From positions 1 through 31,106 of IMG/VR virus record IMGVR_UViG_3300020601_000050: 31,106 nucleotides of DNA; one strand, 5' to 3'. The position numbers and the translations under genes were made by a program. Below the pieces are notes generated by a model. That model made no database searches and was not told the DNA's origin. It saw only the letters and a program-made list of their open reading frames with translations. This document shows, piece by piece, positions 1-31,106 of this stretch (the first letter of the stretch is position 1; each line of letters opens with the position of its first letter). This DNA is from a virus.

Positions 1-504
1 CGTGTATGCGCTAGAATTAAACGCAGTAACACGGATGACACTTGCTATGATTGCATGGGCAGGGGTTATTTGCGCGATAAGCTATATACCAGCAAACAAG
101 TTGCCGCCCAGTTTAAGCGTTATGAACGTCAAGAAAAAAAGCGCATTGAGACTGCTCATGTCAATTCTGAGATTAATGCGTTGCATAGCATCAAGAAAAA
201 AGTGCGTGATGGCTTACGCAATATTGAGCGCATTAGAATAGCTAAGGTCAGTGACTTTATTGGTTCTGTCGGTGAACGTATTGAGCGCGATGTCACTCTG
301 ACATTTACACACGGCTTTGAAGGCTTTTACGGTATGACTTGGATTAACTCAATGGTTGATGCTGACGGCAATGTGATTGTCTATAAGGGTGGCAATCGCC
401 TTGGGCAGAAGGGTGACACGTTCACTATCAAAGGCACAGTCAAAGAACACGCTGTGTATAAAAAAATCAAACAGACGGTTATTAACCGTCCTAAGAGGGG
501 GTAA
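1..504 (+). CDS. Partial zinc-finger phage protein, 5' end outside window
   Basis: The reading frame is open from base 1, so the gene starts upstream. The visible part is 167 residues. Its first residues hold C3, C15 and C18 in the pattern TCYDCMGRGY, which resembles half of a DnaJ-type zinc knuckle; a fourth Cys would lie outside the window. A basic, charged helical stretch follows (about residues 25-80). The C-terminal half contains VGERIERDVTLTF and ends KGTVKEHAVYKKIKQTVINR, a KGTVK-H-x-Y-x-KQT pattern I recognise from small phage proteins of unknown role. It is probably a small nucleic-acid-binding protein, by inference from the zinc knuckle and basic charge. An internal ATG at 55 would remove the Cys cluster, so it is not chosen as the start. 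The next gene begins 2 nt after the stop. Confidence 0.75.
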   Translation, partial: RVCARIKRSNTDDTCYDCMGRGYLRDKLYTSKQVAAQFKRYERQEKKRIETAHVNSEINALHSIKKKVRDGLRNIERIRIAKVSDFIGSVGERIERDVTLTFTHGFEGFYGMTWINSMVDADGNVIVYKGGNRLGQKGDTFTIKGTVKEHAVYKKIKQTVINRPKRG

Positions 505-506
505 TT

Positions 507-722
507 ATGATCACAAAAGACAAGATCAAATCTAAATATCGCTGGCTCGACTTGGACGAGCTTGATTACAAGTACATCCAGTGGAACACCCACTATGTGC
601 GTGGCACGATATCTGCTGGTGACTTCAGCCAGTTTGAACAGGCGTGGGTTGAACTGATGAACGAAAACATGACCGCCATTGATAGCGGCGTTGAACCAAT
701 CACAGGAGCGAATTATGAGTAA
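507..722 (+). CDS. Small hypothetical protein
   Basis: A 71-residue acidic protein (MITKDKIKSKYRWLDLDELD...) rich in Asp, Glu, Tyr and Trp, with no signal peptide or membrane segment and no family I recognise. The ribosome binding site AAGAGGGGG lies just before the ATG. It sits 2 nt after the zinc-finger gene and its last codons overlap the start of the next gene by 8 nt, so the three are probably translated together. The tight packing and clear ribosome site support a real gene; function is unknown. Confidence 0.7.
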   Translation: MITKDKIKSKYRWLDLDELDYKYIQWNTHYVRGTISAGDFSQFEQAWVELMNENMTAIDSGVEPITGANYE

Positions 723-963
723 GCAAATTATCTTTATCAGCAAAGATTACCAGATCGAGGCTGACCATCCGAATTACACCTTGCAGTCGTTTGTCGGCGG
801 CAAGAAAGAGTGGCGCAATGTCGGCTTCTATTCGTCTGTTAAAAGCGCAGTCAAAAAGTTTATCGAGTTAAACCCACTGGATGAGAAAGAAATGACGCTG
901 GTTGAGTATGCTGACCGTGTTATGGCATCCGCAGAGGGAATGGTTGAGAGGGGGATCAAGTAA
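715..963 (+). CDS. Small hypothetical protein
   Basis: An 82-residue protein starting MSKQIIFISKDYQIE. The frame stays open further upstream to an ATG at 679, but the ATG at 715 is preceded by AGGAG with good spacing, so it is chosen. The N-terminal half alternates hydrophobic and polar residues (beta-like: IIFISKDYQI, YTLQSFVG, WRNVGFY). The C-terminal half looks helical and acidic (KKFIELNPLDEKEMTLVEYADRV). No catalytic motif or family was recognised. The stop overlaps the ATG of the next small gene (TAATG). Confidence 0.7.
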   Translation: MSKQIIFISKDYQIEADHPNYTLQSFVGGKKEWRNVGFYSSVKSAVKKFIELNPLDEKEMTLVEYADRVMASAEGMVERGIK

Positions 964-1088
964 TGGCTAGAGTAATGATGAATGTAATACTGGGTGGCTT
1001 TGCGGTACTTTACTGTCTTAGCTGGACTAACATAATCCACGATCAATACAATTTTTGGGGCTTGCTTTATTATTTCGGCAACCTATAA
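963..1088 (+). CDS. Small single-pass membrane peptide
   Basis: A 41-residue ORF whose ATG overlaps the previous stop (TAATG). The peptide MARVMMNVILGGFAVLYCLS is followed by a short polar stretch and an aromatic tail (FWGLLYYFGNL). One hydrophobic segment, about residues 5-20, would span the inner membrane. GAGAGGGGG lies upstream at spacing compatible with initiation. It is the last gene before a terminator. Being short, it could be a chance ORF, but the overlap, ribosome site and hydrophobic profile argue that it is made. Role unknown. Confidence 0.5.
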   Translation: MARVMMNVILGGFAVLYCLSWTNIIHDQYNFWGLLYYFGNL

Positions 1089-1126
1089 TAGTGCCATGCT
1101 TATGGCATGGATTTTCCTCCCCGACT

Positions 1127-1167
1127 GACCCAGTGGTTTCTCTCCTTTCGCCACTGGGTCTTTTTTT
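1127..1167 (+). terminator. Rho-independent terminator of the left rightward operon
   Basis: A perfect 10-bp stem, GACCCAGTGG (1127-1136) with CCACTGGGTC (1151-1160), around a 14-nt pyrimidine-rich loop, followed directly by seven T (1161-1167). It works only for rightward transcripts because there is no T run on the other side. A weaker 6-bp hairpin (TGCCAT 1092-1097 / ATGGCA 1102-1107, loop GCTT) lies just upstream. Confidence 0.9.
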
Positions 1168-1185
1168 GCCTAGATATTTAGTGTG

Positions 1186-1214
1186 AAAAATAGGTGGGTA
1201 TTATTCCCACTATT
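1186..1214 (-). terminator. Terminator of the leftward early/lysis operon
   Basis: Read leftward, AATAGTGGG pairs with CCCACCTATT (one bulged base) around AATAATA and is followed by TTTTT. The stem begins within the holin-like gene's stop codon (TAG at 1210-1212). It faces the rightward terminator at 1127-1167, so the two operons converge on back-to-back terminators. Confidence 0.7.
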
Positions 1215-1605
1215 TTGTTAAGCCCTTGACCTTCTCGAAAGTTCTGAGGCCGCCTAGACCTAACATCCCAAGCAGGACTGTCATCAGGCTTTCCATATCG
1301 AACTGAGGCAACTCAGGTATCTCTATGCCAAACCAACCTGTAAAGAACAGCGTGACAGGTACGCCGACAAAGTGCCACGCCATAGCTATGCCGCAAGTCC
1401 AGCCGATGAATGGTCGCCATCCGGCAATGAATAGATTGCGTGACTGGGCTTCTGCCTTGTTGATATCAAGCTGACCCATAACCTGATCTTGGATATGCTT
1501 CTGGGACATTGTGGCAAGCTCGTGTGCCAGCCTTGCCTTCTGGTCTTTGTCTTCAATAAACTTGTCTAAAAGCCCTGTGATCGGGGCGATAAGTGACTCA
1601 ATCAT
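1210..1605 (-). CDS. Holin, 3TM (GTA-type) family
   Basis: A 131-residue membrane protein. The N-terminal 55 residues form a charged amphipathic helix (LLDKFIEDKDQKARLAHELA) ending in EAQSRNLFIAGWRPFIGW, the hallmark of the 3TM holin family first described in gene transfer agents. Hydrophobic segments follow at about residues 60-90 (IGWTCGIAMAWHFVGVPVTLFF) and 105-120 (LMTVLLGMLGLGGL), then the typical RTFEK tail. Holins of this kind open the inner membrane so that endolysin can reach peptidoglycan. The gene is last in the leftward operon and overlaps the preceding membrane protein by 4 nt (ATGA). Lysozyme, a second small membrane protein and this gene are contiguous, forming a lysis cassette. 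No spanin gene was identified beside it. Confidence 0.88.
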   Translation of the reverse strand: MIESLIAPITGLLDKFIEDKDQKARLAHELATMSQKHIQDQVMGQLDINKAEAQSRNLFIAGWRPFIGWTCGIAMAWHFVGVPVTLFFTGWFGIEIPELPQFDMESLMTVLLGMLGLGGLRTFEKVKGLTK

Positions 1606-1811
1606 GAGCTATCTCCTGATGGTTTGCTGTTGACATACAGGCCGAACCAAGCCGCCCCTGCGCCGACTATGACGGAAAACCCACCAGCTTGGGCGTTATT
1701 CGGCTCTGGCAAAGACATGAACCACTGGCAGAATTGATAGAAGACTATCATGTAAGTGAATATCAATGCCCTTGGAACGATACGCCAAGCGTCTAGTTTT
1801 TTCGGGGTCAT
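1602..1811 (-). CDS. Two-TM membrane protein, possible holin/antiholin partner
   Basis: A 69-residue protein, MTPKKLDAWRIVPRALIFTY..., with hydrophobic segments at about residues 14-32 and 44-58 (FSVIVGAGAAWFGLYV). A short basic N-terminus and a polar tail (NSKPSGDSS) flank them. I recall similar WRIVPR...VGAGAAWFGLY proteins beside phage endolysins, where they are usually annotated as holin-like or hypothetical. Two ATGs are possible. The downstream one (1811) is chosen because AGGTG lies 7 nt upstream and the start then overlaps the lysozyme stop as ATGA. Its position between lysozyme and the 3TM holin suggests a lysis-timing role; this is inference. Confidence 0.75.
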   Translation of the reverse strand: MTPKKLDAWRIVPRALIFTYMIVFYQFCQWFMSLPEPNNAQAGGFSVIVGAGAAWFGLYVNSKPSGDSS

Positions 1812-2236
1812 TGCCATTCACCTGTTCTCATCATCTCAGCCAAGTGTTCAGCCCTGTGACCGACTTGCTTGCGCCACATACTGTTAAGCATCTCAGAAGC
1901 CGCCAATTCAAAGTTGCCAGCGTGAATAGCGTCCTTAGTATTCCGAAACTTGTCGAAGCGTGGCTGTCCTAGATTGAACATCATGCTAATAATGACGGCC
2001 TTGCGTGGCTCGTTCAAGCTGTCCCAGAAGGTGTATTTCTTGGCGGCCTCGATCACCTGATTAATATCGTTCATCAGCAAAAACTCTGCCTCTTTAGCAG
2101 AGATACCGCCGCCCAGACGCTCGTCTATCAAGCGTCCATAACCAATAGTCAAATAACCCTCAGAGTCCTTGTAGGCGTGTTCTACAAAGCCCTCATGCTG
2201 TTTGATCAAGTCGATCAGTTGTTGTGTATGATCCAA
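1808..2236 (-). CDS. Endolysin, T4-type lysozyme (GH24)
   Basis: A muramidase that cleaves the MurNAc-GlcNAc backbone of peptidoglycan. With a TTG start at 2234-2236 it has 142 residues. The E-8x-D-5x-T triad of T4 lysozyme is present as E15 (QHEGF), D24 (YKDSEG) and T30 (LTIGYGR), with the same spacing as E11/D20/T26 in T4. The C-terminus carries the family signature WRKQVGHRAEHLAEMM-TGEW. No signal peptide is seen, so export depends on the holin. No ATG is in frame near the N-terminus. AGAGG lies 6 nt before the chosen TTG but directly abuts an alternative TTG at 2242. The gene overlaps the TSCPD-like gene by 44 nt, so translation is probably coupled. Confidence 0.92.
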   Translation of the reverse strand: MDHTQQLIDLIKQHEGFVEHAYKDSEGYLTIGYGRLIDERLGGGISAKEAEFLLMNDINQVIEAAKKYTFWDSLNEPRKAVIISMMFNLGQPRFDKFRNTKDAIHAGNFELAASEMLNSMWRKQVGHRAEHLAEMMRTGEWQ

Positions 2237-2438
2237 GGTCAACCTCTTTCTGCATCAGCTTACTTACCTCAACGCCCATATTGTATAAAACATTTTGCAT
2301 TTCATTGTCACTAGCCTTGCCGCGACCAGTCATAAACACCTCGACAGCATCACCTGTATGGGGGTGAAAGCTGACAGTCACTGCCAGACCCATTCCTAGC
2401 TCTGTGGTGACGCATGGTCGTCTGTTGGGTAAGCTCAT
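2193..2438 (-). CDS. TSCPD-domain-like phage protein
   Basis: An 81-residue protein beginning MSLPNRRPCVTTEL, then VSFHPHTGDAVEVFMTGRGK and a C-terminal helix NEMQNVLYNMGVEVSKLMQ. The LP-RRP...F-P-TG--VEVF-GK-SD-E-LL---G--IS-LMQ pattern matches a small family common in alphaproteobacterial prophages and related to the TSCPD domain of B12-dependent ribonucleotide reductases. The role in phages is not known to me. The extreme N-terminus already fits the family, which supports the ATG at 2438 and hence an 89-nt overlap with the upstream nuclease gene; AAGGA lies upstream. It also overlaps the lysozyme start. Such compaction is typical of this operon. Confidence 0.65.
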   Translation of the reverse strand: MSLPNRRPCVTTELGMGLAVTVSFHPHTGDAVEVFMTGRGKASDNEMQNVLYNMGVEVSKLMQKEVDLGSYTTTDRLDQTA

Positions 2439-2889
2439 CTCTCAGTATCCTTATGGTTTGATCCCAGCTATCTATCTCACGCTCTGCGCTGTTGAAATAG
2501 CTCACTGGCATTGTTAGTTTGATTTTGTCCACTGAGGATACAGGCATAAAAAAACACCCTCGCTGTTCAGAAGACACGAGGGCTAGGATATCATAATCCT
2601 CGCCAGTCGGAAATCGTTTATTGCCGCCTTTGCCTACTGGGAACTGCAAACTTTTTGTGCTTTGTTTCTGTGTGCCTAATCGCTTTGACCAACAACACGA
2701 TCTAACCTGTACCCGATAACATTCTCTGCCTTTATTGGCTATGAGGTCGAAGGCATCCTGTTGTGCCATCGAGCAAGCCCAGCCGCGCTGTAATATGGCG
2801 GCTGATGCCAAGTGTTCGCCAACCAGACCAGCAGTGGTGTTACTGAGGTCTGGGTCGGCTATGTAAAGTTCAAGCGGCAATTTCGTCAA
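2350..2889 (-). CDS. PD-(D/E)XK nuclease-like protein
   Basis: A 179-residue protein. NTTAGLVGEHLASAAILQRG (E25) followed by DAFDLIA (D48) and YRVQVRS (Q61-x-R63) matches the order of a PD-(D/E)XK core as in the group I intron-associated endonuclease family (PDDEXK_5 type): G-E helix, acidic strand, then (E/Q)-x-K. The final Lys is replaced by Arg, so catalysis is uncertain. A second strand region (YDILALVSSEQRGCFFMPVS) matches the part of that family that follows the core. The start is TTG at 2887-2889, overlapping the DnaA-like gene by 20 nt; no good ribosome site is seen, so translation is probably coupled. Likely roles are Holliday-junction or repair-type cleavage. The end overlaps the TSCPD-like gene. 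Confidence 0.6.
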   Translation of the reverse strand: MTKLPLELYIADPDLSNTTAGLVGEHLASAAILQRGWACSMAQQDAFDLIANKGRECYRVQVRSCCWSKRLGTQKQSTKSLQFPVGKGGNKRFPTGEDYDILALVSSEQRGCFFMPVSSVDKIKLTMPVSYFNSAEREIDSWDQTIRILRDELTQQTTMRHHRARNGSGSDCQLSPPYR

Positions 2890-3250
2890 GTCGTTTTTTC
2901 ACTGTGTTTAGGTCTGACAACATATACATATCAGCACGTTTATATTTCTTCTCCGCATAATACACAGTTGTGTGGTCTGTGCCAAACACTCTACCGATAT
3001 CTGAATAATTTGCCCTTGTGTAGCGCAGTGCCGCCACCATTGCCAGATGCCTAGCGGTGACAACGCTTTTCTGTCTCCGGCGGCTAACAATGTCGATCAC
3101 AGGCACACGCTTTATCTCACTCACGATGTTAACGATGTCCTTGATCCTCACATAATGAGCATCACGGCGGTCATAGGCTGTCAAAGTCAAGGGTTTTCCG
3201 AACAAAACTTTTATTGCGCTCGATATTCTTGTTAAAGCATTCATGGTCAC
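2870..3250 (-). CDS. Orphan DnaA domain IV protein
   Basis: A 126-residue protein that is only the DNA-binding C-terminal domain of DnaA (domain IV). After an N-terminal helix and a linker, residues 36-61 hold IKDIVNIVSEIKRVPVIDIVSRRR. VTARHLAMVAALRYTRANYS (64-83) follows, then DIGRVFGTDHTTVYYAEKKY (84-103), the DnaA signature with DHTTV at 92-96. In host DnaA this domain binds DnaA boxes; the AAA+ domain is absent here. Plausible roles are regulating phage or host genes at DnaA boxes, or interfering with host initiation; both are inference. GTG at 3250 is chosen over ATG 3244 because GAGAGG lies 6 nt before the GTG. It overlaps its neighbours on both sides. Confidence 0.85.
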   Translation of the reverse strand: MTMNALTRISSAIKVLFGKPLTLTAYDRRDAHYVRIKDIVNIVSEIKRVPVIDIVSRRRQKSVVTARHLAMVAALRYTRANYSDIGRVFGTDHTTVYYAEKKYKRADMYMLSDLNTVKKRLDEIAA

Positions 3251-3380
3251 AAAATACCTCTCTTTTTGCGTTGGCTAGACCTTGTGTCTTCCAACTAAAT
3301 TGTTGATTACAATAGTGGCAAGTGCCGTTGCCACCCCACGGTTGCCGCCCAGTGCGGTCAATCTTTTTTGCTTTCTTCAC
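3171..3380 (-). CDS. Small zinc-finger protein
   Basis: About 69 residues, lysine-rich at the N-terminus, then a Cys cluster CHYCNQQFSW...REVFCDHECF (C-x2-C and C-x3-C, about 20 residues apart). This would bind one zinc as in small HNH-like or treble-clef fingers. No H-N-H catalytic residues are seen, so it may be a bare zinc finger. GTG at 3378-3380 with AGAAGGG upstream is taken as start; the frame is open to a TTG at 3410. The gene overlaps the DnaA-like gene by 80 nt and the upstream gene by 23 nt. Such long overlaps lower confidence, but the spaced Cys pairs are unlikely by chance. Confidence 0.5.
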   Translation of the reverse strand: MKKAKKIDRTGRQPWGGNGTCHYCNQQFSWKTQGLANAKREVFCDHECFNKNIERNKSFVRKTLDFDSL

Positions 3381-3594
3381 GGCGTTCAGCCCTTCTGCGT
3401 TCCAGTGCAACGGTTATTAACCGTGAAGCTAGGTCAAGTTGTTCGTCCGGCGATTGTCGATAAATAAACATATCATCACAATCCTCTGCCGTTATAAGTA
3501 TACCGAACTCACGAGGCACAACCAGTTTGACCTTGCGGTTCTTACTGGCTGTGACTTGTGGCTTACGGCGAAACCTAGAAAGGAACGTCATCAT
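3358..3594 (-). CDS. Small hypothetical protein
   Basis: A 78-residue protein with a basic N-terminus (FLSRFRRKPQVTASKNRKVK), a central beta-like part (KLVVPREFGILITAEDCDDMFIY) and a highly charged C-terminal helix (RLITVALERRRAERREESKK). No family recognised. Tandem ATGs occur at 3594 and 3591, with AGGTAG about 8 nt upstream. It lies within the recombination operon and overlaps the SSB-like gene by 20 nt, so it may serve DNA metabolism, but no motif shows this. Confidence 0.6.
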   Translation of the reverse strand: MMTFLSRFRRKPQVTASKNRKVKLVVPREFGILITAEDCDDMFIYRQSPDEQLDLASRLITVALERRRAERREESKKD

Positions 3595-3835
3595 CTAGGG
3601 CTACCTGTTGTTGCGCCTGTGGCTGTGGCTGTGCCGCACCGTTAGGCTTTGCGTCTTTTAGTGACAACGCAAGACTCATGTAAGTTTCTTTTTTAGCGGA
3701 TACTTTGTTCCACGCTGAAAGCCAGTATTCCACGCCGTCAATCTCACATGATCCAGTCATGTCAGGTTGTTTAGGGTTATCCTTTTTGTGGTTCACAAAT
3801 AGAACGCCTCGAAGGTTATTATCATAATCAGCCAT
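3575..3835 (-). CDS. Small protein with SSB-like acidic C-terminal tip
   Basis: An 86-residue protein. Residues 1-60 form a compact beta-rich domain (NLRGVLFVNHKKDN..., CEIDGVEYWLSAWNKVSAKK, YMSLALSLKD) of the size of a small OB-like fold. A Gln/Pro/Ala linker (AAQPQPQAQQQ) leads to the terminal DDDVPF. E. coli SSB ends DDDIPF, the tip that docks its partner proteins, and the linker-tip arrangement is the same. It therefore probably binds ssDNA and recruits partners for the adjacent annealing protein and nuclease; this is inference, as the globular part is shorter than a classical SSB OB fold. It overlaps the Sak3 gene by 8 nt. Confidence 0.65.
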   Translation of the reverse strand: MADYDNNLRGVLFVNHKKDNPKQPDMTGSCEIDGVEYWLSAWNKVSAKKETYMSLALSLKDAKPNGAAQPQPQAQQQVALDDDVPF

Positions 3836-4442
3836 GTGCTAGAATCTCCTGTTTGCGTTGGCTAAACAAAGCTCTTTGTTCTGGTGTCAGAGGTTCTGGT
3901 GCTAGAGACAAAGAGACACGGTTATAAAGAGTTTTAAGGCTCTCTAAGTCAGGTGCTAACCTGATTTCTTGGTCAAGAGGGATAGACACCTTCTTGAAAT
4001 CTTTAGCTGGTGGTGGCGCAGACGGCGCAGGACTGCTTGAAACAGTTTGCGGCAGGTCTTCACCTTGGAATAGATATGCGCCCAGTCCTAGCGCGGCTAT
4101 GGCCTTTGCCAAGCAACGCTGAAGCGACTTGTTCACCTCAAAGCTGTCTGGGTTCTGGATCGGCTTATTAGCGTGGTTCAGGACAGGCATAATCTCTGTG
4201 CATGACGCATCTTGGCTTGGAACGGATACTGTGACTTGCACATAGCCGTAGCCATTGGGGTCTAGCATATAGGGTAGGCCGTTAAAGATATGCTTGTGAT
4301 AGGTGGCATCAGGATGGTGGTCTTTAAGGATAGACCAAGCCCATGCCCAGCTAAGATAGGTAAAGCCGTTTTTCTTTTCGGCGTATTTGTTAACGTCAAC
4401 GGCTGATAGTGTATTCCACACAGATTTGTTTATAGATTCCAT
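3828..4442 (-). CDS. Single-strand annealing protein, DUF1071/Sak3 type
   Basis: A 204-residue recombinase. Residues 18-40 (KYAEKKNGFTYLSWAWAW...) and 105-131 (KSLQRCLAKAIAALGLGAY then LFQGEDLP) are diagnostic of the DUF1071 (Sak3) family of phage annealing proteins, which pair complementary ssDNA during recombination and replication. Between them lie YMLDPNGYGYVQVTVSV and IMPVLNHANKPI, also typical. After residue 135 comes a Pro/Ser/Ala linker and a helical C-terminus (about 150-204) that is less conserved and could contact a partner. ATG at 4442 overlaps the nuclease stop by 13 nt. With the nuclease and the SSB-like protein it forms a synaptase-exonuclease module. Confidence 0.9.
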   Translation of the reverse strand: MESINKSVWNTLSAVDVNKYAEKKNGFTYLSWAWAWSILKDHHPDATYHKHIFNGLPYMLDPNGYGYVQVTVSVPSQDASCTEIMPVLNHANKPIQNPDSFEVNKSLQRCLAKAIAALGLGAYLFQGEDLPQTVSSSPAPSAPPPAKDFKKVSIPLDQEIRLAPDLESLKTLYNRVSLSLAPEPLTPEQRALFSQRKQEILAHG

Positions 4443-5251
4443 AATGTCCTCGCTTCATCAATAAACTGGTTGTTCCAATAAAATGGATGGTTAAATTCTG
4501 GCTCTACCAGACCAGCAAGCACCTTGGGGTCGGTGCTGATTGCCAGTAGGTTTTGCCGGATTAATGCCCTACGCCGCAAGTCGTACAGGCAGAACTCTAA
4601 GTGTTCAGGTGACAGCTTATCGCAGTTGTCCTGATCAAAATGCGCTATGTCAGTGTCGCTAATATAGACGATGTTAGGCTTTAAGCCTGTTGCCTTTTGA
4701 TACACAGCAACTTGACATAGGTGGTTATAGTCTGGCTCTTTTGGCATAGCTGGCTTAGACCAGCCACGAGTGCCGTCCTTTTTGATTTGACCTTTGCGTG
4801 GTGCTTTGGTCTTCATCTCGTACAGATTGCCGTCATGTACCAAGTCAATGTAGCCAGTAAGCGGTATGGATACATCAGGCAGTTCCAGATGTATCTTATG
4901 CTCTGCTTCTGCGCCCACCATCTCAGCAAAATGCTCACAGCCAAGCCGGACGGCTGGGTCAATGCGTTCACGGAACTCGATGCGCTTTTCCTCGTCCTCG
5001 TCAGCCGGATGAAAGTCATAGTCCAGCAACGCCTGATCAACAGCCTGATCCATGTCAACATAGCCGCCAAGATAAGCCTGTATGCCATTGTGGACGGCAG
5101 TACCGTAAGCGGCGTTCTCTCCGACTGTGATCGCTCTGCGCTGATCCTTGTCAAGATAGACATACTCAAACAGCCAGTTAGGTGTCGGCCTCAATAGCTG
5201 TGATGGGCTGAAGTGATCCAGACCAATCTTTAAGAAATTTTCTTCACTCAT
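4430..5251 (-). CDS. RecB-like PD-(D/E)XK exonuclease
   Basis: A 273-residue nuclease. H54 (YGTAVHNGIQAYL), D136 (LTGYIDLVHDG), E145-x-K147 (YEMKTK) and a Q-x3-Y motif (CQVAVYQKATG) appear in order, as in the Cas4/RecB-type PD-(D/E)XK superfamily; H, D, E and K bind metal and cleave DNA. It probably resects dsDNA 5' ends to give ssDNA for the annealing protein encoded next to it, as with lambda exo/Beta. Polarity cannot be read from sequence. ATG 5251 is chosen because AAAGG lies 9 nt upstream; a TTG at 5260 abuts the same site. There is an 8-nt overlap with the upstream gene and 13 nt with the annealing-protein gene. Confidence 0.85.
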   Translation of the reverse strand: MSEENFLKIGLDHFSPSQLLRPTPNWLFEYVYLDKDQRRAITVGENAAYGTAVHNGIQAYLGGYVDMDQAVDQALLDYDFHPADEDEEKRIEFRERIDPAVRLGCEHFAEMVGAEAEHKIHLELPDVSIPLTGYIDLVHDGNLYEMKTKAPRKGQIKKDGTRGWSKPAMPKEPDYNHLCQVAVYQKATGLKPNIVYISDTDIAHFDQDNCDKLSPEHLEFCLYDLRRRALIRQNLLAISTDPKVLAGLVEPEFNHPFYWNNQFIDEARTLWNL

Positions 5252-5471
5252 GTTCTTCAACCTTTATAAATTCCACATCGCCGATCACAAATCCTCTTTG
5301 AGACATACTGCTATGGCGTTTTCTTAGCCGCGCCTCTGCCAACTCCATTGCTTCACTGCCTGACCGCGCACACAGAACAAGCTCTTTATAAAACTCAACC
5401 ACAAAACTAACTTTGTAGTTTTTACATTTATGATGTGCCGTTTTTGTTCTTGTTGGGTTAACTGTCGCCAT
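5244..5471 (-). CDS. Small hypothetical protein
   Basis: A 75-residue protein from ATG 5471 (MATVNPTRTKTAHHKCKNYK...), with GAGG 6 nt upstream. The frame is open further but has no ribosome site there. It has a basic N-terminus, a beta-like FVVEFYKELVLCARSGSEA and a central helix (AMELAEARLRKRH), ending in an acidic strand (GDVEFIKVEEHE). No recognised family. It overlaps the upstream gene by 14 nt and the nuclease by 8 nt; probably an early gene. Confidence 0.65.
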   Translation of the reverse strand: MATVNPTRTKTAHHKCKNYKVSFVVEFYKELVLCARSGSEAMELAEARLRKRHSSMSQRGFVIGDVEFIKVEEHE

Positions 5472-5667
5472 GACTGACCTCACGATGATAAATTTGAGGG
5501 GCGAACTCATTCCAGATTTTGTAATCACGATCTAACTGATACTGCATAGCGTAAAGGGTTGACCGTTGTTCAGCACCTCTGCGAAACACGCTTGGGTCTT
5601 CTGAGCAGTCATAGAACCAGTCATGACTTTGTAACGCCTTGCGATATTCTTCAACTGTGAATTTCAT
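5458..5667 (-). CDS. Small hypothetical protein, first gene of leftward operon
   Basis: A 69-residue protein (MKFTVEEYRKALQSHDWFYD...) rich in aromatic and charged residues, with no membrane segment. RRGAEQRSTLYAMQYQLDRDYKIWNEFAP looks helical. GAGGAAAAT directly precedes the ATG. It is first after the divergent control region, the position of an immediate-early gene. I recall similar short DWFYDYSDD-type proteins in phages, with no assigned function. Confidence 0.7.
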   Translation of the reverse strand: MKFTVEEYRKALQSHDWFYDCSEDPSVFRRGAEQRSTLYAMQYQLDRDYKIWNEFAPQIYHREVSHGDS

Positions 5668-5776
5668 ATTTTCCTCGCTGTTTGTTATAAACTGGTTTTA
5701 ACAAATCTTAGTTGACCTAGCAAGCAAAAAATTATATTAGGTTTATATTGATTAATTTTAACCATAGGATAACAAA
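5668..5776. promoter_or_regulatory. Divergent early control region with two dyads
   Basis: A 109-bp AT-rich gap between the leftward operon and the Cro-like gene. Two imperfect dyads are visible: GTTATAAAC-T-GGTTTTAAC (5684-5702) and GGTTTATA...TTTTAACC (ends 5740 and 5763). They share a half-site close to GGTTTWWA. TTGACC (5712-5717) with TATATT (5733-5738), 15-bp spacer, is a possible rightward promoter; the leftward one is unclear. TATAAC, which is part of the first dyad read leftward, could be its -10. The small HTH protein encoded next door is the natural ligand; this is inference. Confidence 0.5.
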
Positions 5777-5977
5777 ATGAAATTGGCAGAATGGCTCGTA
5801 ACGAAGGGCATCCGACAGGCTGAACTGTCAAGGATGCTGAATGTAACCCAACCAACAGTACACAACTGGGTCAATCGCAAAGCACCGCCATCATCAAGGC
5901 AGATGATGCGGCTGTATCAGATGTCAGGCGGCAAGGTCAACCTGAAAGACTGGTGTGAAGAATTTGAGGTGAAGTGA
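5777..5977 (+). CDS. Cro/YdaS-like HTH regulator
   Basis: A 66-residue DNA-binding protein. Residues 9-33 form a helix-turn-helix (IRQAELSRMLNVTQPTVHNW) with the Q-x3-LS-x-L-x-V-x2-P-TVHNW pattern of Cro/CI and YdaS-type repressors. A second helical part (SSRQMMRLYQMSGGKVNLKDW) is as in YdaS-like proteins. Its size is that of Cro, with no peptidase or dimerisation domain. It probably represses one or both divergent early promoters from the adjoining dyads. AGGA lies 8 nt before the ATG. Its last base is the first of the next ATG (TGATG). No CI-like long repressor is seen nearby, so lysogeny cannot be inferred from this alone. Confidence 0.8.
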   Translation: MKLAEWLVTKGIRQAELSRMLNVTQPTVHNWVNRKAPPSSRQMMRLYQMSGGKVNLKDWCEEFEVK

Positions 5978-6477
5978 TGGAAATAAATGTAAAAGATATT
6001 GAGGTAGCTGAAGAAAAGGCGCAGATATGTTGTCTGCTCAATAGTGTCTGGCATAGCCGACTGCCTAAAATACATTGGTCTAATGTCGTCAGAAATACAC
6101 ATTATGTTTGTTATGTATTTACTTATGAGCAGGCTATAATTGGTACAGGCATATGGTCTTCACCAGTTGCTCAAAACAGATTTAAGAATGGTAAAACTGT
6201 TTTAGAGTTGAGGAGACTTGCTCTCTCAAGTTTTTGCCCTAAGAACACCGCGACATATACTATATCTAAAATGGTTAAGTCCATTCGTAAAAAATTTCCA
6301 GATATAAATAAATTGGTTTCATACCAAGATAATGAGGTTCATTTAGGGACGATTTACAAGGCTTCTAATTGGTACATTCACGGTCAGTCCTCTTTATTTG
6401 ATTGGAACACTAACGGTAGAAAACGCAATGAAGCACAGGCTAAAAGCGTAAAGACAAGGTGGGATTATGATTTATAA
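5977..6477 (+). CDS. Mom-like (GNAT-fold) DNA modification protein
   Basis: A 166-residue protein. Residues 76-92 (LELRRLALSSFCPKNTA) and 113-132 (LVSYQDNEVHLGTIYKASNW) match the conserved blocks of the phage Mu Mom family: E-L-x-R-L, then a P-x-NT segment leading into a helix, then V-S-Y-x-D--x-H-x-G-x-I-Y-x-A-x-NW. Mom converts adenine in DNA to N6-(1-acetamido)adenine and so protects phage DNA from host restriction. Mu Mom is longer (about 230 residues), so this may be a minimal member or a related GNAT-like protein. GAGG lies before ATG 5977. The gene looks richer in A and T than those after it, which hints at transfer. It is co-transcribed with the Cro-like regulator, so expression is probably early. 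Confidence 0.7.
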   Translation: MEINVKDIEVAEEKAQICCLLNSVWHSRLPKIHWSNVVRNTHYVCYVFTYEQAIIGTGIWSSPVAQNRFKNGKTVLELRRLALSSFCPKNTATYTISKMVKSIRKKFPDINKLVSYQDNEVHLGTIYKASNWYIHGQSSLFDWNTNGRKRNEAQAKSVKTRWDYDL

Positions 6478-6490
6478 GGTGAGTAAATAA

Positions 6491-6685
6491 ATGTTAGTGC
6501 ATCAGTTTTTCGGCAGTGGTGACTTCAGTGACAGGGCGGCGTTCGTTTTCAGAGAAAAGGGCGAGTATGTCGTGATGTTTGTGAAGGATGCCGCGATTAT
6601 CAGTGAGGTGAACCTGACAGGGCGTTCTGAGCAGTTTGCTGAGGATACGGCTGAGAACTGGGTTCTGGGTGGTGAGGCCGCATGA
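6491..6685 (+). CDS. Small hypothetical phage protein
   Basis: A 64-residue acidic protein. After FSDRAAFVFREKGEYVVMFV it ends EQFAEDTAENWVLGG. I recall the C-terminal AED-AEN-VLG motif from short proteins of marine phages, with no known function. AAGGTGAG lies upstream. The stop overlaps the next ATG (ATGA). Confidence 0.65.
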   Translation: MLVHQFFGSGDFSDRAAFVFREKGEYVVMFVKDAAIISEVNLTGRSEQFAEDTAENWVLGGEAA

Positions 6686-7194
6686 AGTGGCAATGTCGCA
6701 TAACAAACAAATACCGTCCAAGGGACGCTAGTTACCAGACGGTTAGTCTAGGTGGCTATTATGGCTTGGCTGGTTATGAACTATGGGTGAAGCGAATGAC
6801 TAATGGCAGAGTAAAGGGCGCAAACTTTGAGCGCGAACTGGCTAGGATGATACAGGATCAGCTAGGCGTTGAGGTTAAGCGAGACTTGGAACAGTACAGG
6901 GCTAGTGAGCACGGCGACTTGATTGGGCTTGACGGCTGGACAATAGAGGCCAAGCGATATGCCAGTAATGCTGGCGGTAATTACAAGCCGGAGTGGTGGT
7001 TACAGGTCACGGCGGCTAGTAATGCCAATGGCACTGAGCCTGTGCTGGTTTTCAAGTACGACAGGCAACCGATAAAGTGCGTTGTCAGGTTATCCAGCAT
7101 CAATGCTGATTTTGCCGACAAAGATAACACGGCGGTCATCTCGTTTCCAACGTGGTGTATGCTTGTACGAGAGGGTTGGGCTGACAGTGAATAG
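6682..7194 (+). CDS. Holliday-junction-resolvase-like PD-(D/E)XK nuclease
   Basis: A 170-residue protein. From residue 45 it reads KGANFERELARMIQDQLGVE, then HGDLIGLDGWTIEAKRYA. E52, D79 and E89-x-K91 supply a complete PD-(D/E)XK active site in the order of archaeal Hjc-type resolvases and related phage nucleases. The likely role is resolving branched DNA before packaging, or repair. The first 38 residues are not part of the fold and an in-frame ATG at codon 39 could be an internal start. ATG 6682 is kept because it overlaps the previous stop as ATGA. It overlaps the next gene by 8 nt. Confidence 0.75.
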   Translation: MKWQCRITNKYRPRDASYQTVSLGGYYGLAGYELWVKRMTNGRVKGANFERELARMIQDQLGVEVKRDLEQYRASEHGDLIGLDGWTIEAKRYASNAGGNYKPEWWLQVTAASNANGTEPVLVFKYDRQPIKCVVRLSSINADFADKDNTAVISFPTWCMLVREGWADSE

Positions 7195-7612
7195 GCCGTA
7201 CTACGAGACACAGGACGACTTGGACGGCGAGATCGCTATGATGAAGCGGTTATGTGCTAGGAAGGGTCACGAGTTTCGTAAGCTACCGATTGCATACAGG
7301 CTAGACTTTGTGGTGCATGAGGCTGGCAGTAACAAGCCCTTGTACTTTGTCGAGTGCCGGAAGCGTAGCAATCCTATGGGTCAGTACCCAACGTATATGG
7401 TTAGCCTCAACAAGGCGTTGTTCGCACAAAAACTTGCAACGGCCTGTATGGTAAAGGCGTATTTACTTGTTGAGTTCACAGATAGTCTGGGTATTCTGGA
7501 CTTTAACGAGCCGTTTGATGTTAGGATCGGCGGTCACAATAACAGAGGCGACTGGCAGGATATAGAACTGGTTGCTCACTACGACATAAAATCTATGAGG
7601 AGAATAACATGA
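7187..7612 (+). CDS. Nuclease-fold-like phage protein (ECRKR motif)
   Basis: A 141-residue protein from GTG 7187. YRLDFVVHEAG (D40) followed by YFVECRKRSN (E56-x-R58) gives the layout of a PD-(D/E)XK core with Lys replaced by Arg. Then VSLNKALFAQKLATACMVKA and YLLVEFTDSL follow. I recall this ensemble (RLDFVV, VECR-R, Y-VSL-K) as a conserved phage protein of unknown function. The start is not certain: no ATG lies close, and the frame is open upstream inside the previous gene. Placed between a resolvase-like nuclease and the replication initiator, it probably acts on DNA, but activity is doubtful without the Lys. Confidence 0.65.
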   Translation: MNRPYYETQDDLDGEIAMMKRLCARKGHEFRKLPIAYRLDFVVHEAGSNKPLYFVECRKRSNPMGQYPTYMVSLNKALFAQKLATACMVKAYLLVEFTDSLGILDFNEPFDVRIGGHNNRGDWQDIELVAHYDIKSMRRIT

Positions 7613-8436
7613 GTGTAAAGGCAATAGGATGGGCGTTTGAGCAGAAGCTGGACGATCCACTGGCAAAGCTGGTGCTGTTAGCACTAGCGGATCATTACAA
7701 CGAATCAACTGGTGATGCGTGGCCTTCAATAGACAGGCTTGTAACTGTCACTGAGGGCAGTCGAAGCACTGTGATTAGGAAGCTGAAGAAATTGGAACAG
7801 GTCGGCTTCATCAGCAGAGAGAAGCGATATAACAAAACAGATGTCTATCGGATACATTTTACTGGTGTCACAGAGACACCTCAAATCAATTCTAATGGTG
7901 TCACACTGACACCTCAAACAGAATCTACTGGTGTCACAGAGACACCTCTAGAGGTGTCACAGAGACACACTAACACTTATAGAACTCTTAACATAAATAA
8001 TAATAGCAAGACATCATCGAAGCAAAAGGTATCAGATTGGACACCTACTGAGGCTGACTTGGCTTATGCAACTGAGCTTGGGTTAGATGCCAATGAGGTG
8101 TTAACCGATATTCGCTTGTGGGATGAGAAGAACGGAAATAGAGCCGCATATAACAGCGTTACGGCTTTTTGGCAGGGTTGGTGCAGAAAAGAGTCTAAGC
8201 GGCGTCCTGCGCGCTCTCAGAGCCAGCAAAAGCCTAATTATGCTGAGAGGGGACTATCAGAGGCGCAGTTGGGCTTTATTGATAGCCTGACTAGGAAGTA
8301 TTACGCAAAGTTTAAGCATGAAAGCTACGATTGGGATATGTTGCATGGCTGGATTACTGAGATGGTTCTTAACAGATATGATTTTAACCAGTGGTGTGCC
8401 ATGGGTCATGGCTTGCCTCACCATACGGAGTTGTGA
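7609..8436 (+). CDS. Replication initiator with N-terminal winged HTH (lambda O-like)
   Basis: A 275-residue protein. Residues 1-85 are a helix-turn-helix_36 domain (PLAKLVLLALADHYNESTGD...WPSIDRLVTVTEGSRSTVIRKLK), as in phage O-type initiators. Residues 86-120 are low-complexity repeats (GVTETP, GVTLTP, GVTETP) encoded by DNA iterons. The C-terminal half (AERGLSEAQLGFIDSLTRKY...) is helical and probably recruits host helicase or its loader. Like lambda O, the gene probably contains its own origin. GAGGAG lies 6 nt before the ATG, which overlaps the previous stop (ATGA). No loader or helicase is recognised in the window, so one may lie outside it or host DnaB/DnaC-type proteins may be used. 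Confidence 0.8.
   Translation: MSVKAIGWAFEQKLDDPLAKLVLLALADHYNESTGDAWPSIDRLVTVTEGSRSTVIRKLKKLEQVGFISREKRYNKTDVYRIHFTGVTETPQINSNGVTLTPQTESTGVTETPLEVSQRHTNTYRTLNINNNSKTSSKQKVSDWTPTEADLAYATELGLDANEVLTDIRLWDEKNGNRAAYNSVTAFWQGWCRKESKRRPARSQSQQKPNYAERGLSEAQLGFIDSLTRKYYAKFKHESYDWDMLHGWITEMVLNRYDFNQWCAMGHGLPHHTEL
7864..7969. repeat. Four palindromic iterons inside the initiator gene
   Basis: GGTGTCACAGAGACACC occurs at 7864-7880 and 7930-7946. Variants are at 7897-7913 (central AGA replaced by CTG, still a perfect 7-3-7 dyad) and 7953-7969 (last base A). Start-to-start distances are 33, 33 and 23 nt. Iterons 3 and 4 are joined by an 18-nt perfect palindrome (7941-7958, centre CTAG). In the protein the repeat encodes GVTETP-type units. 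Confidence 0.9.
7864..8010. other. Probable origin of replication
   Basis: Four dyad iterons are followed directly by an AT-rich tract (7970-8010, running through ACATAAATAATAATAGC). Both lie inside a lambda O-like initiator gene. Lambda ori has the same order: four palindromic iterons in O, then an AT-rich unwinding element. The initiator presumably binds the iterons through its N-terminal wHTH domain and unwinds the AT tract. Inferred from arrangement only. Confidence 0.7.
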
Positions 8437-8963
8437 TGACTGACAAGAAATTACCACAGCATTATCAGAAAAAAAGACTGATTGCTCGTAGCAAGAAGCT
8501 TGAGGATGAGTTTCTCAAGCGGCTAGTGGACAGGCCAGCGACTCATGTCGGCAAGGATATTGATATGCCATCATTCAACACGTTCTGGCGTTGGATGTCC
8601 AAAGATGCGGAACTGAGGGATCGTTACAGGCTTGTGATGGAGAGCAAGGCGGCTATCGCCGATGCGAAGATCAGTGAGATACAGGAACAGGTCAGAGGTG
8701 TCGTGCAGGAAGCTAGAGCAGGTGTGATTACCAAGGATGTCGCTTATGTAGCGATACAAGCGGCTAGGCTGGATATTGATACTGAGAAGTGGCGCGCTGG
8801 CAAGTATTACCCGAAGATGTATGGCACGGATCAGAGGGTCGAGGTCGAGCATAAGCACAGCTTGGTGGATGATCTGAGGATCGTCTCAGAGCGTGTAGCA
8901 GAGCGTGAGGCTAGGACGATTGAGGGTACTGTGCAGGATGTTGAGATCGAGGATGATGAGTAG
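8436..8963 (+). CDS. terS: Terminase small subunit, Sf6-like
   Basis: A 175-residue protein from ATG 8436, with GGAG 6 nt upstream and the ATG sharing bases with the previous stop (TGATG). Residues 1-60 form an HTH DNA-recognition domain (FLKRLVDRPATHVGKDIDMP...FNTFWRWMSKDAELRDRYRL). The middle is a coiled helical part (AAIADAKISEIQEQVRGVVQ). AIQAARLDIDTEKWRAGKYYPKMYG matches the IDARKW-(A)SKL-PK-YG block of the Sf6 small terminase. The C-terminus is acidic. It should recognise phage DNA and hand it to the large subunit. Unusually, 440 nt and a glycosyltransferase-like gene separate it from the large subunit. Confidence 0.8.
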   Translation: MTDKKLPQHYQKKRLIARSKKLEDEFLKRLVDRPATHVGKDIDMPSFNTFWRWMSKDAELRDRYRLVMESKAAIADAKISEIQEQVRGVVQEARAGVITKDVAYVAIQAARLDIDTEKWRAGKYYPKMYGTDQRVEVEHKHSLVDDLRIVSERVAEREARTIEGTVQDVEIEDDE

Positions 8964-9007
8964 GCTTGCAACTATGCGTGTGAGCAACTTTTTGTTGCGG
9001 AGTGGAA

Positions 9008-9337
9008 ATGCGCTGGGGGAAATTGTTAAGGAAAACAAAGGGTGTACACATTTGTGGCGCGATTACGCACACCGATGGCGGTCAAGTGCCTCGCGCGAGA
9101 TTGATATTGAGAATGATTCTCATTCTCATTCGCAACTGGATACAACTCACAAAAGAAATACAACCAATAGTAACTGCAACTATATGGTGTGTAACAATAT
9201 CAATGACTTACGGCGTGTGCATGGTCAATAACGTCTTACATAATGGTTATTATGCGACAAACCAGCAACTAATAGTAGAAAAGTGGCCTGTTGCAAATGC
9301 GAATGATTCTCATTCTCATTCTCAGCCCCCCCCCTGA
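9008..9337 (+). CDS. Doubtful small membrane protein
   Basis: A 109-residue ORF from ATG 9008 with GGAG 5 nt upstream. The N-terminus (KTKGVHICGAITHTDGGQ) faintly recalls short phage proteins with a CGA...HGG motif, but the downstream Cys and HGG are missing. A hydrophobic stretch (PIVTATIWCVTISMTYGVCM) could be a membrane helix. Both promoter-like repeats lie inside the ORF and its tail (SHSHSQPPP) is encoded by repeat plus C-tract, so the frame may be open by chance or be a decayed gene. Confidence 0.25.
   Translation: MRWGKLLRKTKGVHICGAITHTDGGQVPRARLILRMILILIRNWIQLTKEIQPIVTATIWCVTISMTYGVCMVNNVLHNGYYATNQQLIVEKWPVANANDSHSHSQPPP
9101..9130 (+). promoter_or_regulatory. Promoter A with Fur-box-like operator
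   Basis: TTGATA (9101-9106), one base, the perfect 7-1-7 dyad TGAGAATGATTCTCA (9108-9122), one base, then TCTCAT (9124-9129). Spacer between hexamers is 17 bp. TTGATA is 5/6 to the sigma70 -35 consensus; TCTCAT is a weak -10 (4/6). The dyad differs from the 7-1-7 Fur consensus TGATAATNATTATCA by one base per half. Promoter activity and Fur binding are inferences from this layout. Confidence 0.55.
9291..9320 (+). promoter_or_regulatory. Promoter B with Fur-box-like operator, before the packaging/head operon
   Basis: TTGCAA (9291-9296), one base, TGCGAATGATTCTCA (9298-9312), one base, TCTCAT (9314-9319): the same geometry as promoter A. It shares the 20-nt repeat at 9301-9320 with 9111-9130. 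Transcription would begin near 9326, at the start of the C-rich leader, and reads into the glycosyltransferase-like and large terminase genes. Confidence 0.55.
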
Positions 9338-9404
9338 AATCACACGCGCCCCCCAGTAATAAAAATATATACCCACAGACACCCCACCCCCCATGGAGAA
9401 AAAC
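9326..9404 (+). promoter_or_regulatory. C-rich, G-poor leader, rut-like
   Basis: Nine consecutive C (9326-9334), then six C (9349-9354), then runs of three, four and six C up to 9392, with very few G between 9335 and 9392. C-rich, G-poor RNA is what Rho binds, so the leader could allow Rho-dependent attenuation. The opposite strand carries matching G runs that could form a quadruplex. GGAG at 9395-9398 is the ribosome site of the next gene. Role is inferred. Confidence 0.4.
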
Positions 9405-10745
9405 ATGACTACCACCACCCCCGAAAAAAAATTCCTCGCTGATGTTAAACGCGCCCACGCCCTTGCTGATGAGGGCAAGTACGAGGACAGCGCACGACTC
9501 TGCGGCGAGTTGTTGCAAGCCGTTGACAGCCCCTATGTAGCGAACCTGCTTGGATTGAACCTGTTGCGGATGGGCAAGCCTGAACACGCTGAGAGAGTAT
9601 GGGAGATTGCACTTGAGGACGATCCTGACTGTGTGCCTGTTATCAGCAATCTGGCGAACCATCTGCGCGAGAGGCACAGGTTTAAGCGTGCTGAGAGCCT
9701 CATAGACCATGCGTTGCGTTGCAAGCCTGATGATTTCAGGTCTAATCACAATAAGGCCGTCCTAGAGCTTAATATCGGTCGTTATAACAGTGGTTATAAG
9801 TACGCTGAGAAGGCTAGGCGGCTTCAGCCTGATGATATTTCCGCCCAGCACACGCTGTCACTGGCGAGCTTGTACACTGGTCGTTATCGGCAGGGGTTTG
9901 ACCTGTACGAGGCTAGGCAAGCGTTGTTTCATCGTGATGATTCGCCGTTGCCGAAATATACTGGCGGCAAGGCCAAGGTGATTGTCCGGCATGAGCAGGG
10001 TTTTGGCGACACGCTGATGACGATGCGCTTTTTGCCACGGTTGCAAGAAATGGGTGCTGAGGTATATATTGTTTGTCCAAAGCCTTTGCAGAGGCTAATT
10101 CGTGATACTGGCCTGTGTAAGATACACGAGGATGGGGTTGATGATTACACGCACCATCTCTGGACAATGGATTTAATGGGTCTATTTGTTAAGGAATGGA
10201 GTGATTGGGATGATAAGCCTTACATTAATGCCAGTTTGGAGAGCCGAGCGCGATGGGGTTCACAGCTTGGCGAGGACAGAGGTGGGCTACGAATTGGCAT
10301 CTGCTACGGCGGCGCGGCGCGGTCGGACTCGATTGCGGCGTACCAGATCGACAGACGCAGAAGTCTTGCGCCGTCTGAGGCAATGCAGATTGTGCGTTCA
10401 AGACCAGATGCCCAGTGGGTTAACCTGTCAAGGGAATGGGGTCTGCCAGAGGTAGATGACTTTGGGGCTAGGGTTGAGGACTTTGCTGACCTAGCTGGCA
10501 TTATTAGCAATTTAGACTTGGTGATTACAGTTGACACGGCAGTGGCGCATTTATCTGGCGGCTTGGGCGTTCCTACTTGGATGCTCTCACGATACGATGC
10601 GTGTTTTAGATGGTGGCCTTACGAGGACACCACGCACCTATATGGCAGTATGCGATGCTTTTACCAGCCGAAACTGTTTGACTGGCACTCAGTAATCGTT
10701 AAAGTGTCAGAAGAACTCCAGAGGGCAAAACGTGTCAGGAAATAG
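9405..10745 (+). CDS. TPR protein with glycosyltransferase-9-like domain
   Basis: A 446-residue protein. ATG 9405 is chosen over 9393 because GGAG lies 6 nt upstream. Residues about 8-160 are tetratricopeptide repeats (NLLGLNLLRMGKPEHAERVW, NLANHLRERHRFKRAESLI, NKAVLELNIGRYNSGYKYAE). The second half is a GT-B-like fold: VIVRHEQGFGDTLMTMRFLP, EVYIVCPKPLQRLI, IGICYGGA, and VDTAVAHLSGGLGVPTWM at 376-393. This D-T-A-x-x-H-L-x-G-x-L-G-x-P-(T/V)-W motif is the nucleotide-sugar site of heptosyltransferase-like (GT9) enzymes and bacterial TPR-glycosyltransferases. It may glycosylate a virion or host surface component. Its place between terS and terL is unusual. It overlaps terL by 14 nt. Confidence 0.8.
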   Translation: MTTTTPEKKFLADVKRAHALADEGKYEDSARLCGELLQAVDSPYVANLLGLNLLRMGKPEHAERVWEIALEDDPDCVPVISNLANHLRERHRFKRAESLIDHALRCKPDDFRSNHNKAVLELNIGRYNSGYKYAEKARRLQPDDISAQHTLSLASLYTGRYRQGFDLYEARQALFHRDDSPLPKYTGGKAKVIVRHEQGFGDTLMTMRFLPRLQEMGAEVYIVCPKPLQRLIRDTGLCKIHEDGVDDYTHHLWTMDLMGLFVKEWSDWDDKPYINASLESRARWGSQLGEDRGGLRIGICYGGAARSDSIAAYQIDRRRSLAPSEAMQIVRSRPDAQWVNLSREWGLPEVDDFGARVEDFADLAGIISNLDLVITVDTAVAHLSGGLGVPTWMLSRYDACFRWWPYEDTTHLYGSMRCFYQPKLFDWHSVIVKVSEELQRAKRVRK

Positions 10746-12123
10746 CGAACTCTTACAAAAGTTACACGATGACCCAGTGCTGTTCGTTGAAACGGTGTTG
10801 GACGCTAAACCACAGCCGTGGCAAGCCAACGCCTTACGAGCCGTCAGGGATAATGACAGGGTGGCAATTAAGTCTGGTCACGGTGTCGGCAAGACGGCGT
10901 TTTTGTCGTGGACGGTTCTGTGGTGGTTATGTACGCATTACCCCTGCAAAGTCGCTGTAACGGCGAACACAGCGCACCAGTTGAGCGATGTGTTGTGGAC
11001 TGAGATTGACAAGTGGGCGCGGAAACTGCCGCCGTTCTTCAAAGACCAGTTAGATTTTAAGACTGACAAAATTGCATTGAAGGGCGCGACTGACAGCTTT
11101 GCCGTTGCCCGAACCAGCCGTAAAGAGAACCCAGAGGCGTTGCAAGGATTCCACAGCGAGAATATGCTGTTTATCTGCGAGGAAGCGTCAGGTATCCCCG
11201 ATGTCGTGTTTCAGGTCGGCGAGGGTGCTATGTCCACTGCTGGTGCTAAGACGGTGATGTGCGGAAACCCCACTAGATCGGATGGGTTTTTCTATGAGGC
11301 GTTTCATGGCTCAAGGGAATACTGGTCAACGATGACTGTCAGTTGTACTGATGCCACGACTGTCTCTGAGCAGTTCCTAGAGAGCATGGCGAGTAAGTAC
11401 GGCGAGGATAGTAATATCTATCGGGTTCGCGTTCTGGGCGAGTTTCCAACGCAGTCTGATGATGTTCTGTTGCCGCTTAATTTGGTTGAGGACGCTGTTA
11501 AGCGTGATGTCGAGGCCAGCCCTAATACACCTGTTGTGTGGGGCATAGACGTTGCAAGAATGGGCAGTGACCGTTCCGCGATTGCCAAGCGTCAGGGCAA
11601 TGTCTTGTTTGAGAAGATCAAGACCTATCAGAACAAAGACCTAATGGAACTGGCAGGGATTGTCTTATCTGAGTATGATGCCACCCCCTATCAGCTACGG
11701 CCTAGAGCGATGTATATTGACGCGATTGGGCTAGGCGCAGGTCTAGCTGACCGACTAAGAGAGTTGGAACTGCCAGCCGTTGCCATATCTGTGAGCGAGA
11801 CTGCCAGCCTCAAGGACAGGTTTAACCGTCTGAGGGATGAGTTGTTTTGGAACGCGAGGGAATGGTTTGAGGCGCGAGATTGCAAGATACCCGATGATCA
11901 GACTTTGGTGCAGGAACTGACCAGTGTGCGTTATAAGTATCTCAGCAATGGCAAGCTAAAGATTGAGAGCAAGGACGAGATGAGGCGGCGTGGGCAGAGA
12001 TCGCCGGATGTCGCTGATGCGTTTGTGTTGTCCTTTGCCCAGCAAGGCGCGGTTGCAGGTGGCTACTCAAGAGGCTATACTTCCAATCGCCGTATCAACG
12101 TCAACAAGGGCTGGATAGTATGA
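10732..12123 (+). CDS. terL: Terminase large subunit
   Basis: A 463-residue packaging motor. The N-terminal ATPase has Walker A SGHGVGKT (48-55) after the adenine-motif region QPWQANALRA, and Walker B LFICEE with E150/E151. The C-terminal RNase H-like nuclease has acidic residues D273 (WGIDVARMGSD), D330 (MYIDAIGLG) and D426/D429 (SPDVADAF), which cut concatemeric DNA. It pumps DNA into the prohead through the portal encoded downstream. Start is GTG 10732 with GAGGG 6 nt upstream, inside the end of the glycosyltransferase-like gene. The stop overlaps the next ATG (ATGA). Length and motifs are complete. Confidence 0.97.
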   Translation: MSGNSELLQKLHDDPVLFVETVLDAKPQPWQANALRAVRDNDRVAIKSGHGVGKTAFLSWTVLWWLCTHYPCKVAVTANTAHQLSDVLWTEIDKWARKLPPFFKDQLDFKTDKIALKGATDSFAVARTSRKENPEALQGFHSENMLFICEEASGIPDVVFQVGEGAMSTAGAKTVMCGNPTRSDGFFYEAFHGSREYWSTMTVSCTDATTVSEQFLESMASKYGEDSNIYRVRVLGEFPTQSDDVLLPLNLVEDAVKRDVEASPNTPVVWGIDVARMGSDRSAIAKRQGNVLFEKIKTYQNKDLMELAGIVLSEYDATPYQLRPRAMYIDAIGLGAGLADRLRELELPAVAISVSETASLKDRFNRLRDELFWNAREWFEARDCKIPDDQTLVQELTSVRYKYLSNGKLKIESKDEMRRRGQRSPDVADAFVLSFAQQGAVAGGYSRGYTSNRRINVNKGWIV

Positions 12124-12398
12124 GCGACAATGTGATTGAGTTCCCAAAGACTGAACTAGACATTGATGTTGAGCTAGAGATTGACGATGATATGGTAGTT
12201 ATTGAGGGTGTCACTGAATTGGTTGACATCATGCTTTATGGCTTTAATTCGGCTCATGAGGTCACGCCGGAACATATTATGAAGGCTATGATGCAGTTGG
12301 CAGTGATATGGGGCTTTCGAGCAGGTATGACCCCAGATGAGATCATGGATTTATTTAAGCGGATGCGAGTCCGGCTAGAGGACGAAGACGATGGCTAA
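12120..12398 (+). CDS. Small acidic hypothetical protein
   Basis: A 92-residue, strongly acidic protein (ELDIDVELEIDDDMVVIEG near the N-terminus, LEDEDDG at the end). Between these is a helical region (EHIMKAMMQLAVIWGFRAGM, PDEIMDLFKRMRVRL). No family recognised. It overlaps terL by 4 nt and the next gene by 8 nt, so it belongs to the packaging operon; it could be an accessory to terminase, without direct evidence. Confidence 0.75.
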   Translation: MSDNVIEFPKTELDIDVELEIDDDMVVIEGVTELVDIMLYGFNSAHEVTPEHIMKAMMQLAVIWGFRAGMTPDEIMDLFKRMRVRLEDEDDG

Positions 12399-12669
12399 AG
12401 ACCCCCGATTGGATCGGGTAGGTGTATCCGGCTATAACAAGCCGAAGCGCACACCTAACCATCCGACAAAATCTCATGTCGTTGTTGCCAAGGAAGGCGA
12501 CAATGTGAAGACCATTAGATTTGGTCAGCAAGGTGTTTCTGGTGCTGGCAAGAACCCCAAGACAGCATCTGAAAAGGCGCGGCGTAAGTCGTTCAAGGCT
12601 CGTCACGCCAGCAACATAGCCAAGGGCAAAATGTCTGCGGCTTATTGGGCAGATAAAACGAAGTGGTGA
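12391..12669 (+). CDS. DUF6321-like basic protein
   Basis: A 92-residue basic protein. RVGVSGYNKPKRTPNHPTKS, VVVAKEGDNVKTIRFGQQGV, ARRKSFKARHASNIAKGKMS and AAYWADKTKW form a highly conserved set of blocks that I know from many phages and some bacteria and assign to DUF6321. Function is unknown; the charge suggests nucleic-acid binding or packing inside the capsid. AGAGGA lies before the ATG. It is flanked by terL and head genes, as is usual for this family. Confidence 0.8.
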   Translation: MAKDPRLDRVGVSGYNKPKRTPNHPTKSHVVVAKEGDNVKTIRFGQQGVSGAGKNPKTASEKARRKSFKARHASNIAKGKMSAAYWADKTKW

Positions 12670-12685
12670 CATAGGAGACTGAAAC

Positions 12686-13486
12686 ATGGCTAGACCCCAG
12701 CCTAATGTTTTAGTCAACACTGATCACGGCATGATGATAGTCAACAGACTGGATTATGCCCTATCCCCAGACGGCAAGACTGGTTACGGTGTTGGCTTTC
12801 AACTACTAAACAAGGGCAATTATGACCCACAGGAAATTGACCTCATCAAGTTCCTAGCAAAAGATATGGCAGAGAAATTAGACCGCCCGATCACGATGGT
12901 TGACGGCGGTGCTAATATCGGAGTGCATACGATTGAGTGGGCAAAGGCTCTGGGCAATCGTGGCAGAATTGTGTCATTCGAGGCACAAGAACATATTTAT
13001 CATATGCTGTGCGGCAATATTGCCATAAACAACTGTTTTAATGTGAAGGCGTTTAATGCGGCTCTGAGCGACACTGAGGGCTGGCTAGAGATACCCAAGC
13101 CGAACTATAACGACAACGGCTCGTTCGGCTCAATGGAACTTAAACAGCATGACCGCAGTGAGAATATCGGGCAAGACCTGACAATGAAAGCCACAGTAGC
13201 TACTATGGCTATTGATGACTTTGAGTTTCAGCATTTAGACTTTCTCAAGCTGGATGTCGAGGGCATGGAAATGGAAGCATTGGCTGGCGCGGATGAAACC
13301 ATCAAGCGTTGCAAGCCTCGTATGCTGATTGAGATTATCAAGATTGAACGTGCTGAAATTGCTGGCTGGTTAGCTGAAAGGGATTATGTCGCTTTTCCAT
13401 TTGCAGGTAACTTTATTGCAATCCATAAATCTGATAGTATGTCGGACAGGATTACGTCTGAGAATGGCGTGATTAGCATTTCTTAA
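12686..13486 (+). CDS. FkbM-type SAM methyltransferase
   Basis: A 266-residue enzyme. SAM-binding motif I is VDGGANIGVHTIEWA (D73-G-G-A-N-I-G79). SFEAQEHIYHMLCGNIAINN is the acidic loop plus helix. The FkbM signature DFLKLDVEGMEMEALAGA and CKPRMLIEI follow. FkbM proteins O-methylate sugars or small molecules. In a virus the target could be a glycan made by the GT-like protein encoded upstream, or a host surface sugar; both are inference. AGGAG lies before the ATG. Similar methyltransferases occur as accessory genes in marine phages. It sits among packaging and head genes and may be a moron. Confidence 0.85.
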   Translation: MARPQPNVLVNTDHGMMIVNRLDYALSPDGKTGYGVGFQLLNKGNYDPQEIDLIKFLAKDMAEKLDRPITMVDGGANIGVHTIEWAKALGNRGRIVSFEAQEHIYHMLCGNIAINNCFNVKAFNAALSDTEGWLEIPKPNYNDNGSFGSMELKQHDRSENIGQDLTMKATVATMAIDDFEFQHLDFLKLDVEGMEMEALAGADETIKRCKPRMLIEIIKIERAEIAGWLAERDYVAFPFAGNFIAIHKSDSMSDRITSENGVISIS

Positions 13487-13498
13487 CAGGAGTTTCAT

Positions 13499-13567
13499 AT
13501 GTACGGCAAAGGCAAAGGCAAGGGCATGAAAAAGGGCGGCACTAAGACAGGCAAATACTGCTCTTAA
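13499..13567 (+). CDS. Very short Gly/Lys-rich peptide
   Basis: A 22-residue ORF, MYGKGKGKGMKKGGTKTGKY then CS, with a strong ribosome site (ACAGGAG) before the ATG. Its stop overlaps the next ATG (TAATG). Short GKGK...KKGGTKTGK peptides recur before portal genes in marine phages as I remember them; role unknown. The strong ribosome site supports translation. Confidence 0.55.
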   Translation: MYGKGKGKGMKKGGTKTGKYCS

Positions 13568-13713
13568 TGGCTGGTCAAGGTTTATATGCTAACATCCACG
13601 CCAAGCGTAAGCGTATTAAGGCTGGCAGTGGTGAGAAAATGCGGAAGGTAGGTGCTAAAGATGCGCCCACCGCAAAGGCGTTTAAGCAAGCGGCAAAGAA
13701 AAAAGGCAAGTAA
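13567..13713 (+). CDS. Small basic phage protein (LYANIHAKRKRIKAGSGE)
   Basis: A 48-residue, very basic peptide: GLYANIHAKRKRIKAGSGEK then MRKVGAKDAPTAKAFKQAAK. I recognise this combination as a widely conserved short phage protein found in the head region of many genomes, with no proven role. Its size and charge suggest binding to DNA or RNA. ATG overlaps the previous stop, and the gene ends 2 nt before the next start. Confidence 0.75.
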   Translation: MAGQGLYANIHAKRKRIKAGSGEKMRKVGAKDAPTAKAFKQAAKKKGK

Positions 13714-13715
13714 TC

Positions 13716-16001
13716 ATGGCTATCAGAATGGCTGATCCAGCGCGATATGCGCCTGACTTGCTAGGATTTTATCCGCAAGAGCGTCAGATAGATCGCCGTT
13801 ATGAAATGACAGGCGTTAATCCTTATGCGATGAACGCCGACAGGTATGTCTCTGGGCTGTTAACAGACCCAACGGCTCGTGCTGAATTTGGCACTGGTCT
13901 ATTGCAAGGCGCAACAACAGACCTAGCCGCCACACCTGTTGATATATATGCAAGTGCTGTTGACATGGCACAGGATATCACTCCGCAGAATAATCAATTT
14001 AACTACTACACCAATCCATTCTGGATGTTGTCTCAGTCCGGCGACTTAGCCGAACAAGTGTCAAGTGTTGCTGGCTCAGAAGCGTTAGGCGAAGCTGTCT
14101 ATGGTAAGCCCCCAGAAGGCTATGGTATGTACCGAAACCCAGCCAGAGTTGTGGGTGGCGTTACTGGCGCAGGTGAACTTGCGCTAGGTAAGGTGTCGGC
14201 AGAAGTCGCACCGTATGTTGCGAGAGGTGTCAATTACTTAACTGACGCTATGCCAAGACCGCAAGCCGTTACACCAGAGGGCTTGTTAATGGATGTGCCA
14301 CAACAAGCACCCACACAGCCACAGACGCTGTTGGTGGAAGGTAATGCACAGGATGTGACATCAGTTAGCCGCATGGATGATGTTGATGAGCTTGGCTTTT
14401 ACAGCGTTGCGCTCGATGCCGCTAAAAAATTACCTATGAACAAAGGCACAGGACAGCAGTTTAGAAAAATGCTGGAAAATGCTGGGGTCAAAAAAGATGA
14501 GATAACATTCACCCCAGAACTTGATAATTTACTTTCTCAAGATCGCGTGACTAAAGAAGAATTGGTTGATGTTATTGAGCGCAATCGCGTGAGGTTATCT
14601 GAAACCGTCCTTGAAGGTGTTGGCGGTGGATTAGATGATTTGCGTATGTCATTAAGAGACAATCCTATTGCCTTTAACGAGGCTTTTGATGATGTTTATC
14701 TCGCAGAGAGATTTAGAGATATGCGTGACGACTTTGAAATATACGAAGATGATGTGTTCAATTATATCAGATCAAATTATGGCGATGACGAAGCGACTGA
14801 TATTATTGGTCGTGTTACAGAAGATGGTTACGATTCTTTAAGCAAATTCGATAAAGTAATTGTTAATGACGCTCTTAAAGATATTGAAGAAGCAAATTAT
14901 ATGCAGAATCCATTGTTTGAATATGAGGATTTGAATGAATCTGGAATTACTATTAGAGGTAATGATGATGAAGGATACCAAGTCTTTCATAATGGCGAAC
15001 CTGTAACATCTGATTATATCTCAAGTTCGGCAGAGGCTATGGTTCAAGCTGAAAATTATGCTTATGATGCAAATATTATAGGCGTACCAGAAGGTTCTGT
15101 ACGGTGGCAGGATCATGTTGAGTCTGGCGGTAAAAATTATAGAGAAACCTTGCTTACCCTACCAGAATTTCAAGGAAAAGAATTTGTAGGGTCGCATTAC
15201 GATGACCCAAATATTTTAGTTCATTTACGCACCAAAGACAGGGTTATGGATGATGGCTCTGATGTTCTTTATGTTGAAGAAATGCAGTCAGATTGGCAAA
15301 AGGGTAGCATAACAGGATTTCAAGGCACTGAAAAATGGACGAAGAATAGAAATGAGGCTATTAAGCAAAAAGATTATTGGGAGTCGGTTGAAAAAGAATT
15401 ACAGGCTAAAGTTGAAGCTGGAGAAAAAGAAATCTATGATGATAGAGGCTTCAATAGACCAACTTACTCGTCAGCAAAATACGATGACCTTGTGAAGCAT
15501 GATGAATCTTATAGAAAAATTCTAAATGACTTGCAAAACGCAACAAGGCAAAGAGTTATGGCATCTGCTGATGTTAGAAAATTTGATAACGCTCCTGACT
15601 TAGCTCCATTTATAGGTAATGCAGATAAATATGCAGAACTTGGTGTAAAAAGATTAATAACAACTGCCATTTCTGAGAACAAACCGTTTATTTCGTTTTC
15701 TTCTGGCGATGTGCAATTAGACAGATGGAACAATGAATGGCTTGAAGGCTTTTATGACAAAACAATACCAGAAGTGGCAAAAAAGCAAGTAAAGAAATTA
15801 GACCCAGACGCATTTGTAGGGTTTAAGGATGTAGAAATACGATCAGGTGAATTTGAGCCACGCTTTACTATTGAAATAACTCCTAAGATGCGTGAAAAAG
15901 CCAAGTCTGGGTTGCCGTTGTTTGCTGTCCCTGCTGGCACTGCTGTTGGCGCAGGATTGTTATCTGGAGAGGATAAACAACAGCCACAAGGACTGCTATA
16001 A
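13716..16001 (+). CDS. Polyvalent-type large protein in the head operon
   Basis: A 761-residue protein of several parts. Residues 1-190 resemble internal virion proteins, with repeated Ala/Gly-rich helices (LLTDPTARAEFGTGLLQGAT). Residues about 228-300 (GFYSVALDAAKKLPMNKGTG, TKEELVDVIERNRVRLSETV) match a domain of large polyvalent phage and plasmid proteins. So do YRETLLTLPEFQGKEFVGSH, VLYVEEMQSDWQKG, KRLITTAISENKPFISFSSG, GFYDKTIPEVAKK and FTIEITPKMREKAKSGLPLF. Polyvalent proteins are usually thousands of residues and injected with DNA; this is a stand-alone block ending in AVPAGTAVGAGLLSGE, a tail common in ejection proteins. It may be packaged and injected (inference). Bases about 14,700-15,900 look distinctly AT-rich, suggesting acquisition. 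Confidence 0.7.
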   Translation: MAIRMADPARYAPDLLGFYPQERQIDRRYEMTGVNPYAMNADRYVSGLLTDPTARAEFGTGLLQGATTDLAATPVDIYASAVDMAQDITPQNNQFNYYTNPFWMLSQSGDLAEQVSSVAGSEALGEAVYGKPPEGYGMYRNPARVVGGVTGAGELALGKVSAEVAPYVARGVNYLTDAMPRPQAVTPEGLLMDVPQQAPTQPQTLLVEGNAQDVTSVSRMDDVDELGFYSVALDAAKKLPMNKGTGQQFRKMLENAGVKKDEITFTPELDNLLSQDRVTKEELVDVIERNRVRLSETVLEGVGGGLDDLRMSLRDNPIAFNEAFDDVYLAERFRDMRDDFEIYEDDVFNYIRSNYGDDEATDIIGRVTEDGYDSLSKFDKVIVNDALKDIEEANYMQNPLFEYEDLNESGITIRGNDDEGYQVFHNGEPVTSDYISSSAEAMVQAENYAYDANIIGVPEGSVRWQDHVESGGKNYRETLLTLPEFQGKEFVGSHYDDPNILVHLRTKDRVMDDGSDVLYVEEMQSDWQKGSITGFQGTEKWTKNRNEAIKQKDYWESVEKELQAKVEAGEKEIYDDRGFNRPTYSSAKYDDLVKHDESYRKILNDLQNATRQRVMASADVRKFDNAPDLAPFIGNADKYAELGVKRLITTAISENKPFISFSSGDVQLDRWNNEWLEGFYDKTIPEVAKKQVKKLDPDAFVGFKDVEIRSGEFEPRFTIEITPKMREKAKSGLPLFAVPAGTAVGAGLLSGEDKQQPQGLL

Positions 16002-16144
16002 TGCCACTCATCAAAGGTTACAGCAAAAAGAGTATATCAGAGAACATCCGGCGTGAGATGAAGTCCGGCAAGTCTCAGAAACAGGCAACAGCTATTGCGC
16101 TGGATGTGGCGCGGAAAGCTAAAAAGCGGAGAAAGAAAACATGA
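16001..16144 (+). CDS. Small basic phage peptide (KGYSKKSISENI)
   Basis: A 47-residue basic peptide: MPLIKGYSKKSISENIRREM then KSGKSQKQATAIALDVARKA and a Lys/Arg tail. The KGYSKK-I--NI--EMK-G--QKQA-AIAL--ARK pattern is a widespread short phage protein found near portal genes. It is helical and basic, with an unknown role. AAGGA lies 8 nt before the ATG. It overlaps both neighbours (TAATG and ATGA). Confidence 0.8.
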   Translation: MPLIKGYSKKSISENIRREMKSGKSQKQATAIALDVARKAKKRRKKT

Positions 16145-16362
16145 ATGTATGTCAAGACTGCCCCTATCGTGGACGTTGCGAAAGCATGGGGCGTTGTATC
16201 CAAAAGAGAAATGCTGTATCTATTGAGCTACCACAGCCGAAGCCAGTGCCTGTGATTACAAGCAATGGCAATGTTATGTCAGGCAAGGTGAAGGATGATA
16301 ACTCGATTATACAGAAGGCCAAGACAGCCTTTTCCGGCAAAAAAGCCAGAACCAAAGAGTGA
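16141..16362 (+). CDS. Small Cys-rich protein
   Basis: A 73-residue protein with a Cys cluster at the N-terminus, CQDCPYRGRCESMGRC (C4, C7, C13, C19: C-x2-C-x5-C-x5-C), likely to bind one zinc ion. A Pro-rich linker (ELPQPKPVPVI) and a basic tail (AKTAFSGKKARTKE) follow. GGAG lies 9 nt before the ATG, which overlaps the previous stop as ATGA. Its 3' end overlaps another ORF in the +1 frame that has a similar Cys cluster. No known family. Confidence 0.65.
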   Translation: MNVCQDCPYRGRCESMGRCIQKRNAVSIELPQPKPVPVITSNGNVMSGKVKDDNSIIQKAKTAFSGKKARTKE

Positions 16363-16474
16363 GTTTGAGCGTTGCGCGAATTGCGTTACGCACAAAATAT
16401 GCGATACTGAGACTAAATGCGTATATGGCGCAAAGGTAAAACGCAATGGCAAAAATGGACGACTATCAACTTAA
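16295..16474 (+). CDS. Second small Cys-rich ORF, overlapping both neighbours
   Basis: A 59-residue ORF in the +1 frame relative to the preceding gene. It starts at ATG 16295 with AAGG 6 nt upstream and ends 29 nt inside the portal gene. The protein (MITRLYRRPRQPFPAKKPEP..., then FERCANCVTHKICDTETKC) carries C-x2-C-x5-C-x5-C, the same spacing as the upstream protein. It fills the otherwise empty 83 nt before the portal. It could be an independent gene, a frameshift-fused C-terminal domain of the upstream protein, or a decayed duplicate. Confidence 0.5.
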   Translation: MITRLYRRPRQPFPAKKPEPKSEFERCANCVTHKICDTETKCVYGAKVKRNGKNGRLST

Positions 16475-18470
16475 CAGCATCGTAACTGCTGAAATCAGGG
16501 ACTCGCTTAATCACTTTGACAGCGAGTACAGCGCAGAGCGTATCCGCGCCCTTGACTTCTACATGGGTGAGCCACTTGGCAACGAGATTGAGGGTCGTTC
16601 ACAGGTTATCAGCACAGACGTAGCGGATACCATCGAACAGATTATGCCTAACCTGATGCGTGTGTTCACAGCCAATGACCAATATGTGCGGTTTGCGGCG
16701 AGAACCGCAGAGGATGTTGAGAGAGCAGAGCAGATTACTGACTACTGCAATTACATCATCAATCACGACAACGAGGGCTACAAAGTCCTGTACAACTGGT
16801 TCAAGGACGCATTGCTGTTCCGGCTTGGTGTCGTCAAGTATTACTATGAAGAAAAAGAGGATGTCACTGAGGAAGAATACGAGAACCTCAGCGAGATCGA
16901 ATTAGCCGCGCTGATGTCCAACCCAGACTATGAACTGGTCGGCACGATTTCTGAGACAGTTAACGCCTACATGGTGGACGAGGAGACAGGCGAGGAAGTG
17001 CCTCTCGAAAGCTCGTTCAGTGTTACTGTTAAGGTTAAACGCAAGTCCGGCAGGATCAGAATTATCAATATTCCACCAGAGGAGTTTCTGGTTAACCGCC
17101 GCGCCGTTGATCTAGACGAGGCGCATTTTGTGGCGCACCGAACGAGCATGACTGTGAGTGACTTGGTGGCAATGGGCTATGACCGCGAGACTGTTGAGCG
17201 TCACGCTGGCACAGGCAGTGATGTTGACCTCGATGAAGAACGCTCAGTGCGTTATCAGGACTTGGAAGCAAACACTGGCATTGATGCGGCAGACCCGACA
17301 CTGGCAGAGGTTGTGTATTACGAATGTTATATGAAAGTGGATGTCGATGACGATGGGATTGCTGAGTTACGCCGGATTGTCGCTATCGGCGAAGGTGGCA
17401 CTGAAATCATCAGCAATGAGCCATTTGATCACATTCCATTTGCAGTTGTCAGCCCCATTCTGATGCCACACCGCCTGATCGGGCGTTCCATCTATGACAT
17501 GACGCAGGACTTGCAGGTGATTAAGTCCACACTGATGCGTCAGTATCTGGACAGCGTTTATGCCAGCACATTGCCACGGATCGCCGCCGTTGAGGGCATG
17601 GTGAATCTGGATGACTTGTTGGATGGTACGGCTGGCGGCATTGTTCGAGTTCGTCAGCAGGGTATGATCCAGCCTATTCAGAGCAATCCTGTCGGAAATG
17701 AAATCCAGCCCCTGCTAGGATATCTAGATTCGGTAAAGGAACAGCGTACTGGTATGAGCAAGGCATCACAAGGTCTTGATGCTAATGCCCTGCAATCCAC
17801 AACAGCTAGTGCTATTAGCGCGACTGTGAGAGGCGCACAGGTTAAACTCGAATCCTACGCTCGAACCATGGCTGAGTGTGGGGTTAAGCAACTGTTCAAG
17901 GGCATCCTGCACTTGATCACCAAGTACGATAACAAGCCACGCATTGTCAGACTGCGTAACAACTATGTGCCGATTGATCCGGCTGAGTGGCACAGTGAGT
18001 TTGATGTCATTGTTCAGGTCGGGCTTGGTACGGCTGACGATGAGCAGAAGATTGCGTTCTTGCAAGCTATTGCGGCAAAGCAGGAACAGATACTGCAAAC
18101 GCTGGGCGCAGACAATCCTGTTGTTAGCCTACCGCAGTATGTGTCAACGCTGAGAAGCATTGCAGAGATTGGCGGCTTCAAGGACGCTGACCAGTTCTTT
18201 AACAATCCACAACAGATTGCCATGCAGATGCAAGCGATGCAACAACAGCCACAGCAAGACCCTAATGCGGCACAGACGCAGATGGACATGGCTAAACTTC
18301 AGCAAGAGATGGCACTGAAGCGTGAGCGTATGCAGATGGAGATTCAGCTAGAGCGTGAGAAGATGCAAGCCGAACTAGAGCTACGGCGGCAGGAACTCGC
18401 GGCAGAGGCGCAACTCAGAGCAATCAAGGCGCAGACTGACGCTGAGATTAGCACTAACTTACCGAGGTAG
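16446..18470 (+). CDS. Portal protein
   Basis: A 674-residue portal, the dodecameric ring at one capsid vertex through which DNA passes. The N-terminus (YQLNSIVTAEIRDSLNHFDS...YMGEPLGNEIEGRSQVISTD, VADTIEQIMPNLMRVF) is typical of podovirus portals of the P22/SU10 group. DLQVIKSTLMRQYLDSVYAS and TGMSKASQGLDANALQSTTA mark the wing/stem part. The last 90 residues are a Gln/Met/Glu-rich coiled coil (KLQQEMALKRERMQMEIQLE), comparable to the long C-terminal helices of P22 portal barrels. AAAGG lies 9 nt before the ATG. Placed after terL and before the scaffold and capsid genes, as expected. Confidence 0.9.
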   Translation: MAKMDDYQLNSIVTAEIRDSLNHFDSEYSAERIRALDFYMGEPLGNEIEGRSQVISTDVADTIEQIMPNLMRVFTANDQYVRFAARTAEDVERAEQITDYCNYIINHDNEGYKVLYNWFKDALLFRLGVVKYYYEEKEDVTEEEYENLSEIELAALMSNPDYELVGTISETVNAYMVDEETGEEVPLESSFSVTVKVKRKSGRIRIINIPPEEFLVNRRAVDLDEAHFVAHRTSMTVSDLVAMGYDRETVERHAGTGSDVDLDEERSVRYQDLEANTGIDAADPTLAEVVYYECYMKVDVDDDGIAELRRIVAIGEGGTEIISNEPFDHIPFAVVSPILMPHRLIGRSIYDMTQDLQVIKSTLMRQYLDSVYASTLPRIAAVEGMVNLDDLLDGTAGGIVRVRQQGMIQPIQSNPVGNEIQPLLGYLDSVKEQRTGMSKASQGLDANALQSTTASAISATVRGAQVKLESYARTMAECGVKQLFKGILHLITKYDNKPRIVRLRNNYVPIDPAEWHSEFDVIVQVGLGTADDEQKIAFLQAIAAKQEQILQTLGADNPVVSLPQYVSTLRSIAEIGGFKDADQFFNNPQQIAMQMQAMQQQPQQDPNAAQTQMDMAKLQQEMALKRERMQMEIQLEREKMQAELELRRQELAAEAQLRAIKAQTDAEISTNLPR

Positions 18471-18472
18471 AT

Positions 18473-19510
18473 ATGGCTAACAATGTAACCTTACCAAAGC
18501 GTACAACGATTGAGGGGATGCCTCACAAGTTGGCTTACATTACGCCACAGGAAGGTGATCTGTTAAAACGTATGGGTGGCTCTGGTCAGATGCACAGAGG
18601 CGTACCATCTTACAGACCTGCTGGGGATACTGGTGCTACTGCGGCAGGAAGTTCTGGCGGTATTGGGGCAAGTGTTGGTGCGGCGGCAGGTGGCGCAGGT
18701 AGTATTGGTGGCAGTTCCATCAGCGGTGATGGCAGAGGATTAGCGGCTGATGTCGCGGCGGCTCAAGCGGTAGCTCAAGCCCAGCAAGCTATTGCGCAAG
18801 CAGAAGCCCAAGCCGCGCAACAAGCGGCAGTTGAGGGATACATTGGCAAGGCCGCATCACAGCAATTAGCAAATATAGCTTTTAATAACGCACTGCAACA
18901 AGCACAAATGGTTAACGCAACATCAATAGGGAAAATAGCTTCTTTTCTTTCTGGGCAGACACCAGAGCAAGCGGCATTGGCGCAAGCGGTAAGTTTGATG
19001 GGTATGCCGAATGTCGGTCTTAGCCCAACAGGAAGGGTGACAGCACCTATTGGAACTGCTGGCAGTATTAATCAAGGAAAATTTGGCGTAACTTATTCTG
19101 GCATGCCTCAAGCTGGTTACACTGGGGCATTTTCTAACTTGGTTAATCCACCATCCGCGCCAGACGGCAGAGAGCCACCTGTGCAAGTCGCACCTATTGT
19201 CGATGAAGAAGGCCGCGCCAGATGCCCGACAGGTTACTATTTTAACGAAACACTGCAAGCCTGTGTTATGGACACAAGTGCTACTAGTCCATTTCAGCCA
19301 ACAGCACCAGTTGCACCAACTGCGCCATCAGGCGATTACTACGCTCGAACTGGATTGCTTGACCAGCCACCATCAGGATTGCTAGAGGCTGGCTTTGGCA
19401 CACCACAGGATTTTGCGGCGGCAAATACAGCTTTCCGCAGAGGCGCGGCTACACGCCCAAGTATGTACACTGACCCCTATAACTTACAAGGATATACACT
19501 CTTATCATGA
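18473..19510 (+). CDS. Structural protein, Gly/Ala-rich, probably virion-associated
   Basis: A 345-residue protein. The N-terminus (LPKRTTIEGMPHKLAYITPQ, EGDLLKRMGGSG...GVPSYRP) matches a motif I recall at the start of virion proteins in marine podoviruses (AYI-P-E---L---GG-G-...G-P-Y). Then come Gly/Ser repeats (GGAGSIGGSS), an Ala/Gln coiled region (AQAQQAIAQAEAQAAQQAA), a motif CPTGYYFNETLQACVM with two Cys, and a Pro/Ala linker. No enzymatic motif. Located between the portal and scaffold genes, it may be a head- or ejection-associated protein. GAGG lies just before the ATG. Confidence 0.65.
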   Translation: MANNVTLPKRTTIEGMPHKLAYITPQEGDLLKRMGGSGQMHRGVPSYRPAGDTGATAAGSSGGIGASVGAAAGGAGSIGGSSISGDGRGLAADVAAAQAVAQAQQAIAQAEAQAAQQAAVEGYIGKAASQQLANIAFNNALQQAQMVNATSIGKIASFLSGQTPEQAALAQAVSLMGMPNVGLSPTGRVTAPIGTAGSINQGKFGVTYSGMPQAGYTGAFSNLVNPPSAPDGREPPVQVAPIVDEEGRARCPTGYYFNETLQACVMDTSATSPFQPTAPVAPTAPSGDYYARTGLLDQPPSGLLEAGFGTPQDFAAANTAFRRGAATRPSMYTDPYNLQGYTLLS

Positions 19511-19767
19511 ATGAAGGAAAACTGCGTGAGCGTATGGATCGCGGCGAAAAGGCGGCGGCACTCCTGCGAAACGAAATCCTACAAGAGTCGTTTTCGTATC
19601 TGGAAAATCAATTTATTACTGCGTGGAAGGAATCTGGTGTCTCCGACACTGAGAACCGTGAGCGCATTTACCAGCTTCTGCAAGCCCTTACTGCATTGCG
19701 TGGACACATCGAAAGTGTGGTCATGGATGGTAAGATTGCGAAGACAAGTCTAGGTGGCTTGAAATGA
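19507..19767 (+). CDS. Conserved small helical phage protein
   Basis: An 86-residue, mostly helical protein (LRERMDRGEKAAALLRNEIL, YLENQFITAWKESGVSDTEN, RERIYQLLQALTALRGHIES). The pattern of a short helical protein with a W-x-x-(S/T) and a RE-(I/L)---L--L--L segment is one I recall next to scaffold genes in many podoviruses. Function is unknown, with a head-assembly role suggested by position. The start overlaps the previous stop as ATGA. Confidence 0.75.
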   Translation: MNEGKLRERMDRGEKAAALLRNEILQESFSYLENQFITAWKESGVSDTENRERIYQLLQALTALRGHIESVVMDGKIAKTSLGGLK

Positions 19768-19798
19768 AACCTCAATTTAGTTTATAAAGGATAAAGTG

Positions 19799-20815
19799 AT
19801 GAGTACCGATAACTCTAATGAGAACGGCGCAATATCAACACAAGATGCAATAAGCCTGTTAATGCAACCCCCAGAGCCGGACAAGGTTGACGATGAACAG
19901 AGCGTAGAGGCAACGGCAGTTGAAGAACAGCCAGAAGTCTCAGAGCCTGAGTATGACGAAGCCGAAGCTGAGGTAGATGAACCCGAAGCTGAAGCCGAAG
20001 AATATGACGGCGAAGATGTTGAGGACGACACTGAAGAAAGTGACGAGCCAGAGCAACCCGAAGTCTATACCGTCAAAGTCGATGGTCAGGAATACGAGGT
20101 AACGCTTGATGAACTCAGATCAGGATACAGCCGTCAACAGCATTTTACAAAGCGTAGTCAGGAACTAGCAGAGCAACGCAAAGCCTTTGAACAAGAGGCC
20201 GCAGAAACAAAGCAGTATCGTGATTACTACGCTCAACAGCTTGAGCAATTAAGCAACCAACTCCAGCAGACAATTCCTAGCGAACCTGACTGGACGGCAC
20301 TAAGTCAGCAATATGAAGCTAAAGAGCTTTTTGCGATGAAGGCCGAGTACGATAAGCGCAAAGAAGAAATTGCGCGAGTCGAACAAGAGCGAGAGCGCAT
20401 CGCTCAACAGCAAAGCGTTGAAGCGCAACATCAGATGCAACAGCATCTGGCGACACAAAAAACAGAAATGCTGGAGCGTATTCCGGCATGGCGTGATGAG
20501 GGTCGCAGAAACAAAGAGCGTCTTGATGTCATTAAATATGCACAGGATGTTATCGGCTTCAGCGAACAAGAGATTGCAAATGCGTCTGACGCAAGAGCGA
20601 TTGAGATGCTGTATAAGGCATGGCAGTACGACAAGCTCCAGAAGGATGCCCCTGCTGTCAAGAAGAAAGTCCAAAGCGCACCAAAGGTTGCAAAGGGCGG
20701 TCAGCCCAAGACAAAAGCTCAAGTTCAAACTCGTCAACGCCGTGACGCTATGAACAAACTTACGAGAACTAAGTCTGTTGATGCGGCGGTGGAATTTTTA
20801 ATGTCAGGTCGTTAA
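19799..20815 (+). CDS. Scaffolding protein
   Basis: A 338-residue protein from ATG 19799 (AGG 8 nt upstream). Residues 25-85 are extremely acidic (EAEVDEPEAEAEEYDGEDVE). YTVKVDGQEYEVTLDELRSG then YSRQQHFTKRSQELAEQRKA is the phage scaffold hallmark KV-G-E--VTLDELK-GY-RQ--YT+KTQELAE-R. A long coiled coil follows (about 115-230) and then a basic C-terminus (KKKVQSAPKVAKGGQPKTKA) that should bind the capsid protein, as in P22 and SU10-like phages. It directs prohead assembly and then leaves the shell. It lies immediately before the capsid gene. Confidence 0.88.
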   Translation: MSTDNSNENGAISTQDAISLLMQPPEPDKVDDEQSVEATAVEEQPEVSEPEYDEAEAEVDEPEAEAEEYDGEDVEDDTEESDEPEQPEVYTVKVDGQEYEVTLDELRSGYSRQQHFTKRSQELAEQRKAFEQEAAETKQYRDYYAQQLEQLSNQLQQTIPSEPDWTALSQQYEAKELFAMKAEYDKRKEEIARVEQERERIAQQQSVEAQHQMQQHLATQKTEMLERIPAWRDEGRRNKERLDVIKYAQDVIGFSEQEIANASDARAIEMLYKAWQYDKLQKDAPAVKKKVQSAPKVAKGGQPKTKAQVQTRQRRDAMNKLTRTKSVDAAVEFLMSGR

Positions 20816-20827
20816 CAGGAGCTTATT

Positions 20828-21787
20828 ATGACCACTTTTACCACATCAGATGCCATTGGTGAGCGCGAACAGCTTGCAAATGTCGTGTATCGTATTGACC
20901 CAGATGAGACGCCAATTTTTTCTGCGGTTAAAAAATCAACTGGCAACGGAATCTTCCTTGAGTGGCAGATTCAGGAACTAGCCGCCGCAAGTGCTACCAA
21001 CTTTGCAACTGAAGGTGCTGATGCGTCAATCGCCGCCGCAACACCAACTGTTCGCGCTGGTAACTATATGCAAATCTCACAGAAGGCTTATGCTGTTTCC
21101 AACACTTTGGAACAGGTTGACAAAGCTGGTCGTGAGCGTGAATCCCAGTATCAGCGTGTGCTGAAATCTCTGGAACTGCGCCGCGACATTGAGAAGGCAA
21201 TCGGCGACACCAACGTAGCACGTTCCGGCTCTGACCCTCGTAAATCAGCATCGCTGATGACTTGGATCACCAACGGTTCTGTTGGCTCTGGTTCAACCTT
21301 CTCTGCTGGTCTTGGAACTGACGCTGTGACTGTTGGTACAGCCGCTTCTCGTGGTCTGTCACTGGCACTCATTGATGACGGTATGCAGGACGCTTGGACG
21401 GACGGTGGTTCACCAAAGATGATGGTGACATCTGCCGCCAACCGCGCTGTGTTCTCTGACCTCAGTGCATCCAGCAACTTGGTTAACAACCAAGTGAACA
21501 TGACGAAGGCAAAGGAAGTCACCTATGTTGGTTCAACCTCTGTCTATCTGACTGACTTTGGCACGATTGAGGTTAGCCCATCACGCTTCATGAGCAACGA
21601 CAAGTTGTTCTTGATTGATCCAGACTTTGTTGAAATCGCCACCTTGAACGGTCGTAACTTTGCTGAGAACAGCATTGCGGCTACTGGTGACGCTGAGAAG
21701 TTCCAGATCATCTGCGAATGGACACTCAAGCCACTAGCACCAAAGGCTCACGCCGCTGTGCTTGACCTAGACGGTACTGCCGCCTAA
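20828..21787 (+). CDS. Major capsid protein, SU10/DUF5309 family
   Basis: A 319-residue shell protein with an HK97-type fold by family. The N-terminus (DAIGEREQLANVVYRIDPDE, TPIFSAVKKSTGNGIFLEWQ, EGADASIAAATPTVRAGNYM) and later blocks (ISQKAYAVSNTLEQVDKAGR, DDGMQDAWTDGGSPKMMVTS, DKLFLIDPDFVEIATLNGRN) are those of DUF5309, the family of the SU10 capsid protein. AGGAG lies before the ATG. Codons look biased to C-ending, GC-rich choices relative to neighbours, as expected for the most highly expressed gene. A strong terminator follows directly. Confidence 0.93.
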   Translation: MTTFTTSDAIGEREQLANVVYRIDPDETPIFSAVKKSTGNGIFLEWQIQELAAASATNFATEGADASIAAATPTVRAGNYMQISQKAYAVSNTLEQVDKAGRERESQYQRVLKSLELRRDIEKAIGDTNVARSGSDPRKSASLMTWITNGSVGSGSTFSAGLGTDAVTVGTAASRGLSLALIDDGMQDAWTDGGSPKMMVTSAANRAVFSDLSASSNLVNNQVNMTKAKEVTYVGSTSVYLTDFGTIEVSPSRFMSNDKLFLIDPDFVEIATLNGRNFAENSIAATGDAEKFQIICEWTLKPLAPKAHAAVLDLDGTAA

Positions 21788-21799
21788 CTAATCCTGAGA

Positions 21800-21825
21800 G
21801 GGGCGGTTCGCCGCCCCTTTCTTTT
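21800..21825 (+). terminator. Strong terminator after the capsid gene
   Basis: GGGGCGG (21800-21806), TTCG loop, CCGCCCC (21811-21817), then TTTCTTTT. A perfect 7-bp GC-rich stem with a stable UUCG tetraloop and a T tract. It ends the head operon 12 nt after the capsid stop and just before promoter C. Confidence 0.92.
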
Positions 21826-21853
21826 GCGAATGAGAATAATTATCATTATCATT
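21824..21853 (+). promoter_or_regulatory. Promoter C with Fur-box-like operator, before the tail operon
   Basis: TTGCGA (21824-21829), one base, TGAGAATAATTATCA (21831-21845), one base, TATCAT (21847-21852). The -10 is 5/6 to consensus and the spacer is 17 bp. The dyad differs from the 7-1-7 Fur consensus (TGATAATNATTATCA) at one base. Start of transcription would be near 21859, 9 nt before the next ATG. Same geometry as promoters A and B. Confidence 0.65.
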
Positions 21854-21867
21854 AACACAGGTGATTT

Positions 21868-22185
21868 ATGAAACGCCCCCTGATTACTGACCCCACAACA
21901 GGGAAGACCGTGTACCTTCAGAGTGATACTGAGGGTGATCACATTGTTACTGAGCAGAAGTTTGACACCCTGCTAAAGATCAACAAACAGATGAGCGATG
22001 ACTGGAATTATGGTCAGATGCGCGGCACGCAGAAGCACATGGCGCACATTGCCGAAATACCCAATGTATTGTATCATCACCTCTTGAAGACGCTGGGCAA
22101 GCCTAGCGAAAACCCAAAGGCATGGAAGCAGTGGCTCAACGATGGTGAGAACCGCGCTTTTAGAACTGGTGGCGGCAACGTATGA
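21868..22185 (+). CDS. Small head-tail region protein
   Basis: A 105-residue protein. The N-terminal KRPLITDPTTGKTVYLQSDT and EGDHIVTEQKFDTLLKINKQ are beta-like. Then KHMAHIAEIPNVLYHHLLKT and NPKAWKQWLNDGENRAFRTG form helices. The last motif (W-x-x-WLND-(E/G)-N-x-x-F-R-T-x-G) is one I have seen in a small protein that follows the capsid gene in many podoviruses. Function is unknown, plausibly in head completion. AGGTG lies before the ATG. It is the first gene after promoter C and overlaps the adaptor gene by 4 nt. Confidence 0.75.
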   Translation: MKRPLITDPTTGKTVYLQSDTEGDHIVTEQKFDTLLKINKQMSDDWNYGQMRGTQKHMAHIAEIPNVLYHHLLKTLGKPSENPKAWKQWLNDGENRAFRTGGGNV

Positions 22186-22820
22186 GCATTGGCACTTATT
22201 CAGAACTCAAGACAGCTATTGCCAACTTTCTGGCAAGGGATGACCTGACCGCGCAGATACCTAACTTTATCCAGCTTGCAGAAGGCCGGATGTCACGCGA
22301 GTTAGAGACACGCGAACAGGAAAAGCGGTCAACGGCTACACTAACGGCTGGCGATGAATATATTGCCCTGCCGACAGATATGCGTGAGGTGCGTGAGGTT
22401 AAGTTAAACACCACGCCAATTACCGTTCTTAGCTATCACAGCCCAGTGTCTCTGGACACGAGTTACCCTGATTCTTCTACCGGCAAGCCTCTAGGCTTTA
22501 GTATTGTCGGGCGCGAGATGAAACTGCGTCCGATCCCAGACAGTGCATATACGGCAGAAATCGTGTATATTGGGTCATTAACGGCAATCAGCGATAGCAA
22601 CACACCAACGCTATTTCTGAGATCGCCTGACTTGTATTTGTACGGTGCATTGGCAGAAGCCTATGCGTATTTGCTCGATGAGCAGAGAGCCGCACAGTAT
22701 GATCAGAAGTTCAGCCGTGGCATGGAAGAAGTTAAGGTTGATGAGCAGAGGGCGCATTATGGAACAGGCTCACTGCACATCAAGTCTATTTACAGCAAGC
22801 AAAATGCGAGTATGGAGTAA
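22182..22820 (+). CDS. Head-tail adaptor protein, SU10 type
   Basis: A 212-residue connector. YSELKTAIANFLARDDLTAQ, IPNFIQLAEGRMSRELETRE, YIALPTDMREVREVKLNTTP, MKLRPIPDSAYTAEIVYIGS and LFLRSPDLYLYGALAEAYAY form the typical order of phage adaptor proteins of the SU10 adaptor family (functionally like T7 gp11 or P22 gp4). These dock beneath the portal and join it to the nozzle. The start overlaps the previous stop (ATGA). Position after the capsid gene agrees. Confidence 0.88.
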   Translation: MSIGTYSELKTAIANFLARDDLTAQIPNFIQLAEGRMSRELETREQEKRSTATLTAGDEYIALPTDMREVREVKLNTTPITVLSYHSPVSLDTSYPDSSTGKPLGFSIVGREMKLRPIPDSAYTAEIVYIGSLTAISDSNTPTLFLRSPDLYLYGALAEAYAYLLDEQRAAQYDQKFSRGMEEVKVDEQRAHYGTGSLHIKSIYSKQNASME

Positions 22821-22823
22821 CCT

Positions 22824-23210
22824 ATGAGCGCAATGTCAGACTATCTTGAGAATAAGGTGCTTGACCACATTCTCGCCACAACTAGCTACACAGCACCGGC
22901 CACGGTGTATGTCGGGCTTTCAACAGGGGCGTTCGGTGACGACAACTCCGGCACTGAACTAGCTGGATCAGGTTATGGTCGTGTAGCGGCAAGTTTCGGT
23001 GCGGCATCATCCGGCACAGCCAGCAACGATGCGGCGATTGAGTTTTCTGCCGCGACTGGTAGCTGGGGGACAGTTAGCCACTTTGGTTTGTTTGACGCAT
23101 CGACATCAGGCAATTTGCTGATCCACGGCGCACTGACATCAAACAAAGTAATTGAGACAGGCGATATCCTGAAAGTAGCAATCGGCGACATGGATATCTC
23201 TGCTGACTAA
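22824..23210 (+). CDS. Phage tail protein, Gp80-like family
   Basis: A 128-residue protein. MSDYLENKVLDHILATTSYT then APATVYVGLSTG, GSGYGRVAASFG, IEFSAATGSWGTVSHFGLFD and LLIHGALTSNKVIETGDILK form a beta-rich family of short tail proteins (MS-YLEN-L-DH-LR--YT-P--LYVALYT) seen in many siphoviruses and podoviruses. The exact role is not settled; it may decorate the tail or fibre base. GGAG lies 6 nt before the ATG. Confidence 0.82.
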   Translation: MSAMSDYLENKVLDHILATTSYTAPATVYVGLSTGAFGDDNSGTELAGSGYGRVAASFGAASSGTASNDAAIEFSAATGSWGTVSHFGLFDASTSGNLLIHGALTSNKVIETGDILKVAIGDMDISAD

Positions 23211-23222
23211 GTGGAGTGAGCC

Positions 23223-23933
23223 ATGGCCTCTACTGCGCCATTAGATAAATTAACAGGAACGCTTGATAGTCTCACTATCACGTTAGACACTATTGGCGAC
23301 AAGGTGGACTGGACAGCTACCGCCCTAGACCATATGGATGGCTGGGGTGCGCTTGATAGTTGGGACTACGGCGCGTTAGACACCCTTACACTAAGAGTAT
23401 TTGTTGCTGAAGGTTCGGCATCAACAGCGATGTCGGCACAAACCGCCTCAGATCGCGTCAGGACGGCCTCTAGCATCGCATCACTAGCAATCACACAGGC
23501 GACAGACTCAGATCGCGTCAGGACGGTTTCTGCGGCGATTACAGGCGCGGCTAGTGTATCTGCCACAGCACAGCGCGTAATGTTCGCTTTTGTTACTGTG
23601 CCGATTGTTGATACGGCTACGGCAACAGGCACACGCATTAGAACGGTTGAGGCGACCGCATCAGCATCAGTATCAGCCACAAGCAACTCAAACTTTGTGA
23701 CGCTGGGGCAAGCCACGGCAGATATTGCAGTGACTACCATAACTGGAATAAATGGTGTATTTTCTGGTGTAGGTGCTACTAGCATGGCGTATTCCGGCAC
23801 GGCAGAGGCAGAGATACTTGGCGAGGCTTGGATAACGGTTGACTTTGGTGATGAGACTTGGGCTATCCAGAATGTTGGCAGTGAGGTCTGGGCAAACATC
23901 GCCGCAGGGAATGAGGTCTGGTTACAGCAATGA
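23223..23933 (+). CDS. Repetitive Ala/Ser/Thr-rich structural protein
   Basis: A 236-residue low-complexity protein. The N-terminus has LD repeats (LDKLTGTLDSLTITLDTIGD). The middle has three repeats around (S/G)-(D/T)-R-(V/I)-R-T: SDRVRTASSIASLAITQATD, SDRVRTVSAAITGAASVSAT and GTRIRTVEATASASVSATSN. The C-terminus has three Trp-ended units (GEAWITVDFG-DETW, GSEVWANIAAG, NEVWLQQ). The composition suggests a beta-helix or fibrous rod. GGAG lies before the ATG. It lies between a tail protein and the nozzle, so it is probably a tail component, though without a known family. Confidence 0.7.
   Translation: MASTAPLDKLTGTLDSLTITLDTIGDKVDWTATALDHMDGWGALDSWDYGALDTLTLRVFVAEGSASTAMSAQTASDRVRTASSIASLAITQATDSDRVRTVSAAITGAASVSATAQRVMFAFVTVPIVDTATATGTRIRTVEATASASVSATSNSNFVTLGQATADIAVTTITGINGVFSGVGATSMAYSGTAEAEILGEAWITVDFGDETWAIQNVGSEVWANIAAGNEVWLQQ
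23447..23526 (+). repeat. Two exact 20-bp direct repeats, 60 bp apart
   Basis: CTCAGATCGCGTCAGGACGG at 23447-23466 and again at 23507-23526, exactly 60 bp apart and in frame. It encodes the SDRVRT units of the repetitive tail protein. Recent tandem duplication within the gene is the simplest explanation. Confidence 0.9.
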
Positions 23934-25378
23934 TTACTTTCGGCGAATGGCTACCTGATCAGCCAGACATGAACAACACAATCACCACCGCCAAGAATGT
24001 GATTCCGGCGGCGCAGGGTTATAAATCTTTTCCGCAATTTGTTGAGTACAGTGGCGCGGCTAGTGACACTATTCGCGGCATTTTTGCGGCGAAAGATAAT
24101 GACGGCAATGTCGAGCTATTTGCTGGAGATGCTACTAATCTCTATAAGTTTGACACCACTGACAGTAGCCTTGATGTTGTATCATCAGCCACCCATTCAC
24201 TAGCAAATGCTGAGAAGTGGCGTTTCGTTCAGTTTGGCGAAGAAGTCTATGCGGCTGGCGGTGTGGGTGAGAGCATCCAGAAATGGACAGTAGGGACATC
24301 CACGCAATTTGCTGTGCTGTCAACAGATGCGCCAAAGGCTGACTATATTGCGGTCGTGCGTGACTTTGTGTTCACAGCTAATATTGATGAGGGTTCAGGC
24401 CGTATTCCATACCGCACCAAATGGTCTGGATTCAATACCGCAACTGACTGGACGGCTGGCACAAATCAGTCCGACTTTCAGGACATACCAGACGCAGGTG
24501 CTATTACTGGCCTAGTTGGTGGCGAGTATGCGACTATCCTAATGGAACGCGCTATTGTTCGCGCTACCTATTCAGGCTTGCCGCTAGTGTTTCAGTTCGA
24601 CAAAGTGGAAACCCAGCGTGGCTGTAAGTATTCCGGCTCAGTGTGTAATGTCGGCTCTATTGTGTTCTTTTTGTCTGACGATGGGTTCTATGCCTTTGAT
24701 GGGCAAAGGACTACGCCTATCGGTGCTGAGAAGATCAACGACTTCTTTATGACCGACTTTAACTCAAACTATGCCAAGAATATGTCGGCATCAGTTGACC
24801 CACAACAACAGATTGCTATCTGGTCTTATACCAGTACCCAGTCAACGTCTGGTACACCTGACAAGCTATTGATCTATAACTATGTGCTGGGCAAGTGGTC
24901 ACTGGCAGAGGTTAGCGCAAACTACATTGCGCCATTCTTCTCATCAGGCTACACAATGGATCAGCTAGATAACATTTCGCCCACATTGGACGGATTGTCG
25001 TCAACTCTGGACAGTGCTTTGTTTAAGGGCGGTGAGTATTTCTTTGGTGGTGCATTAGGCGCAAGGCTGTACACATTCACAGGTGATCCGCTTGCGGCAA
25101 CGATTGAAACAGGCGATATTTCGCTGTCAGAGGGCAAACACAGCATTGTGACTAGGGTATATCCATATCACGAGGATGGCACTGCTACTGTGCAGATTGG
25201 CACAAAGAACACACCTAGTGGCACAGCGACACTTGGTGCGGCGGCCTCAATGAATGATGAGGGGTTTGCGCCATTCCGCGAGTCAGGACGCTATCACAGG
25301 CTGAGAATGAACTTAACAGGCAACTGGTCAACGGCACAGGGTATTGATGTCGAGGCTAGGGGGATTGGACGCAGATGA
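23930..25378 (+). CDS. Probable tail nozzle protein (beta-propeller type)
   Basis: A 482-residue protein rich in beta strands. FGEWLPDQPDMNNTITTAKN and VIPAAQGYKSFPQFVEYSGA are the usual N-terminus of podovirus nozzle/gp10-like proteins. Propeller-like blades follow (IRGIFAAKDNDGNVELFAGD, WRFVQFGEEVYAAGGVGESI, GSGRIPYRTKWSGFN). QRGCKYSGSVCNVGSIVFFL and SDDGFYAFDGQRTTPIGAEK are the best conserved blocks. In SU10, T7 (gp12) and P22 (gp10) such proteins close the tail beneath the adaptor. The start overlaps the previous stop and the end overlaps the next ATG (ATGA). Confidence 0.82.
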   Translation: MITFGEWLPDQPDMNNTITTAKNVIPAAQGYKSFPQFVEYSGAASDTIRGIFAAKDNDGNVELFAGDATNLYKFDTTDSSLDVVSSATHSLANAEKWRFVQFGEEVYAAGGVGESIQKWTVGTSTQFAVLSTDAPKADYIAVVRDFVFTANIDEGSGRIPYRTKWSGFNTATDWTAGTNQSDFQDIPDAGAITGLVGGEYATILMERAIVRATYSGLPLVFQFDKVETQRGCKYSGSVCNVGSIVFFLSDDGFYAFDGQRTTPIGAEKINDFFMTDFNSNYAKNMSASVDPQQQIAIWSYTSTQSTSGTPDKLLIYNYVLGKWSLAEVSANYIAPFFSSGYTMDQLDNISPTLDGLSSTLDSALFKGGEYFFGGALGARLYTFTGDPLAATIETGDISLSEGKHSIVTRVYPYHEDGTATVQIGTKNTPSGTATLGAAASMNDEGFAPFRESGRYHRLRMNLTGNWSTAQGIDVEARGIGRR

Positions 25379-25698
25379 CAATTCGTCAGCGACAAACTAA
25401 CTTTCGCACACTAAACCCAGTCACAGCCACCACGCGAGAGATCGCAGAGGTGCTTAACCGTACTATTGATGGCGGCCTAAACAGCATTGGTTATGCCACA
25501 CTTGCCGCTAATGTGACTGAGACAACAGTTGAAGACCCACGCTATAATGTGGAAAGCATAGTGTTCTTTACAGGATATGACCACGATATTGAGCATCATG
25601 CGCCGTATGTAAAAAGCACTAGCACAAATGGAAACATGGTCATTGGACACGCAAACAATGGACACACAGCAGATATCGCGTATCTCATTGTTGGATGA
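25375..25698 (+). CDS. Small tail-associated protein
   Basis: A 107-residue protein. The N-terminal FRTLNPVTATTREIAEVLNR and TIDGGLNSIG is helical; the rest is beta-like (IVFFTGYDHDIEHHAPYVKS, VIGHANNGHTADIAYLIVG). A protein of this layout (short helix with a TTREIAEVLN-x-x-DG pattern and a beta C-terminus) follows the nozzle gene in many podoviruses as I recall it, and may be a nozzle-tip or fibre-attachment piece. ATGA overlap with the nozzle gene. Confidence 0.7.
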   Translation: MTIRQRQTNFRTLNPVTATTREIAEVLNRTIDGGLNSIGYATLAANVTETTVEDPRYNVESIVFFTGYDHDIEHHAPYVKSTSTNGNMVIGHANNGHTADIAYLIVG

Positions 25699-26041
25699 GT
25701 GGGAGCGATGCCAGCACTGGATTGAGGCGGCACTGCCGTATGCAAGTAATAGCCACGGTATAAACGATGTGTGGCTGGCGATACAGAATGGTAAGGCACA
25801 GTTTTTTCCTAGACAAAAGTGTGCTATTGTAACGGAGATCGTTGACTATCCGCGCCGATCTGTTTGCCGTATATGGTTAGCTGGTGGCGATCTGGATGAG
25901 TTAATCGATGCCGAAAAAGACATTGCTCAGTGGGCTAGATCAATCGGCTGTTCAGGCATGGAAATTATCGGTCGTAAAGGCTGGCAACGCAAGCTAACGG
26001 ACTATCAACCCAAGTCCACTGTTTTTGTAAGGGAACTATGA
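25661..26041 (+). CDS. GNAT-like phage protein
   Basis: About 126 residues. SHGINDVWLAIQNGKAQFFP, CAIVTEIVDYPRRSVCRIWL, AGGDLDELIDAEKDIAQWAR and SIGCSGMEIIGRKGWQRKLT form a set of strands and helices resembling GNAT acetyltransferases. The GC-x-x-(L/M)-E-(V/I)-x-GRKGW-x-(R/K)-x-L motif recurs in the protein encoded directly after the nozzle in many podoviruses. No acetyl-CoA P-loop (R/Q-x-x-G-x-G/A) is clear, so activity is doubtful and it may be structural. The start is uncertain: ATG 25661 has no good ribosome site and overlaps the previous gene by 38 nt; the frame is open to 25628. Confidence 0.65.
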   Translation, partial: DTQQISRISLLDEWERCQHWIEAALPYASNSHGINDVWLAIQNGKAQFFPRQKCAIVTEIVDYPRRSVCRIWLAGGDLDELIDAEKDIAQWARSIGCSGMEIIGRKGWQRKLTDYQPKSTVFVREL

Positions 26042-26042
26042 T

Positions 26043-26804
26043 ATGAGTAAGGGTGGCGGTTCAACCAGAACCATTACACAGCAAACAGCCGCACCAGAGT
26101 ATGCACAGCCGTTTCTAAAGTATGGCTTGGCAGAAGCACAGCGTCTGTATGAATCACCAACACCGCAATACTACCCAGAAAGCACTGTGGTAGGATTTTC
26201 GCCAGAAACACAGATGGCTCTAGGTGGTATGCGCGAACAGGCGGTTGCTGGCAGTCCATTTATCCCAGCCACGCAAAATGTAGTAATGCAGAACCTGATG
26301 GGGACTAACCCATTACAGGCGGCGGCATTTAGGCCAGTTGTTGAGCAGATTGAGTCACAGGCCGCGCAAGCAGGTCGTTACGGCTCTGGCTATCAGCAAG
26401 CGGCAGTAGCACAAGCTCTTGCCCCATACGCTTACCAAGCCCAACAAGCCGCTATCCAGCAAGCACCTGCGGCATATCAATTTGGCATGGCTGACCTTGG
26501 CACACTTGCACAGGTTGGCGCGGCTCGTGAGGCACAGGCTGGCGCAGAACTAGCGGCGGATATCGAGCGTTTCCAGTTCGAGCAAGCAAGGCCATATCAG
26601 AAACTTGGCGATTACTTGCAGATGGTTCAGGGCGGTTCTGGTGCGTTGGGTGGTCAGACAATCACGCCACAGTTTAGACAGCCATTAGCAGGTGCTTTAG
26701 GCGGTGCATTAACTGGCGCACAACTGGGCGGCCAACTAGGCTTTGCTGGTGCTGGTAGTCTTGCGCCATTCGCTATTGGCGGTAGCTTACTGGGGATGAT
26801 GTAA
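26043..26804 (+). CDS. Ejection / internal virion protein (small)
   Basis: A 253-residue protein. PEYAQPFLKYGLAEAQRLYE and YYPESTVVGFSPETQMALGG, then a long Ala/Gln-rich amphipathic region with AAQAGRYGSGYQQAAVAQAL and IERFQFEQARPYQKLGDYLQ. It ends in a Gly-rich hydrophobic tail (GALGGALTGAQLGGQLGFAG). This composition and gene order match the first of three ejection proteins in T7-like and SU10-like podoviruses, which leave the virion to form a channel across the cell envelope. RBS AAGGGAAC lies before the ATG. The Gly-rich tail could insert into membrane. Confidence 0.78.
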   Translation: MSKGGGSTRTITQQTAAPEYAQPFLKYGLAEAQRLYESPTPQYYPESTVVGFSPETQMALGGMREQAVAGSPFIPATQNVVMQNLMGTNPLQAAAFRPVVEQIESQAAQAGRYGSGYQQAAVAQALAPYAYQAQQAAIQQAPAAYQFGMADLGTLAQVGAAREAQAGAELAADIERFQFEQARPYQKLGDYLQMVQGGSGALGGQTITPQFRQPLAGALGGALTGAQLGGQLGFAGAGSLAPFAIGGSLLGMM

Positions 26805-26805
26805 C

Positions 26806-28131
26806 ATGGCAAACGGATATCAGTTTCCTTATGGGTTTCAGCAGGGTAATCTGCTAACGGCACAAAGACCTACTGCCAAAAGTTTTTATCCGGCGGCTCA
26901 ACAGGGTAAATTTGGATTGCCTAAACCATATGAGCCACAATCATCTATGCTTGCGCCAACTATGGCGGCTATTGCGTCAAGAACTACACAGCCACTATCG
27001 ACACCAACGAGTGTTGCGATGCCAACTGCACCATTGGCGCGATCTCAGTTTTTGCAGGAACGGCAGGGCGTTCCATTGCCACGCCCACGTCCAGAGGGTA
27101 TGCCACCTAGCGGCTTGGATCAGTTACGAGCCGCACAGCTACGGATGCCAGCAAAAGGTAGCCCAGAGGCCGCAGGATTGTCTGCGGCTGGCACACAGTT
27201 ACTAGCGGCTGGTGGTTGGCAAGATAGACCAGTAACACTGGGCGAGACATTAGCATCTGGGATGCAAGCCTATACCACAGCAAAGCAAGAGGCTGAAAAA
27301 CTGCAATATGATAAGCAACGGCAAGCGTTAGCGGATCAGCTTGCTTTGGCTGGTTTCCAACTTGATGTGCAAAAGGCTATGCAACCAGACCTAACCTCGG
27401 CTGAAAAAAATGCGTTGGCTATGGGGCTTCAGCGCGGCACTCCTGAGTTCAATGATTTCATTATGAGGGCGGCAACAAAGCCACAAACATCTGTGTTTAT
27501 TGGTGGTGATGAACAGAAAAAATTGGCTTACCAAGAGGCGTTAAATACACGGAAAGAACTTAAAGAATCTGTTGCCTCAACTGAAGCAATGATACCACGT
27601 CTTATGTTGGCTATGGACTTGCTAGAAAGCGGTGTCGAAACTGGTAGGCTTGAGTCATCATTGCTTCCAGTAAAACAGTGGATGAGAAGTTTAAATCTGT
27701 TAAGCGATGAGCAGATAGAAAACTTAACTGATCAAGAGCTTATAGATAGTGCTACTGCGGCATTAACCCCTGCACAGCGTGTGGCTGGTTCTGGCACAAC
27801 ATCCGATAGAGACATGAACTACTATCAAAGAGCAACCGTAAATATGGCAAATACGCCTGAAGCTAACAGAGTTATTGCGGCTATGCAGATACAGCTTAAT
27901 AAATACAACAAAAAGCGTTTGTCTTTATTTGATGATTACATTCAAGACAAAGGTCACGACTTTGGATTTGGAGATTATGCTGATGAACAGCTTGGTTCGT
28001 TCTATCAAAGGGTAGAAAGCCAAGAGCAGTTTCAGCAGTTAGTTGATGACGGTATGATCGAGGACGGTGATGTTTTCTTTAATGGGGTGTCCGGCGAGTT
28101 TGATGTTTTTAACAAAGAGGCTTTTCAGTAA
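26806..28131 (+). CDS. Ejection / internal virion protein (middle)
   Basis: A 441-residue protein. The N-terminal 110 residues are Pro/Gln-rich and unstructured (PTAPLARSQFLQERQGVPLP). A coiled region follows (about 155-190). The C-terminal half has LLESGVETGRLESSLLPVKQ, LTDQELIDSATAALTPAQRV and AGSGTTSDRDMNYYQRATVN, a set of motifs (LL-SG-V-TGR-----LP-KQ, V-GSG-TSDR-M) I recall from internal virion proteins of marine podoviruses. It should be packed in the head and ejected into the cell. The ATG is 2 nt after the previous stop; it overlaps the next gene (TAATG). Confidence 0.78.
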   Translation: MANGYQFPYGFQQGNLLTAQRPTAKSFYPAAQQGKFGLPKPYEPQSSMLAPTMAAIASRTTQPLSTPTSVAMPTAPLARSQFLQERQGVPLPRPRPEGMPPSGLDQLRAAQLRMPAKGSPEAAGLSAAGTQLLAAGGWQDRPVTLGETLASGMQAYTTAKQEAEKLQYDKQRQALADQLALAGFQLDVQKAMQPDLTSAEKNALAMGLQRGTPEFNDFIMRAATKPQTSVFIGGDEQKKLAYQEALNTRKELKESVASTEAMIPRLMLAMDLLESGVETGRLESSLLPVKQWMRSLNLLSDEQIENLTDQELIDSATAALTPAQRVAGSGTTSDRDMNYYQRATVNMANTPEANRVIAAMQIQLNKYNKKRLSLFDDYIQDKGHDFGFGDYADEQLGSFYQRVESQEQFQQLVDDGMIEDGDVFFNGVSGEFDVFNKEAFQ

Positions 28132-30209
28132 TGGCTCAATACACATTACCAACGCAAAAAAAGTACCAGAAGCCTGTTAAGGAAGTTGAAGCAACTGAGC
28201 CTAAAAAGCCAGCCACACTGGATGACTTACTGGCACAACAGCCAGAGGGCGGTTATTTTGGACAGAGTATGCGTGACTTGGCTGATTTAGGCTATGCCGC
28301 ACAGCGTGGCATTACTAAGGGTGTTCTTTCTGTTCCTGCCGTGTTTGGCGAGATTGAGCGTCTGCAAAGAATGGGGTTGCGTGGTGCTGGCGTTGATGTA
28401 TCACCAGAGCCATTTCTTTACGGCATGAAAGAATATCAGTCATTAATCCCATCACTTTCCACTGAAGCCAGAACCCCTACCGCGAGAGTCGCTGAAAAGG
28501 GCTTGGAATATGGTGTTGGTGCTGGCGTTCCAATGTCATTGCCAACTAAGGTTGGTCAGGTTCTTCCGGCAGTTAGCCGTGGGGTACAAAACTTGCGCAA
28601 CCTTCTTAGCAGAACCCCAAGAGCCACAACTGAAGCCCCGACTGTTGCAAGCGAAGCGTTGCAAGCTGGCAAGTTGTTTGGCGGTATCGGTGTTACTGCT
28701 GGTGTAGCAGAGGAAATGGCTGGGGAGACTGCTGGCACAGCCACTGGCCTTGGTTTAACTGGCATGACTATTCTAGGCAGTCTATTAAGAAAATCGCCAG
28801 CAACCATTGCAAAGCAAGCCATTGAGACGATTGACCCAGACGACATTCAGAGAGCAAGAGACTTGCAGAGAGTTGCCGCAGAGCAGGGCATCCCATTATC
28901 AGCATTTGAAACACTGCCATCGGCACAGTTGCGTGAGCTTGCTGACTTTGTGGCTCGTTCGCCAGAGGGTCAGGGCTTGCTTGATTTTATGGCAAAACGT
29001 CAAGCTGATATTAAGCCAGCTATTATGAATCAGATCGACACTATACAGCAGACATCTCGCACCAAGAAAAAAGTAGCCATTGATGCACAGAAAGCGGCAG
29101 AGGAATACATTAACAAGGCTAGAGGCAATGTAACCGCCGCCACTACTGATTTATATGAAGCGGCAAAAATCCAGAAGATTGAGCCACAGCTTGTCAGCGA
29201 TATTGTGAAAAAATTAAGATCAATGAAAGCTACTGCTGGGCAAGATACCGTTAAAGAGATTAATAATATTATCGGAAGGCTTACTGTTAGAGGTAAGCCA
29301 ATTACCAATGTTGGCAAGTTGCAATCAGAATTAAAACGCCTTAACAAAAAGCAAGATGCCGCACCTATTACCTCTGATGATGCTGTAGCAAAAGAAATAA
29401 TGGCTGAGTTAAAAGAGCCTATAAGCGACTTGCGTGACGCTCTTAATACCAATCCGAATATTATGGCGGCTAATGCAATATTTAAAGAGCGTTTGACCGC
29501 TTTTGAAAATATGTTGGGCGAGACTGGGATTGAGGCACTTAACAAAGCCAATATCACGCCGAAATCAGCATATCGTGTGATTACTGATTTTGAACAGGTT
29601 GACCCTGCTAACATCAAATCCATCGCAACAGCCCTTAATTCGCAAGACCCAACTATATTCCCCGATTTGGTTAGAATGTGGATGGAAAACTCTGCTGACA
29701 AAGCATTTAAGATTAGCACCACTGGCGAGATACCTGCTTCTGCTGGTGTAAGATTTGCCCAGTCAATTCGCGGCACAGATCAAGCAAGGGCGAACCTAGA
29801 CGCTATCCTAGACAGCGTGGCAGAGGCACAAGGCGTTAACGCTACTGAGCTAAAGACTGGCTTTAATGATATGCTGGACGTTCTTGAGCGCACAAATATG
29901 CTTCCTGCAATAGGTGCTAGAACACAGCCTAGAGGTATGCTGAAAGAGGAAATAGAGGGTGGCGCAGGTTTGCTTGGTGTTGATATTACCGCACCAACTA
30001 AAGGGTTCGCTCAAATGCTACAAGATATGCGCCGCCGTAATGCGGTTCGCAAATTGTCAGAAGTGTTCACTGACGAGGATAGCATTTCAGCCTTGTTAAA
30101 GTTAGCCGCAGAAAAAGACGTATCTCGCAAGAGGGCTATTGTCGGCGGCCTATTTACAACAGTGCGCGAAACCACTCAGCCAGATACAGGCTTACTTGCT
30201 GACCAGTAG
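28131..30209 (+). CDS. Ejection / internal virion protein (large)
   Basis: A 692-residue protein. The N-terminus is polar (PTQKKYQKPVKEVEATEPKK). Helices with Ala/Gly-rich hydrophobic parts follow (VGAGVPMSLPTKVGQVLPAV, LFGGIGVTAGVAEEMAGETA, TATGLGLTGMTILGSLL at about 185-217). DIQRARDLQRVAAEQGIPLS and LADFVARSPEGQGLLDFMAK are a motif pair common in podovirus ejection proteins, followed by a long coiled coil (about 300-480). No lytic transglycosylase motif is visible, so cell-wall cutting is not evident. Third of a set of three, as in T7 gp14-15-16. The start overlaps the previous stop (TAATG). Confidence 0.75.
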   Translation: MAQYTLPTQKKYQKPVKEVEATEPKKPATLDDLLAQQPEGGYFGQSMRDLADLGYAAQRGITKGVLSVPAVFGEIERLQRMGLRGAGVDVSPEPFLYGMKEYQSLIPSLSTEARTPTARVAEKGLEYGVGAGVPMSLPTKVGQVLPAVSRGVQNLRNLLSRTPRATTEAPTVASEALQAGKLFGGIGVTAGVAEEMAGETAGTATGLGLTGMTILGSLLRKSPATIAKQAIETIDPDDIQRARDLQRVAAEQGIPLSAFETLPSAQLRELADFVARSPEGQGLLDFMAKRQADIKPAIMNQIDTIQQTSRTKKKVAIDAQKAAEEYINKARGNVTAATTDLYEAAKIQKIEPQLVSDIVKKLRSMKATAGQDTVKEINNIIGRLTVRGKPITNVGKLQSELKRLNKKQDAAPITSDDAVAKEIMAELKEPISDLRDALNTNPNIMAANAIFKERLTAFENMLGETGIEALNKANITPKSAYRVITDFEQVDPANIKSIATALNSQDPTIFPDLVRMWMENSADKAFKISTTGEIPASAGVRFAQSIRGTDQARANLDAILDSVAEAQGVNATELKTGFNDMLDVLERTNMLPAIGARTQPRGMLKEEIEGGAGLLGVDITAPTKGFAQMLQDMRRRNAVRKLSEVFTDEDSISALLKLAAEKDVSRKRAIVGGLFTTVRETTQPDTGLLADQ

Positions 30210-30244
30210 GGTAAATGATATAAACACACTAGAGGTAGTGAAAC

Positions 30245-30886
30245 ATGGCAAAAAACGCAATTACAGACTTTGACGTTACAGCGTCTAATAATACAGACAT
30301 TGAGTCCATAGACATAGGCGAAGGCACTATGTTGCCAAGCAGTGTCAATGACTCGTTGCGCTCACTTATGTCTTTGTTAGCAAAGGTTAATGCTGGCACT
30401 GATGTCCTCGAAGACACATTCACACTGGCTGATCCGGCTGACAACGCTAAGAAATTTCGCTTTGACGGTGTAGGCGTTACCACTGGCAATACTCGTGTTC
30501 TGACAGTGCAGGACACTGACCTAACCGTTGCTGGCATCAATGTGGCGCAGGAATACAGCAAGACCCAGAACTTCAACGCTACCACACTGACGGACGGCGC
30601 AACGATTAACTGGGATGCCGCACAGAACCAAGTCACTAAGGTTACACTTGACGGCAATCGCACCTTTGCCGCGCCAACAAATCAGGTTGACGGTGCAGTG
30701 TATGTACTGACAATAATTCAGGATGCGGTCACAGGCGGTCGCACAGCGAGTTGGAACGCCGTGTTTAAGTTTGCTGGCGGTTCTGCGCCAACGCTGTCCA
30801 CAGCCACCTCTGCGAAGGATGTGCTGGTGTTCTTATCTGACGGCACTAATATGCAAGAAATTGGGCGTAGCCTGAACATATCATAA
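30245..30886 (+). CDS. Tail fibre protein
   Basis: A 213-residue protein. The N-terminus (NAITDFDVTASNNTDIESID, IGEGTMLPSSVNDSLRSLMS) is the virion-attachment motif N-I-D-T-A-NNTDI-GI-I-EG-P-S-VN---R--MA of phage tail fibres. The C-terminal half (ATLTDGATINWDAAQNQVTK-like repeats, FAAPTNQVDGAVYVLTIIQD, ASWNAVFKFAGGSAPTLSTA, KDVLVFLSDGTNMQEIG) is a beta-rich fibre domain seen in many marine phage fibres. It should link the tail to a receptor-binding tip. AGAGG lies before the ATG. Confidence 0.85.
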   Translation: MAKNAITDFDVTASNNTDIESIDIGEGTMLPSSVNDSLRSLMSLLAKVNAGTDVLEDTFTLADPADNAKKFRFDGVGVTTGNTRVLTVQDTDLTVAGINVAQEYSKTQNFNATTLTDGATINWDAAQNQVTKVTLDGNRTFAAPTNQVDGAVYVLTIIQDAVTGGRTASWNAVFKFAGGSAPTLSTATSAKDVLVFLSDGTNMQEIGRSLNIS

Positions 30887-30895
30887 GGACTCATT

Positions 30896-31106
30896 ATGAG
30901 TAGTTTGCTTACATTAGCTGGTAACGCCGCGCCGACTGGGTTCTACGACTTCCCCATCGAGCAGTCCCTACGCTTCAATGATGACGACAACGCATATCTA
31001 AGCCGCACACCAGCTTCGGCTGGCAACCGCAAAACTTGGACATTTAGCTGTTGGGTTAAGCGTGGTAAAGTTAGTGGCACAGATGCTCAAATATTGACGG
31101 CTTATA
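30896..31106 (+). CDS. Tail fibre / LamG-like protein, 3' end outside window
   Basis: The first 70 residues of a longer protein. After APTGFYDFPIEQSLRFNDDD it reads AYLSRTPASAGNRKTWTFSC then WVKRG. SLRFND-D-AYLSRTP---GNRKTWT-S-WVKRG is the start of a concanavalin-A/LamG-like lectin domain found in many phage tail fibres, suggesting sugar binding at the host surface. AAGGA lies 6 nt before the ATG, 9 nt after the previous stop. The rest is beyond the window. Confidence 0.8.
   Translation, partial: MSSLLTLAGNAAPTGFYDFPIEQSLRFNDDDNAYLSRTPASAGNRKTWTFSCWVKRGKVSGTDAQILTAY

Follow-up and report, generated by a model that had tools for sequence, protein, structure and literature searches.

Fur-type recognition arrays at late-gene junctions of a marine tailed phage, two of them around a dif-like core

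Results

Gene layout around three dyads

The window analysed here is the whole 31,106 nt of IMG/VR record IMGVR_UViG_3300020601_000050, which derives from a marine bacterial virus, a tailed phage. Its packaging region encodes, on the plus strand, a small terminase (TerS, 8391-8963; phrog_1482 terminase small subunit, E 4.7e-18), a TPR-repeat protein (9393-10745; Pfam TPR_2, E 2.5e-10) and the large terminase (TerL, 10732-12123; assigned by tblastn against annotated terminase large subunits). Further along the same strand lie the major capsid gene (20828-21787; phrog_1328 major head protein, E 1.1e-81), a hairpin, GGGGCGG-TTCG-CCGCCCC, with a T-rich tail (21800-21823), and a gene for a 105-aa protein of unknown function (21868-22185; phrog_3982). 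The hairpin was recognized by direct reading and is absent from the list of an automatic terminator scan of the window; it is kept 3' of the capsid gene in nearly every relative. A conserved C-rich block followed by AAAAATATATACCC (9326-9392) precedes the late genes and is a candidate cos site or promoter, and its element is also found 5' of TerL or TerS in relatives. The phage carries a Cro-like HTH gene (5777-5977), while neither a Fur-family protein nor an integrase was detected among its ORFs scanned with Pfam or PHROGs, a scan covering all but a few small ORFs. An Rfam search for known structured RNAs gave no match, and a terminase search of bacterial genomes for the host returned distant relatives only.

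Three strong dyads are present in the record, and these are its only ones. As the earlier note had described, they share one layout, which is exact at all three places: TTGATA-t-TGAGAATGATTCTCA-t-TCTCAT at 9101-9129 (site 1), TTGCAA-a-TGCGAATGATTCTCA-t-TCTCAT at 9291-9319 (site 2) and TTGCGA-a-TGAGAATAATTATCA-t-TATCAT at 21824-21852 (site 3, plus strand). In shuffled windows the full hexamer-dyad-hexamer pattern is expected 0 times, and the three dyads lie far beyond chance. The 15-nt dyads with 7-1-7 symmetry reported previously are indeed present, but the repeats are longer, forming arrays of GAGAAT/GCGAAT-type hexamers which run into the proposed TNTCAT element; the 'TNTCAT -10' is therefore the next hexamer of the array. 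Site 1 extends over 9101-9136, with the dyad at 9108-9122 and more ATTCTC/ATTCGC hexamers; site 2 over 9291-9325, in direct contact with the C-run, with the dyad at 9298-9312 and two more ATTCTC hexamers; and site 3 over 21824-21857, with the dyad at 21831-21845 overlapping TTGCGA-N17-TATCAT. The placement given earlier, ahead of the packaging/head and tail operons, needs adjustment: the TPR gene, which is the gene nearest 3' of site 2, and TerL do come after sites 1 and 2, but TerS is 5' of both, and site 3 does not simply precede a tail operon, since it follows the capsid-gene hairpin and adjoins virion genes.

Fur identity of the motif

The dyads differ at 1-3 positions from the classical Fur consensus TGATAATNATTATCA, with further hexamers attached. 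A weight matrix built from 25 phage sites only was applied to regions of E. coli K-12 totalling 126 kb, and within these its best ten matches all fell in promoters of Fur-regulated iron genes, the promoters recovered being those of fecI, entC/fepB, fepA/fes, fhuF, fiu, fecA and cirA. A non-iron match appeared first at rank 11, and the reversed control reached a maximum of 9.4. With the same matrix site 1 scored 30.4 and site 2 29.2, and the phage arrays scored higher than the E. coli sites examined. Moreover, a 24-mer of site 3, TTGCGAATGAGAATAATTATCATT, recurs without a mismatch on gammaproteobacterial chromosomes (L194, L201, L203), in the promoter of a gene for a ferric-iron-binding protein, and in a gammaproteobacterial group 10 out of 13 chromosomal copies of a 17-mer lie 50-76 nt 5' of such a gene. 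The phage boxes share the hexamer-array form and the 19-bp motif with bacterial iron-uptake Fur boxes (E. coli fecI, entC, fhuF and others; the gammaproteobacterial ferric-iron-binding protein genes), but their neighbours are packaging and capsid genes, and no iron gene is close by. The references for this comparison are E. coli and other Gammaproteobacteria. The earlier description of the dyads as Fur-box-like is borne out by both the recovered E. coli promoters and the identical 24-mer, and the reading of all three as Fur-type recognition sites is well supported by their sequences. An ArgR-type accessory box has the spacing TGAAT-4-ATTCA; it was ruled out because the elements here are spaced TGAGAAT-1-ATTCTCA.

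Promoter features differ between the sites

The earlier note had read all three elements as promoters, and in this respect the sites part company. Site 3 lies between the terminator-like hairpin of the capsid gene and the next gene, 15 nt 5' of the ATG of the 105-aa gene; its hexamers match sigma-70 at 4/6 (-35) and 5/6 (-10) positions, and it is the sole one of the three listed by a sigma-70 scan (9/12). Across 8 haplotypes the array and both hexamers are kept, TTGnnAA and TATCATT being nearly invariant while the degenerate hexamer positions vary; the overlapped hexamers are kept in the subclade of the window but not in L107. Like bacterial Fur boxes, the site 3 array overlaps a TTGnnn-N17-TATCAT promoter. 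In its sequence site 3, which has no dif core, is arranged like a Fur-repressed promoter of bacteria, and the capsid-gene terminator precedes it.

At sites 1 and 2, in contrast, TCTCAT is without the key A at position 2 of the -10 hexamer. In relatives the dyad is kept in these slots and the hexamers are lost: none of 13 distinct packaging-gap dyads, counted without the near-clones of the window, retains both. Site 1 lies behind TerS and, in relatives, can be read as the last stretch of the TerS frame. The comparison with relatives supports the promoter claim at site 3 only, where hexamers and array are both kept; an additional pair of promoters at sites 1 and 2 was rejected as a conserved feature.

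A dif-like core between sites 1 and 2

The two arrays of the packaging region enclose a dif-like XerCD core on the minus strand, TTGTCGCATAA TAACCA TTATGTAAGAC (9233-9260), which is the best dif match in the window (15/19). Of 200 Pseudomonadota genomes, 30 contain the pattern TGTCGCATAA-N6-TTATG, most of them once, and none contains its reversed control. The XerC arm of the phage core is identical at 11/11 nt to chromosomal dif sites (e.g. L206), and its XerD arm is TTATGTAA; in a Reyranella MAG the phage XerD arm equals the one in the chromosomal dif. In the sequence, sites 1 and 2 form a pair around this putative core, its left and right flanks, beside the conserved C-rich block where the late genes begin.

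The order Fur box, dif, Fur box, C-block, terminase recurs in a distant freshwater clade whose terminase is 48-49% identical; there dif was found in 58 of 58 distinct loci (score 16-19/19), in most of them without Fur boxes. Conversely, Fur arrays without a dif core are present in L016, L017 and L020, and since each occurs without the other among relatives, the Fur-dif link is not obligatory. Neither the core between sites 1 and 2 nor the Fur-dif-Fur order of the distant clade had been part of the earlier note. Relative to dif, the dyads lie at -132/+58 in the window. For the distant clade the left dyad is placed at -108 to -127; other relatives, with Fur-like and GTTAACC-like dyads alike, have it mostly at -103 to -115. 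Positions of -62 to -65 and the -132 of the window are exceptions. The small number of bacterial genomes reached yielded no relative integrated at a chromosomal dif. In the Paraburkholderia copy (L167) TerS and TerL are contiguous, so this copy is not integrated through the TerS/TerL locus, and reading of that contig revealed no recombinase motif.

Placement and exchange of dyads in relatives

Relatives totalling 1.56 Mb contain 28 distinct strong dyads, and 24 of these fall within the two late-gene gaps. The same slots hold different dyads (of GTTAACC type and others) in other relatives, two dyad types occur together in some (L016, L037), and many relatives have one box or none. Dyads differ even between L016 and L022, whose TerS proteins are 99% identical.

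Discussion

The explanation we favour, at roughly an even chance, is that all three elements are sites for host Fur, which would repress a promoter at site 3 and help to shape or gate the Xer/late-entry locus at sites 1 and 2. At site 3, Fur loaded with iron would repress the promoter, and its release would allow extra transcription of the virion genes 3' of the capsid gene; the leader of about 9-10 nt obtained with the hexamers of the earlier note counts against this. At sites 1 and 2 Fur would act on the Xer core and the entry to the late operon as a nucleoprotein structure rather than by covering two promoters, much as ArgR does at cer and ArcA at psi. Because the hexamers are kept at site 3 but lost at sites 1 and 2, which flank the dif-like core, iron control of late genes is plausible at site 3 and is not the best account of the other two. 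More tentatively, and with considerable doubt, Fur may serve as the accessory protein of a tailed-phage Xer/dif site, boxes on both sides shaping the recombination complex; XerCD recombination, be it integration, excision or dimer resolution, would then depend on iron, and relatives would swap in other host regulators.

The proposal of the earlier note, three separate sigma-70 late promoters with Fur in each spacer that are switched on at iron limitation, draws on the exact layout at all three sites, the conserved hexamers of site 3 and the Fur-type motif, yet appears unlikely as a whole: sites 1 and 2 have no A at position 2 of the -10 and are missing from the sigma-70 list, no packaging-gap dyad outside the near-clones carries both hexamers, site 1 corresponds to the end of the TerS frame in relatives, and both the dif core and the pairing around it are left unexplained. 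If the elements were instead operators of a phage-encoded regulator that resemble Fur boxes by chance, the GTTAACC-type and other dyads in the same slots would be expected as the regulators change, and the Cro-like HTH gene would offer a candidate. We consider this improbable, since the motif picks out the Fur regulon of E. coli and 24 nt are identical to iron promoters, neither the HTH gene nor the early region has a strong dyad close to it, L016 and L037 carry two dyad types at once, and the scanned ORFs hold no Fur-family protein.

It is quite improbable, too, that the arrays act as a sponge, by which multiplying phage DNA would draw Fur off the chromosome; iron uptake would then rise, and the Fur-covered sites of the phage would become free as copy number grows. 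Such a switch would work without any change in iron, and the presence of as many as three strong arrays of several hexamers, scoring above the E. coli sites examined, would suit it; the conserved placement in late-gene gaps and around dif is, however, more specific than a sponge needs, and many relatives have one box or none. That sites 1 and 2 are cosB-like packaging signals for the small terminase, as their position at TerS/TerL beside a GC-rich C-block and possible cos site might suggest, is highly improbable: site 3 lies a long way from TerS and TerL, and the motif is of Fur type. TerS/cosB binding itself was rejected because near-identical TerS proteins (L016, L022) accompany different dyads.

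Under the favoured reading, with host Fur at all three sites, the sequence suggests that the virus reads the iron state of its host. Iron is limiting for many marine bacteria, and some phages have been proposed to enter through iron-uptake receptors (the 'Ferrojan' idea), so that it would be biologically sensible for Fur to time late steps. Sites of a host regulator have already been shown in phages for CtrA, and plasmids are known to have Xer sites that use regulators as accessories. CtrA-binding sites in phages of Alphaproteobacteria, with CtrA binding tested and 'lytic deferment' proposed (PMC9437464), likewise belong to a global regulator of the host, cluster in promoter regions of the phage and are thought to report host state; here the regulator would be Fur instead of CtrA, and a dif-like core lies between two of the sites. 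The plasmid Xer sites cer (ColE1) and psi (pSC101), which use PepA together with ArgR or ArcA (PMC5357621), similarly combine an XerC/XerD-type core with host transcription-factor sites in a non-coding region of ~200-300 bp, whereas the phage, which is no plasmid, has Fur-type boxes on both sides of the core. CTXphi, VGJphi and GGI integrate at dif by means of host XerCD (PMC5357621, PMC2731167) and share with the present phage a dif-like sequence and the lack of an integrase gene (here among the ORFs scanned), but ours is a tailed double-stranded DNA phage.

In a Shiga-toxin prophage Fur reportedly controls the promoter of stx1 (PMC5552940), so that there, too, a tailed phage has a Fur box in its late region; a single cargo gene is controlled there, whereas here the boxes stand at packaging and structural gene junctions across a phage lineage. 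A literature search for Fur boxes in phage late promoters yielded the stx1 case only. If true, the combination would mean that a large lineage of aquatic tailed phages reads host iron at its packaging/structural junctions and at its Xer site, and the dyads swapped in fixed slots would form a natural series for asking which host proteins bind there. The dif-to-C-block spacing has a period near 10.5 bp, a signal inflated by related loci.

Probable Fur-type identity of the three sites

The three sites described in an earlier note made from the sequence alone (site 1, 9101-9136; site 2, 9291-9325; site 3, 21824-21857) were present exactly as given, and their shared layout had an expectation of 0 in shuffles. 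They extend beyond the dyads reported there: each consists of G-[AC]-[GT]-AAT hexamers arrayed about a 1-nt centre, and what was taken for a TNTCAT -10 element is one of them, the next in line.

Judged by sequence, the sites are very probably Fur-type boxes, because three lines agree: a pattern in Gammaproteobacteria, a 17-mer in relatives and a matrix scan of E. coli. The 24-nt pattern TTGNGAATGANAATNATTNTCATT occurred four times in 274 Gammaproteobacteria (reversed pattern, 0), three times upstream of a gene encoding a protein that matched ferric-iron-binding proteins of solved structure (E 3e-43). Among 24 relatives of one TTGNGAATGANAATNATTNTCATT-bearing genome, the 17-mer TGAGAATNATTNTCATT was found 13 times, one per genome (reversed, 0); ten copies lie 50-76 nt upstream of the same ferric-iron-binding protein gene, and site 3 is identical to three of these promoters at 24 of 24 nt. 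The starting pattern of both searches was phage-derived; the non-circular test was a symmetrised 19-bp matrix from 25 phage sites only, with which 126 kb of the E. coli K-12 genome were scanned, a 40-kb stretch free of iron genes among them. Its top ten matches all fell in iron-gene promoters, those of fecI, entC/fepB (two), fepA/fes, fhuF (three), fiu, fecA and cirA; at rank 11 came the best other match, with 12.0 bits, and the reversed control peaked at 9.4. Retrieval of E. coli Fur-type iron promoters by a phage-only matrix, together with the 24-nt identity to bacterial promoters, upholds the Fur-box likeness first noted. An Alphaproteobacteria sample gave one match in 289 genomes.

Relatives retrieved through their terminase and capsid amounted to 1.56 Mb; of the 28 distinct strong dyads in them, 24 fell in the packaging gap between TerS (8391-8963) and the late genes, or in the gap between the major capsid gene (20828-21787) and the 105-aa gene (21868-22185). 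Site 3, in the latter, is confined to phages of the window's subclade, whose capsids are at least 92% identical, and to one further locus, L107; in other relatives this gap holds a hairpin and ribosome site only. Outside the window's clade, other phage contigs (L302, L323, L273, L279, L322, L304, L306) also bear Fur-type arrays in pairs or clusters, with spacings of 39-110 bp in some.

Possible promoter function

The proposal of three promoters survived for site 3 and was lost for sites 1 and 2. Site 3 scored 9/12 in a sigma-70 scan and keeps both hexamers in the window's subclade, where degenerate hexamer positions vary and TTGnnAA and TATCATT are nearly constant; its layout is also found upstream of bacterial iron genes, and it is rather likely to act as a Fur-repressed promoter. 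The -10 of sites 1 and 2 is missing its key A, and relatives retained the packaging-gap dyad, with both hexamers together in 0 of 13 distinct dyads, near-clones of the window excluded. By this comparison, relatives conserve the dyad at sites 1 and 2, not a promoter.

A dif-like core between sites 1 and 2

The window's best dif match, a dif-like XerCD core (9233-9260, minus strand; TTGTCGCATAA TAACCA TTATGTAAGAC), lies between sites 1 and 2, at -132 and +58 from it. Its XerC arm is identical to chromosomal dif sites, and 30 of 200 Pseudomonadota genomes contain TGTCGCATAA-N6-TTATG, mostly as a single copy (reversed, 0). One relative, L168, comes from a Reyranella MAG; its phage XerD arm, TTATGACAAAT, is the same as in the chromosomal dif, which is present in 22 of 41 related genomes. 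The core occupies the same spot in most relatives, in either orientation and with a variable central 6 bp; none of the relatives examined was found integrated at dif.

A strict Fur-array scan over all viral contigs uncovered a distant clade whose terminase is only 48-49% identical, with the window's order: Fur box in the TerS gene end, dif, Fur box, a conserved C-rich block, terminase. This shared order settles the anatomy of sites 1 and 2, which we read, with a probability of roughly 0.85, as a pair around the dif-like core. All 58 distinct loci of the distant clade have dif (scores 16-19 of 19), about a quarter have Fur boxes and eight have them on both sides. Relative to dif, the left box is found at -108 to -127 in this clade; in the wider clade of the window it is mostly at -103 to -115, for Fur-like and unrelated GTTAACC-type dyads alike. 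Distances from dif to the C-rich block hint at a period near 10.5 bp, a signal inflated by related sequences.

A dif-like core by TerL (10732-12123 in the window) is conserved in two deeply separated tailed-phage clades (window; L338-L416), with a variable central 6 bp. Relative to the terminase genes its orientation is the same throughout the distant clade, but the window's clade has both (L005, L008 versus the window, L006). The C-rich block (9326-9392) comprises a C-run, a GC-rich stretch and a AAAAATATATACCC element before the late genes, in the same place in most relatives, and is a candidate cos site or activator-dependent promoter; contig ends near it did not coincide among the few inspected.

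Candidate binding proteins and function

Two promoters fail to account for sites 1 and 2, whose arrangement reads as a pair around a Xer core. Slot contents differ between relatives, and single phages with mixed dyad types favour host proteins over one phage regulator. That Fur would serve at this pair as an accessory protein of Xer recombination is doubtful. The nearest known mechanism is that of cer and psi, which use ArgR and ArcA, respectively (PMC5357621), and the nearest biological precedent is the carriage of CtrA sites by phages (PMC9437464). Alternatively, Fur may simply control late transcription from the packaging junction, consistent with Fur arrays without dif (the L016 group) and with a majority of dif cores lacking Fur boxes.

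TerS was also considered as the protein binding the slot dyads and is ruled out, since 99% identical TerS proteins accompany different dyads. An alternative dyad, TTAACCnGA-T-TTnGGTTAA, fills slots around the dif core in L063, L079, L082, L154, L016 and L046 (upstream of TerL), and additional dyads (TGTGCTAACACG, GTGGTGCTATGCTACCACA) are present as well.

Gene content of the phage

By gene annotation the window, an entire IMG/VR virus record, is a tailed phage encoding small and large terminases, a TPR protein, an FkbM-type methyltransferase, portal, capsid and virion genes. Neither an integrase nor a Fur homologue was found among its scanned ORFs, in a record that is possibly incomplete. By eye, an ORF in a Paraburkholderia oxyphila relative from an isolate genome (L422/L423; contig G002:C282, about 68450-69214) looks like a ParA-type partition ATPase, which hints at a phage-plasmid lifestyle. 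A stand-alone DnaA domain IV protein is encoded at 2870-3250 (minus strand; Bac_DnaA_C, E 1.5e-17), and the packaging gap of some relatives contains a DnaA-box-like TTATCCACA. A Mom-family DNA modification protein (5974-6477, plus strand) adjoins a Cro-like HTH gene, and the TPR protein (9393-10745) and FkbM-type methyltransferase (12686-13486) are apparent cargo within the packaging operon.
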